Part shown: one piece after another, positions 1-64,000 of the stretch
Layout: every line of letters begins with the position of its first letter
How positions within the stretch are numbered: position 1 is the stretch's first letter
Notes under the pieces: model-generated
The model's database searches: none
Told to the model about the DNA's origin: nothing
Seen by the model: only the letters and a program-made list of their open reading frames with translations
Program-made: the position numbers and the translations under genes
NCBI GenBank assembly: GCA_949361645.1
Contig: OX442433.1
Coordinates: 2,180,192 to 2,244,191 of the forward strand
Direction of reading: 5' to 3'
Source of the DNA: Spongilla lacustris
Lineage: Eukaryota > Porifera > Demospongiae > Spongillida > Spongillidae
Length of the DNA stretch: 64,000 bases

Positions 1-1970
1 ATTTACTACCCCTTATAATTACTACATTTCTCAACTGAATGCGACAGTGTTCTCAGTATGTCACTTGGCATGCTCATTTCTCCATTTGCCCCTTTCTAAT
101 TCTGTAATAATGCAGAATACAGGTACAAAGTAAGAATTCAGCACTGGTGTCTATTGAAATGCTGTCTAGTGGTACAAAGGTATTGAAAGCAATTTTCTTG
201 CAGCTGAAGGTGAACAAAAGTTGCAGAGACTTTTACTGCCAGAGAAATGTCACTTGAAAGGCACGAGGTATTTATAACAAGGGTTGTAATTAATAGCTGA
301 TGTGACAATGTAAATAAATATAATCACCATGGATGCGTAATCAGAAGAATTTAATTACACAACCACTGTCCCATTAAAATGCAATTCATTGCCCCATGTG
401 TGTTATATATATATATATATATAATTATATATATAAATTATATATATATATATATATCTGGTGTTCCTCCTGTGTTGACTTTTACATGTACACAATTGTG
501 GTTTTTAATTGTGTAGGCGCTTGGAGATGCTTGCAAATAATAAATGGGCAGTACTGTGATGAACATAATGTATCCACTGAATCATTTCCATTGTTTACAA
601 TAGTCAATACCAATAAGACTCTTCAATAAAAAAATGGACAAACCAATCTTGAATCGATTTCAATAAATGCTCCAGCTGATTTAGGATTTGTGTAGAAAGT
701 GCCTGCAATACTGAGCTTTGTACAGAATTAATTGATATTAATTTGTATTTTTGTATCAGTCACGTGTGTGTATTGGAATATAATTATTGGTCACAGAGAG
801 TGAGTTGTTGGGTAGCAAGCGAGACAGAACTTATAACTTAGGAATTCTCGTACAAGCTTATGAACAGAAGTTACAGAACTGCATTTAGCAAATACATACA
901 CAAGTTTGTTTCTGTAATCCCTGTTTGGTTACCTTTTACACACAAGTATCCACAAATCCTACATCAGGCTACATGTGCATCATTTCAATGTGTGTAATTG
1001 TGTGGCATGTTTGTACATTCAATTATTATTAATTATTATTATCATTTCTTTGATGTCGACGACTGTTGGACTAGATTAGACTTAATAAGGCTTGCTCAAT
1101 GAACACGCGCATGAAGGATGAAGTAAAGGTAGAGTAGGGTAGGGTTTAGTGGAGTGTAGCTTGAGATTGTAGATATTAAATTTCTTGCATTAGAAGTGTG
1201 TGATCCGGCTGCAGTGCTGTATTTCCTCTTTTCAGTTTTAAAATGTAAATGATATAATCAATCACGTCAAAAATATATATCTCATGGGTTCTATCCAATT
1301 AAAAACAATAACAATGATGATAATCTCTCTACTTGCTGCAAGCCACAGTGTGTCAAAATCAAAGGCAACAGCTGACATTAATGGCCGCTTAAATCTGACC
1401 CTGACCAGGTCTGTAGGGCTATCCTGGCCAGTGGTCTAAGGCCAAAATAGATGTTACAGTACTCATATTGAACTCTTTAGTGTATAAGTTTTCTGTATGT
1501 CATATATATATTATTATTACTTAGTAGGATCGAGCCCCTTTGAACTGTTTTTGTGTTACATGCTTGCTATTTTAAGTATCTGTAATGTATATAATTATAT
1601 GTATAAAAGAAAAGAAAAAAAAAAGAAAGAACCGCATCCGTTTTTTTTTTTTCCATCGTGTAACCAAGGGTGTGATAAAAAAAAAAGATTTACAATTGGT
1701 AAATTTAGCACGATAGACACGTCAAACAACAGTAGAGAAATGGATGCCAAAAACCTATATTTGTATTTGTAATGAAATTTTCAAATATTGGTCCTACGCG
1801 TAGGACTAGGACCTGGGGAATTAAGGTTAGCAAACAGGCCGGGGGATTGCGGAAATTATTCCAAGGTTATTCTGGAAGGTGAGGGGATCCCTAAAAAAGA
1901 AAAGGTAGGGGAGGAGACGAGGTATTAGTAGTGAAGGAACAACATACTATGCTCATACAACAAATGGCAA
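1..1970. other. No gene recognised; AT-rich intergenic DNA
   Basis: Only short open frames with random-looking composition are present on either strand. There is a TA-rich simple repeat around 402-456 and short homopolymers near 1614-1690. No domain, splice pattern or terminal repeat was recognised. Confidence 0.6.
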
Positions 1971-2053
1971 TTAAATGCTATGATACTCCGGTTGGAGCTA
2001 AAGCTAGGGCATTTGTCAAATGGCCTATCTAACCGGAGTATCATAGCATTTAA
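1971..2053. repeat. Perfect 23-bp inverted repeat (hairpin)
   Basis: Arms 1971-1993 and 2031-2053 are exact reverse complements around a 37-nt loop. The beginning of the arm and part of the loop recur in direct orientation from 2054 on, so a small foldback was partly duplicated. It may be a remnant of a short nonautonomous transposon; no target duplication was identified. Confidence 0.7.
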
Positions 2054-2483
2054 TTAAATGCTATGATGGGAGCTAAAGCTAGGGCTAGCAAAACTGGCTT
2101 ATCAGGATCAGCTTATAGCTAAGCATAGCACACAGACCCCGGCCGCACATATCATACACAAGGACCTGGATTCAAAGCCCAAGTTAATGAATGTGCTACA
2201 ATCAACAGTTAAAATTTCTACCTTTACAAATAACAGGGCTTATATACATTTATCAGTGCATGTGTGGAGCTGGTTATATTCTGACTAGCATCACCAATTT
2301 GATTTTGGAAGGGCATGTTGTATAGTTACTTAATGATGACAATAATTTCTCTAGTTACTATCGAGGTGAGGGGGTGGGGGTGGGGTGGGGTGCAAAAAAT
2401 CAAGTGGAAGACACCATCGCCCAACTTTGAAGAACTCATTGAGAACATCCCGAATATATACATGTACTATTTTTTTATTTTTT

Positions 2484-2892
2484 CAGGGGGGTCTAGGTAA
2501 AAGGTTATGGGGTATCAGGGGGGTATTCGCCCTAAGGAATTTTTGAAACGAAATTAAGTAACATGAGTATTCGTGGCGTACTAGCGGTTGCTTTGCGGCG
2601 CTTCAATTGTTGTACTACCGGGTAGGTAGTGAATTGTTGTCATCGCTCACAGCGGTATTTGAAGGCTACTACACTCACGATCGTGTCTCAGTCACGTGAT
2701 AATATGTTTTCCACGATGAAATAACTTAGAATCGCACTATAGATAGGTAGTTAAGCCGAATTGGACACCATTACACTCGTTATACATGTAGTGCGAACAA
2801 AAAAATTCAGAAAAGTGATGAATTTTTTTCAATAATTCCTTTTGAGCAATGACCCACTGATACCTCATAACCTTTTTACCTAGACCCCCCTG
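2484..2892. mobile_element. MITE-like element with ~35-bp terminal inverted repeats
   Basis: The left end starts CAGGGGGGTCTAGGTAAAAG and the right end is its near-perfect reverse complement, extending about 35 bp with one indel and one mismatch. The 409-bp interior has no coding capacity. The flanks are T- and A-rich and no clear target-site duplication could be set, so the superfamily is not assigned. Confidence 0.75.
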
Positions 2893-5325
2893 AAAGATAG
2901 CATATTCGTCATATGGAGAAATGCCCGGTCATAAGGAAATGCTGCGGTTTGTACTTTCGCGTAACTTCCATAGAAAATGAATGGCTTTTTAACAATTTGA
3001 TTATTAATAGCTAACTATACAAGCTGCTCGACTTAGGACGGTATCAATATTGCTTCAAAAACGTAAGATCTTGATTGAACAGTATATAAAACAACCCATT
3101 TATATTGAAATATTTCCTTCCTTTTGACAAAACAGCACTTTCCATAGAGAGGTACGCACTTTTTCATACCTAATTACTGTATTTAATCACTCATAATTTT
3201 TATAGCTCAAATTAGATGGTGATTTGGTCGGCCTTGGGAATTGGAGGCAATGTACTTCTTCGTTTTTTAGCGTAGTCAAAATAATTCCAGACCCCACTAA
3301 ATTCTTTCCTCAAGTGTGCGGGTCGCCGTATATTTTTCCAGGTACGCATTGTCTATTGTTACTGTTGTGTTGATCGTTTATTCATTAAATGCTCATGGTG
3401 TACAAAGCTACATGTATAGTTAGCTGCCTCTACTGTGTGCTCGCTGTAACAGTTCTGCTCAGAAGATTGGAGTAGGCCTACATGTACTTCGATCTGCCTC
3501 CTGTACATGTAAGTGATCTTTGGTGAGCTTAGGGCCGTTTTTGTTGCTGTGTGCAGTGCATGTGTACTAGTATTTTCATTTATTACATTTTGTGTGCATC
3601 ATTGTGACCCCCGTACCCTCAGTAGCATGCATTTATGGAATCATTTAAAAATAGAGTTCATGATACTTGCACTCATGTATAGGCCCCCATTGTTTCCTAT
3701 CTATGATGGTCAACTGTCCTACGTTTTCATTCCAGTGACTCAAGGCTCTGTTTTTGACTTCCTTGCACTCAGCGGGGTGGGTATAGGGCACAGCACTGGC
3801 CCTATTAGCTCAGGCTTTTCGAGGAGCATGGTCACATAATAAGGAGAGATGTTGGAGCTCGACATCTCTCCTCCTTTACCGCGTCTTTTGTTTTTGTGGC
3901 TGCGGGGTTTCGTCTTCCATTTTGTTATACAGTTGTGACTGTTAATCAACCGTTTTCCTGATGAGTGAGTTTGGCAAGAATATTCTCAAATGGGTTAGGC
4001 TTTGAGTCTAAAATATGGCACTGGTAACAGCTTGTTTCAGCTGCCACGATTTCTATTCGTATCAATGCAGAATTCAGTATTTGTGGAGGGATAATGGCAC
4101 AATTGAGAGATAATGTACTCCAGGAGAGAGCTCAAGGGCCCACCACCATTGCTATTTGGTCTTGATACATACCAGTTGGTCATGTGCACTCACATTATAT
4201 TAAACACTTTTCCAATAGCTTGCACTCTTATAATAAACAGATTGTACATACATGTATATGTATGTATCATGGACCTACTGATAGCATCACAAAATTTAGG
4301 TAGCATGATTTTGTGTGTAAATAGTTCAATCACAGAAAGAGATCTTTCCAGTCAATCCATTTCTGTAATTCGTTTGTTTTTTTTTTTTTCCCCAAAAGAA
4401 TGTGTTGCTGTGATACAGGAAGCTGTATTTAAAGTTGCTTTTTAATTGCTAGGGCTGAGTTGCAAATTGCAACAACTCAGGACTACGCGCCTGATAGTTG
4501 GTTTTGGACCGTTTTTACAGGAGCTCTCAATCACCAAACTACTCACCATTTGTTCCCTGGAATTATGCAATCGCATTATATGAAAATAATCCCCATCGTG
4601 AAACAAACATGTGAGTAAATTTGGCTTGAAATATCATCATGTTGATACTCACTTCAACCACTTGAAGACATTGGGCCAGGACCCAAAGAAGAATGATTGA
4701 GTAACTGTTAAGAACGTTCACATGAATTAGTACATGTATTGTGATGATGTATTATTCTAGGCACTGTTATAAATATTCTACCGGTATACAGTATTTTGAC
4801 AAGTTGTGCTAAGACAATCATTTATTGATTTCTGATCTCTGTACGTAGACAGATGCAATGGATCTCATAAAAGACATTGTGCATAAAATCACAATAGTTA
4901 GCAATATACAGGCTTTCATTGTCATTATAATAAAGGTTAAAGATTCTCAGCAGACTGCTACAGACTGTACATCAATGTGTGAAGGTATAGTAAGTAATCC
5001 AGTTCAGTTTCTTATATGTACATTTTACATACTACTGACTGCTTATTCTTTTTATGATTCATCACCAAATATTATTGTAATCCATGTGTATATTTTTTAA
5101 TAAATTTAACATATACACACAACGGACTTGCATGTATATGTATGACCTGTCTGGGGTAGTCTTCAAGTTCTAAATTGTGCACATCCCACCGATCAGTCTC
5201 CATATTCATACGAAAACAAAATAAATTCTTGGTGCGGAATAATGATGTAAAATCTAGATTAATCACAACCTATCATGGTTAACTCTCCATTTGCTTGACA
5301 TGTACATCGTTTGAGTTCTGGTCAA
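2893..5325. other. No gene recognised
   Basis: Open frames here (for example 3513-3839 + and 4113-4445 +) show no family resemblance and no supporting splice pattern. Two small hairpins are visible: 3842-3873 (arms GGAGAGATGT and its complement) and one near 4455-4480. Nothing else could be supported. Confidence 0.55.
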
Positions 5326-5329
5326 CCTG

Positions 5330-6115
5330 TCTCCACAAAGAGCTCTTTCTAAGAAGCTGGATATGCATGCTTTCCAATCACTGCTATCTTCCTCCTCTCC
5401 AGTGAATAAGGCTCGGATCCTTTCTGTTTCTGCCCCTCATGCGGGTTCTTGGATCTCAGTCATCCCTTCTGCTGGTCTAGATCTGCACCTTAACTCTGCT
5501 GAATGTCAGATAGCACTTAGATGGTTGACACCTCTGGAGGTTCCCTGTGTCCACATTGTCCTGATATTGCCCTTGACCCTTTAGGTCACCATGCAGCCTC
5601 CTGCAGACATGGTGGGGATGTGATTGCAAGGCACAATCACTTGCGGGATATCTTTGCTAACTTTTACCGCCAAGCCCATCTTCCTGTGAGGGTTGAAGTG
5701 GGGTATGGCTTAGCTAGGGACCATGTTAACTCTCGCCCTGCGGATGTCCTTGTTCAGGGATGGGACAGAGGAAAGCCTGCGGCCTTTGATGTTACTGTTG
5801 CTTCACCCCTTACACCAATAACCCTCAACAATGCCAGTATTTCTGTGGGAGCAGCAGCCTATGCTGCTGAACTTAGAAAGCATGTGGCCAATGACATCAG
5901 ATGCCAGGAGTTGGGATGAACATGTTCCCCCTAGCCATAGAAACAGGGGGGATGGAGGCTCAGAGTGTTTTTTCCCCATCTCGCCTCTCTACTTGCCATC
6001 GGCCAGGCCATTTCCTAACCCAAAATGCTGGGTGACATCTATGGCCACCTCAACATGTCACTGGTGAGGTCAGTGGCTAGAGCCATCATGGGGAGAGAAA
6101 ATGTCTGGATAGGTT
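5330..6115 (+). pseudogene. Reverse transcriptase C-terminal remnant (non-LTR-type element)
   Basis: Two overlapping frames carry pieces of one protein: a segment ending in a serine/alanine-rich stretch, then a Cys-His cluster (CPHC, then GHHAASC around 5550-5610), then a conserved tail with the motifs GYGLARDHVNSRPADVL and AAYAAELRKH. After the codon for ELG at about 5917 the frame is broken by stops, although tail-like sequence continues to about 6115. This C-terminal region is common in reverse transcriptases of repetitive elements in sponge and cnidarian genomes; the exact clade is not assigned. At least two frame changes make it non-functional. A related copy lies at 58985-59960. Confidence 0.7.
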
Positions 6116-6725
6116 AGTAGAACTGTAGGTTTGTTAGCGGCATCTAATGTAAGTTAGTTATCCTTATTATTATTATCGAGAGTTACGGCAGTAACTCTCA
6201 TATAGGATTTGTGCCGTATCATGAAATCATTAAATAAACGCGTCCCGCGTATAACTCACGAACCGAGAAACGGATAGTGTAGCTCTTTATTGCTATCGAT
6301 TCACAATGGAAAGACGATCATTTTCATGTTTTGTTCAAGTCACCAAACCGTTTACTTTAAGAGAACAAAAAAGCTCGTAGTTCTCGTTTCCAGACCGTAA
6401 TTTGTCCATAGTCGTCGTCGAAAGGTTTTAAAGAGCGCCAGTTACACCAAAAATCGTAGAAAATTCTGAAAATACATCTTCAGGTATCAGATATATAAAT
6501 AAAGCATGTAACCAATATACGTAATTTGCAGCTGTTCTCGCGCGCCATGATATAAGTACGTAATCTCTATATTAAAACAAAACCATTTCCATGACAATGT
6601 TGCAGAATTGTATATTGTGTGGGAGTGCTCCCCACTTTTAGCTAGCGAAGTTGTTTTTGTCAAAATGCCTTTACGGCTACGAAAGAGGAAAGCTAAGCGA
6701 AACAGGGAATACATACATGTATACA
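6116..6725. other. No gene recognised; small hairpin at 6178-6199
   Basis: A 9-bp stem (6178-6186 with 6191-6199) around a 4-nt loop opens a stretch separating two reverse transcriptase remnants. It could be the end of an inserted element, but no matching opposite end was found. Confidence 0.4.
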
Positions 6726-6729
6726 TGTA

Positions 6730-7095
6730 TATACAATCCACTTTGCCTGTGTGTCATGGTGGGCTTGGCATTCAGAGCGCTGTGCAGCTTGCACCTTCTG
6801 CCTTCTTGGCTTCAGCTGCTGCCTCCTCCGGACTTGCTCACCTAATTCTACCAGCAAATATGCAACCACCTCAGCTCAGCTATGTGGATGAGGCTCTTGC
6901 TTCATGGTCCCAAGGTTGCCAAGAACAACCCCCCACTGATGCTGCTGCCCATCATCAGAAAACATGGGACTCACTCCGAGTATCTTCTATTGCAGATACA
7001 CTATTTACAGACTCATCTGATCCAATGCACCGGGCTCGTTTCCTAGCGGCATCCTGTAAGGAGTCTGGTGCATGGTTAAATGCCCTGCCGGTTAC
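6730..7095 (+). pseudogene. Reverse transcriptase remnant, mid-C-terminal part
   Basis: The frame running to 7147 contains CHGGLGIQSAVQLAPSAFLA near 6757-6815 and later ARFLAASCKESGAWLNALPV at about 7034-7093. This is the segment expected just upstream of the Cys-His region seen in the 29790-30442 remnant. It is cut at its 3' end by gypsy sequence lying on the opposite strand, with the junction at about 7090-7110. The upstream part of the frame (from 6608) does not belong to the family. Confidence 0.7.
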
Positions 7096-7715
7096 ATCAC
7101 TGGGACTACTTCATTGGATCCCTTACTCACAGATGAGACAGATCTAGCCACCATCAAGCCGTGACGTTCCATGAATGCAACATTGGGCTCTAACAATACA
7201 GAACCATATATACCTAATAGGCCACCCTTACTACATGCAGCAAGAATTCGCATTTGAGATGACCCAGGGACCTCCACATGCTCAATAAGTTGTACATTAC
7301 ATACTCCTCCAACTGATGGTTGACTTTTATCCGTCTCCATACTCAATGCCTCAGTTCCTGCTACAAGTACTCCTGCCCCTAAATCCAGTTGGCAGTTAAA
7401 CTTGGAAAGAAAATCAGCTCCAACTAAGCACTCTTGTGTCAACTGACTAGCCACTAAGAAAGGGAAATTAGTATGTATGCTTCCAATATGCAAAGGCAAT
7501 TCAACTTGACCCAGCAAGTTCAATTGTTGCCCATTTGCTGCAACCACGGGGTGGTTAAGATCTTTTAGATGGTAACCATACCCTCCACTCTTTAATACAT
7601 CCCTCCATACATTTTCCCTAATCAGTGTTACCCCGGAACCAGTATCAATGAGCATTCTGGTTAGTCTCCCTGCAACCTCTCCCTGAATCATCATAGATGA
7701 GCTTACCGCTTGCAC
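7092..7715 (-). CDS. Ty3/gypsy aspartic protease region (fragment)
   Basis: This 207-codon frame contains the retroviral-type aspartic protease active site LIDTGSGVTLI about 22-32 residues in, followed by a flap-like region and GADFL. It lies in the same frame as gag (7725-8651), separated from it by one UGA codon and three further codons, so the methionine at 7715 is probably not the natural start; the protein would be made as part of a gag-pro polyprotein. The frame ends where the element is truncated against a + strand reverse transcriptase remnant, so reverse transcriptase, RNase H and integrase are missing. The fragment cannot be autonomous. Confidence 0.8.
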   Translation of the reverse strand: MQAVSSSMMIQGEVAGRLTRMLIDTGSGVTLIRENVWRDVLKSGGYGYHLKDLNHPVVAANGQQLNLLGQVELPLHIGSIHTNFPFLVASQLTQECLVGADFLSKFNCQLDLGAGVLVAGTEALSMETDKSQPSVGGVCNVQLIEHVEVPGSSQMRILAACSKGGLLGIYGSVLLEPNVAFMERHGLMVARSVSSVSKGSNEVVPVM

Positions 7716-7724
7716 GACACCACG

Positions 7725-8651
7725 TCATTTCAGACAATCACGCTGAAGATGCCCAGACTCACCGCATCCCCAACACTTCGACTGCCTTCTTCCATGTGCA
7801 TTCTTTGGACAATCCTTTCTTACATGTCCACGAGACTTGCAATTCCAGCATACCGGGCCCGTTTTCCCCCTTTCTTCACCCTTATCCCCTGTTCCCCGCT
7901 GCACACCTTTCAACTCATCAGATAACCTTTGTACTTCTCGTCTCAGAGTCTCTACTTCACTTCGTTCTCTATCCCGGCTTAGTGTAGCTGTAACCAATTC
8001 AGAATTAGAGCTCTCACCTTCTGTAGATGCCACAACTTCTTTCTGCCTCATCGCATGCAACTGCTTCTGTGCCATTTCAACCATCTCGTGCTTACAGGCT
8101 AATTTCAACGCATCGTCCAAGGTTTTTGGCTCTTCTTTCATCAGCGCTAGTTGCACCGACGACGAAAGAACACCTTGAATAAACTGATTGCGTAGCAGGT
8201 CCTGCAGTTGTTCAGCTGGCCATCCAGGAAAAGCTTTATCTGCCATGCCCCGCAGGGCGCCACAGAACTCCATTAATGGCTCCCCAACTTTCTGCACCCT
8301 CGTGCGCACCTTCAACTGCCACTCCAGCTCGCTACCTAAAGGAGCATAAGACCGCTGAATGCAATCACATACCGCGTCGTAGTCATCCGTCTGAGCTAGA
8401 ACGTGGTGCGTAACCACGCGGTAAGGCTCGTCCTCTAACAGCGAGAGTAGTTCCTTTGTCCAGCTGTCCCTCACAATCTTCGCCTGAGTAGCATACATTT
8501 CGAACCTTGATAACCACAGTTTCCAATCGCCTTTAGCGCCGAAACGTGGAGGCGGCCTAAGCGCCATTCTGACAACCCTTTCAACGACGACATTGGTCGT
8601 CCCCGCAGAAGCCGGTCCTCCAGAGGTGTCCATGTCCTCTTCTTCAGTCAT
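7725..8651 (-). CDS. Ty3/gypsy gag with two CCHC zinc knuckles
   Basis: The 308-residue frame begins with an acidic N-terminus, has a central helical gag region, and ends with two zinc knuckles, CWNCKSRGHVRKDC and CWGCGESGHLQRDC, expected to bind RNA in particle assembly. The start at 8651 lies just inside the primer-binding site, as expected for gag. The frame closes with UGA followed by C, after which the same frame continues into protease. There is no internal stop. This is a 5' fragment of a retrotransposon, unrelated by LTR sequence to the complete element at 32571-37024. Confidence 0.85.
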   Translation of the reverse strand: MTEEEDMDTSGGPASAGTTNVVVERVVRMALRPPPRFGAKGDWKLWLSRFEMYATQAKIVRDSWTKELLSLLEDEPYRVVTHHVLAQTDDYDAVCDCIQRSYAPLGSELEWQLKVRTRVQKVGEPLMEFCGALRGMADKAFPGWPAEQLQDLLRNQFIQGVLSSSVQLALMKEEPKTLDDALKLACKHEMVEMAQKQLHAMRQKEVVASTEGESSNSELVTATLSRDRERSEVETLRREVQRLSDELKGVQRGTGDKGEERGKTGPVCWNCKSRGHVRKDCPKNAHGRRQSKCWGCGESGHLQRDCLK

Positions 8652-8652
8652 C

Positions 8653-8669
8653 CCACTCCTGACACCAAT
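8653..8669 (-). promoter_or_regulatory. Primer-binding site of the gypsy fragment
   Basis: Read on the minus strand, the LTR end (TGCGCTACA) is followed by two bases and then TGGTGTCAGGAGTGGG. This begins with TGG and resembles primer-binding sites complementary to leucine tRNA 3' ends. The tRNA assignment is from general knowledge and was not checked. Confidence 0.65.
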
Positions 8670-8670
8670 T

Positions 8671-8890
8671 GTAGCGCATGCCCAGTCTCAAACAGACTAT
8701 AAACTTGATGATAGCTTAGAACACACATACGCATACAATACACGCGATTATATACTATTGTTCATTAATGCACACGGCACTTCAGCTCTCGAATGTTCTG
8801 CCGTCAGACTGTCGCCAGCCGTTGCCATCGTTACAATAGTAACATTCTCTCGAGCTCGTTGTATGTTAGGTAGCTCACCTGTACACGTCA
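8671..8890 (-). repeat. Probable 5' LTR of the gypsy fragment; outer end not defined
   Basis: The inner LTR boundary is clear at 8671 (TGTAGCGC on the + strand, next to the primer-binding site). The outer end is uncertain because the matching 3' LTR is absent from the window; the end given here, at an ACA near 8885, is only a candidate. Confidence 0.4.
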
Positions 8891-9720
8891 CCCATGGCCA
8901 ACCAATGCCAACTTCTTTGGCCTTAATAGCGCGGCCAGTTGCATGCAGTGGTTTCCCACCTTCACGCTATCCTTCTTCTTCATGCTAGCCTATCGATCCT
9001 TCTTACTTTTGGGATCGGCTTAACCCGCTTTGACACCTTTGTGTTTCTGGCGAGTGTATGCAGCTGCAGTCAAGTCGATCGAGAAGAGAAAAGAATAGTG
9101 CAAAGAATATTGTCAGTTAAATTATGACACTGACAGTTGTGGTTGTGCTCGATGAAGCTCCGAAAGACCGTTCACGTGAAAAGAAAAAGAACAATTGGAC
9201 GCTACATGTTCAACCACAAGTTTATTCTGGATCTCCACTTTATGGCTTCCAAGGGCGGATAAAATCTGTTGTGGGCTAATGCTAACAAAACTAAGTTGCT
9301 AAAGATCGAATTTGTGTCAAGCATAACTCCCCTTACAAAAATAATAAAACAAATCCAACTCGGCAGTAAGTTTCTAACTTGTTGGTTCTAGTGCTTCCGC
9401 ATAGCCGCTAACATTACACTTCAATCGTGACAAAGATACAGTGCAATAAACCTCTTATCCGAGCAAATCTTATCTTATCAGATCCGGAATTAGAAGGAAA
9501 CGCTTTTTCTCCATGTTTTAAGGTTCTCGTGTGGGAACGAGTGAGCGTTATCTCTGTTGTCTGAGCTTTCTAAGCGCCGGCAGTTTTACTACATTGAAGG
9601 TAATCGTTGGCTGTATCCATATACGCTCGCTAAATTCCAACTGATTCTACGGTGCAATGGCAATAGTGAAATCTGGTGTTTTGCTAATCGTATTCATGAC
9701 ACTTCAAATCCTACATAGGA
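8891..9720. other. No gene recognised
   Basis: Non-coding between the presumed LTR and the mariner-like remnant. Nothing with recognisable structure was found. Confidence 0.5.
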
Positions 9721-9836
9721 CCTACTAACGTAGGTCCTGATAGATCAGGATTTTGTGCTGGCCATGGTATGGGTCCCCCTCTGCCCATCCATCTGTCCTC
9801 CAGCTTTCCATCCAACCAGGCTCTAACACGGGTTTC

Positions 9837-9844
9837 ATAATGAG
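9837..9844. repeat. 8-bp target-site duplication of the hAT element (left)
   Basis: ATAATGAG directly precedes the left terminal repeat and recurs at 10701-10708 after the right terminal repeat. Eight bases is the size typical of hAT insertions. Confidence 0.9.
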
Positions 9845-10700
9845 CAGTGATGCCGCGGCCAGCACGGACCGTCCGTGACCGTATTCATTTGACGGTTTTT
9901 GACGGCCGATCGTGACCGTGACCGGAAGCTTACCGATCACGTGATTAAACCGTGAAAAATAATTGGCCGTCAAATTTATTTGCTGGCCGTCCGTGGCCGT
10001 CAGAACTTTTGACGGCCATTAAGTCTATCACGTCACTAGCGTCACGTGAAGGAGATTTTTTCCCTGCGTGGCAAATGTCGTCTTTCCATGCAAGAACCTT
10101 TGAGGATAAGCCACCTGATTTCGCGGTGAAGTCTGCAGCAAACCCACCCGACTGTCACCAACACGTGGCTATGGAACTATTTAAATTTTTATAATTGACG
10201 TTGTCCCCCTCGCCATGACATAGTCTCGTCCCCAGCCTGATATGTATTCGTAATATGCATCCGCTGCTGCCGAATGTGAGTCTGGGGACGCGACTTGCCA
10301 TGATTATGCGTTATCGCGTGGATTCCACGTGCGAGCGAGTTTTCTCCCAGTTGAGACTCATTGTGAAGATGGAGGATGGATCCAGCCAGGATTGAATCTG
10401 TTCTCTTTCTCAGCTGCAATAAAGCCTTTAGTTAATTGAATCTGTTCTTTCACACTTGTTCTGCTATGCCCATGCATACCGTTCATGAACCATTTCTATT
10501 GATACTTGCATGCCAAACTTCTATAGCATAAATAATGACCGTCCGTGACCGTATTAAAATTTTGACGGTTGACGGCCAGCCGTGTACGTGACCGTATTGA
10601 AATCATACGGTCCATCTTTGACCGTGAACGTGACCGTCTATATCCAAACGGCCAGCCGTGAACGCGACCGGATTGTCAAAAGCTGGCCGCGGCATCACTG
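9845..10700. mobile_element. Nonautonomous hAT element with perfect 19-bp terminal repeats
   Basis: The ends CAGTGATGCCGCGGCCAGC (9845-9863) and its exact complement (10682-10700) flank an 856-bp element inserted in the mariner-like transposase. An 8-bp duplication (9837-9844, 10701-10708) confirms the boundaries. Near both ends there are repeated copies of the motif CCGTGACCGT, probably subterminal transposase-binding repeats. The interior keeps only the C-terminal remnant of a hAT transposase, so movement would have required a transposase supplied elsewhere. Confidence 0.92.
10225..10396 (+). pseudogene. hAT transposase C-terminal (dimerisation) remnant
   Basis: An open frame on the + strand ending with TGA at about 10396 reads VDSTCERVFSQLRLIV near its end. 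This resembles the conserved hAT C-terminal dimerisation motif (family knowledge). No catalytic region is present in the element, so this is an internally deleted derivative. Confidence 0.6.
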
Positions 10701-11224
10701 ATAATGAGCTGAGGCTCCATCATGCTGGAAAACAACAAATTCTTCCTCTTCCCCCATGATAGCTTGCAGGGCTGGCCATACCCTCTGCTGTAGTAGCTGA
10801 AGGTACACTTGCCCTGTGACACTTCCATTGATGAAGAAGGGGCCAATGATATGGTCTTTGATCAGCCCAGCCCAGACCATCACACCAGCCTTCTTCTGAT
10901 TGCTGCATTCCATAAAAGCATGTGGGTTCTGGACTGACCATATGACAGCATTATGCCTGTTAACATGTCCATCCAAGTGGAAGATTGCTTCATCCGTCCA
11001 CAGGATGTAGTCAGGGTAGGTGAAGTCCCTCTCAGCTGCTTCAAGGTAATCTTCTGCCCACTTGACTCTCTTGTCAATGTCACCTAGCAATAGAGTCTGC
11101 ACTAGAGGCCGCCTATATGCCTTGCATCTTCATGGTCTTCCTAAGCATCTTCTGTACACTTGATCGTCTCAATCCTGTCCCTAGATGGAGTCTTCTTATG
11201 CTCATAGTTGGGGTCTGTCGATGT

Positions 11225-11682
11225 ACATGTATGTAGCTCATACACACATACATGTATGTAGATTGTACACACATACATGTATACACACATACACACATAC
11301 ATGTATGTAGCTCACACACCCATACATGTATGCAGCTCATACACATATACATGTACATGTATGTAGCTCATACACACATACATGTATGTAGATTGTACAC
11401 ACATACATGTATGTAGCTCATACACATATACATGTATGTAGCTCGTACACACATACATGTATGTAGATCGTACACACATGTATGTAGCTCATACACACAT
11501 ACATGTATGTAGCTCACACACACATACATGTATGTAGATCGTACACCCATACATGTATGTAGCTCATACACACATACATGTAAGTAGCTCATACACACAT
11601 ACATGTATGTAGCTCGTACACACATACATGTATATACACATACATGTATGTAGCTCGCTCGTACACACATACATGTATGCGA
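11225..11682. repeat. Minisatellite of ~30-bp units (TACATGTATGTAGCTC-type)
   Basis: About fifteen imperfect units built from ACATGTATGTAG and a CA-rich spacer. The long minus-strand open frames over this region are artefacts of the repeat. It replaces the N-terminal part of the adjacent transposase remnant. Confidence 0.9.
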
Positions 11683-12748
11683 CGGGAATTAAAGGCTAAC
11701 CTCTCCACTTGTAGCATAGTGAGGGCTTGCCTTCTTCATGGACTCTTTTGCTGCATCAGGTACCACTTGCTGGTACAGTCTGTTCACATAAACTGAATGA
11801 ACAAGGACATAAAAAATGAAATCAATCATCTCAGACCCCACCTGAGCAGATGTATCACTGCTTCACTTCACCCATACCAGCAAATACAGAGAAAGTCATG
11901 TACTGGCAAGGTAATATGCCAGCAAAGGTGAAGTCTCTCATTTGCATTGATATTACTAAATCCAAACAGTACTCTTCTAATTAGCAAGGTAATGACCAGA
12001 CTGCACCCTGGAACTAGCCCAGACACATGACTGCTTGCAGTGTGGGCAAACAAACTGGACCCTAGTTTATTACAAGATAGCTACTGTCCCTTCCCAAGCG
12101 AGTAGTGTACAGAGCAACAGGATTACTAATTATGGTACTCTTACCTGTATGAAAGATGCTAAAGTGCAAGATGGGTTGCAAGGACAGCCGCACAGCTGGG
12201 CAAGTTTGAAGGCCTTACGTTCAACCGGGCTTCATCTCTCGTACTAACGGTATAGTATAGAATCAAGATACCCATTTTTTTTAGGGGCCTACATGCATGT
12301 ATATCTATCGCACTAACCTGCAGGGTCCAACATGATTTCCTTCCCAGAACAGGATGTTCCGCTCCTTGAGGCCTCGGGTTGTGTCAATACGTGGTCCAGC
12401 AAAAAACCATTCAACACACTTATAGTAGCGTTCCGCTTGCAACTGAGTGCCAGTAGTAGCCTCCCTGCTTCAAACCTACTCAGAACAGTTTCATTTTCAT
12501 CTCTAGAGGAAAAGGACCGTTAAGAACATGTGATCAGTTTTTTAACTTAGGGTTATTAACTTCAGACTGAAACGCGAGTGCTAGTGGTATTATTGCACAT
12601 TCAAATCGTGTGCGAAGAACTCTTGTATGTACGCTGTTGTTGCCAAGCCTCTATGCATAAATATGGAGCCACCATTTTAAATAGTAGCACGGCCGGAATT
12701 TTATACGCCAACTCCTCCTTTAAGGATGAAACCACAAAGTTGGTTTGA
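11683..12748. other. No gene recognised
   Basis: Short unrelated frames only. Nothing could be supported. Confidence 0.5.
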
Positions 12749-13488
12749 CACTCACTCACTCACTCACTCACTCACTCACTCACTCACTCACTCACTCACT
12801 CACTCACTCACTCACTCACTCACTCACTCACTCACTCACTCACTCACTCACTCACTCACTCACTCACTCACTCACTCACTCACTCACTCACTCACTCACT
12901 CACTCACTCACTCACTCACTCACTCACTCACTCACTCACTCACTCACTCACTCACTCACTCACTCACTCACTCACTCACTCACTCACTCACTCACTCACT
13001 CACTCACTCACTCACTCACTCACTCACTCACTCACTCACTCACTCACTCACTCACTCACTCACTCACTCACTCACTCACTCACTCACTCACTCACTCACT
13101 CACTCACTCACTCACTCACTCACTCACTCACTCACTCACTCACTCACTCACTCACTCACTCACTCACTCACTCACTCACTCACTCACTCACTCACTCACT
13201 CACTCACTCACTCACTCACTCACTCACTCACTCACTCACTCACTCACTCACTCACTCACTCACTCACTCACTCACTCACTCACTCACTCACTCACTCACT
13301 CACTCACTCACTCACTCACTCACTCACTCACTCACTCACTCACTCACTCACTCACTCACTCACTCACTCACTCACTCACTCACTCACTCACTCACTCACT
13401 CACTCACTCACTCACTCACTCACTCACTCACTCACTCACTCACTCACTCACTCACTCACTCACTCACTCACTCACTCACTCACTCACT
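12749..13488. repeat. Perfect (CACT)n microsatellite, ~740 bp
   Basis: About 185 uninterrupted CACT units with no visible interruption. Open frames here (Thr-His-Ser-Leu repeats) are by-products of the 4-nt period, which is open in all + frames. Because it lacks interruptions it is probably highly length-variable; the assembled length may not be exact. Confidence 0.98.
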
Positions 13489-14741
13489 GTGTGTGTGCGC
13501 ATTTATACATCTAATATCCATTGTGAACACGCACATGCACCTGCATTTTGCATGGTCACTATAACAGATGTTGTGGCCTCTCTAACTTCATCAAGTCTAG
13601 AAAGGAAGTAATGTGTTGTTTGGGCAGTGTGGTCAGTGTGGTCACCTGGGCAGCTATACACAGGTCTGTGGTAGATTTTAGGCTGTAACAAATTTCTTAG
13701 CATGTCAGTAACACATGTTTCTTTGCTAGTCTCCCACACTCGGGAATATGTTTCTGAAGACCACTTAACATATAATGCCTCCTCTTACACACCACACTGG
13801 ATCACTTGTTGAGGATTATATATGTCATGTCCTGGCCTCACAATAAGGTCATTAGGACTATTCTGTATCCCTTATGAATCAGCAATTAGAAACCACACCC
13901 ACATTCAACTGACATTCTTATTCAATGACAACATCACACAAAACACCCTGACTAGAAGTCAAACCTGATTTTGGATAATGCCCACATTCACACACTCCAT
14001 TGGCATGGTCATTCACTCACTCCATTGGCATGGTCATTGGTGCAACAGATGAAGAGTCTGAAGCCACACCTACAGTACATCCAGGTGGCACTCCAATTCA
14101 AAGGCCACAAAACACAAGACACCATGCATTAGAAGCAAACCTGATGTCACACACAAGACACCATGCATGCATTAGATGCATGATGTCACACGCACGCACA
14201 TCCATGCAGGTGATAGACAAAAGGCTTGCAGATGGACTAGCTTCTGAACTATATGTAACACATGCAGTGAAAACGATGGGTGCGTGAGCTGCATGCAACA
14301 CACTCGTAAACTGCATACGACACACTCGTAAAACTGCATACAACACACACGTGAATACACGCGCGATATACATGCATGCATGCATGCATGCGTGGAAGCT
14401 CACCACTAAACATGTGATTTACTTAGGTTCAATCCCTACATGTACACTTAACAGCTCAGTAGAAAGAGAAGTTAACGCACGTGCTCTTCACATAGTATAG
14501 GAGGTATAATTTGAAGCTATAGATTGTTAAAACGGTCAATTCTAGTACCGTACTGCAAAAACGTTTTGGCGACAACTATAGTTGGCTGAAAGTTCCGGCA
14601 ACAGTGTCGCCATCAACTTAATATTCTCCGCCAACAGCGTCGCAGAGGGGAAGGGGCATTCTGCACGTAATTAAATAACCAGCTGTAGCCTTAGAAGGGA
14701 TGCCGCCAGGCGTCCCTATGGCTCTTGCCACTCTGAAGCGC
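13489..14741. other. No gene recognised; short direct repeats
   Basis: Local direct repeats occur, including CTCCATTGGCATGGTCATT twice around 13995-14038 and CATGCATGCATG near 14370. No coding evidence was found. Confidence 0.5.
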
Positions 14742-15152
14742 CACAGCAAAAAAAAAAACGCATCAAATCAATTCTTGATTTCCAATTAACCGATTACCGC
14801 CGAGATACGCACATCTGCGTCAAAAATGTGTTTACCGTTACCAATGAATTCTTCACACCCCTTTGAAAAGTTATACCAATTTGAGGTTACTCATGTTCAC
14901 GGCTTCAGATTATGTTGTTAAAACCCATTCCAGCTATACCTAAGATTCCTCTGCTGCCTCATTTAGCTGTTTTTGGACAACTCTACTTTAGCTAAGCAAA
15001 AATATTTCGGACGTTAATCGGTTAATTTGTCACTTACATTCTGTTACAGAAAGTTGACATCCTGATACAGATATATATTCTGACATTCTGTACCGGAATG
15101 AAAGTGACAAATCCATTTGAAATCAAAAATTGATTCGACGCGTTTTTTTGCT
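14742..15152. mobile_element. MITE-like element A (CACAGCAAAAA... ends)
   Basis: It starts CACAGCAAA with CGCATCAAATCAATT just inside and ends with the matching inverted sequence AATTGATTCGACGCG plus a T-run and GCT. The end is slightly truncated relative to element B. The 411-bp interior is non-coding. Confidence 0.7.
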
Positions 15153-15154
15153 AT

Positions 15155-15328
15155 CACAGCAAAAAACGCATCAAATCAATAATTAATTGATTTCACAACG
15201 GATTTTTAAATCAATTGTTAAATCAACGCATGATTTGATAGTAAAATCAAGTGCACTTGATTTGCGATTGATTTTACTGTGAAATCAATTGTGAATCAAT
15301 AATTGATTTGACGCGTTTTTTTGCTGTG
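15155..15328. mobile_element. MITE-like element B, same family, palindromic
   Basis: 174 bp bounded by CACAGCAAAAAACGC and its near complement ending TTGCTGTG. Much of the interior also folds back through repeated TGATTT/AAATCA motifs. It sits 2 bp from element A, so the two inserted next to each other or one duplicated. The terminal repeats are not shared with any coding element in the window. Confidence 0.75.
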
Positions 15329-15656
15329 TGTGCGCGCTAAATGATATAATTTATTGTTGTACAATACAAAGACACTACCGCGCCTGTAGCATGCAGAGTT
15401 TAATACCGGTGTATTACTAGCGGGCCTTACATGTACGAAATAATTCCTTTCTCCCCGCTGTACACTGATACTGGTAATTCTGTTCAATTCGAACGTTGAT
15501 GGAAAGGACATGCAGCGAGCGACCATGTCAATGAAACAAAAATGCATGTTTATGAATTGAAGCCGTCTGTCAGGCAGGGTCGAGTGTTTATGAATAGTTC
15601 TGACCATAAACAGTAGTCTCTCGTGCTATGACGTAATGCAGTTACATTCGAGAGAC

Positions 15657-15665
15657 TATATAAAA
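15657..15665 (+). promoter_or_regulatory. TATA box of the microexon gene
   Basis: TATATAAAA lies 42-50 bp upstream of the ATG at 15707. A start site about 30 bp downstream would give a very short 5' leader of roughly 20 nt. No other strong TATA-like motif precedes the start. Confidence 0.65.
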
Positions 15666-15706
15666 CAGTCAGACTACACGCTTCGAACAAAACTTCTCCA
15701 ACAACA

Positions 15707-15778
15707 ATGCTCAAGGAACTAGCTGTTTTCGTGGCATTATTGGCCTGCGTTGCCGAGGCCCGTCCGTACCTCAATGAG
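15707..15778 (+). CDS. Microexon gene exon 1: signal peptide
   Basis: The 72-nt exon encodes MLKELAVFVALLACVAEA followed by six further residues (R, P, Y, L, N, E). A lysine and glutamate precede a hydrophobic core, and the small residues A-E-A before the arginine fit a signal peptidase site. The exon ends in phase 0 before a GTGAAC donor; reading through the donor reaches TGA after five codons, so splicing is required for a longer product. This is the only start near the TATA box. Confidence 0.85.
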
Positions 15779-16032
15779 GTGAACTATAATTGATCGTTCC
15801 AACAGGCGCGTAATATAGCGTCACTGCCTCAATGAACCGCAGCTGGAGAACGAGAACACCGACGGAGACGTTAAGGAGCAACAGGTGACGGATAGTAAGC
15901 TACAGAAACTCCATGGAATACGCATTTGCGTTCAACTTTCATGTGTTTCTTTGAAGACATGATTAATAATTACCTGCGTATGAAGAATACTAACCAGGTG
16001 AAGAAGTCTGAAATAGTACGTACGGAGAAAAG

Positions 16033-16064
<32 letters not shown>

Positions 16065-19000
16065 TTAGAATCCATCTAAAACAATCAACAAGGTTTTATT
16101 TACATCTGTGCGAATAATTGACGAGTTCCTACAGGTGTGGGTTAAGGCGGGCCGGGTGCTTAGCTCGTAGCCCCGGCGTTCCTGGTTCGCTTCGCTCACG
16201 CTAGCCTGCGGCGCTCACATGATCAGGGCCTGCGCGTGCGGCGCTCTCGCCCCTTCAGGGATCCCGCTAGTTCAGGTGTAAATTATTGTACCGGTGTAAA
16301 TTGAACTTGTTGATTATTTGAGATAGATTCTAACGAGGCTAAACTACAGCACAGCCGGATTTGGTTTACTTTCTCATCTCCGCTTGTTCGTTTTGCAGGT
16401 GGCGGGCGCGGTGAGTTATGACGCGAGCACTGCATGCAGAAATAGAATCGTTGCCAAGGCTCTATGAATCGGTTGTGCATGCATGTCGGCTATATGAAAT
16501 ATCCTTGCATGGTACCTCTGCGGCTATACTGACGTGAAAGTCAAATTGATTTGCATTAATTTGTCTTACATTTGTCACTCTTATTCTTGTAGGCTGCGTG
16601 CGTAAGTTTTCCATCATGTCTCTCTCATTTTGATATCACTACTCATGCACGTCTTGGCTTCAACTATGTAGCCTTTCAAGTCATGCGTAAGTATGTGTAT
16701 AATTCATCCCCTGCAAAGCTCACGTATTTATATATATTATTATATATATAATTATATATAATTATATATTTACTCCTGACCTGACCACTCAATATATCTA
16801 TATGCAGCACGTAAGTCAGTAGAAGCTTGCATTACATAGTGTGTTATTCAACCGTTTGTCATTTGGCTCTCACCATTGGTAATCAGGATGTAAGTGACGT
16901 GAAGATGTTAACATTGATAGATTATCGGTTCCTTCGTTCTGTTACATAATACAACATAACTGATCAATGTCATACAGTGTGTAAGTACCGATTACATTGT
17001 ACGAAATCATTCTTTGAACGTTGTTGTGTTAATGGCTACTGCTGTCAACTGGCATGCAGACAGTAAGTACCAATGACGTTGTGACCTTCACGCTTCTTAA
17101 TAATGTCTCCATGAATACTGTTATGAACGATTAAGAGATCTAGAGTAAGTACCAATGATGTTGTAGTGATGATATTGTGCTTTTATGCTTCTTAATGCTG
17201 TCTCCATATTATGAACAATACATGCAGGTAGTAAGTACCAATGATGTTGTAGTGATGATACTGTGCCTTTATGGCTTCTTAATACTGTTTCTATGAATAA
17301 TATTATGAACAATGCAGGGAGTAAGTATCAATGATGTTGTAGTGACATCGTGCTTTTCATGGCTTCTTAATACTGCATGAATACTGATTTGAACAATGCA
17401 GTATGTAAGTACCAATAAATTTGTGGCCTTTCATACTGTCAATTATGAACAATACAGGTAGTAAGTACCAATGAAGTTGTAGTGACATCTGCCATCCATG
17501 GCTTCATAATACTGACTCTATGAATACCATTATGAACAATACAGATAGTAAGTACCAATGATGCTCAAGGCTTCTTAATACTGTCTCTATGAATAACATT
17601 ATGAACAATACAGCAAGTAAGTACCAATGATGTTGTAGTTCTTAATACTGTCTCTATGATTATCATTATGACCAATACAGCAAGTAAGTACCAATGATGT
17701 AGTAGTGATATTGTGCCTTTATGGCTTCTTAATACTATCTCTATGAATACTATTATGAACAATGCAGGAAGTAAGTACTAATAATATTGTAGTGACATCA
17801 TGCTTTTTATGGCTTCTTAATTCTGTCACTGTTTTGAACAATGCAGTGTGTAAGTACCAATGATGTTGCAGTGACATTTGCATTTCATGGTTTCTTACAC
17901 TGCTCTATGAATACTATTATGAACAATACAGGCAGTAAGTATCAATGATGTTGTGGGGATGATATTGTGCCTTCATGGCTTCTTGATTGCTATTTCTATG
18001 CATACTATTTTGAACGACACAGGCAGTAAGTACCAATGATGTAGTGACATCTGCATTTGATGGCTTCTTAATACTGTCTATGAATACTATTATGAACAAT
18101 ATAGGCAGTAAGTACCAATGATGTTGTAGGGACATCTGCCTTTTATGGCTTCTTAATACTGACTCAACTATCTTGAACAATACAGCAAGTAAGTACCATT
18201 GATGTGGTAATGATGAGTATGGCTTCTTAACACTGTCTATGAATCATGTACTATTATGAACAATGCAGCGAGTAAGTACCATATCGTGCTATTATGGCTT
18301 CTTAATACTGTCTCTATGAATACTATTATGAACTATACAGATGGTAAGTACCAATGATAAAGTGACATCTGCCTTTCATGGCTTCTGTCTATGAATACTA
18401 TTGTCAACAATACAGGAGGTAAGCACCAATGATGTTGTACATGTAGTGAAGTCTGCCTTTCATGGCTTCTTATAATGCTGTCTCTATGAACAATACAGTT
18501 GGTAAACACCAATGATGTTATAGTGACATCATGGCTTCTAACACGTGTCTTTATGGCTTCTTGACACTGTCTATATGAATACTATTATGAACAATACAGG
18601 GAGTAAGTACCAATGATGTGATGATATTGTGCCTTTATGGCTTCTTAATTCTGTTTCTATGAATAATTTTTTGACCAATACAGAATGTAAGTACCAATGA
18701 TGTTGTAGAGATATCTTGCCTTTTTGGCTTCCTAATACTGTCTCTATGAATACTGCTTTGAACAATGCAGTGTGTAAGTATACCAATGATGTTGTAGTGA
18801 CATCTGCCTTTCATGATTTTTAATACTGTCTCTATGAATACTATTTTGAACAATATAGGACGTAAGTACCAATGATGATGTAGTGACATCTGTTTTTCTT
18901 GATTCTTAATACTGTCTCTATGAATACTATTTTGAACAATATAGGACGTAAGTACCAATGATGATGTAGTGACATCTGCCTTTAATACTGTCTCTATGAA

Positions 19001-22000
19001 TACCATTTTGAACAATATATAGGACGTAAGTACCAATGATGTTGTAGTTACGGTGGCCCGGTAGATCGCGCACACGAACTATTAAATGGAGCGTTAAGCG
19101 TAATACAGGGTGTCCACGAATGAACGCAACGCTTTTGAACGCGAATAACTTTTGATAGGATGATAAAAAAAAAATCTCATATTTTGAAACTAAGTTGGTC
19201 GGTTTCCTCAAATTTTTTTACATCCAATTATTAATACATTATTAATCATGTTAATCAATTTTAATATTTTGAAAGTTCACATATCGATTGTGAAGCTTCG
19301 TTCAAAATATTGGATTTTTTCCACATTCACAACTAAAACTAAGATCCACTACTTATTTCTTTTCGCGTACGCATGCGCACACGACCTCGTCCCAAGACTT
19401 ATTTCGTGATTAGTCTGTCACGTGATACAATTTGGAGGCGGATCTTTTTAAAAAAGCAATGCCCCACCTCCTACGTGGGTGTTACGAGTCAGCAAGTGCT
19501 AATTACATGTTTACACCCAATGTGGTGCGCACCAATTAGCACAATCGTACAGACAGACACTACTACGGGCTGATAAGAATTTGACATGCAATGCCATTCT
19601 GTGAGTTAGGAAACGGAGACGCACACGTGTATACACACGTGTGTGATTTACACACGCAAATCTAAGATTACAGCTCTCTCGGAGCTAATAGCCTACAGCA
19701 GCATCGCATCCCAAGCAGCACACAGTAATTTGTGGGCATATCTGATTTTGTCTCTTAACTAGCTACGTAGCTAAGATCCCGTGGAGTCAAACCAATGCTA
19801 TGTATGGGTACTGCCTGTGCCGGATTAAGGATATACTCTTGTGTTATGTGAAGTGCCATTTAATGCTGTAAGGAAAGCCTCATGTCATACATATGTGAAG
19901 GGTCAGAGAGCATTCAAGCCTCCATCCAGTTAAGTGATTAATTGTGCATGCTGTTAAGCTAGGTATTTGCTTTATAAATCTTTTATGGTGGTGCTTTCAA
20001 CGTGAGCTTCTAGCTGTGACTCTCTGCTTAAAAATACACCTGCAGGTTTAGATGATAGCAAAGGTTGCAGTTTTAAAGAAAAGCCTTTATTCCTAGTTCC
20101 AGATCACAGTGTGTGCTGTTGCTTAATTATGTGTCAGTGTGTAGACCACCGATCTCAAAGCTAATGTTGCAAGCCTCCAGCAAGGTTTTAGATAATTTGT
20201 TTTTCTAAAGAGAAGGTGTGCATTACTTTCAATGTTCATCCCAAATCCTTTTTTGTGCTGCTTGTGGTGCTTTTGTTAAAAATCACCAGCTAATGTTCAA
20301 AGCCACTGGACAGGTTTTCAATGATTGGATTTAAGAGCAGTGTCACTATATCCCATTGCGAGCCTGTTAGCTAGTTCCTAGATCAGGATGTGCCTAAATT
20401 GGGATTAGATGAATTTTGAAGACAGCTGTTTTAGGTGAGGTGTGCTTGCATCATGTTCGGAGCCTTTCTAGCCGTGTTAACTGTGGCCTTTGCATAATTA
20501 GACTCTCTGGTTTTTTTTAATGTGAGGGTGTGTTTAACTGTCTAATGTTGACCAGTAAGGATGGGGTAGTGTTGTAGCTAGTTTCCAGATCATAATGTGC
20601 ACTGATGCTTACATGTATGTAGTGAGAGGCTTTTGTATTTAAATGAGTCATGTTTTTATGTTAGGGGCCAATGCTTTCATTTTAGAGTATCAGCTGATAT
20701 GTAATGCCTCGAGCTATGTTTTAGAAAAAAAATAAACACACACACACACACATGTTGGTCCACTATGACCTGGGAACGTGCAACAATGATGCATTACTTG
20801 AACAGCATGCACAATCATGTTGTGTGCAAATACATTACTGGATGGTATGAAACTCCCTCAGGAGTACCAATACTCTTAAGACGTGGCAACACAAGTACAT
20901 CCAACCATCTAAAACCTAGCTGTAAGCTTGCTACACCACAACAGGAGTCTCCTGAGGCTGATGCATAAGCAACAACACATAATGTAGACTGGGAACTTCA
21001 TGTAGCTAACAGCAAGACCCAAAACATGATGCTCACTTTAAGACATACAGTGATTGTCATCTGCTAAGAAACTCGTAGCTTTATGAATTGAAATTAAAGC
21101 TCAAACTCTCTAACAGCACTATTTCCGTGATATTATCTAAAACATAGCTCGAGGCATTACATATCAGTTGATACTCTAAAATGAAAGCATTGGCCCCTAA
21201 CATAAAAACATGACTCTTTTGAATACTAAAGCCTCTCACTACATACATGTAAGCATCAGTGCACATTATGATCTGGAAACTAGCTACAACACTACCCCAT
21301 CCTTACTGGTCAACATTAGACAGTTAAACACACCCTCACATTAAAAAAAACCCAGAGAGTCTAATTATGCAAAGGCCACAGTTAACACAGCTAGAAAGGC
21401 TCCGAACATGATGCAAGCACACCTCACCTAAAACAGCTGTCTTCAAAATTCATCTAATCCCAATTTAGGCACATCCTGATCTAGGAACTAGCTAACAGGC
21501 TCGCAATGGGATACAGTGACACTGCTCTTAAATCCAATCATTGAAAACCTGTCCGGTGGCTTGTAACATTAGCTGGTGATTTTTAACAAAAGCACCCCTT
21601 CACTGTCTGTTTAAAAAGAAGAGAGCCATCCATGCATACACAAGCAGCACAAAAAAAGATTTGGGATGAACATTGAAAGTAATGCACACCTTCTCTTTAG
21701 AAAAACAAATTATCTAAAACCTTGCTGGAGGCTTGCAACATTAGCTTTGAGATCGGTGGTCTACACACTGACACATAATTAAGCAACAGCACACACTATG
21801 ATCTGGAACTAGGAATAAAGGTTTTTCTTTAAAACTGCAACCTTTGCTATCATCTAAACCTGCAGGTGTATTTTTAAGCAGAGAGTACCTTTAACCTTAA
21901 TAACACTCACAGCTAGAAGCTCACGTTGAAAGCACCACCATATTAGATTTACAAAGCAAATACCTAGCTTAACAGCATGCACAATTAATCATTTAACTGG

Positions 22001-25000
22001 ATGGAGGCTTGAATGCTCTCTGACCCTTCACATATGTATGACATGAGGCTTTCCTTACAGTATTAAATGGCACTTCACATAACACAAGAGTATATCCTTT
22101 AATCCGGCACAGGCAGTACCCATACATAGCATTGGTTTGGCTCCACGGGATCTTAGCTACGTAGCTAGTTAAGAGACAAAATCAGATATGCCCACAAATT
22201 ACTGTGTGCTGCTTGGGATGCGATGCTGCTGTAGGCTATTAGCTCCGAGAGAGCTGTAATCTTAGATTTGCGTGTGTAAATCACACACGTGTGTATACAC
22301 GTGTGCGTCTCCGTTTCCTAACTCACAGAATGGCATTGCATGTCAAATTCTTATCAGCCCGTAGTAGTGTCTGTCTGTACGATTGTGCTAATTGGTGCGC
22401 ACCACATTGGGTGTAAACATGTAATTAGCACTTGCTGACTCGTAACACCCACGTAGGAGGTGGGGCATTGCTTTTTTAAAAAGATCCGCCTCCAAATTGT
22501 ATCACGTGACAGACTAATCACGAAATAAGTCTTGGGACGAGGTCGTGTGCGCATGCGTACGCGAAAAGAAATAAGTAGTGGATCTTAGTTTTAGTTGTGA
22601 ATGTGGAAAAAATCCAATATTTTGAACGAAGCTTCACAATCGATATGTGACCTTTCAAAATATTAAAATTAATTAGTATGATTAATAATGTATTAATTAA
22701 ATGGATGTGAAAAAATTTGAGGAAACCGACCAACTTAGTTTCAAAAATATGAGATTTTTTTTATCATCCTATCAAAAGTTATTCGCGTTCAAAAACATTG
22801 CGTTCATTCGTGGATACCCTGTACATGCAAAGTCCAATTTTGAGGTTAAACTCAGAGCGCAAGACGCAGAGCGCAAGGCCCAGAGCGCAGAGTGCAAGGC
22901 TCAGAGGTCAGAGCGCAAGGCTATATAAACGCTCTATGGGATGGATTCTTTACTATGGGATGGAATTTACGTCACTGTTATTCACGTGACTGACGTGAGC
23001 TACTGCTGGTTAAATTACCGCTTGCAGAAACTGCTCTCAGGGGCTTTCTCAGTATCACAGAACTGGAGAACGGGTCAACGTCGTGCTGACAAAGACGTCG
23101 ACCCGTTCTCCAGTTCTGTGATACTGAGAACACGGCTGTTTCATTCCATTGAAAAGTTGGACGTCCCCATTCCCTACAAGGAGACAGGCAACGAAACTCT
23201 CGTTACCGCATGGCACAGGACAGTGGCTTATCCTTTATTATCCGTACAACGTACGCTCGCTGTGAGTTGATATTTCGGTCAGGCGTCCTTCGAGGACTAA
23301 AACAGTATATGTTTTGTCTTTGTTGTATTTACATACGCGAGAAGAGAGGGCCGAGACTACATGCGCTTTATTTTGAGTTGTTCGTGTCAATAGGCTTTTT
23401 TTTGAGAAACCCGCCAAGCCAACTGCAAAAACTCTTTTAGAAACGTGTACTCAATAGACGGCTGTATTTGGTTCTGTTTAGGGTGTAACGGGGCTTATTT
23501 TCTGCGTGTCGTGCTTGCGTTCTGAGCCTTGCGCTCTGCGCTCTGGGCCATGCGCTCTGTGCCTTGCGCTCAGAGCTTAACCTCATAATTGGACTTTGTA
23601 TTGCGCTTTCAATAGTTTGTGTGCACGACCTATCGTATGTAGTGACATCTGCCTTTCATGATTCTTAATACTGTCTCTATGAATAATATTATGAACAATG
23701 CAGGGAGTAAGTACCAATGAAGTTGTAGTGACATCTGCCTTTCATGATTCTTATTACTGTCTCTATGAATACTATATTGAACAATACAGAGCGTAAGTAC
23801 CAATGATGTAGTGATGATATTGTGCCTTATGGCTTCTTAATACTGTCTCTATGAAACTATTATGAACAATACAGTTTGTAAGTTGCAGTGACGATGTTGT
23901 ACCTTTATGGTGTCTTAACAACATATGTCTCTATGAATACTATTATGAACAATACAGTGGGTAAGTGTCAGTGATGATTGGCTTCTTAATACTGTCTCTA
24001 TGAATACTATTTGAACAATACAGTGGGTATGTACCAATGATGTAGTGAGGATATTGTGCCTTTATGGCTTCTTAATACTGTCTATTTTGAACAATACAGC
24101 GAGTAAGTACCAATGGATATATAGTGATGATATTGTGCCTTTATGGCTTCTTATTACTGTGTTCATGAATACTATTATGAACAATGCAGTGTGTAAGTGC
24201 CAATGAATTAGTAGTGACATCATGTCATTATGGCTACTTAACTGTCTCTATGAATACTATTTTGAACAATTACAGTGTGTAAGTGCCAATGATGTTGTGG
24301 TGATGATTATATGGCTTCGTATTACTGCCTCTATGAATACTATTTTGAACAATACAGTGTGTAAGTACCAATGATGATGCTGTAGTGATGATATTGTGCC
24401 TTTATGGCTTCTTTATACTGTGAATAATGCAGGGAGTAAGTACCAATGCAGTGACATCATGCTTCTTAATCTGTCTCTATGAATACAATTTTGAACAATG
24501 CAGTGTGTAAGTACCGATGAATTTGTAGTGACATGGCTTCTTAATACTGCCTCTATGAATATTATTTGAACAATTACAGACTGTAAGTACCAATGATGTT
24601 GTAGTGACACCTTTCTTTCATGGCTTCTTAATACTGAATATTATTTGATCAAAATAGCAAGTAAGTACCAATGATGTTGTAGAGACATCTGCCCTTCATG
24701 GCTTCGTAATACTGTCTCTATATAGGATGTAAGTAGTGATGATATTGTGCTTCTTAATTCCTTTTGTCTATGAATACTATTATGAACAATACAGGATGTA
24801 AGTACCAATGATTATGTAGTGATGATATTGTGCCTTTTATGGCTTCTTAATACTGTCTCTATGAAACTGTTATGAACAATACAGATAGTAAGTACCATGA
24901 TGTTGAAATGACATTTGCATTTCATGGCTTCTTAATACTGTCTCCATCAATACTATATACAGAAAGTAAGTACCAATGATATAACAGCAATGTGGTGCCT

Positions 25001-25658
25001 TTCATGGCTTTTTAATACTGTTTCTATGAATACTATGTTATGAACAATACAGCAAGTAAGTACCAATGATGTTGCAGTGATGTGGTGCCTTTCATGGCTT
25101 CTTCATACTGTTGTTATTGAAATCTATTACAACAATACAGTTAGTAAGTACCAATAATACTTTGCATCACTATACGGCTGTGGCTCCTGAACTATTCTTT
25201 TTATCCCAACAGTGTGTAAGTTCTATAGTTGTGTTGACGTAGCACTGCTGAATGGTCGAATTCACCATCTAAATCAATGCTACATGCCCATACTATGTAC
25301 ACTGCAGCAAGTGAGTTAAGAAATTTACTCGTTCACACAACAAGCACGTTTTGTGTTTCTTTTTAGGAAGTAAGTTTGTTATGTACTTCGCCATTCTATG
25401 CTATTAAAATATCACTTTGATGATACGGCCCACATGCAGAGTGTAAGTGCTGAAATTATTCCAATGTACATTAGTTCATTGCATTACTTCAAATCACTGC
25501 ACAGGGAGTAAGTGCGGAGATTGTATACCTGAGTTCAATTCAGTAACGATTTCTCTGCTTCTGATTGACATCCAATGGTGTAGTGTGTAAGTGCATTATC
25601 GTACCATGTCTTCATACTCTCATTTCTTATTGCATTGGCAACAACATGGCAGTGCTAG
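15707..25658 (+). CDS. Secreted cysteine-rich peptide gene made of single-codon microexons
   Basis: Predicted gene of about 60 exons spanning 10 kb. It has a signal-peptide exon (15707-15778), two propeptide exons (15843-15894, 15957-16015), several exons of 6-15 nt, 52 exons of exactly 3 nt, and a last exon reading TGC TAG (25653-25658). Every unit shows an AG acceptor, three bases, then a GTAAGT-type donor. Exon phases agree throughout: exon 2 ends in phase 1 and exon 3 completes it, and all later exons are phase 0. The product would be about 126-131 residues with 12 cysteines after the signal peptide, suggesting disulfide bonding outside the cell. No family is recognised; schistosome micro-exon genes are the nearest known architecture but use exons of 6 nt and more. 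Function is unknown. One intron carries a 4.6-kb insertion. Transcription is not shown by sequence alone. Confidence 0.8.
15843..15894 (+). CDS. Microexon gene exon 2: acidic propeptide
   Basis: It follows a 64-nt intron ending CCGCAG. The 52-nt exon is rich in Glu, Asp, Asn and Gln and ends in phase 1 before a strong GTAAGC donor. An internal GTGACG at 15885 is an alternative donor but would leave exon 3 out of frame with a stop at its second codon. Confidence 0.8.
15957..16015 (+). CDS. Microexon gene exon 3: propeptide with Lys-Lys
   Basis: A pyrimidine-rich acceptor (TTTCTTTGAAG) opens a 59-nt exon whose first two bases complete the split codon from exon 2. It then stays open for 19 codons to a GTACGT donor. 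Near the end it carries a Lys-Lys pair, a possible prohormone-type cleavage site just before the cysteine-bearing part begins. The fit of phase between exons 2 and 3 supports the model. Confidence 0.8.
16135..16140 (+). CDS. Possible 6-nt exon 4 (GTG TGG)
   Basis: The acceptor TTCCTACAG is good, but the donor GTTAAG is weak. A second candidate donor (GTGCTT) would make the exon 21 nt, also frame-neutral. The exon could be skipped without changing frame. A poly-C run of about 31 bases (16033-16063) lies in the preceding intron. Confidence 0.4.
16399..16410 (+). CDS. Microexon gene 12-nt exon (Val-Ala-Gly-Ala)
   Basis: It is bounded by a strong acceptor (TTCGTTTTGCAG) and a strong donor (GTGAGT). 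GTG GCG GGC GCG is read in phase 0. The surrounding sequence is not related to the 3-nt unit repeats, so the exon signal stands on its own. Confidence 0.7.
16593..16601 (+). CDS. Microexon gene 9-nt exon (Ala-Ala-Cys)
   Basis: Acceptor TTATTCTTGTAG, exon GCT GCG TGC, donor GTAAGT. Phase 0 at both sides. It carries the first cysteine after the signal peptide. Confidence 0.75.
16672..16686 (+). CDS. Microexon gene 15-nt exon ending Ser-Cys
   Basis: Acceptor ACTATGTAG, exon CCT TTC AAG TCA TGC, donor GTAAGT. A second AG at 16679-16680 would shorten the exon to TCA TGC, also in frame, so two acceptors may compete. Both versions keep the cysteine. Confidence 0.7.
16808..17062 (+). CDS. Four 5'-end single-codon microexons
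   Basis: Each lies between an AG acceptor and a GTAAGT donor: 16808 CAC (His), 16887 GAT (Asp), 16978 TGT (Cys), 17060 ACA (Thr). The introns between them (76-88 nt) do not share the repeat sequence of the central array, except that from 16978 on the donors begin to resemble the array consensus GTAAGTACC. Conservation of AG-NNN-GTAAGT in otherwise unrelated introns is the strongest sign that these are real exons rather than a repeat by-product. Confidence 0.8.
17136..17144 (+). CDS. Possible 9-nt microexon in the array (aberrant unit)
   Basis: In this unit the usual AACAATACAG is replaced by AACGATTAAG and the donor is GTAAGTACC. Taking the first AG gives AGA TCT AGA, nine nt and in frame; the other AGs in the unit leave 7 or 1 nt and would break the frame. 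The unit may instead be skipped. Confidence 0.4.
17228..18107 (+). CDS. Twelve single-codon microexons, left array part 1
   Basis: Start position and codon: 17228 GTA, 17318 GGA, 17402 TAT, 17458 GTA, 17545 ATA, 17614 CAA, 17681 CAA, 17768 GAA, 17847 TGT, 17932 GCA, 18023 GCA, 18105 GCA. Acceptors are AACAATACAG or AACAATGCAG (TATAG at 18105) and donors are GTAAGTACC or close. Introns of 53-93 nt are copies of one unit containing TGGCTTCTTAATACTG and TGAATACTATTATG. Adjacent identical codons point to recent duplication of whole units. Confidence 0.8.
18186..19025 (+). CDS. Eleven single-codon microexons, left array part 2
   Basis: Start position and codon: 18186 CAA, 18269 CGA, 18341 ATG, 18416 GAG, 18499 TTG, 18600 GGA, 18684 AAT, 18771 TGT, 18859 GAC, 18945 GAC, 19023 GAC. 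Donors at 18416 (GTAAGC) and 18499 (GTAAAC) are weaker, so those two exons may be used less. The last three units share codon and a TATAG acceptor and look like recent duplicates. The intron after 19025 holds the 4.6-kb foldback insertion. Confidence 0.8.
19043..19048. repeat. 6-bp target-site duplication (left) of the foldback insertion
   Basis: TGTAGT at 19043-19048 recurs at 23638-23643. The array unit sequence GATGTTGTAGTGACATCTGCC is continuous if the insertion and one copy are ignored, which fixes the boundaries. Confidence 0.85.
19104..20724 (+). repeat. Left arm of 1.6-kb inverted repeat
   Basis: Near-identical to the reverse complement of 21136-22822; the same 66-codon open frame appears at 19373-19573 (+) and 22354-22554 (-). 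The arms differ by substitutions and small indels, including an extra segment near 21595-21640 in the right arm, so the palindrome is not brand new. Confidence 0.85.
21136..22822 (-). repeat. Right arm of 1.7-kb inverted repeat
   Basis: Reverse complement of 19104-20724. Together with the spacer 20725-21135, which contains a short CA run and no recognisable gene, it could form a very long hairpin as DNA or RNA. Confidence 0.85.
23047..23129. repeat. Perfect 30-bp inverted repeat inside the foldback element
   Basis: Arms 23047-23076 and 23100-23129 are exact complements around a 23-nt loop; the pairing extends 6 bp further inward with one mismatch. It lies in the unexplained 0.8-kb segment at the right side of the insertion. 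Confidence 0.9.
23704..24506 (+). CDS. Eleven single-codon microexons, right array part 1
   Basis: Start position and codon: 23704 GGA, 23790 AGC, 23875 TTT, 23958 TGG, 24024 TGG, 24100 CGA, 24190 TGT, 24276 TGT, 24358 TGT, 24433 GGA, 24504 TGT. The same unit consensus as the left array resumes immediately after the insertion. The donor at 24024 is GTATGT; the others are GTAAGT. Four of nine single-codon cysteines fall here, so this part is the cysteine-dense core of the predicted peptide. Confidence 0.8.
24580..25143 (+). CDS. Eight single-codon microexons, right array part 2
   Basis: Start position and codon: 24580 ACT, 24658 CAA, 24726 GAT, 24795 GAT, 24885 ATA, 24963 AAA, 25053 CAA, 25141 TTA. 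The unit at 24726 is shortened (TATATAG acceptor, 65-nt intron before it) but keeps the 3-nt spacing. All donors are GTAAGT. Confidence 0.8.
25213..25586 (+). CDS. Six 3'-end single-codon microexons in non-repeat introns
   Basis: Start position and codon: 25213 TGT, 25308 CAA, 25367 GAA, 25440 AGT, 25505 GGA, 25584 TGT. Introns here are unrelated to the array unit, and acceptors differ (CCAACAG, CTGCAG, TTTTTAG, ATGCAG, CACAG, GTGTAG), yet each is followed by exactly three bases and GTAAGT (GTGAGT at 25308). This mirrors the 5' end of the array and argues for selection on the splice signals. Confidence 0.8.
25653..25658 (+). CDS. Microexon gene terminal exon: Cys-stop
   Basis: After acceptor ACATGGCAG the last exon reads TGC TAG in the phase carried through the array, ending the protein on cysteine. 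The 3' untranslated region probably extends into the hairpin at 25795-25992, where AATAAA occurs at 25905-25910. A GTACGT follows the stop and could be a chance donor. Confidence 0.7.
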   Translation, partial: C

Positions 25659-25794
25659 GTACGTTTCTTGATTGAGTTGTATCTCTCAAGTACTTTGAAG
25701 TAACACACTTCTTTATGTCTTGTATATAGCCATGATTCTTGTACGTTTCTGATGCACACATTTGAGAATGAATTGTAGCAATGATGTTTGGTTA

Positions 25795-25992
25795 TTGCTA
25801 TGCACTGCCAATTGCTATAAATATTGCGACCAAGCTTGTGGTGTAGCATGCATGATGGGTGGTCATTTTATCAATGTTTATTGTTCATGCATATCCTTAT
25901 GAACAATAAACATTGATAAAATGACCACCCATCATGCATACTACACCACAAGCTTGGTCGCAATATTTATAGCAATTGGCAGTGCATAGCAA
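25795..25992. repeat. 94-bp near-perfect inverted repeat downstream of the microexon gene
   Basis: Arms 25795-25888 and 25899-25992 pair with a single mismatch around a 10-nt loop. The right arm contains AATAAA at 25905-25910, a possible polyadenylation signal for the microexon gene. A further direct copy of the arm lies at about 26403-26496. Confidence 0.85.
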
Positions 25993-26402
25993 TATTTAAA
26001 ATCAGCTTCCTGTCCATACAAATAACTGAACCAATCCAAACATCATTGCTAAATGTGCTATCATGGCTATAGAGGAAATGTCATGTTTCATACAATTAAT
26101 GCTGACACTGTTGAGATGCAGATCGTTATAGCCATGCATCTCATGATATACAATGGCATTCGTAGATGATGAAGACCACATTGGATTGAATGGACTGCTG
26201 CTGCTGCTGCTATAGTAGTAGAAAGGACTTTAGTTGTTTCATGCATTTTTTTGGCTATCAAATAGTGGCGCAAATGAATGATTTGCAATTTCAGACCTCA
26301 GTTATTTAGACAGTTCTCCTCCAGACGTTATTCTTTGAACTGCGATAAGCACCAGGGACCCATGCACGCTCTTATGAAGATTTGGCTTTCAATTTTAATT
26401 AT

Positions 26403-26496
26403 TGTTATGCACTGCCAATTGCAATAAATATTGCGACCAAGCTTGTGGTGTAGCATGCATGATGGGTGGTCAGTATATCAATGTTTATTGTTCATG
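26403..26496 (+). repeat. Third copy of the 94-bp hairpin arm
   Basis: It matches the left arm at 25795-25888 with a few changes (for example CAGTATATC for CATTTTATC). It suggests a small foldback repeat family or an old partial duplication. Confidence 0.75.
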
Positions 26497-26499
26497 CAT

Positions 26500-28430
26500 G
26501 CATTCAGTGGTGAAAGGATAGTAAGTAGATATGAAATGGTGGTGTGACTTCATCTTCAATCCTCGATTTATTGTACATGCATGCCCTCCGCTCTCAAATC
26601 AGCCTTCTACGATTGACTCATAAACACTAGAGGCCTCCTCCCTTGTAGCGCGCTCGGGCTTTAGCTTTGTTCTCGTCTTGCTTCTGGAGGTATTCCGCTC
26701 GTTGCTTCGTTCTCTAGTTTCGATTACGCGAATGCATTTTTAGAAAAACAACTTCACTACTGAGCCAACTTATTAGTAACGACTAAACTGCGATAGGAAC
26801 ACCGAATAAATTTAGTGCCTGTTGGAGTATTTATACTGCCTAAAATTATACATTTTATTAGGAACTTGCTAGATGGCCATTTCGAATTCTATATATAGAA
26901 CTTGCAACCAAACAAGGTTTTCTCGCTGTAGTTTCTTTCTAGATGTGATAAGTGTCCAAATGACATGCTATAAAGTATGATATGATCGATGATACTACTT
27001 TTCGTTGGTCTAACGAAAAGTGATGATGGTATCATATCAAAGTAAATGTAAGTGCGACCCTTGAGTAAAAAACCTACCATAAAAATATAAAATGGGACAG
27101 GATCTGCGAAAATGGCACCACTCATGTTATTATAAAATGTTACACGTTTGAATCGCTATAACATCCCAACAATTAAAGCTATCGGCATCTTATTCACACC
27201 ACTTCATACTACACCATTTCTCTACAGTAAAATGCATTTTGAAGTCTTGGACTATATCCGTGCCGACGTTCCAATGTGCGATACCCCCCCCCCCCCCCCC
27301 CCCAGGGTTCAAAATTACAATATCTTCATGTAGGAGCGATCAAATCGCTTCAAAATCGGTACGTAGGTAGAGGAGTCCTGTAGCTATTCAATTGTACTGT
27401 TCAATGACTTTTGATAACTTCCGCTAGGCACTGCGGAATCCTTGATTTTAGACCGTAAAATCCTAGGCGTCAGAAGAAAATTTTTCTGTTTGCAATTTTA
27501 AGAATATTTATTGACACCATTTGGTAAAAACGATCTGGTAGCTTCATTGTGCTTCATTGTGGCTTTATATGCATTCAGAACGACTGCCGAATGCGTGAGC
27601 AATAGACCAGATTAGTTTTTAAGTTTTAAAACACGCACCGTATTTATTAAGTGTTGTTCAAATCGAATATAGTTTTCTGGCCACGATTTTCGACTCCAAA
27701 ACGCTGCGTCCCCTCCACTGTAAGTACCCTCCCCTCTAGATAATTCATCCTTCTATCTTTTTACGAAGTTTCATAAAGATCATTTTGACGAAGCGCAGGG
27801 TACCTTCTACGATGCGCCAGTTACTGAACATCTTTGGATTGATACATCAAATGATACTATACACCAGGATCTACAGAAACATCATTTTATATAACTTAGA
27901 TCATAGCTTTTGGGTTTGGATCACTAAAAATGTCGGAATTCCTATCTGACACTGAATTTTCAGGGTCAAAACATTAAGGTATCTTCATGTTAAGGTTTTT
28001 GGCTTACAACTCAACAAATAGTTCGACTTAAGAGCTCCTTTTTGTTGCACAGATAGCTCATTATAGTAGCTTTATATTTGGAATGTTTGAACTCTTAACT
28101 CCAATTCGTTGTGAAGTTAGAATTGTTTTAATAAGGTTTTTGATAGGAGTGCTGCTTAGCATCATTATGGCCAAATTAATTCGACTTAAGAGATGAAAAC
28201 TATCTCATACTATTCAGAGGTCCCTAAAGTAACCATATAATTTTTAATATTTTTTTGGACATTTGCTAACCATACTAAACATTGCTATAAAGGCAGAAAA
28301 GCTTATAATTTAAGAAATTGTTAGGATTCGTCAGTAAATGTATTTGATTACGTGACGTCACTGAGGGTGTGCGTACTACAGATAGCCAGTTATCCGCGTC
28401 AAACGCCACGGGTTCTTTTCAGAAATCATA
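26500..28430. other. No gene recognised
   Basis: Contains a 10-bp-stem hairpin at 26996-27021, a poly-C run of about 17 bases near 27286-27303 and no convincing reading frame. Confidence 0.5.
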
Positions 28431-28434
28431 ACCA

Positions 28435-28937
28435 ATGCAGCTTGGCATCCCAGATGGACCATTCTGGAACAAGAGCCACGGACCTAATCCGAAAGCGCGT
28501 GATATGACGGGTCTATTAGCGCGGAAGATCTCACAGAGAGGAGGCAAAAGCATGGTGCTTGTAGAACTCGTTACACGAATCAGAATTTCAGCTGACGCTT
28601 ATGACATAGATTGCAGCAATATAATAATATAACATACGCGTAATACATGTATAATCAACAATGTTGATGTCATCCGAACAGCCATAGCTGCACTGCCGGG
28701 TACTGCAATGAGTACAATAGTCAGCCAGGTGAGGACCTTAAAACACAGTGTACCACCATTAAAAATTTAAAATACGTTCTACTATGGTTTTCAAGTGTAG
28801 CTGTGAATGATTATAGTTACATGCTTATAGCTTGATAAGATGTCTATACATCTTGCAAAACATATATACTATGACAATTCCACAGGAGCAGCAAACCTTC
28901 ATTTCCAGAGTATTTGCTAATTTAACTTCTCTGCAAG
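28435..28937 (+). CDS. Doubtful small gene, possibly spliced
   Basis: A 65-codon frame (28435-28632) with an ordinary protein-like composition begins shortly after a TTCTTTTCAG acceptor-like site. Downstream, a different frame is open from about 28660 to a CAG|GTGAGG donor at 28728, and a further 52-nt candidate exon lies at 28886-28937 between CCACAG and GTGCAT. The first two pieces are not linked by a clear intron, so a frameshift or a misjudged boundary is likely. No family was recognised. It could be a host gene fragment or another transposon remnant. Confidence 0.3.
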
Positions 28938-28939
28938 GT

Positions 28940-29785
28940 GCATGTAAATTTCACCAATGTTCTATGCGATGGGCAGATAACTCATAAGCATGCAAGTTAC
29001 CAAAACTATAAGTAAAATATTGCCGGAATGATGCATGGATGAATCTGAAGAATAACGAATTGATGGTCATTGCATGACATGCTCGTTGACTATTTAATTG
29101 GTGATTTAGTGTTTGTGGCCAATGAAAATAATATTCTTCAATGCTTGTTAGATATTCCATTGATTATTATGTAATATGTACGCGCACGTCATTATTATCA
29201 TTAATTGCAATAGTGAACGTGTGACACTGCGCGGAAGTGTACCGTATGCAGAGTCATGCAGACCCGGCATATGTTACCATATACTGATGCATATGCAGGA
29301 ATGCTCGTATCGGGATACATATCGGAACCAGTATGTTGAATGTTGAGTATGAAGATCGGAATACGGATACGTGTGCAGAGGTGGCAAAGTGTGAACCAAT
29401 ATCGGGAGGAAATGCAGATCTGTGATGGGTAGACATGCGGAGTAGTATGTAAGGAAGCGTAAATATAATTATAAACTGCAACTGGCCGGTGCTGCTTTGG
29501 TATACAAGCGAACTGCAATCTTGGGGCGCTATTAATTAATTTGGGGAGGCTCCAAATTATATCCGCGACCGTGCACATGCATATATATGGTTGCGTTATT
29601 ACTAAAATGACCTATACAGTCACTAGTGTATAACTATAGACAGCCAAAACAAGTCCCTCGTGTAGCTTGCCAGTATTTTTTACAATACATGTATGTCTAT
29701 ACACTGTATATAACTTTTAAAAGGGGGCGTTTGCTTACGTTGCATGTAATAGCAGAGGTAATAGATAACGTCATTTTGCGGTTTA
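28940..29785. other. No gene recognised
   Basis: Only short, compositionally random frames on both strands. Confidence 0.5.
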
Positions 29786-29789
29786 GGGA

Positions 29790-30442
29790 TTGGTTAGTGG
29801 TCGGGTAGCTACTATGAGAATATCTATGGGTCTCCGTCTGGGACTACCTCTATGTCAAAGCCATACCTGCCAACACTGTGGGGCAGAGGTGTCTCAGTTT
29901 GCCACACATGGCTTAAGCTGCAGAAAGAGTGCAGGACGCCACCACCGCCATTCAGCTGTCAATGACATCATATACAGAGCTTTGGTTGCAGCACATGTTC
30001 CATCACGTCTGGAGCCTTCAGGCCTGTATCGTTCAGATGGGAAGCGACCTGATGGTGTCTCAATTGTCCCTTGGAAGTGTGGCCAACTAATGGTGTGGGA
30101 TGCAACGTGTCCGGATACTTTTGCACCTTCTTACTCCACAATTGCTGCAAGCAAGTTGGAGCAGTTGCTCAACAGGCAGAAGAAAAGAAGATGCAAAAGT
30201 ATAAACACTTTGACTCATGCTACTTTTTCACTCCAGTGGCAATAGAAACAAGTGGAGTTTTTGGACCAAAGACAATGGAGTTCCTGAAAGGTTTGGGACA
30301 TCGGTTGAGGCAGGTGTCTGGAGAAGCCAACTCCTTTGCATATCTCACTCAGAGACTCTCAGTTGCCGTCCAACGTGGCAATGCAGCTTCTGTGTTGGGA
30401 ACAATGAAGATGGGCAGTCAGGAGGAAGAGTTTTTTGTATAA
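29790..30442 (+). pseudogene. Reverse transcriptase C-terminal remnant with Cys-His cluster
   Basis: One frame (to about 30150) carries CQHCGAEVSQFATHGLSC, then RSAGRH-like and PDGVSIVPW/WDATCPDTFAPSY blocks. A second frame, shifted by 1 nt, continues with VAIETSGVFGPKTMEFL and SVAVQRGNAASVLGT, the normal end of this family. The break is near 30145-30165. The remnant is cut 5' of the Cys-His cluster. A short GTGA run follows at 30455-30478. Confidence 0.8.
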
Positions 30443-30589
30443 ATATGTATATTGTGTGAGTGAGTGAGTGAGTGAGTGTTAGGATAAGTATCATGTTGTT
30501 GTTTGTTCATTTATCCTGATGTATCTGTATAATTAAATTCCATTTATCATTTTATTATTATTGAACTAATACAATAATAATAATAATAA

Positions 30590-30808
30590 CTCAAAATGGT
30601 TGCTCAATTAATGGAGAAATTTGAACAACTGGAGGACCCACAAGTTGCTTATTCCCTTTTAAGATCCTGTGTCTCTTTTGGGAAGTTTTCCTATTACATT
30701 AGAACTGTCCCTCCTGTCACAATTAAGGATTCCACTATTGCGGCAGTACGCTCATGTTTTGAGAACATTGTGTCCAATTCCTTAGCTGGCGAGTCAGTGC
30801 ACCCTTAA
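30590..30808 (+). pseudogene. Reverse transcriptase remnant, thumb/connector part
   Basis: A 70-codon frame includes LEDPQVAYSLLRSCVSFGK, which resembles the segment downstream of the catalytic domain in the same reverse transcriptase family. It lies after the C-terminal piece, so it is a separate insertion, truncated at both sides. Confidence is moderate because no catalytic motif is present. Confidence 0.5.
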
Positions 30809-31322
30809 TCTCAACAATGGAGGTCTAGTGCTCTGTAGTGTGAGTAAGCATACTGGTTGTCAGCCCTACACAGGTTCATCTTTTAGATTACCACCACACA
30901 CAGTCTGAACAACTTTGTGCTGCTCATTGGAGAGAGGAACAAAAGCGGAAGAAGTACGAACAAAGTTTAGATGCCGAACATACACAGCAATTCGGCCGTC
31001 CTAATACGTGCCATTACGAAATCCGCATTCACTCACGCCTACGTGCAAATAACGAAACGTGCGCTCGTGACCTCGTAATGATGATTATTTCAATCCCCAC
31101 CTCGTTAAACCGTACGGAACTAGCTCTAAAAGCAGTTTAACTCTTTTCATCTGCTTGTGATTTTTAAAAAATTTGGTTCCAAAAGGCATCTACAGACTAC
31201 AGTACATAACCGGAATTCCAGCCAAAATACCAAGGTATGCGTACACAAATATAGTTGCCGCGTCTTACCTTTGTGCATATATATATATCAAGTTGTGCAC
31301 ATTATAGCTTTTCAGAAACACA
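30809..31322. other. No gene; region upstream of the EnSpm-like transposase
   Basis: It should contain the 5' end and promoter of the EnSpm-like element. No CACTA-type terminal repeat could be identified with confidence. Confidence 0.4.
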
Positions 31323-31455
31323 ATGAGTGGCAAAAGACGTTTATGTGACCATTGCGGTGAATACGTTAGCAAATCCACTTTCTTTGAACATAAGAAGATC
31401 GCGCAAGCTCAGTGGACCGTGGACTTCCGGTCAGACGTCGACTCTTTTCAAGATG
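31323..31455 (+). CDS. EnSpm-like transposase exon 1
   Basis: 44 codons plus one base, ending in phase 1 before GTAAGTGC. The CxxC-x12-H-type start is typical of this transposase group in lower animals. Exon 2 restores the split codon. Confidence 0.75.
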
Positions 31456-31517
31456 GTAAGTGCGTTCGTCAGTATGGCTATGCAGCTCGACGTTAATTTT
31501 CAATATCTTTAACACAG

Positions 31518-31636
31518 ACTTATCGTGCGTACAGGAAAGTGTAGAAACAACACCACGTACCCCAACTTCATCCACAAGTGAAGAATCCTTAGCTGAAGGC
31601 AATAGCACTTGCAGTGAATCATCAGAACCTGCAGAG
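31518..31636 (+). CDS. EnSpm-like transposase exon 2
   Basis: It follows acceptor TTTAACACAG and ends in phase 0 before GTAATT. It is low-complexity and rich in Ser, Thr and Glu, a linker-type segment. Intron 2 (31637-32285) is long for this window and ends in a T-rich acceptor (TTTTTTTCATAG). Confidence 0.7.
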
Positions 31637-32565
31637 GTAATTAATTCATTTTAGATACTACATTACGATAGTTGCCTCAAAAAGGACCTTACTAGCTAGT
31701 GTTTAAAATAGTTTGATATTTTAAGATACACCTATAGGGTAATACTCTAAAACTTACGCGGTCTGTTTATCAATAGCCTTAATTTTTTATTATATGCATA
31801 GATTTCAATAGCATCCACGGTTTGGAAATTTACCAACAACGCGTTATGTCCCTTTTCGTGGCTATGGTCACATTTGTGATCGAAGCCCATATCCTTACCG
31901 TCCAATTAATTACTTAGATTAGCCAGTTGTTCCTATAAACATGCATGCTACTAAACATATATAAACAGCCTAAGCAGTTCTACCTTTGTTTTCATTAAAA
32001 TGATAATATTTTATTCTGAACCGTGTACAATACTCATTTAGTACTGCAAATTGAAGTAAGTAACTATGGCATTAATGGCTCTAAGCCGCTTGTATAAAAA
32101 GACGTTACTGAAGCATATAATCCTCATGTAACTTTAAGGTCTAGACTAACTTTTGAATGGTTACTTACAATAGGTATTATCGCACAACATATAAATATTA
32201 TATTATAATATTATTATTATCTATGCACACAATTCTGAAGTCTGTTTTCTGCCTTGTTCAAACAAGCTGGTGCTTTTTTTCATAGGATGCAGAGCAAAGT
32301 TTTAATCCAGGCTGTGCAGCAAGAGAAAAACCAAGTTTTGATAAACCAGAGCTAGGGTTCACACAATCTCCTCTACGCGTATTTATAGTGTTCATTACAG
32401 TGTGGCAGTTTAGCTTTGGTATTTCAAATGCTGCTATTGCAGTTATTTTGGCATTCTTGCCATGCTTCTTACAGTTAATAACACGTACCACCAACATATC
32501 GACCTTACTATTGGATTGTCCAAAAACGCTAAAGTCAGCACAGAAAATGATTGGCTTTAGATGTC

Positions 32566-32570
32566 CATCG
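32566..32570. repeat. 5-bp target-site duplication (left) of the gypsy element
   Basis: CATCG precedes the left LTR and recurs at 37025-37029 after the right LTR. Five bases is normal for Ty3/gypsy integration. It lies within a codon run of the interrupted transposase. Confidence 0.95.
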
Positions 32571-32711
32571 TGTAGCGTTGTACCGGATTATGCCCGAACA
32601 ATATCTTAAATCACGCAGCTCATAACGTACCCGCACAACCTATACACGAACTCCAATAAAACCCCCCCATCCCACAGCGCATGCGCATACATGTCCCAGT
32701 CTACTACTACA
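32571..32711 (-). repeat. 3' LTR of the gypsy element
   Basis: 141 bp, identical to 36884-37024. On the + strand it starts TGTAGCGTTG and ends CTACTACTACA. This is unusually short for a Ty3/gypsy LTR. Confidence 0.95.
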
Positions 32712-32720
32712 TCCCCCTTT
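32712..32720 (-). promoter_or_regulatory. Polypurine tract of the gypsy element
   Basis: On the minus strand AAAGGGGGA directly precedes the 3' LTR, the expected site for plus-strand DNA priming. Confidence 0.8.
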
Positions 32721-32726
32721 ATAAGT

Positions 32727-35700
32727 TCAATAATAGTCTGGCCGTCTAGATATTCTCCCACTTCTTGTTCTTATTACATGCTCTTCTTTGGGTTCCATCC
32801 TTGGTGCTTGCCTCTCCATGCGTGGATCTTTAGCATCCGGGTTTTCCAGGTTGTCTTTACCATTCTCTTTCTCATCTGGAGGTTCCCTATTCGATATCTT
32901 TGTATCCGCATGTTTTTCCCCTTCATCTTTCTCTTCTTCATCTTGAGGTTGTTTTTCCTCTTCTGCTACAGCCCTCTCGTCCTCCACTCTTCTTTTGCCC
33001 TGTTCATCTGCAGTTTCCTCCTCCTCTGATATCTCCCCTCCTCTCTGATCTTGGTCTTTTGGCATAAGAACTAAAGCACGCCTATTTCGTCTGAAGTTCC
33101 CTTCTTGTGTCTCCACCACATAGGATCGTGGAGCGATCTCTTTCACAACCCTCCCCATAGTGCGACGATCCAAAATCCACACTGTATCTCCCAAGTGCAA
33201 TGTAGGAAGCATCTTTACTCCATGATCTGCATCAAAATTCTTCTTTTGTCTCCCTTTTACTTGGTCATTTTTGTTCGACAGTACTGTAGGATCCGGAAGT
33301 TTGGGGACTCTCTGTTCCTGAGCCAGAGGCAAAGTGGTTCTGAGTCTCCTACATATGAGCAATTCCGCTGGACTGTAACCGATTTCAAGGGGAGTCGCAC
33401 GGTATATCAGCAAGGCCAAAAATGGATCTTTCTCTTTTTTCCATAGACTCTTCACTGTTCTTACTGCCCGCTCTGCTTCCCCATTGGACTGTGGATAAAG
33501 TGGGCTACTAGTGATGTGTTCAAAACCATACTCACTACTGAAGTTCTGAAATGTTCTCGAAGAAAACTGAGGACCATTATCAGATACAACTTCCTCTGGC
33601 ACTCCATGCCTTGCAAAAATGCCTTTCACTGCTCCTATCACAGCCTCTGTTGACAGACCTCCCAACCTGGTTACCTCTATGAACCTTGAATAATAGTCTA
33701 CCATAAGGAGATAGCTACCCTTTTCCCATTCAAAAATATCCATGGCAACCTTCTGCCATGGCAAGGTAGGTAAAGGTGTTGTCAACAAAGGTTCTGCTTT
33801 TTGTATCTGCTCTTTACAACATGTAGGGCACCGCTGCACTAGCTCTTCTATATGTTTTGACAATCCTGGCCACCAGACGGACTGACGGGCTCTTTCTCTG
33901 CATTTAGATATGCCCTGATGTCCTTCATGGATCTTCTTCAACATTTCAGGCCTCATGGATTCTGGAATAACTATTCTCGCTCCTCTCATCAACAAACCCT
34001 TTACAACTGTGAGCTCTGCAGACACCTGAGAATAAGCTCTTACTGGTCCTGGCACCTTTTTCTTTTCAGGCCATCCATCCAAGCAGTACCTAGCGACTTG
34101 TTTGATTACTGCATCCACCTCCTGCTGCCTTCGAATCTGTTGGATACCCTTCTCTGACTTGGGGTGATACTCCATCGTGAAATCTATAAATGCATTTGTT
34201 GACTTCTGTAGCAGCAAATCCTCTGCAGTTGGCTCCGAGACTGGAGCACGAGACAATGCATCTGCAATTGCTAAATCCTTGCCTGCTACGTGGGAAATTG
34301 TGAACGAGTACCGCATCAGACGCAGTCGAAAACGTTGAACCCGTATTGGCAGTTCGTCCAAGTTCTTATTGCTGAAGAGTGGTACTAAAGGCTTGTGATC
34401 TGTCTGAAGATGAAATTGCAAGCCGATCAAATAGTCAGAGAATCGTTCACATGCCCACGTCAAAGCTAGAGCTTCCTTTTCAATTTGTGTGTATCTTTTC
34501 TCCGTAGGCGTCATGGCCCTGGACACATATGCTATAGGACGCAACTCGCCTTTCAGCTGCTTCTGCAACAACACTGCACCAAGTCCAAAGGAGGAAGCGT
34601 CTGCAGAAACTATAGTCTCCCGAACTGGATCGAAGAAAGCCAACACAGGTCTTGTACTCAAGGCTTCTTTTACTTCTTGAAAGGCCTTCTTTTGTGCCTC
34701 TCCCCAAATCCACATATTTCTCTTTGACAGTAGATCTCGCAGAGGCTGTGTTTTCTCTGCAACGTTGGGTGAAAATTTACTTAGCTGATTGACCATGCCG
34801 AGAAACCTACGGACATCTCCTATGTTTGTTGGTTCTGGAACTTGAAGAATCGCACTGACTTTAGCAGGATCTGGCCTGATTCCCTCACTATCAATAACCT
34901 GACCAAGAAATTTTACTTCAGGTAAGGAAAAGAAACACTTCTCTTTATTTAGGGTGAGACCAGAACGTTGGATTCTCCGAAGAACTTCATGTAGACGACT
35001 ATCATGTTCTTCTTGAGTCTTGCCATGAACCAGAATATCATCCATCATGCAGAGCACTCCCTCTACCCCTGAGAGAATTGCGAGCATCCGTTTTTGAAAA
35101 TGTTCTGGGGCTGATGTGATGCCGAATGGAAGCCGATGAAAACAGAACCGCCCAAATGGTGTGACGAATGTTGTGAGTAAAGCAGATTCTGGTGATAATG
35201 GGATCTGCCAGAATCCACTGTTGGCGTCAAGCTTAGAAAACAACTTTGCACCTGTCAACTGGGCCAATACTTGTTCCACAACAGGAAGTGGATGTCGCTC
35301 TCTACAGACACTTTCGTTTAGTCTAGACAAGTCCACACAAATTCGCACCGAGCCATTAGCTTTTTGAGCTACCACCATCCCGGCACACCATTCTGTGGGT
35401 TCTTCGACAGGAGAGATCACCCCCAATTGCACCATCCTCTCCAGTTCTGCTTTAACTCTCGGCAGGAGTGGTATGGCAACTCGCCTAGGTGTCATCAACG
35501 CAAAGGGGCAAGCTCCTTCTCTGAGCCGAATTGTGTACTCTCCCTTCAACTTCCCCAGTCCCTTGAACAGGTTAGGGTACTGTAAAGGTATCTGATCCCC
35601 TGTGAGACCAATGCTAGCAACTCGTGTAATCAGACCCAAGGACTCTATTGCAGGTCTGCCAAGTAAAGGCGTATGCAGCCCTGGCACCACGTACACTTCC

Positions 35701-36356
35701 TCAACAACAGTAGCATTCCTGTATGCCAGGGTAGCTTTAAGACACCCTCTTACCGGCAACTCCTGGTTATTAGGACCATGCAGTCGTTTTTGAGCTGGGT
35801 AAAGTGTTTTTGTCTCCCTCTGGCGGCGAAGCACACTCATTGGTATAACCGTCACATCCGCGCCTGTATCCATCTTGAAGGTGACAGGTTGTCCATTGAG
35901 TTGCAAAGTCACCAACCAAGAATCATTTCTCCCTGCCCTATGGTTAGCTAGGTCATGTATATACACTGCATCCAATACTTCTGAATTGTCAGAAAACACC
36001 TCCTTCACTCTTGTAGATGACCTACACACCGCCTGAAAATGCCCAAGTTTTCCACATTTATTGCAAGTTGCATTTCTTGCTGGACAATTTCTGCGATCAT
36101 GTGGGAACCCTTTCCCACAATTTGGGCATTTACTTTGTGTCCCCTGTGTTAACTGAGTTGACTTCCGTATTGCTGGTTGTGGTCCTTTTGTATGTAAGGG
36201 CTGCTGCTGCTGTCTACCAGGAGAGACTGCATCAATGTTGACAGGCTGGGGTTGAGACTGACCACATCGAATTATTGCCTGCTGTTTCCTCACACTTTCC
36301 GCCTGCCGAGATTGTGCTACTGCTTTCTCTAAGGTAAGGTTAGGGTCCATCTGCAA
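32727..36356 (-). CDS. Ty3/gypsy Pol polyprotein (protease, RT, RNase H, integrase)
   Basis: 1209-codon frame. Two zinc knuckles occupy residues about 77-111 (the C-terminal end of gag, here in the pol frame). The protease active site MDTGADVTVI is at about 162-171. The reverse transcriptase shows KLDANSGFWQIPL, FGITSAPEHFQ and the catalytic MMDDILVHG. RNase H starts with SADASSFGLGAVL and has the TDHKPLVPL block. The integrase has an H-H-C-C zinc domain (HQGI...CPTCC) and a DDE core with MDIFEW, SDNGPQF and NGEAERAV. The tail is highly acidic (Glu/Lys repeats, about residues 1100-1180) and ends RTRSGRISRRPDYY. The pol frame itself has no stop. The methionine at 36356 is probably internal to an original gag-pol frame rather than a true start. 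Confidence 0.95.
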   Translation of the reverse strand: MQMDPNLTLEKAVAQSRQAESVRKQQAIIRCGQSQPQPVNIDAVSPGRQQQQPLHTKGPQPAIRKSTQLTQGTQSKCPNCGKGFPHDRRNCPARNATCNKCGKLGHFQAVCRSSTRVKEVFSDNSEVLDAVYIHDLANHRAGRNDSWLVTLQLNGQPVTFKMDTGADVTVIPMSVLRRQRETKTLYPAQKRLHGPNNQELPVRGCLKATLAYRNATVVEEVYVVPGLHTPLLGRPAIESLGLITRVASIGLTGDQIPLQYPNLFKGLGKLKGEYTIRLREGACPFALMTPRRVAIPLLPRVKAELERMVQLGVISPVEEPTEWCAGMVVAQKANGSVRICVDLSRLNESVCRERHPLPVVEQVLAQLTGAKLFSKLDANSGFWQIPLSPESALLTTFVTPFGRFCFHRLPFGITSAPEHFQKRMLAILSGVEGVLCMMDDILVHGKTQEEHDSRLHEVLRRIQRSGLTLNKEKCFFSLPEVKFLGQVIDSEGIRPDPAKVSAILQVPEPTNIGDVRRFLGMVNQLSKFSPNVAEKTQPLRDLLSKRNMWIWGEAQKKAFQEVKEALSTRPVLAFFDPVRETIVSADASSFGLGAVLLQKQLKGELRPIAYVSRAMTPTEKRYTQIEKEALALTWACERFSDYLIGLQFHLQTDHKPLVPLFSNKNLDELPIRVQRFRLRLMRYSFTISHVAGKDLAIADALSRAPVSEPTAEDLLLQKSTNAFIDFTMEYHPKSEKGIQQIRRQQEVDAVIKQVARYCLDGWPEKKKVPGPVRAYSQVSAELTVVKGLLMRGARIVIPESMRPEMLKKIHEGHQGISKCRERARQSVWWPGLSKHIEELVQRCPTCCKEQIQKAEPLLTTPLPTLPWQKVAMDIFEWEKGSYLLMVDYYSRFIEVTRLGGLSTEAVIGAVKGIFARHGVPEEVVSDNGPQFSSRTFQNFSSEYGFEHITSSPLYPQSNGEAERAVRTVKSLWKKEKDPFLALLIYRATPLEIGYSPAELLICRRLRTTLPLAQEQRVPKLPDPTVLSNKNDQVKGRQKKNFDADHGVKMLPTLHLGDTVWILDRRTMGRVVKEIAPRSYVVETQEGNFRRNRRALVLMPKDQDQRGGEISEEEETADEQGKRRVEDERAVAEEEKQPQDEEEKDEGEKHADTKISNREPPDEKENGKDNLENPDAKDPRMERQAPRMEPKEEHVIRTRSGRISRRPDYY

Positions 36357-36359
36357 TTT

Positions 36360-36799
36360 TTCTGACAGTTGTGAATCCGTATACCCACCACAATTCTGTC
36401 CCTAATCATTTCTCCTTGAAGCACCTTATAATCGCAAAATTCAGCCAGCCGGTAGAGATCCGTTATAAAAGCATCCACAGTTTCCCCATCTTCTTGTCTC
36501 CTTTGATTAAACTTCGCTCTTTCAAATATAACGTTTCTCCGAGGGACAAAATGAGACTCAAATTTGCCCTTTACGACACTGTACTTTTTTTAATCTTCCG
36601 CAGATAGACCGAATGACCGTAGGATATCATCCGCTTCGTCGCCCATGCTATAAATGAGATTGCTCACTTGTGTCTCCTCTTCTTTCGCGTCCAGCCCCGA
36701 CACCTGGCGAAATCGCTCAAAGCGACGAATCCACTTTGGCCATTCCTCGGGATGCGTGAAGCTAAAGTTTTCCGGTGGAGTCACCTGAAAGGTCGCCAT
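36360..36799 (-). pseudogene. Ty3/gypsy gag, interrupted
   Basis: Gag begins with ATG at 36799, 85 bp inside the 5' LTR, with MATFQVTPPENFSF. It is open to a TAA at about 36590-36592, continues in the same frame beyond that stop for about 65 codons, and then changes frame by 1 nt near 36385 before joining the pol frame. Two lesions therefore break it. The methionine further upstream (36949) is in the LTR and unlikely to be used. Confidence 0.85.
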
Positions 36800-36867
36800 T
36801 CCTTTGTTATAGGTAGGAGTACGGCGTCCAAACCAGCACGACGATAAAATGAACGGAGGGTAATAAT

Positions 36868-36883
36868 CCCACTGCGGCCACCA
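36868..36883 (-). promoter_or_regulatory. Primer-binding site of the gypsy element
   Basis: On the minus strand TGGTGGCCGCAGTGGG directly follows the 5' LTR. It starts with TGG as expected for pairing with a tRNA CCA end. The tRNA was not identified; the sequence differs from the site in the fragment near 8660. Confidence 0.75.
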
Positions 36884-37024
36884 TGTAGCGTTGTACCGGA
36901 TTATGCCCGAACAATATCTTAAATCACGCAGCTCATAACGTACCCGCACAACCTATACACGAACTCCAATAAAACCCCCCCATCCCACAGCGCATGCGCA
37001 TACATGTCCCAGTCTACTACTACA
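36884..37024 (-). repeat. 5' LTR of the gypsy element
   Basis: 141 bp, identical to the 3' LTR at 32571-32711. It is followed by the target duplication CATCG at 37025-37029. Confidence 0.95.
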
Positions 37025-39299
37025 CATCGTTTGAACGTTTTGTTGTATGTCCTGCTTGCAATTCTATATACAGTTTCAAAGACTGCATTCGGATACAGCC
37101 TGACGGGAAAGAAATGCCTGCTACATGCAGGCATGTTGAGTATCCAAACCATCCAAAAGCCCATTTTAGGAATCCATGTGGAGCTGACCTTCTAAGTTTA
37201 GTTTCACGGAACAAATCAAAGCCATCGTTACAAGCTAATAAGGAGTATTGTTATCAACATCTCACTGATGCTATTGGCTTGCTAATAAATCAGCCTAATT
37301 TCTTGGAAAAATGTGAGCAATGGCGAAATCGTGGTGGTGATTCTGAGTTGTTAAGTGACATATACGATGGAAAAATCTGGAAAGAATTTCAGAACATTGA
37401 TGAAAAGGAGTTCTTGTCTCTTCCTAACAACCTTGCTTTGGGTTTAGGATGTGATTGGTTCCAACCATATAAACATGTTACTTATTCAGTTGGTGTCCTG
37501 TATTTAGTCATCTTTAACCTACCAAGGGAGGAAAGATTTAAAATGGAAAATATAATTTTACTTGGTATAATTCCTGGCCCTTCTGAGCCAAAGAAAACAA
37601 TGAACTCGTATTTAGGTCCTTTTGTGCAAGATTGCTTGAATTTTGGGAAGGTGTTGTAATCTGGCATAAACCATCACAATCATTTGTTACAATACGAATG
37701 GCATTGATTTGTGTCATGTGCGATATACCAGCAACGCGAAAAGTATGTGGGTTTGCTGGACACAGTGCAGTGCACGGATGCTCCAAGTGCTTTAAGGAGT
37801 TTAGGTCCGGTGTATTTGACAATAAACTAGATTATTCTGGGTTTGATAGAGACACTTGGGAACTCCGAACTCGTGATAGCTATAAACTTCAGTCAGAACA
37901 ATACTTAAGGGCAACAACAAAAACCATGAAACAGCAGGTGGTATCAGATTACGGTGTGCGATATTCCATCCTTGCCCAACTTCCATACTTCAACATTGTA
38001 AGAATGCATGTGATAGACCCTATGCATAATGTTCTGCTTGGAACACCAAAGCATATGATGAATCTATGGACGGAGCAGAACATTCTATCAAAAACTCAAT
38101 TGAAAAACATATCAAATATGTCATCCAGAATTAATGTACCACGATGCATTGGAAGACTGCCATCAAAAATTGCATCAAGCTTTTCTGGTTTTACTGCGGA
38201 CCAGTGGAAGAACTGGACAACTGTGTATTCAGCTGTATGTCTAAAAGACCAATTGCCTAGGAGTCATTTGCAATGTTGGCTTCTTTTTGTTCGAGGATGT
38301 TCAATTCTGGTTAGACGTGCAATTTTAAAATGCAGTGTTGTGGCTTCAGATGAATACCTAGTGCAGTTTTGTAAATCGTTTGAAGGATTATATGGTGCTC
38401 AACATTGCACAATAAACATGCATTTACATTTGCACCTAAAAGATGTTGTACTTGATTATGGTCCTGTTTATGGGTTCTGTTGTTTTTCTTTTGAGCGCTA
38501 CAATGGTATACTTGGTGATTATTTTACCAACAATCACAACATAGAAGTGCAGTTTATGAAGAAATTTTTGCTGCACCAGCAATCCAAGGCTCTTCATCTA
38601 TCAAATGAATATGATGACATCTTAGTAAGATGCAGAGAGAAATGTATGACAGGCTCAATCTTACAGGGTACAAACATACACCAATTCTTTTATTCTTCAG
38701 CGAGAACTTGCATTGTCACCAATGACAAGGTTAAAGGAACTAGATTTTGGTGTACGTGTACAATCTATGGGAGAACTTCTTCCACCTATTTATCCAAAAT
38801 ATATGCAACCTGAAATGATTGATCAACTTGCAGAATCATATATAAATATCTCTATACTGATTTCAATCCATTGTCAGTTCTTTACAATATGTCCAGTAGG
38901 GCATCTATTTCAGGGTATGTTGTGCATTCCATAATGGCTAGGACCGATAAAGGTTCTATTATTTCGGCCCATTGGCCAGTAAAACAAGCAGATGGGTTGC
39001 AAGTTCATTCTGGAGATGGTAGTATTCTTTTTGGAGTAGTACAGTGTTTTGTGGAACACACCATAACAACTGACACCAATTCAAAGTCGCATATATTTGC
39101 ACGGGTGAAATGGGCAAAACCTCATCGCCATCAATACTGGTTTGGCCAGTCGGCCACAGTGTGTGAACAACCATCAATATCTTGTTACATTCCAGTTCAA
39201 CGCATTATAGGTATCTGTGCTCATGCTAATTTAGAAGTACAGTTCAATGATTCTAAGGAAAATGTGTTTGTAGTAATCCCCTTCATCAGTTTCATGTAA

Positions 39300-39723
39300 A
39301 ACAAATGGTTGTAAAATGTATGTTTAGTGTGATATCAATATTTTGATTCATTTGAGAAGAGAGCTGAGTGATGCATGGATGTCAGAGAGAAAGGAGGGAG
39401 TCGGAGGGAATGGGTAGTACAGATAGTGAAGGGATAGTGGAATTCGGAGTACATGGAGAAAGAATTAAGAGAAAGAAAGGTAGCCAGAGCCAGAGAGGAA
39501 GTAATTAATAGTCAATGTAGGACAGCAGTTAGATGCATGGCAGACCTTTGATTGCAGTATTAATATGAATCACATTCGTGCTAGTGACAGTTTCTAAAGT
39601 ATGATATTACAAGTATAACTACACTCCATACCAATACGAGAAAATTCAGCTAGTACTTCATTCAGCAATTGTGTACTATTTGATAAGTCTAGATAATAAA
39701 TAGCAGGCATCAGTATATATTCT
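39300..39723. other. No gene; downstream of the transposase
   Basis: A purine-rich stretch (GAGAGAAAGGAGGGAG-type, about 39355-39500) is the only feature. No terminal inverted repeat of the EnSpm-like element was identified. Confidence 0.5.
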
Positions 39724-40056
39724 TCAAAATGTTATGCATCCGACTCTATTCCGTGGAATTTTTACACATATTGCCCCATCTTTTGTATAGGGTTTATCCC
39801 AGCTTGTAATTGTGCGCCATTTTGTTTGCACTTGTAGCATTTCATGTTCACTGAAACTTAATTCCTTAAAATTTCCTGTATCTAGATCTAATGATATAAA
39901 AAGAAATGTACCATTTGCATTGTAATTGTTTGACGTAATAAGCAACAAAGAGGGGGGACCTTGATGTGAAGTTGTTTCACCGCCTGCGTGTATTGTCTGA
40001 AGTGAATCATCAATCGGCAAAAAAAACTCACAATCTATTTGGACACAATTTTTCAA
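39724..40056 (-). CDS. Hypothetical protein, 110 codons, unrecognised
   Basis: The frame reads as a plausible protein with no low-complexity bias, but no motif or family could be named. It lies between the transposase and a minus-strand reverse transcriptase remnant and could be a transposon-borne or pseudogene frame. No promoter or splice partner was found. Confidence 0.3.
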   Translation of the reverse strand: MKNCVQIDCEFFLPIDDSLQTIHAGGETTSHQGPPSLLLITSNNYNANGTFLFISLDLDTGNFKELSFSEHEMLQVQTKWRTITSWDKPYTKDGAICVKIPRNRVGCITF

Positions 40057-40166
40057 ATTCAGAATTTGGCACTCAAATAAAAACTACCCCCGCCATGGAT
40101 ACTTGCATATTACTGCCAGCAGAACGATTTATAAAAATATTATAATAAAGACAGCCATTATTTAAT

Positions 40167-40391
40167 TTACATAGAATACATAAACGAGCCTTCCGTACAG
40201 AGCCGACGCAGCCGAAGACTTGGAACGAGCCGTGCAAGTAGCGATATACGTGCAGCGAGTCTGTCAAGACACTTAATGGCTTCGTCTTCCCAACACCCGT
40301 ATGTCTCCACTGCTAAAGGGATGCAGACCCAGCCCAAACGGTTGCATCTTGCATCGTTGGCGGCATGTGACATGACACATGACACCTCCAT
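40167..40391 (-). pseudogene. Reverse transcriptase C-terminal tail remnant
   Basis: The frame contains CNRLGWVCIPLAVETYGCWEDEA followed by an alternating Arg/Leu helix (RLAARISLL). It matches the last part of the same family seen at 5330-6115 and 29790-30442. Only this short tail remains, inserted on the minus strand. Confidence 0.65.
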
Positions 40392-40606
40392 TTGGTAGTA
40401 TTGTGTTCATTATAATAAAAATGGTGTGAAGAATTTGCACGGAAACGAGTAATACCTTAGCTACTTGCATACCTTTATTATAGATAGTATAATATACTGT
40501 ATACTATCTATGATTACATACATACTCTGGCATACAATTTAATTAAAATACGGCGGATATACTAGCATCGCGCGAAATTTGTACACGTGGTTGAACGCCG
40601 CGTAAA

Positions 40607-42380
40607 ATGGAGACACATGGATTCTATGGAAGATCAAGGCAAATCTCCCAGTCGCCAAAATCCGACTCACAGAACAAACTGGACATACTAGTTGATGCAG
40701 TACAAGCAAATGCAGATGCCATTAAAGGAGTTGTGCAGAATATACAATTGATGTCGAAAGAGATAGATGAATTGAAAAGAAAGAATGCATGCACCATCAC
40801 CGGCCACAACACCTCGTCTCGTGACTTCTAGATCTGTTTCAAAAAGGATTCCATCTGAACTAAGCGTGAGTTGTGGGTTGACGTTCCGTATGCTTATGCA
40901 TGTATCTTGCCAAAATACAACTGCATGGCTACCGCCTTGAGTTGACCTTATAGACAGCGGTGAAATGTATCTACGCAAGCCTCACTGATCAACAGCAGTT
41001 CAAAGTTGATGAACGGTAGTACGCATGCATCTTCGATGCCTGCATGAGCATTACACGTGACGTTTGTCTACATGTTATAGATACAGAAGCAGCCATAACC
41101 AACAAGTCACAGCATGGCTTTTGGATCAGCTGAAGAAATCATCTAAATTGGAACAATATAGTGAATTTCACACAAGTAATGACACAAAATTTTGTTGCCA
41201 TTATTATTCATCTTGCAAACACTTGTGCAGGAGCGGTGTACCGCTACTACGAATCCAGACGCCGTCAATTTATGGATTCGCATCAAAGTCGAGAAAAGGC
41301 AGTGGCAGTGAATCAGAAGAACAGCACAAAACGGCGCTCCCAAAAGAATGTGGGTTCAAATGCTTCTGCATGTGTATAATGTTATCACAAGTGAAAATCA
41401 TAAATCGTGCAGCTTTACCTTAAACGACAAGCTGTTCTGAAGGATGCACATGAGAGATCAAAGTGGGCTGAAATAGATGCATCATATATGACTGATGAAA
41501 GCGATTGCGAGAATGACTTTAAGAGAGTAAAAGTAACTCACAAGCCTGCTTGGCGATCCAATTGTTAGCTTACTGATTATCTGTTAAATTTCTTAGTTCC
41601 ATTACATCAGTGTATTGTATTCTAAAGGGTTGAACAGGTTGATAGGGAAGTTGGATAGACGTCTAGCAGCTAAGAAAGAAACTGTGGAGTACTCAGGGTT
41701 CAAAGAAAAAGAAAGAGTGGCAGGGTTGGTTTCCCTTTCTGAAGCCCCAAAGAATGCTCCTGCATGGGCTTTTGACCCAAGTGATGCAGGTAAGGAAAGG
41801 CAGTACTTACAAACATTGATTTACAATCTCATTCCACAGTCGGAACAAATTCAACACCCCCACCAACCGTTGCTTCAACTTCAGGTAACACCACTCCTTA
41901 AATGCACTGTGTATTAACGGTTGAAATGTTGTAAGCTGCTACATTTGCATGTATGCATGCAGATCTTGAATTCTCTCAATTCTATACATAGAATTGAAGT
42001 CAACTCCAACACAACGAAACCCGATAAAACCAAGGCACATACGCTATCGTAAGCATCTGCGATACCTTTTTTGTCACACAATACTATTCTCTAATATCAG
42101 CTCAAAGCCGGGAGACAACAGAGACTGCAGTATTGTAAGTGATGTCAGCCTATACTATGTGTATTATCTTCATACCCCCTTTAGCAGCAAGAGTACAAAG
42201 CCCAGAGCATGCCTTCCTGATGTCAGTAGTTCAGATGAGCTCAGCAGCCCCGCAGCAAGGTATTATTCCACGCAATTAGGCTTTTGCTTCAATCTATTAT
42301 TTGCAATATTATGTGTTCTTTAACAGGCCTTCTGCACCTTTACACCATTCATCTGAAGATGAATCGGAGTCGCTTTGATC
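40607..42380 (+). pseudogene. Decayed multi-exon gene, perhaps second gene of the EnSpm-like element
   Basis: It begins with ATG at 40607 and a helical segment (LDILVDAVQANADAI...). The frame stops at 40831, but a +1 frame stays open to a GTGAGT donor at 40865. Later exon-like pieces are 41080-41330 (YYESRRRQF), 41425-41565 (KWAEIDASYMTDESD, then VTHKPAWRSN), 41618-41790 (LNRLIGKLDRRLA) and a final exon after TTTAACAG near 42326 ending in an acidic Ser/Glu tail and TGA at about 42380. The pieces resemble a protein found next to Tnp2-type transposases in lower animals (recollection, not checked). Interruptions make it probably inactive. Confidence 0.5.
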
Positions 42381-43020
42381 TTTATTCACCAATCAATTCA
42401 TCTGCTGACCAGTAAAGTCGCTACTGTACGTGATTCCTCACCTCTTAACTTTGCAGCACAAGTGTTCGAGAAAACAATCCTCGAATGTATTGATCGGATG
42501 GCGATAAACAATTTTGTTTATGTATATCACTATTTAACGCTCACCTTTGCATTATTTGACCAGCTTTTATGTGATATATAGCCGGCGTTGCTATTCCGCG
42601 AAGGTTTGATATGTACATTTTAATCCAGCTAGATTTATATACTTCTAGAAGTACATCGGTATTTTCAAGCCCTAGTCGGTAAGTCTGGGCATGCAGTTCC
42701 TTCCGTAGCACATATAAAATCATTTGCGTGGTGCATGAGGTAAGATATGGAATGGACAGGTTTGGTGAGATATAAATTCGGTTGTCCCTCTGACTTCTCA
42801 ATGAGCTGCGCGTGGATTGAACGACAGTTTTGTATAGCTAGATAAGTGAACAATTCCTCCTAATATCCACATGACCGGAGACTATGCCCCCCAATATAGC
42901 CTATATACTACGCTATCTGTGCATAATACTTCCACCATTATCCCTCAACTTATACTACCCTCCAATAACAGTCTGAGCTTGTGTCTCACACAGGGACTAC
43001 TGTATTTTGAGTTAACTGAA
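42381..43020. other. No gene recognised
   Basis: A minus-strand frame at 42541-42801 and a + frame at 42871-43104 show no family resemblance; the latter runs into the first satellite unit. Confidence 0.45.
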
Positions 43021-43029
43021 TGTTATCAT

Positions 43030-46000
43030 ACCAGGCCTAGTATCAGATACGCTTCACAACGGTCAGAGGCCTCACACTCAGCTGATGGCCCACGGATTAT
43101 GTGACTTGGAGAGGGTAGCTATGTCAGGTGAGCACATGCTTATTATGCATTAAAGTACTTATATGTGCAAGTGTACATATAAGTATATGGGACATAAGGC
43201 TTGTCAAATATGCTTCACAACGGTCAGAGGCCTCACACTGATGGACCACTAAAGGTCATGTGACTTGGAGAGGTGTGGCTACATGTGTATGTCAGGTGGG
43301 CAGATGCTTCTTATACATTCATGTACTTACATGTACATGTGTACTTTTTAATAACAGTCTGAGCTTGTCAGATATGCTTCACAATGGTCATATGATGGCC
43401 CACTCAAGGTCATGTGACTTGGAGAGGTGTGGCTATGTCAGGTGGGCTGATGCTTCTTATACATTCATGTACTTACATGCACATGTGTACTTTTTAGCGT
43501 ATGGGACATAAAGCTTGTCAGATATGCTTCACAACGGTCAGAGGCCTCACACTGATGGCCCACTAAAGGTCATGTGACCTGGAGAGGTGTGGCTACGTAC
43601 AGGTGGGCAGATTTTTCTTATACATTCAAGTACATACGTGTGCATGTGTACTTTTTAGTGTATGGGACATAGGACTTGTCAGATATGCTTCGCAATGGTC
43701 AGAGGCCTCACACTGATGGCCCACTACAGATCATGTGAATTAGAGAGGTGTGGCTTTATCAGGTGGGCAGATGTTTCTTATACATTCATGTACTTACATG
43801 TACATGTGTACTTTTTAGTGTATGGGACGTAAGGCTTGTCAGATATGCTTCACAATGGTCATAGGCCTCACACTCATGGCCCACTCAAGGTCATGTGACT
43901 TGGAGAGGTGTGGCTATGTCAGGTGGGCAGATGCTTCTTATACATTCATGTACTTACGTGTACATGTGTACTTTTTAGTGTATGGGACATAAGGCTTGTC
44001 AGATAAGCTTCACAATGGTCAGAGGCCTCACACTAATGGCCCACTACAAATCATGTGACTTAGAGAGTTGTGGTTATATCATGCAGGTGATCAGCATATG
44101 CTTATTATACATTCATGTACTTACAGTGTATGTACACATACATATGTACATGTGTACTTTTTAGTGTATGGGACATAAGGCTTGTCAGATATGCTTCACA
44201 ACGGTCAGAGGCCTCACACTGATGAACCACGAAAGGCCATGTGACTTGGAAAGGTGTGGCTACATGTGTATGTCAGGTGGGCAGATGCTTCTTACATGTA
44301 CATGTATACATTCATGTACTTACATGCACATGTATACTTTTTAGTGTATGTGATGTAAGGCTTGTCAGATATGCTTCACAATGGTCATAGGCCTCACACT
44401 CATGGCCCACTCAAGGTCATGTGACTTGGAGAGGTGTGGCTATGTCAGGTGGGCAGATGCTTCTTATACATTCATGTACTTACATGTAGATGTGTACTTT
44501 TTAGTGTATGGGACATAAGGCTTGTCAGATATGCTTCGCAATGGTCAGAGGCCTCACACTGATGGCCCACTCAAGGTCATGTGACTTGGAGAGGTGTGGC
44601 TATGTCAGGTGGGCAGATGCTTCTTATACATTCATGAACTTACATGTACATGTGTACTTTTTAGTGTATGGGACATAAGGCTTGTCAGATATGCTTCACA
44701 ATGGTCAGAGGCCTCACACTGATGGCCCACTACAGATCATGTGAATTAGAGAGGTGTGGCTTTATCAGGTGAGCATATGCTTATTATATATTCATGTACT
44801 TACATGTACATTAACATGTGTACTTTTTAGTGTATGGGACATAAGGCTTGTCAGATATGCTTCACAATGGTCAGAGGCCTCACACTGATGGCCCACTCAA
44901 GGTCATGTGACTTGGAGAGGTGTGGCTACATGTTGTTGTCAGGTGGGCAGATGCTTCTTATACATTCATGTACTTACATGTAGATGTGTACTTTTTAGTG
45001 TATGGGACATAAGGCTTGTCAGATATGCTTCACAATGGTCAGAGGCCTCACACTCATGGCCCACTCAAGGTCATGTGACTTGGAGAGGTGTGGAGATGTC
45101 AGGTGGGCAGATGCTTCTTATACATTCATGTACTTACATGTAGATGTGTACTTTTTAGTGTATGGGACATAAGGCTTGTCAGATATGCTTCACAACGGTC
45201 AGAGGCCTCACACTGGTGACCCACTACAGATCATGTGACTTGGAGAGGTGTGGCTATGTCAGGTGAGCATATGCTTATTATACATTCATGTACTTATGTA
45301 CACATAAATATGTACATGTGTACTTTTTAGTGTATGGGACATAAGGCTTGTCAGATATGCTTCACAACGGTCAGAGGCCTCACACTGATGGACCACTCAA
45401 GGTGATGTGACTTGGAGAGGTGTGGCTACATGTGTATGTCAGGTGGGCAGATGCTTCTTATACATTCATGTACTTACATGCACATGTGTACTTTTTAGTG
45501 TATGTGACGTAAGGCTTGTCAGATATGCTTCACAATGGTCAGAGGCCTCACACTGATGGCCCACTAAAGGTCATGTGACCTGGAGAGGTGTGGCTATACA
45601 TGTATGAGGTGGGCAGATGATTCTTATACATTCATGTACTTACATGTACATGTGTACTTTTTAGTGTATGGGACATAAGGCTTGTCAGATATGCTTCACA
45701 ACGGTCAGAGGCCTCACACTGATGGCCCACTCAAGGTCATGTGACTTGGAGAGGTGTGGCTATGTCAGGTGGGCAGATGCTTCTTATACATTCATGTACT
45801 TACATGTACATGTGTACTTTTTAGTGTATGGGACATAAGGCTTGTCAGATATGCTTCGCAATGGTCAGAGGCCTCACACTGATGGCCCACTCAAGGTCAT
45901 GTGACTTGGAGAGGTGTGGCTATGTCAGGTGGGCAGATGCTTCTTATACATTCATGTACTTACATGTACATGTGTACTTTTTAGTGTATAGGACATAAGG

Positions 46001-49000
46001 CTTGTCAGATATGCTTCACAATGGTCAGAGGCCTCACACTGATGGCCCACTACAGATCATGTGAATTAGAGAGGTGTGGCTTTATCAGGTGAGCATATGC
46101 TTATTATATATTCATGTACTTACATGTACATTAACATGTGTACTTTTTAGTGTATGGGACATAAGGCTTGTCAGATATGCTTCACAATGGTCAGAGGCCT
46201 CACACTGATGGCCCACTCAAGGTCATGTGACTTGGAGAGGTGTGGCTACATGTTGTTGTCAGGTGGGCAGATGCTTCTTATACATTCATGTACTTACATG
46301 TAGATGTGTACTTTTTAGTGTATGGGACATAAGGCTTGTCAGATATGCTTCACAATGGTCAGAGGCCTCACACTCATGGCCCACTCAAGGTCATGTGACT
46401 TGGAGAGGTGTGGAGATGTCAGGTGGGCAGATGCTTCTTATACATTCATGTACTTACATGTAGATGTGTACTTTTTAGTGTATGGCACATAAGGCTTGTC
46501 AGTACGCTTCACAACGGTCAGAGGCCTCACACTGGTGACCCACTACAGATCATGTGACTTGGAGAGGTGTGGCTATGTCAGGTGAGCATATGCTTATTGT
46601 ACATTCATGTACTTATGTACACATACATTTGTACATGTGTACTTTTTAGTGTATAGGACATAAGGCTTGTCAGATATGCTTCACAATGGTCAGAGGCCTC
46701 ACACTGATGGCCCACTCAAGGTCATGTGACTTGGAGAGGTGTGGCTACATGTTGTTGTCAGGTGGGCAGATGCTTCTTATACATTCATGTACTTACATGT
46801 AGATGTGTACTTTTTAGTGTATGGGACGGACGTAAGGCTTGTCAGATATGCTTCACAACGGTCAGAGGCCTCACACTGGTGACCCACTACAGATCATGTG
46901 ACTTGGAGAGGTGTGGCTATGTCAGGTGAGCATATGCTTATTATACATTCATGTACTTATGTACACATACATATGTACATGTGTACTTTTTAGTGTATGG
47001 GACATAAGGCTTGTCAGATATGCTTCACAACGGTCAGAGGCCTCACACTGATGGACCACTCAAGGTGATGTGACTTGGAGAGGTGTGGCTACATGTGTAT
47101 GTCAGGTGGGCAGATGCTTCTTATACATTCATGTACTTACATGCACATGTGTACTTTTTAGTGTATGTGACGTAAGGCTTGTCAGATATGCTTCACAATG
47201 GTCATAGGCCTCACACTCATGGCCCACTCAAGGTCATGTGACTTGGAGAGGTGCGGCTATGTCAGGTGGGCAGATGCTTCTTATACATTCATGTACTTAC
47301 ATGTAGATGTGTACTTTTTAGTGTATGGGACATAAGGCTTGTCAGATATGCTTCACAATGGTCAGAGGCCTCACACTCATGGCCCACTCAAGGTCATGTG
47401 ACTTGGAGAGGTGTGGCTATGTCAGGTGGGCAGATGCTTCTTATAAATTCATGTACTTACATGTAGATGTGTACTTTTTAGTGTATGGGACATAAGGCTT
47501 GTCAGATATGCTTCACAACGGTCAGAGGCCTCACACTGGTGACCCACTACAGATCATGTGACTTGGAGAGGTGTGGCTATGTTAGGTGAGCATATGCTTA
47601 TTGTACATTCATGTAGTTATGTACACATACATATGTGTATAGGACATAAGGCTTGTCAGATATGCTTCACAATGGTCAGAGGCCTCACACTGATGGCCCA
47701 CTCAAGGTCATGTGACTTGGAGAGGTGTGGCTACATGTTGTTATCAGGTGGGCAGATGCTTCTTATACATTCATGTACTTACATGTAGATGTGTACTTTT
47801 TAGTGTATGGGACGGACGTAAGGCTTGTCAGATATGCTTCACAACGGTCAGAGGCCTCACACTGGTGACCCACTACAGATCATGTGACTTGGAGAGGTGT
47901 GGCTATGTCAGGTGAGCATATGCTTATTATACATTCATGTACTTATGTACACATACATATGTACATGTGTACTTTTTAGTGTATGGGACATAAGGCTTGT
48001 CAGATATGCTTCACAACGGTCAGAGGCCTCACACTGATGGACCACTCAAGGTCATGTGACTTGGAGAGGTGTGGCTACATGTGTATGTCAGGTGGGCAGA
48101 TGCTTCTTATACATTCATGTACTTACATGCACATGTGTACTTTTTAGTGTATGTGACGTAAGGCTTGTCAGATATGCTTCACAATGGTCATAGGCCTCAC
48201 ACTGGTGACCCACTCAAGGTCATGTGACTTGGAGAGGTGTGGCTATGTCAGGTGGGCAGATGCTTCTTATACATTCATGTACTTACATTGTACATGTAGA
48301 TGTGTACTTTTTAGTGTATGGGACATAAGGCTTGTCAGATATGCTTCACAATGGTCAGAGGCCTCACACTCATGGCCCACTCAAGGTCATGTGACTTGGA
48401 GAGGTGTGGCTATGTCAGGTGGGCAGATGCTTCTTATACATTCATGTACTTACATGTAGATGTGTACTTTTTAGTGTATGGGACATAAGGCTTGTCAGAT
48501 ATGCTTCACAACGGTCAGAGGCCTCACACTGGTGACCCACTACAGATCATGTGACTTGGAGAGGTGTGGCTATGTCAGGTGAGCATATTCTTATTATACA
48601 TTCATGTACTTATGTACACATACATATGTACATGTGTACTTTTTAGTGTATGGGACATAAGGTTTGTCAGATATGCTTCACAACGGTCAGAGTCCTCACA
48701 CTGATGGACCACTCAAGGTGATGTGACTTGGAGAGGTGTGGCTACATGTGTATGTCAGGTGGGCAGATGCTTCTTATACATTCATGTACTTACATGCACG
48801 TGTGTACTTTTTAGTGTTTGTGACATAAGACTTGTCAGATATGCTTCACAATGGTCATAGGCCTCACACTCATGGCCCACTCAAGGTCATGTGACTTGGA
48901 GAGTTGTGGCTATGTCAGGTGGGCAGATGCTTCTTATACATTCATGTACTTACATGTACATGTGTACTTTTTAGTGTATGTGACATAAGGCTTGTCAGAT

Positions 49001-52000
49001 ATGCTTCACAATGGTCAGAGGCCTCACACTGGTGACCCACTCAAGGTCATGTGACTTGGAGAGGTGTGGCTATGTCAGGTGGGCAGATGCTTCTTATAAA
49101 TTCATGTACTTACATGTAGATGTGTACTTTTTAGTGTATGGGACATAAGGCTTGTCAGATATGCTTCACAACGGTCAGAGGCCTCACACTGGTGACCCAC
49201 TACAGATCATGTGACTTGGAGAGGTGTGGCTATGTTAGGTGAGCATATGCTTATTGTACATTCATGTAGTTATGTACACATACATATGTGTATAGGACAT
49301 AAGGCTTGTCAGATATGCTTCACAATGGTCAGAGGCCTCACACTGATGGCCCACTCAAGGTCATGTGACTTGGAGAGGTGTGGCTACATGTTGTTATCAG
49401 GTGGGCAGATGCTTCTTATACATTCATGTACTTACATGTAGATGTGTACTTTTTAGTGTATGGGACGGACGTAAGGCTTGTCAGATATGCTTCACAACGG
49501 TCAGAGGCCTCACACTGGTGACCCACTACAGATCATGTGACTTGGAGAGGTGTGGCTATGTCAGGTGAGCATATGCTTATTATACATTCATGTACTTATG
49601 TACACATACATATGTACATGTGTACTTTTTAGTGTATGGGACATAAGGCTTGTCAGATATGCTTCACAACGGTCAGAGGCCTCACACTGATGGACCACTC
49701 AAGGTCATGTGACTTGGAGAGGTGTGGCTACATGTGTATGTCAGGTGGGCAGATGCTTCTTATACATTCATGTACTTACATGCACATGTGTACTTTTTAG
49801 TGTATGTGACGTAAGGCTTGTCAGATATGCTTCACAATGGTCATAGGCCTCACACTCATGGCCCACTCAAGGTCATGTGACTTGGAGAGTTGTGGCTATG
49901 TCAGGTGGGCAGATGCTTCTTATACATTCATGTACTTACATGTAGATGTGTACTTTTTAGTGTATGTGACGTAAGGCTTGTCAGATATGCTTCACAATGG
50001 TCAGAGGCCTCACACTGGTGACCCACTCAAGGTCATGTGACTTGGAGAGGTGTGGCTATGTCAGGTGGGCAGATGCTTCTTATACATTCATGTACTTACA
50101 TGTAGATGTGTACTTTTTAGTGTATGGGACATAAGGCTTGTCAGATATGCTTCACAATGGTCAGAGGCCTCACACTGGTGGCCCACTCAAGGTCATGTGA
50201 CTTGGAGAGGTGTGGCTATGTCAGGTGGGCAGATGCTTCTTATACATTCATGTACTTACATGTAGATGTGTACTTTTTAGTGTATGGGACATAAGGCTTG
50301 TCAGATATGCTTCACAACGGTCAGAGGCCTCACACTGGTGACCCACTACAGATCATGTGACTTGGAGAGGTGTGGCTATGTCAGGTGAGCATATTCTTAT
50401 TATACATTCATGTACTTATGTACACATACATATGTACATGTGTACTTTTTAGTGTATGGGACATAAGGTTTGTCAGATATGCTTCACAACGGTCAGAGGC
50501 CTCACACTGATGGACCACTCAAGGTGATGTGACTTGGAGAGGTGTGGCTACATGTGTATGTCAGGTGGGCAGATGCTTCTTATACATTCATGTACTTACA
50601 TGCACGTGTGTACTTTTTAGTGTTTGTGACATAAGACTTGTCAGATATGCTTCACAATGGTCATAGGCCTCACACTCATGGCCCACTCAAGGTCATGTGA
50701 CTTGGAGAGTTGTGGCTATGTCAGGTGGGCAGATGCTTCTTATACATTCATGTACTTACATGTACATGTGTACTTTTTAGTGTATGTGACGTAAGGCTTG
50801 TCAGATATGCTTCACAATGGTCAGAGGCCTCACACTGGTGACCTACTCAAGGTCATGTGACTTGGAGAGGTGTGGCTATGTCAGGTGGGCAGATGCTTCT
50901 TATACATTCATGTACTTACATGTAGATGTGTACTTTTTAGTGTATGGGACATAAGGCTTGTCAGATATGCTTCACAACGGTCAGAGGCCTCACACTGGTG
51001 ACCCACTACAGATCATGTGACTTGGAGAGGTGTGGCTATGTCAGGTGAGCATATTCTTATTATACATTCATGTACTTATGTACACATACATATGTACATG
51101 TGTACTTTTTAGTGTATGGGACATAAGGTTTGTCAGATATGCTTCACAACGGTCAGAGGCCTCACACTGATGGACCACTCAAGGTGATGTGACTTGGAGA
51201 GGTGTGGCTACATGTGTATGTCAGGTGGGCAGATGCTTCTTATACATTCATGTACTTACATGCACGTGTGTACTTTTTAGTGTTTGTGACATAAGACTTG
51301 TCAGATATGCTTCACAATGGTCATAGGCCTCACACTCATGGCCCACTCAAGGTCATGTGACTTGGAGAGTTGTGGCTATGTCAGGTGGGCAGATGCTTCT
51401 TATACATTCATGTACTTACATGTACATGTGTACTTTTTAGTGTATGTGACGTAAGGCTTGTCAGATATGCTTCACAATGGTCAGAGGCCTCACACTGGTG
51501 ACCCACTCAAGGTCATGTGACTTGGAGAGGTGTGGCTATGTCAGGTGGGCAGATGCTTCTTATACATTCATGTACTTACATGTAGATGTGTACTTTTTAG
51601 TGTATGGGACATAAGGCTTGTCAGATATGCTTCACAATGGTCATAGGCCTCACACTAATGGCCCACTCAAGGTCATGTGACTTGGAGAGGTGTGGCTATG
51701 TCAGGTGGGCAGATGCTTCTTATAAATTCATGTACTTACATGTAGATGTGTACTTTTTAGTGTATGGGACATAAGGCTTGTCAGATATGCTTCACAACGG
51801 TCAGAGGCCTCACACTGGTGACCCACTACAGATCATGTGACTTGGAGAGGTGTGGCTATGTCAGGTGAGCATATGCTTATTATACATTCATGTACTTATG
51901 TACACATACATATGTACATGTGTATTTTTTAGTATATGGGACATAAGGTTTGTCAGATATGCTTCACAATGGTCAGAGGCCTCACACTGATGGACCACTC

Positions 52001-54545
52001 AAGGTCATGTGACTTGGAGAGGTGTGGCTATGTCAGGTGGGCAGATGCTTCTTATACATTCATGTACATGTACTTACATGTACATGTGTACTTTTTAGTG
52101 TATGGGACATAAGGCTAGTCAGATACGCTTCACAACGGTCAGAGACTTCACACTGATGGCCCAGACAAGGTCAATGTGACTTGGAGAGTTGTGGCTACAT
52201 GTGTATGTCAGGTGGGCAGATGCTTCTTATACATGTACATTCATGTACTTACATGCACATGTGTACTTTTTAGTGTATGGGACATAAGGCTTGTCAGACA
52301 TGCTTCACAATGGTCAGTTGCCTCACACTGAAGGCCCACTACAGATCATGTGACTTAGAGAGGTGTGGCTATGTCAGGTGAGCATATGCTTATTATACAT
52401 TCATGTACTTATTTACATGTACACGTACATGTGGACGTTTTAGTGTATGGGACATAAGGCTAGTCAGATACGCTTCACAACGGTCAGAGGCTTTACACTG
52501 ATGGCCCAAACAAGGTCATGTGACTTGGAGAGGTGTGGCTACATGTGTATGTCAGGTGGGCAGATGATTCTTATACATGTACATTCATGTACTTACATGC
52601 ACATGTGTACTTTTTAGTGTATGGGACATAAGGCTTGTCAGACATGCTTCACAACAATCAGATGCCTCACACTGAAGGTCCACTTCAGATCATGTGACTT
52701 AGAGAGGTGTGGCTATGTCAGGTGAGCATATGCTTATTATACATTCATGTACTTATGTACATGTACACGTACATGTGGACGTTTTAGTGTATGGGACGTA
52801 AGGCTTGTCAGATATGCTTCACAATGGTCAGAGGCCTCGCACTGATGGCCCACTACAGATCATGTGAATTAGAGAGGTGTGGCTATGTCAGGTGAGCATA
52901 TGCTTATTATACATTCATGTACTTATGTACATGTACACGTACATGTGTACTTTTTAGTGTATGAGACATAAGGCTTGTCAGACATGCTTCACAACAATCA
53001 GATGCCTCACACTGAAGGCCCACTACAGATCATGTGACTTAGAGAGGTGTGGCTATGTCAGGTGAGCATATGCTTATTATACATTCATGTACTTATGTAC
53101 ATGTACACGTACATGTGTACGTTTTAGTGTATGGGACATAAGGTCAGAGGCTTCACACTGATGGCCCAGACAAGGTCAATGTCACTTGGAGAGTTGTGGC
53201 TACATGTGTATGTCAGGTGGGCAGATGCTTCTTATACATGTACCATCATGTACTTACATGCACATTTGTACTTTTTAGTGTATGGGACATAAGGCTTGTC
53301 AGACATGCTTCACAACAGTCAGATGCCTCACACTGAAGACCCACTACAGATCATGTGACTTAGAGAGGTGTGGCTATGTCAGGTGAGCATATGCTTATTA
53401 TACATTCATGTACTTATGTACATGTACACGTACATGTGTACGTTTTAGTGTATGGGACATAAGGCTAGTCAGATACGCTTCACAATGGTCAGAGGCTTCA
53501 CACTGATGGCCCACACAAGGTCATGTGACTTGGAGAGGTGTGGCTACATGTGTATGTCAGGTGGGCAGATGCTTCTTATACATGTACATTCATGTACTTA
53601 CATGCACATGTGTACTTTTTAGTGTATGGGACATAAGGCTTGTCAGATGTGCTTCACAACGGTCAGAGGCCTCACACTGGTGACCCACTAAAGTTTATGT
53701 GACCTGGAGAGGTGTGGCTATATGAGATGGGTGGATGCTTCTTATATATTCATGTACTTACATTTACATGTGTACTTTTTAGTGTATGGGACATAAGGCT
53801 TGTCAGATATGCTTCACAACGGTCAGAGGCCTCACACTGATGGCCCACTAAAGGTCATGTGACCTGGAGAGGTGTGGCTATACATGTATAAGGTGGGCAG
53901 ATGCTTCTTATACATTCATGTACTTACATGCACATGTGTACTTTTTAGTGTATGTGACGTAAGGCTTGTCAGATATGCTTCACAATGGTCATAGGCCTCA
54001 CACTGATGACCCACTACAGATCATGTGACTTAGAGAGGTGTGCCTATATCAGGTGAGCATATGCTTATTATACGTTCATGTACTTATGTACACGTACATG
54101 TGTACGTTTTAGTGTATGGGACATAAGGCTTCTCAGATATGCTTCACAACGGTCAGAGGCCTCACACTGATGGCCCACTAAAGGTCATGTGACCTGGAGA
54201 GGTGTGGCTATATGAGGTGGGCGGATGCTTCTTATACATTCATGTACTTATATGCACATGTGTACTTTTTAGTGTATGGGACATAAGGCTTGTCAGACAT
54301 GCTTCACAACAGCCAGATGCCTCATTCTGATGGCCCACTACAAATTATGTGACTTAGAGAGGTGTGGCTATATTAGGTGAGCATATGCTTATTATACATT
54401 CATGTACTTATGTACACGTACATTTGTACTTTTTAGTGTATGGGACATAAGGCTTGTCAGATATGCTTCACAATGGTCAGACTACAGAGGCCTCACACTG
54501 ATGGCCCACTAAAGGTCATATGACTTGGAGAGGTGTGGCTATATC
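43030..54545 (+). repeat. Satellite array, ~69 units of ~165 bp, with higher-order repeats
   Basis: Each unit contains TGTATGGGACATAAGGCTTG, GGTCAGAGGCCTCACACTGA, AGGTCATGTGACTTGGAGAG and a TACATTCATGTACTTACATG segment ending GTACTTTTTAG. Units differ by substitutions and by insertions in the ACATG-rich part. Larger blocks repeat exactly or nearly so at offsets of about 1320 bp (44821 and 46141), 1653 bp (47558 and 49211) and 660 bp (50341 and 51001). Units at the right end (after about 52080) are more diverged. Within each unit a T-rich TTTTTAG and a CAG|GTGAGC or CAG|GTGGGC resemble splice acceptor and donor, with 104 or 112 nt between them. Many open frames here are repeat by-products. Confidence 0.95.
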
Positions 54546-54735
54546 AGATAGGTGGTTGCTACCCAGTTTTATGTTTCTTAGTCATGTACTCATTCTATTT
54601 TAGTCTATGTCACAAGACGCACTGGAAAGGCTTCACAATGTACAGTGTTGTTACGCCAGATGCGTTGATGAAGTGTTGCATTGATGAAGTGTTGCATATT
54701 TGTATTCGTGTTGTAACGTATATTTCTTGAAATTA
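54546..54735 (+). other. Diverged terminal satellite unit with an open frame
   Basis: After an acceptor-like TTCTATTTTAG at 54592-54602 the sequence aligns with the start of a satellite unit but keeps an open frame to TGA at about 54730 (ending ...RVVTYIS). The aligned phase differs by one base from that of the repeated units. It may be a real last exon or simply the array edge. Confidence 0.3.
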
Positions 54736-54739
54736 GTAC

Positions 54740-56560
54740 CAGGTAGTACATGCCCTCAGGGAATGTTTGATGTCCCTCCTGCGCTGAAGATAACCTGTAT
54801 ATATATTTACCACTTTAGTACATGTGTATAGTGTAAGGAGTGTTCCAAATATCTGGACGTGCATGATTACATGCCGGTAGGTAGAGATTGTACGTATAAT
54901 TACGTATGGCTTAATTTATTTGTATACCTGCACATGCAGAGAGTGTTTAAAACTGATTATCGTTGGAGGTAGTCATTTGGCTATGTAGTGTGCATATATA
55001 TATATATATATGAGATGGAAAATATGGGGGCGGGGCATGTAAACATTCGAATGGTTGCTGAAATCTGTTACGGGGTGTGCTTTGCTCGACAACTAGAATA
55101 ATGTGGAAGCCAATACACAAGTCCATGCAGACCATGCATTTATGTCTTGGTGCTATATAGTGTTTGTATGTATAGATCCGCTTGCATGGATCTGCACGGC
55201 ATACGTCACAAGTATTACCTCGGACAATTCATGCAGTAAAGCAGAAGGAGCTTGAGCAGGAGAAGAAGCATGCATGTTCTGGCAGCAGATATACAGATGC
55301 AGCCTGTAACTATAGAGAACATGCAGATGTGTGTTCTTATGGGTACATGTTGAAATTGAGGAGTTTCTGCTTTGAAGCGGCAATAACATGCATGCACGCC
55401 AGATGAGATTTGTCGCAAAGCTAGCCTCATATAGGCCTATGCTCATTCTGTGCTCAATGGCTTTGTTAGATATAGGTCTCAGGTAATAGTCACATGCATG
55501 CATATAGATGTATATGCTATGATAAACTGATATAACCTGCATGTATATATATACCATGCATGATGCCAGTATCAATTAATTAATATTACGCTCGCATGAT
55601 CTGGACATACACGTACATATATTATGTATCTAGTCCTACAACTCATGTTTCACATGGCATAATGATCAATCATCTGGCAAGATGTGTACCGGCTTTGAAT
55701 GCAGCTATAAGCTTATAAGCCTATATGCGGCATGCAAGTGGCAAACATATATTCCAATCAATAAACTTGAATGTACCATACATATATACTCAGAATACAT
55801 GCAGTGCACCACGGCTGTTTCATTTCCATTGAACCTGTGACAAAAAGGCTACGCCCCGTGATACGAAATTTTTTCATAGCAACGGACCTAATTACGACCT
55901 TAGCAACCAACATGGGCTTAAGATGCTCCCTTTTTACCACGAGGACTGTTTTGAACTCTTCTTTTGACTTCGGATCCTACTTCTATATTGTCTGGCGCTC
56001 TGAACAATGTGAGTTAATGCCGGTTATATTCTGTGGATAGTATGTTATACGCTCGCGAATTCTGTGTGTGTTGTTTGAGGTCAAGTGATGCACATTGCTC
56101 TGGTACTTTTTCCGCCCTTATGAAGTACCCTGAAACTTTTACAATATAACTGAGATAGTCTTGGCTGTAAGATTTTCAATAAAACTCGTGGTGCCGCGAT
56201 TCCTAACTCACGCAGTAGGCGTTTGGAATATTGCAATATTTCCTCGATGTTTGACACCATTGACCTCACCTACATGTACCTAGCTTAACCTGGCTTGCCT
56301 GAATCACGATGCCATGCATTTCAACATTTTAGCCAACCATCAAACACTCTTGAATCCATTAGGTTGTGCTGTCTTGTGAAGAAACATGAGAATAAATATG
56401 GTATTAGTACCCGTTATTGAGCATTGCATCTACGTAAGCTTAAGTTTAGGAAGTGTGGCACTCTGAATTTGAAGAGAGACCTTTAAGTAGTGTTCCTTCA
56501 TAATGCACTTCAGCCTGTCTATTGGATCAGGGATGGTTTTATACGTATCTGCAAGGCTGT
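54740..56560. other. No gene recognised
   Basis: AT-rich, with TA-dinucleotide runs near 54990-55010. Frames on both strands look random. Confidence 0.5.
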
Positions 56561-56564
56561 TGAA

Positions 56565-57692
56565 CTAGGAGTGGATAGACTCAGCCTCCTGCTCACCCAT
56601 CAACCCACATCCAGCGAGCTGGGAATGAATGCAATCCAACATGTGGTGTTCTAGGGTGTGCACTTTTATAGTTCTTCTGGCACCTTTGAACTTGGCATCA
56701 AAGGTATTAAAAAATCCTTGATAGCATGCAATGACGTTCTGTGTTAGTGTGAGATTGTTTCTGAGCATGTGTGTGTATGTGTTGTGTACATGTGTGTGAA
56801 ATTGCCTGTTTAAAATGAAGTTCTGTGTTAGTGTGAGACTGCTTCTAAGCATGTGCTAGTTTGATACAGAAACTGTAACATTGCATGTATGTACTTACTG
56901 CTCATCCCGTAGGTGGTTGGATTGTGCTGTTTTGAAGAAGTTCATGTGGAACTTGCGCTGCTATGACGGCAATGGGGTGTGTTGTAAGCTCAAGCCATAA
57001 CGTCTGTCCCACAAGATGTACAATGCACCATTACGTCACCAAGCAACCGAATGATAAGCTAAGGAGGCTGTATGAGCTCGGCGGGCTGAAGACTGGTGGC
57101 TGAATAGCAGCAGGGGCACTTGAGTCGTACAGTGACACGAATCCACTCCTTAAGACACGAGCTACAAACATAGGCATGGCATGGTAGCTCTATAGGTTGA
57201 TGTAGCATGTACAAACAAATTGGACACTTAACTGCATCTACCATTGACAGTATCTGTTTTGTTGACACAGAAAGCACCAGTACTTTGGGGATAATAGCAG
57301 GTGGTCTACCACAGCCATGATGCCTGTTGGTGTGTACCATAGCTGCTATACTTGTAAAATGGTTTACATGCCTACAGAATAACATGTTAAGCTACATGAA
57401 CCTGTACCTTAGCAGTGTATGTGGACCAGTTATATGGCTGCACTTGACACTTGTATTGGTTCTTACACCTGCACCCTCAACATTGCCTTATGGCTCAAAT
57501 GTGCAGAACAATCGTTGGTGGATCTCCTACTGGTCTGTTGAGACACTGAGACCAAAGACTATCAGTGTAGGTGCTGCACTGGTATGTAGGCTCTGGCTTT
57601 GGTGGTTTGCCCTTGGCTTTGACTCCTCTATGAAGTTTGCACCCACGTACCATGCAGAGATCCGCCGATCGGCATTTGTGGTGGGATTCCAT
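56565..57692 (-). pseudogene. RING-finger gene remnant (transposon-associated family?)
   Basis: In minus-strand order there are three pieces: 57692-57495 with a CRSADLCMVRGCKLHRGVKAKG block; 57320-57059 with RPPAII then a C3HC4-like RING (CPICLYMLHQPIELPC, then CSSCLKEW, then CPCC); and 56760-56565 with HTLEHHMLD and GLMGEQEAESIH. The RING would bind two zinc ions and suggests a ubiquitin ligase-type domain. The GEQ-AESIH block is familiar from repetitive genes of corals and sponges, but the family is not named with certainty. Pieces are in different frames with gaps, so it is a remnant or a spliced gene with lost exons. Confidence 0.55.
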
Positions 57693-57699
57693 AGCTATT

Positions 57700-58980
57700 T
57701 ATGAGGTGGTGCGCATTATTCATGAAGCGGATGGTGTGTTATTATGTATTTCTGTGAGTGGCAGGAACTGCGGCACCACGAGTAAAACACATATTCCTAC
57801 GTGAAAAAGATTGATCGTTCCACTTCTGCGTCTTTTTGTACCACTTATAAAGGCGGAAAAAAAGATACGAAGGCCAGACTGAATGGCATTTTTCGCGCCA
57901 TTTGGAGAGTACAACATGCGCGTGGCAAAGTGTAGAATCACGCTACGCGTTGGGACATGCGTTTAAGTGAAAATAAAAATAAAACTAGTTTTACTAGTTA
58001 GAAATGGGTTTAAGATGTGCATTACTGCTACAAGTTTTGCATTTTTGATGGGTGAACTTTTAATGAGATGGCGGCTAGCCATGATTGACTTGAACCGTAA
58101 ATGATGTCAGTGTGTTCTATTTATAAGCCTTTTGTCCACTCGAAACAGCCGTGGCACAGCATCCCTGACACACCTACTGTTGCACTATATAGTTCACATG
58201 TATAAGTGAGTGAATTTAAACGCCGTGGCACAATAACAATCTGCACTTATATTACATGTATACACATGCAGCATGCCCAAAGCAATATAGTTGACCATGT
58301 AAGTATACTGAAAATGAAATGCAATGCATCCGGCCCAGTGACGTACACTGCTGTGTTTTTATAATACCGCGGATAGTGCATGCCCATGCCGCTATAGAGT
58401 ACATAACTGATAACGTATAATGCCTTATCAAAATTATCATGCATATCGATCGACGTGCTGTTGTACATGTATACTACTTTGACAATGAGATGCCAGTAAT
58501 GTACAACATGTATCATGTGATAAAGGGTAGTAAACAGGTTGAACAGGAATTCAGTGACATCTTTAGTTTGACCTCTCAACATCCAACTTGATCTACATGG
58601 AGACAAGTTCTAACCAGTCATCATGTGTCCCATGTGTATACGTAGTACTGGCACACTTTGTCCACACCTGTAGCAGTGGTAACTCCTATTTTCATCAGTG
58701 GGGAAGTCATCTCTCCTTCCCAACCTGTACATTCAAGGGGCTCCAATTGGGGATTTTGTCCACTGTTCTTGCTTTATAGCTGAGAAATGTGCAATGCCAA
58801 AGATCTTGCTTAAATAGCTCTTGTGGATGTCTCTAAAGTTGACCTTCGTGTGGCCTTTTCACTTCTTCTTATCTGTGGAAGTTACTGTAATTAAGTTAGT
58901 ACATCTAACCATTGTACTTACTATCTTAAGAGGTAAGGCTATGTTTCACCTCCTGCATTGCAGTGGATGTCCCTGACACA
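57700..58980. other. No gene recognised
   Basis: No supported frame, repeat or terminal structure. Confidence 0.5.
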
Positions 58981-58984
58981 AATT

Positions 58985-59960
58985 TGCAGTAAGCACAACT
59001 CGGCCAAAGTTTTGGTGGGTGTGGCTTTCACTCCCTTGCTGTGCACTGCTCCACTGCCTTTATAGCTTCCCTTGCTTCATCAGGATTTGGTAGTCCCAAT
59101 AACTTACACATGCTTCAGGCTGTGACCCGCTTCAACACCCAGGTTCCCCTTCATGAGTCCATCACAGCTGAGGAGGTTCTAGCTCACCCACCTCCACAAA
59201 GAGCTCTGTCTATAAGAAGCTGGATATGCATGCTTTCAAATCCCTGCTATCTTCCTCCTCCCTAGTGAATAAGGCTAGGATCCGTTGTGTTTCTGCTCCT
59301 CATGCAGGTTCTTGGATCTCAGTCATCCCCTTGACTCTGCTGAATGTCAGGTAGCACTTAAATGGTGGTGGGGTCTTGGCACCTCAGGAGGTTCCCTGTG
59401 TCCTCATTCAGGCTCATTGTCCCGATATTGCCCTTGCCCCTCTAGGTCACCATGCATCCTCCTGCAGGCTGCATGGTGGGGATGTGATTGCAAGGCACAA
59501 TCACTTGCGTGATAACTTTACCAACTTTTGCCATTGGCCCCATCTTTCTGTGAGGGTTGAAGTGGGGTATGGCTTAGCTAGAGACCATGTTAACTCCCGC
59601 CCTTGCAGATGTCCTTGTTCAGAGATGAGACATGCAACCTTTTATGTTACTGTCGCTTCACCCCTTACACCAGTAATGTTGAAGTGCCAGCATGTCTGTG
59701 GGAGCAGCAGCCTATGCTGCTGAACTTAGAAAGCATGTGGCCAATGACACCAGATGGGGTGGACATATATCCCCCTAGCTGTCGAAACGTACAATAACTG
59801 GGGGGTGGAGGTTCAGAGGTTTTTTTTTTCTGTCTTGCCTCTTTACTTGCCATAGGCCAGGCCACCCCCAAACCCAAAATGCTAACTGAAATCTATGGCT
59901 GCCTGAACATGTCACTGGTGAGGTCAGTGGCTAGGGCTATCATGGGAAGAGAAAATGTCC
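58985..59960 (+). pseudogene. Reverse transcriptase C-terminal remnant, second copy
   Basis: It shares long stretches with 5330-6115 at the DNA level, for example GAAGCTGGATATGCATGCTT near 59215 and GGTATGGCTTAGCTAG near 59566. Three frames share the family blocks (KWWWGLGTSGGSLCP, EVGYGLARDHVNSRP, LRDNFTNF). It extends about 200 bp further 5' than the first copy. Many frameshifts show it is old. The tail continues to a point near 59960 after a T-rich run. Confidence 0.75.
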
Positions 59961-62740
59961 AGATACATGTAGCTTGAGATAGATAAGTAGAAGTGTAGGT
60001 TTGTTAGCGGTATCTATTGTGAATTAGTATAAATGCAGTTTTGTCAAATATGTATGTATGTTAGGTGCTGTTTTATATTAATAATAATAATATCTCCCAA
60101 TGCATTCATAATAATGATCATCCACTACTGACGACACACATACACACATAAAGTCAGGAAGCTAGGATGGAGATCCCTTGCCAGGATGGCACTGACAATG
60201 GACCTGACTAGGGTAATGTTTAGCCTGCCATAAATATCTGCCAAAACTCTTAGGCTTGGGGGAAGACATGCTAATGGCCAGGTGTGATGGCAGTCTTAAA
60301 TTGAAAACATTTCCTGGGCCTCTTTTCCTAAGCTGCCATACGATTCCTCAGCTACAGGAATGCAGGTCCACCCCAACTTGCAATGACCAATGCATTTACA
60401 CACTACTTATTTAAAAGGATACAGTTAACAAAAGGGATAGATAAACATATTTGAGACAAGATGTATTGATAACAGATATATTCCAGGCAAGGTATTCCAA
60501 ATAGGTACAACCCTACAAGTAAAAAAGTGTAGTCCATATCATATGGCGAGGTATTGAGATGGTCTGTAGCCTGCATGAGTTTCCTCGAGTGAATTGTATG
60601 TTAGCACTAGCTTACCTGCATCAACATCCAATAGCTTTCTTATAACTTTATACAATTGTAAAGATTATGATGCATGTTTATGTATATGAAATTGAAAGTT
60701 TCAAACCTAAAACCCATGATCTTTAACTCAAATGTTATACTCACCTATAACTATATACTTAAAATGATAATATACCATGTTGCACTTTAAAATTGTGCTT
60801 AGAAAAAGAAAAGTGTTTATTTTCAGAAAACATTCGTAGGACCAGTCCCGTAGCCTCAAGCCTATAAGTGATATGCATACAGTGAGCATCACTGAAGTCA
60901 TGGCATTTCATTTGCCTTGGTTGCTCCCTCTTCATATCCACTGAGATGCCCTACTGCAACCGACTAGTACTAACTATAATACAGCAGTAACTATTAACAA
61001 TATAATAGTATAATAACCGTCCAAACGGGACAATAGGGTATAATTAGAACATCGGTATAAGGTGTCATTGTCTCATTGAGTTAATATCCTGCCGCGGATC
61101 CTCTTACCTTTTTTTTTTTTTTTGCAGAACTGGAGCCTCCTATTCTAAACTATCTTTCTGCACCTATCTATGCATGTGCAAATTAGCACCATTAGTTACC
61201 ATACTCTGCCATCAGAAAACTACGATGCCGGGAGTGATAATTTTTTTTTTAAAATATACATGTATTACTTAATTATTTCTTCCTTATCTTCCTGTTTCTT
61301 ATCCCTTCGTTCATTCTTTATAGCATAACTTTTAATAACAAATGTTATGTAATCGATCGCATTCCACAGAACGATTTTGGTTAACTTCGACGACAGGCAT
61401 AATGCGTACGTACGTCAAATGACTGGTGTGGGAACGAGACAGTTAGTTAAGTCAATAAGTTAAAGTATTCACGTGATCCAACATCACCATTAAAATGGCG
61501 AGGTAAGCCCCGTTCAGTGTTAAATTAACAACTTGTGTTTAGCTACATGCAGGGAGCTGGAGTAGTCTATAAGAGTTGATGCCTAAAAGTGCAAGTACAT
61601 GTATGCTAGAAGTCATATAGGAGTAGCGGTATTACAGTATTGGGAGAGTTGCTTAGGCTTAGCTGTATAGTCCATGCGTTATATATTAAGAGTTGAAACA
61701 TATTTTTATAAGTATAGAAATGAGAGTATTAGTATTGATATGGCAAGTGAGCTTAAGAGTTGATGTGAAGCTGTGGGGGTCAGTGGTACAGTAATACTCA
61801 TATTTAAATACTAATTATAGTGGTAATGAATTGCAGGTTCAACACTTCCTTGTGAACAAAAGCGAATGTACACGTTGTCAATTTTTTAAGAGGTTTCAGT
61901 CATTATTCTCCTTGAGTACAATCATTAGGACTGCAGTAGTATGTTTACTCGAAGCCATTGAATACCCAGCCAGTTCTTACCTTATACCATAGAGCACTAT
62001 TTCGTTTGGTTGTTCTTCAATCATATCAACCACCTGATCATCTTCAAATGATGCTACATATGTAAAATGATATAATCAATGGCCTGCTGTTTAGAAAGGC
62101 TGTACTTTGGACAATACTGGCTTTCTTTTGTGGTAACATCTTCTCTATCACTTTCTGCATCTGGAGCATCACTGGTGGGTCATGGTGAAATGCAGCAGCC
62201 ATAGAAATGTCCGGAAATGGGAGTAGTTTGTTCAACAATTGTTTGATCTAGATGCAAGATGAATTCTACAACACAGCATTCTGATGTTGGACTGGGACTG
62301 TGTGATGGTTTCCCATACATGCATATGGAATTTTCTGACCTAAAGGAATCAAATTTTTCCACACTTGTTTCAATATTGGCTTTAGTTTTGCTTTATGAAT
62401 ATCACCAGTTAGCGTTGTTGATAACCCAGACTTTGAAGCTTGTCAGAACAAACATATATTGTTGTTACAAATACATACAAAACTTTGTTAGTATGGTTAG
62501 AATCAATCCACAGTATAGTTGGTACGGGGAATGCCACAGACATCTAAACGATACTATCTTGCGGTATGCAATGTACGTGAATATTAAACTCTTTTACTAT
62601 ATATGTTCCATATATAGCCATATATGTTTTTCACTCTATCATATTATATATGTTACGCATGCGCATGAGATGATTTCGGTGTGCTTCACTAAGAATCATT
62701 ATTTTCATGGTTACCCGACCTCTGTGAGAGCTGTTTGAGA
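59961..62740. other. No gene recognised
   Basis: Frames such as 62259-62738 (+) and 62044-62238 (-) have no recognisable features. A poly-T run lies at about 61110-61125. Nothing further could be supported. Confidence 0.45.
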
Positions 62741-62744
62741 TCAA

Positions 62745-64000
62745 AGAGGAGCTCAGACAGCCTTGGCTCCTATATTGGCCTACTGCCAAACATACCAAAA
62801 AAAAGTATCTGCAGATGCACCTTTGTATGGCCTAGGGGCAGTTCTGTTGCAGTATGAAACCTGCAGCGCCTTTGCCTTTGATCAATGACAGAAACTGAGA
62901 CGTGCTTTGTGCAGATTGAGAAGAAGGCATTGCTTGGGCAGGCATTAACTTTGCAGACCCTCAGGATAATTACTGAAACAGATCACAAGTCTCTGATACC
63001 ACTTGTGGGATCCAAACATTTGGATGCCTTACCACCTCGAATACTCAGATTTCATTTAAGGCTAGCATGATTTGACTATACAATCCAACATGTACCTGGT
63101 AAACTGCTAGTCACTATCACGTACCTCACTATCAAATGCACACTGTAGTGTTGAAGGATCAGGAACCCGAATACATCATGGAAGTATGTGTCAAGTGCCT
63201 GCCGGATACACATGTTCTTCCGTAATGAAATACTGCATGTAAGAATGGCCTGACAAGCATCACATCGAATCAGCTCTCAAGCTATATTGGAAGGTTCAAG
63301 GGGAGCTAACCGTTCATCAGAATTGCTACATGGCCAGCACATTGTGGTACATAAGTTTCTCCGCAAAGGAAGACTTTATCATGGACACAAGGGGATCCAA
63401 AGATGTAGGCTCAGAGCTGATTGTTCTGTATGGTGCCAGGGGTTAAAAAAAACTCCTGGTTGAGCGTTGTCCAGTGTGTGTCAGACAGTGTGCACCATAC
63501 TACGAACCACTAATATCCACACCCCTACCAGACTACCCTTGGCAAAAGTGTAAAAAAATTTTTTCACATTTAAATTGTTGGTTGTGGACTATTTTTCACC
63601 GTACTGAGATGTAATTCAACTTACATCTATAATTACTTCAGGCAGTGTTGTGGAAGCACTAAAAGCGAGCATACAACATGGAGCATCCCAGAAACAGTCA
63701 ATGGTCCTCAACATGCTCCTGAGGAATTTGCCAAATTTGCTATGGAATTAGCTTTATCCATACAACTAGCAGCCCACATTTGCCACAAAGTAAAGGCCAC
63801 ATGGAACATAGTGTCTGTATGCTGGCAGTGAAAAATCTGCTGGTGAAATTGTGGGATCCATATTTTACGATGTACTGGTCTCCAGTTGAGCTGCTGATGG
63901 GAAGGCCGAAGGTGTCCTTGTATACATTTGCCACTGGTGCTAGTGCAATTCAAACCAAACTGGCCTTACCTAAAGACATTCTAAATGCAGGAGACAATAG
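62745..64000 (+). pseudogene. Decayed Ty3/gypsy pol (RNase H and integrase), cut by the window end
   Basis: The order of recognisable pieces on the + strand is: end of reverse transcriptase and start of RNase H near 62745-62860; TETETCFVQIEKKALL and TETDHKSLIPLVGSKHLDAL at about 62888-63040; a chromodomain-side linker; integrase zinc-region traces near 63380-63500; and DDE-core traces near 63560-63740. Stops and frameshifts interrupt every block. It differs from the 32.6-37.0 kb element in sequence and continues past the window edge. It is an old, inactive copy. Confidence 0.75.

Follow-up and report, generated by a model that had tools for sequence, protein, structure and literature searches.

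A Spongilla lacustris family of putative secreted prepropeptides with arrays of apparent single-codon exons

Can the mature part of a protein be encoded mostly by one codon per exon? The window, a stretch of 64,000 nt of DNA from Spongilla lacustris, was predicted to contain 52 sites where an AG stands exactly 3 nt before a GT donor, and all of them were found at 16805-25592. The analysis of the window and of related loci in the same genome makes it highly probable that the gene belongs to a family of secreted prepropeptides in which most codons of the mature part have an exon to themselves; these genes would have grown by cassette duplication and would probably be spliced stepwise. If RNA confirms this, it would be an unusual route to build and evolve a protein, with the mature residues mostly each on a three-letter exon. 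One 3-nt exon already strains the models of exon recognition, and the genes described here appear to need dozens of them consecutively and accurately. If the genes are expressed, secreted proteins of this kind could escape ordinary gene finders and read aligners, because their mature part forms no open reading frame in the genomic DNA. No description of arrays of 3-nt exons was found in the open-access literature searched.

Architecture of the window gene

The gene model with the revised exons has 60 exons with 372 nt and reads 123 residues plus the stop, where about 130 residues had been claimed (Table 1). The TATA box, the signal exon, the exons of 12, 9 and 15 nt and the last exon with Cys-stop, all named in the original prediction, are present in the sequence. 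A TATA-like motif was found 47-71 nt upstream of the ATG in 19 of the 24 family loci scanned. The product of exon 1 has a hydrophobic start of 24 residues, judged by eye to be a signal peptide. The two propeptide exons join in phase as had been proposed, namely in phase 1, but their positions were revised by a by-eye comparison with the paralogue C2, after which the older model (exon 2 ending in CAG, exon 3 reading VKKSEI) was dropped. By eye, exon 3 resembles the exons DMVNNYLRVK.. and EMIISYMRAK.. of the paralogues C2 and C17:7665682.

The first block of the array reads H D C T RSR V G Y V I Q Q E C A A A Q R M E L G N C D D D and the second block reads G S F W W R C C C G C T Q D D I K Q L C Q E S G C. 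At the 53rd GTAAGT of the array no AG is present 3 nt upstream, and the AG further upstream instead gives a 9-nt exon. As a correction to the original prediction, the array is not continuous but interrupted by an intron of 4,678 nt with a foldback, the arms of which are up to 99% complementary. The remaining introns between the 3-nt exons of the window have 53-98 nt. Downstream of the last exon, the possible poly(A) signal is uncertain because by eye it lies within a stretch that can form a hairpin. Also downstream of that exon, at 25884, the acceptor-side flank of the cassettes is strongly matched, but without AG or GT.

Table 1. Features of the window gene and their positions in the window
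Feature	Position	Strand	Evidence or remark
TATA box TATATAAAA	15657..15665	+	50 nt upstream of ATG; sequence
Exon 1, 72 nt, putative signal peptide MLKELAVFVALLACVAEARPYLNE	15707..15778	+	tblastn relatives in own genome
Exon 2, acidic propeptide	15843..15894	+	phase 1 end, then GTAAGC; by-eye likeness to the LENE... exon of C2
Exon 3, propeptide (..MINNYLRMKNTNQ)	15957..15997	+	acceptor AAG; end CAG/GTGAAG
12-nt exon VAGA	16399..16410	+	TTTGCAG / GTGAGT
9-nt exon AAC	16593..16601	+	TTGTAG / GTAAGT
15-nt exon PFKSC	16672..16686	+	ATGTAG / GTAAGT
First block (27 single-codon exons plus a 9-nt exon)	16808..19025	+	AG-NNN-GT sites
In-frame 9-nt exon Arg-Ser-Arg	17136-17144	+	AG 9 nt before GTAAGT at 17145
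4,678-nt intron dividing the array	19026..23703	+	holds large nested foldback (inverted-repeat) element
Second block, 25 single-codon exons	23704..25586	+	AG-NNN-GT sites
Last coding exon TGC TAG, Cys-stop	25653..25658	+	acceptor ATGGCAG
AATAAA, possible poly(A) signal	25905..25910	+	sequence

Coding signature and gene family

The donors at the 52 sites are GTAAGT in 48 cases and GTAAGC, GTAAAC, GTATGT and GTGAGT in one case each. On both strands of the window, YAG-NNN-GTAAGT was found 50 times, 48 of these inside the array, with 1.27 expected and none of 100 shuffles reaching 50. When 43 repeat units were aligned, the triplet columns had the lowest information (0.08, 0.13 and 0.31 bits; at least 0.36 in the other columns) and were flanked by invariant AG and GTA. 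As had been claimed, the 52 triplets include no stop (0 vs 5.9 expected, P=0.00014), and in 24 family members one stop was found among 353 triplets (17.1 expected; 0 of 20,000 shuffles as low), a significance that is lost when each distinct triplet is counted once (P=0.077 for the window, P=0.37 for the family). The nearest upstream YAG was then located for 416 GTAAGT of the 24 members. It stands at 3 nt in 353 cases and at 6-18 nt in a further 28, of which 19 are in frame and 9 out of frame; 35 GTAAGT have no YAG within 18 nt. In an earlier, smaller sequence set, 1 of 16 antisense GTAAGT had a YAG at 3 nt.

In the window, a donor other than GTAAGT follows 3 of the 5 exons ending in G vs 1 of the 50 others (P=0.0015). 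The introns have a median length of 85 nt (320 introns, counted within 50-110 nt), and AG is rare in them: 31 were seen in the last 44 nt before the YAG vs 525 expected from the base composition. As a caveat, the 5' part is depleted of AG as well (148 vs 337). Between five copy pairs, two of which have one sequence in common, the splice-site bases differ at 19 of 661 positions vs 390 of 6069 in the intron bodies (P=0.0001). The triplets differ at 13 of 177 positions, similar to the intron bodies (P=0.64), so this comparison does not support selection on the residues. One repeat within the C11 gene hinted at positive selection on the triplets (9/72 exon nt vs 108/1890 intron nt, P=0.036); it is not claimed because neither the other four pairs nor all pairs together show it.

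The membership in a family had been missed in the original prediction. By tblastn against the own genome, signal-peptide exons like that of the window were found in 60 further places with E<1 (46 with E<0.01). Arrays of single-codon exons were read in 22 of 24 members, and one member had no array within the nearly 20 kb examined. Across the whole genome, a pattern that describes two 3-nt exons in succession matched 572 times and its reversed control 0 times. Among the matches listed, the 17 clusters examined out of 21 have the cassette introns 3' of a signal exon of the family, in the same orientation. The introns are homologous across genes as well as between the cassettes, and in the C11 gene a block of ~24 cassettes was duplicated as one. 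Some members carry lesions: a 7-nt deletion damaged one cassette donor in the first block of the C11 gene, copy A has lost a donor (GT to AT) and has ~1.5 kb between exon 1 and the next exon, and copy B (C5) contains one TGA triplet with a further array unit beyond it.

We regard the large paralogous family with its common design as the decisive evidence for what appear to be single-codon-exon genes. Taken together, the few stops, the in-frame lengths, the AG-poor introns, the weaker donors mainly after G-ending exons, the slow change of the splice sites and the family support the reading of the triplets as putative in-phase codons between real splice sites, with statistics that still partly reflect the kinship of the units and their detection by the site pattern.

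Alternative explanations and proposed mechanism

A non-coding minisatellite with a unit of ~86 bp, which contains AG-NNN-GTAAGT by chance and is not spliced, would explain that most units are tandem repeats. However, the unit is least constrained at the triplet, where stops are nearly missing, the exons longer than 3 nt are mostly in frame (19 vs 9) and AG is rare in the introns. The outermost window sites retain AG-NNN-GT[AG]AGT despite an intron sequence that by eye is little like the repeat, and at many places the arrays come after a like signal exon. This origin is extremely improbable, and an artefact of this kind was rejected on the triplet information, the stop scarcity, the AG-poor introns and the genome-wide pattern. 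Real splice sites could also serve as recursive steps that remove a long intron, such that the triplets are mostly skipped and the protein is short. The AG adjoining a strong donor is laid out as in ratchet points and the introns are short, but zero-nt ratchet points are not expected to hold three nearly stop-free bases, and a donor 3 nt beyond a used AG would retain the triplet unless a further skip follows. We consider this highly improbable.

Introners are near-identical introns across unrelated genes. The introns described here may likewise be near-identical in many places, and their homology across genes would be consistent with introner-like elements inserted after each codon of an ordinary coding exon. 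Independent insertions would be expected in all three phases, whereas almost every exon length is divisible by 3. Among the matches listed, these introns seem to belong mostly to one gene family and one phase, in possible contrast to introners, and the 17 clusters examined out of 21 come after a signal exon of the family in the same orientation. With the duplication of a whole block in the C11 gene, separate insertions are very unlikely. The window copy alone might be a silent relic of a functional family, broken by the foldback element. The length of the middle intron and its complementary arms point to this, when compared to the other introns between 3-nt exons. Against it, 52 of 52 triplets are sense codons, each with its AG and GT, on both sides of the insertion. 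A relic is unlikely.

In the preferred reading of single-codon exons, each gene would consist of a conserved signal-peptide exon, two acidic propeptide exons and a variable mature region. The proposed cassette is a 3-nt exon with a phase-0 intron of ~85 nt, comprising a near-perfect U1 site (GTAAGT), an AG-poor stretch and a YAG acceptor. Cassettes duplicated in tandem or lost, one at a time or as blocks, followed by point mutations in the triplets, would make the peptide longer or shorter and change it codon by codon with the frame kept; the duplications and losses are suggested by the repeats, the in-frame exon indels and the homologous introns. If expressed, the protein could grow residue by residue via intron duplication.

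The sequences show the architecture, the family and the coding signature, and from them we infer expression, splicing order and function. Since the donor and the acceptor of one 3-nt exon can hardly be occupied together, the introns would be defined as units and neighbouring introns removed successively. With each removal one codon would be added to the upstream exon, as in recursive splicing but with three nucleotides retained. Genes expressed in this way would offer a natural system in which to study intron definition, the order of intron removal and fidelity. As any skipped cassette leaves the frame intact, alternative inclusion could yield a large in-frame peptide repertoire from one gene. 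A codon-by-codon peptide writer, where evolutionary cassette shuffling and alternative inclusion together act as a splicing-based diversity generator, is conceivable but rather doubtful.

Known systems and the predicted product

According to the accessible text of PMC10526429, schistosome MEGs have 10-20 exons of mostly 15 bp with a minimum of 6 bp (3 in the abstract), and introns of 100 to almost 5000 bp. The sponge genes resemble them in the predicted secreted products, the many short exons with lengths mostly in multiples of three and the dispersed multigene family, but differ by the gene layout, with 52 one-codon exons in the window and mutually homologous introns of ~85 nt (PMC10526429). 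The MEG traits of a signal peptide on the first exon (by eye) and of much coding sequence in symmetric short exons were found here; the MEG dimensions, with exons of 15 bp in most cases and never below 6 bp, and with introns of 0.1-5 kb, were not (PMC10526429). MEGs also form isoforms through the skipping of central exons.

Ratchet points, described for Drosophila Ubx and others, are zero-nt exons in long introns (PMC8605326, accessible part). There as here the acceptor adjoins the donor, a layout that would imply stepwise removal (PMC8605326). In contrast to ratchet points, three nt lie between AG and GT at the 52 sites, a codon would be left per step and the introns are short. That 1-nt and 3-nt exons can be spliced is described for Arabidopsis APC11 and Drosophila homothorax (PMC4674806, PMC7392893, in the parts accessible), and for the tiny exon of APC11 intron definition and stepwise removal were proposed (PMC4674806). 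These exons are isolated in ordinary genes, whereas the window exons are in arrays. Vertebrate neural microexons are isolated exons of 3-27 nt and neuron-regulated. The bicycle genes of aphids have ~17 exons on average with the internal exons in phase 2, and one aphid gene has >100 microexons; the accessible part of the paper makes no mention of 3-nt exons (PMC9168663). Like the bicycle genes, the sponge genes are a fast-changing family of putative effectors whose numerous small internal exons share a single phase (PMC9168663). This phase is not 2, however, as the triplets avoid stops when read as whole codons, in phase 0.

The predicted window product is a prepropeptide of 123 residues with a cysteine-rich mature part. 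Because other members read Cys-rich, Pro-rich, Gly/Glu-rich or Gly-Pro-Pro, the likeliest products would be secreted defence, toxin-like or matrix peptides. Collagen was considered for the C12 gene and rejected, since its Gly-Pro-Pro repeats may result from three-cassette duplications and it had no Pfam match. No relatives were found among 5.8 billion predicted proteins or in the PDB, and Pfam gave one match, for the C11 member, below the cut-off; for the window gene, the query of these searches was taken from the older exon 2-3 model. An exact scan of viral and prokaryote contigs with one cassette form gave no match. Near the C5 copies we observed a Roc-type gene, and Death-like frames were also seen by eye.

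The array of candidate 3-nt exons in the window

The window (G000:C20:2180192-2244191) belongs to a genome of 248.56 Mb and 51 contigs, which we take for a eukaryotic one in view of its spliceosomal introns, a gypsy-like reading frame and a Roc-domain gene. When its sequence was read directly, an AG followed by three nucleotides and a GT donor was counted at 52 places in 16805-25592, which bears out the 52 sites of the original prediction. The donors were GTAAGT at 48 sites and GTAAGC, GTAAAC, GTATGT and GTGAGT at one each. With both strands counted, YAG-NNN-GTAAGT was present 50 times in the window, 48 of these inside the array, whereas 100 dinucleotide-preserving shuffles of the window gave a mean of 1.27 and a maximum of 4. 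The GTAAGT at 17145 lacks an AG 3 nt upstream; with the AG that precedes it by 9 nt, the exon reads AGA TCT AGA and stays in frame.

None of the 52 triplets is a stop codon, as had likewise been predicted, while column shuffling led us to expect 5.9 (P=0.00014). The test gave P=0.0006 when adjacent identical triplets were collapsed and P=0.077 when each distinct triplet was counted once; TGT occurs nine times. The donors were analysed for 55 positions, comprising the array and those at 16602 and 16687. After a G, three of five differed from GTAAGT, compared with one of 50 after other bases (P=0.0015). Such a difference is expected if an exon-final G contributes to the pairing with U1.

Most array units are part of a tandem repeat of about 86 bp. 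In 43 aligned window units, the triplet columns contained 0.08, 0.13 and 0.31 bits and all other columns between -31 and +24 contained no less than 0.36 bits; the AG and GTA columns were invariant. Since these units had been chosen via their splice sites, 15700-25800 was scanned with the flanks alone. Of the 49 donor-side matches, all that scored at least 12 sit at a listed donor, including the one at 18776, where a 2-nt insertion behind an intact GTAAGT shifts the register. Donor-side matches below 12 without a GT were present in this region and, at the scores printed, also outside the array. An acceptor-side flank match at 25884 (score 21.5), 3' of the last exon, lacks both AG and GT and is possibly a remnant. 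AG-NNN-GT[AG]AGT is still present at the nine outermost sites (16811, 16890, 16981 and six in 25216-25587), where by eye the intron sequence has little in common with the repeat.

Directly 3' of the last exon (25820-25990), a hairpin-forming inverted repeat was seen by eye that holds an AATAAA and the cassette-like flank.

Other features of the window
Feature	Position	Strand	Description
Foldback element	19104-22823		nested in array intron; arms ~1.6 kb summed, six pieces, 90-99% complementary
Smaller inverted repeat	22825-23601		after the foldback element
Tandem array, 11.5 kb	43043-54547		unit 160 bp, 69.5 copies
Perfect CACT repeat	12749-13488		185 copies
1224-aa open frame	32727-36401	(-)	gypsy-type polyprotein-like, by eye

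Coding and splice signature of the gene family

A tblastn search of the sponge's own genome with the window signal exon recovered this exon and, with E values between 0.0016 and 0.85, four further matches. The arrays of two paralogues on contig C5, copies A and B, were first located by exact pattern search and then read. The signal exon of copy B matched 41 places and that of another member 60 places on 17 contigs (E<1 in all, <0.01 in 46); the window's own exon is absent from these 60, and one of them contains a stop codon. A Roc-domain gene lies near the C5 copies.

We analysed 24 members, window included, picked by score and not at random. The sequence used was at least 3.1 kb long in seven members and 3.5-8 kb in six; in the other eleven it extended no more than about 1.5 kb past the ATG. 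Three or more YAG-NNN-GTAAGT sites were present in 22 of the 24. In the paralogue L044, which has fewer, cassette matches (codon plus intron) start 2.2 kb downstream, beyond the stretch analysed. The member at C17:179005 has exons 1-3, then one 9-nt exon-like site and a different repeat, and no array was found in nearly 20 kb examined.

Relatedness and ascertainment partly remain in all the family tests (stops, distances, AG, copy pairs). Downstream of exon 1, the nearest YAG was exactly 3 nt upstream of 353 of the 416 GTAAGT; for the remaining 63 it was at 6, 9, 12, 15 or 18 nt in 19, at other distances up to 18 nt in nine, and in 35 no YAG lay within 18 nt. On the opposite strand, in the sequence set before small extensions of some members, one of 16 GTAAGT had a YAG at 3 nt. 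The 353 triplets include one stop versus 17.1 expected, and none of 20,000 shuffles was as low. Without four near-duplicate members the count was 1/325 versus 16.1, and without the window as well 1/277 versus 11.7 (P=0.00005). Distinct triplets gave 1/166 versus 7.9 when counted per gene (P=0.00065) and 1/49 versus 2.0 across the whole family (P=0.37). The sole stop is a TGA triplet exon close to the end of C5 copy B, near 1351670, with four TGT exons before it and one array unit after; it may be a stop, a skipped exon or a recoding site.

A or T occupies the third position in 89% of the family triplets versus 36% in the signal exons, which we read as splice-site constraint or the legacy of a few founder triplets. 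Codon preference was strong: among 332 triplets of the 24 members, TGT was counted 44 times versus TGC once; proline was CCT 57, CCA 3, CCC 2 and CCG 0, and glycine GGA 51, GGT 6, GGC 1 and GGG 0. G is rare at the ends of the 3-nt exons.

In 320 family introns of 50-110 nt, the 44 nt next to the YAG contained 31 AG, spread over 28 introns, versus 525 predicted from base composition; the preceding part had 148 versus 337. A phase-0 stop was present in 249 of the 320 introns, so that read-through would not yield the peptide. When five copy pairs were compared, the splice-site bases (YAG and the first six of the intron) differed at 19/661 positions versus 390/6069 in the intron bodies (P=0.0001), and the triplets at 13/177, similar to the intron bodies.

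Genome-wide cassettes and predicted peptides

The genome was searched for a GTAAGT donor followed twice by 58-88 nt and CAG-NNN-GTAAGT. This double cassette was found at 572 places, 244 and 328 per strand, and the same pattern read backwards at none. One 88-nt cassette intron matched at least 776 places (40 of 165 candidates scored). Among the matches listed, which were grouped by hand into 21 clusters, 17 clusters had one of the 60 signal-exon matches within 6 kb upstream on the same strand. Those without one, at G000:C2:10921689-10922755, C1:24801798, C17:7914017 and C17:7776569, are possible further members or remnants.

The predicted window peptide is MLKELAVFVALLACVAEARPYLNE-LENENTDGDVKEQQVTDNMINNYLRMKNTNQ-VAGAAACPFKSCHDCTRSRVGYVIQQECAAAQRMELGNCDDDGSFWWRCCCGCTQDDIKQLCQESGCC. 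The family strings are drafts, in which cassettes with a donor or acceptor off the patterns used are partly left out. The peptide of the C12 paralogue is Gly-Pro-Pro-rich; on C17, one peptide is a Pro-Pro-Ile repeat and another is rich in Gly and Glu; and those of C11 and several further members are Cys-rich. With the window, C5 copy B, C11 and C12 peptides no relative was found in Pfam except one sub-cut-off match for C11, nor in PDB with the window and C11 peptides, nor among 5.8 billion predicted proteins with the window peptide; all window queries used an earlier exon 2-3 model. Of the function of the family products we infer secretion and nothing further.

Probable growth and splicing of the cassettes

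Single 1- and 3-nt exons, schistosome MEGs, bicycle genes and ratchet points partly resemble the family; unlike it, they are described, in the sources consulted, without arrays of successive single-codon exons. No printed description of such arrays was found in the open-access literature, taken without bioRxiv and most subscription journals.

The cassette introns are homologous from gene to gene. By eye, exon length differs by 3 or 6 nt between C5 copies A and B, whereas intron indels have many lengths. In C11, about 24 cassettes are repeated as a block with 94% identity. These observations fit a growth of the array through tandem duplication of a codon together with its intron. Splicing would most likely proceed by intron definition with successive removal of the introns, since both sites of so tiny an exon could hardly be recognised together; for a 1-nt exon, PMC4674806 holds simultaneous recognition of both splice sites very unlikely. 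Some cassettes in C5 copy A and in block 1 of C11 are damaged, which the reading as single-codon exons tolerates because the loss of one cassette preserves the frame.
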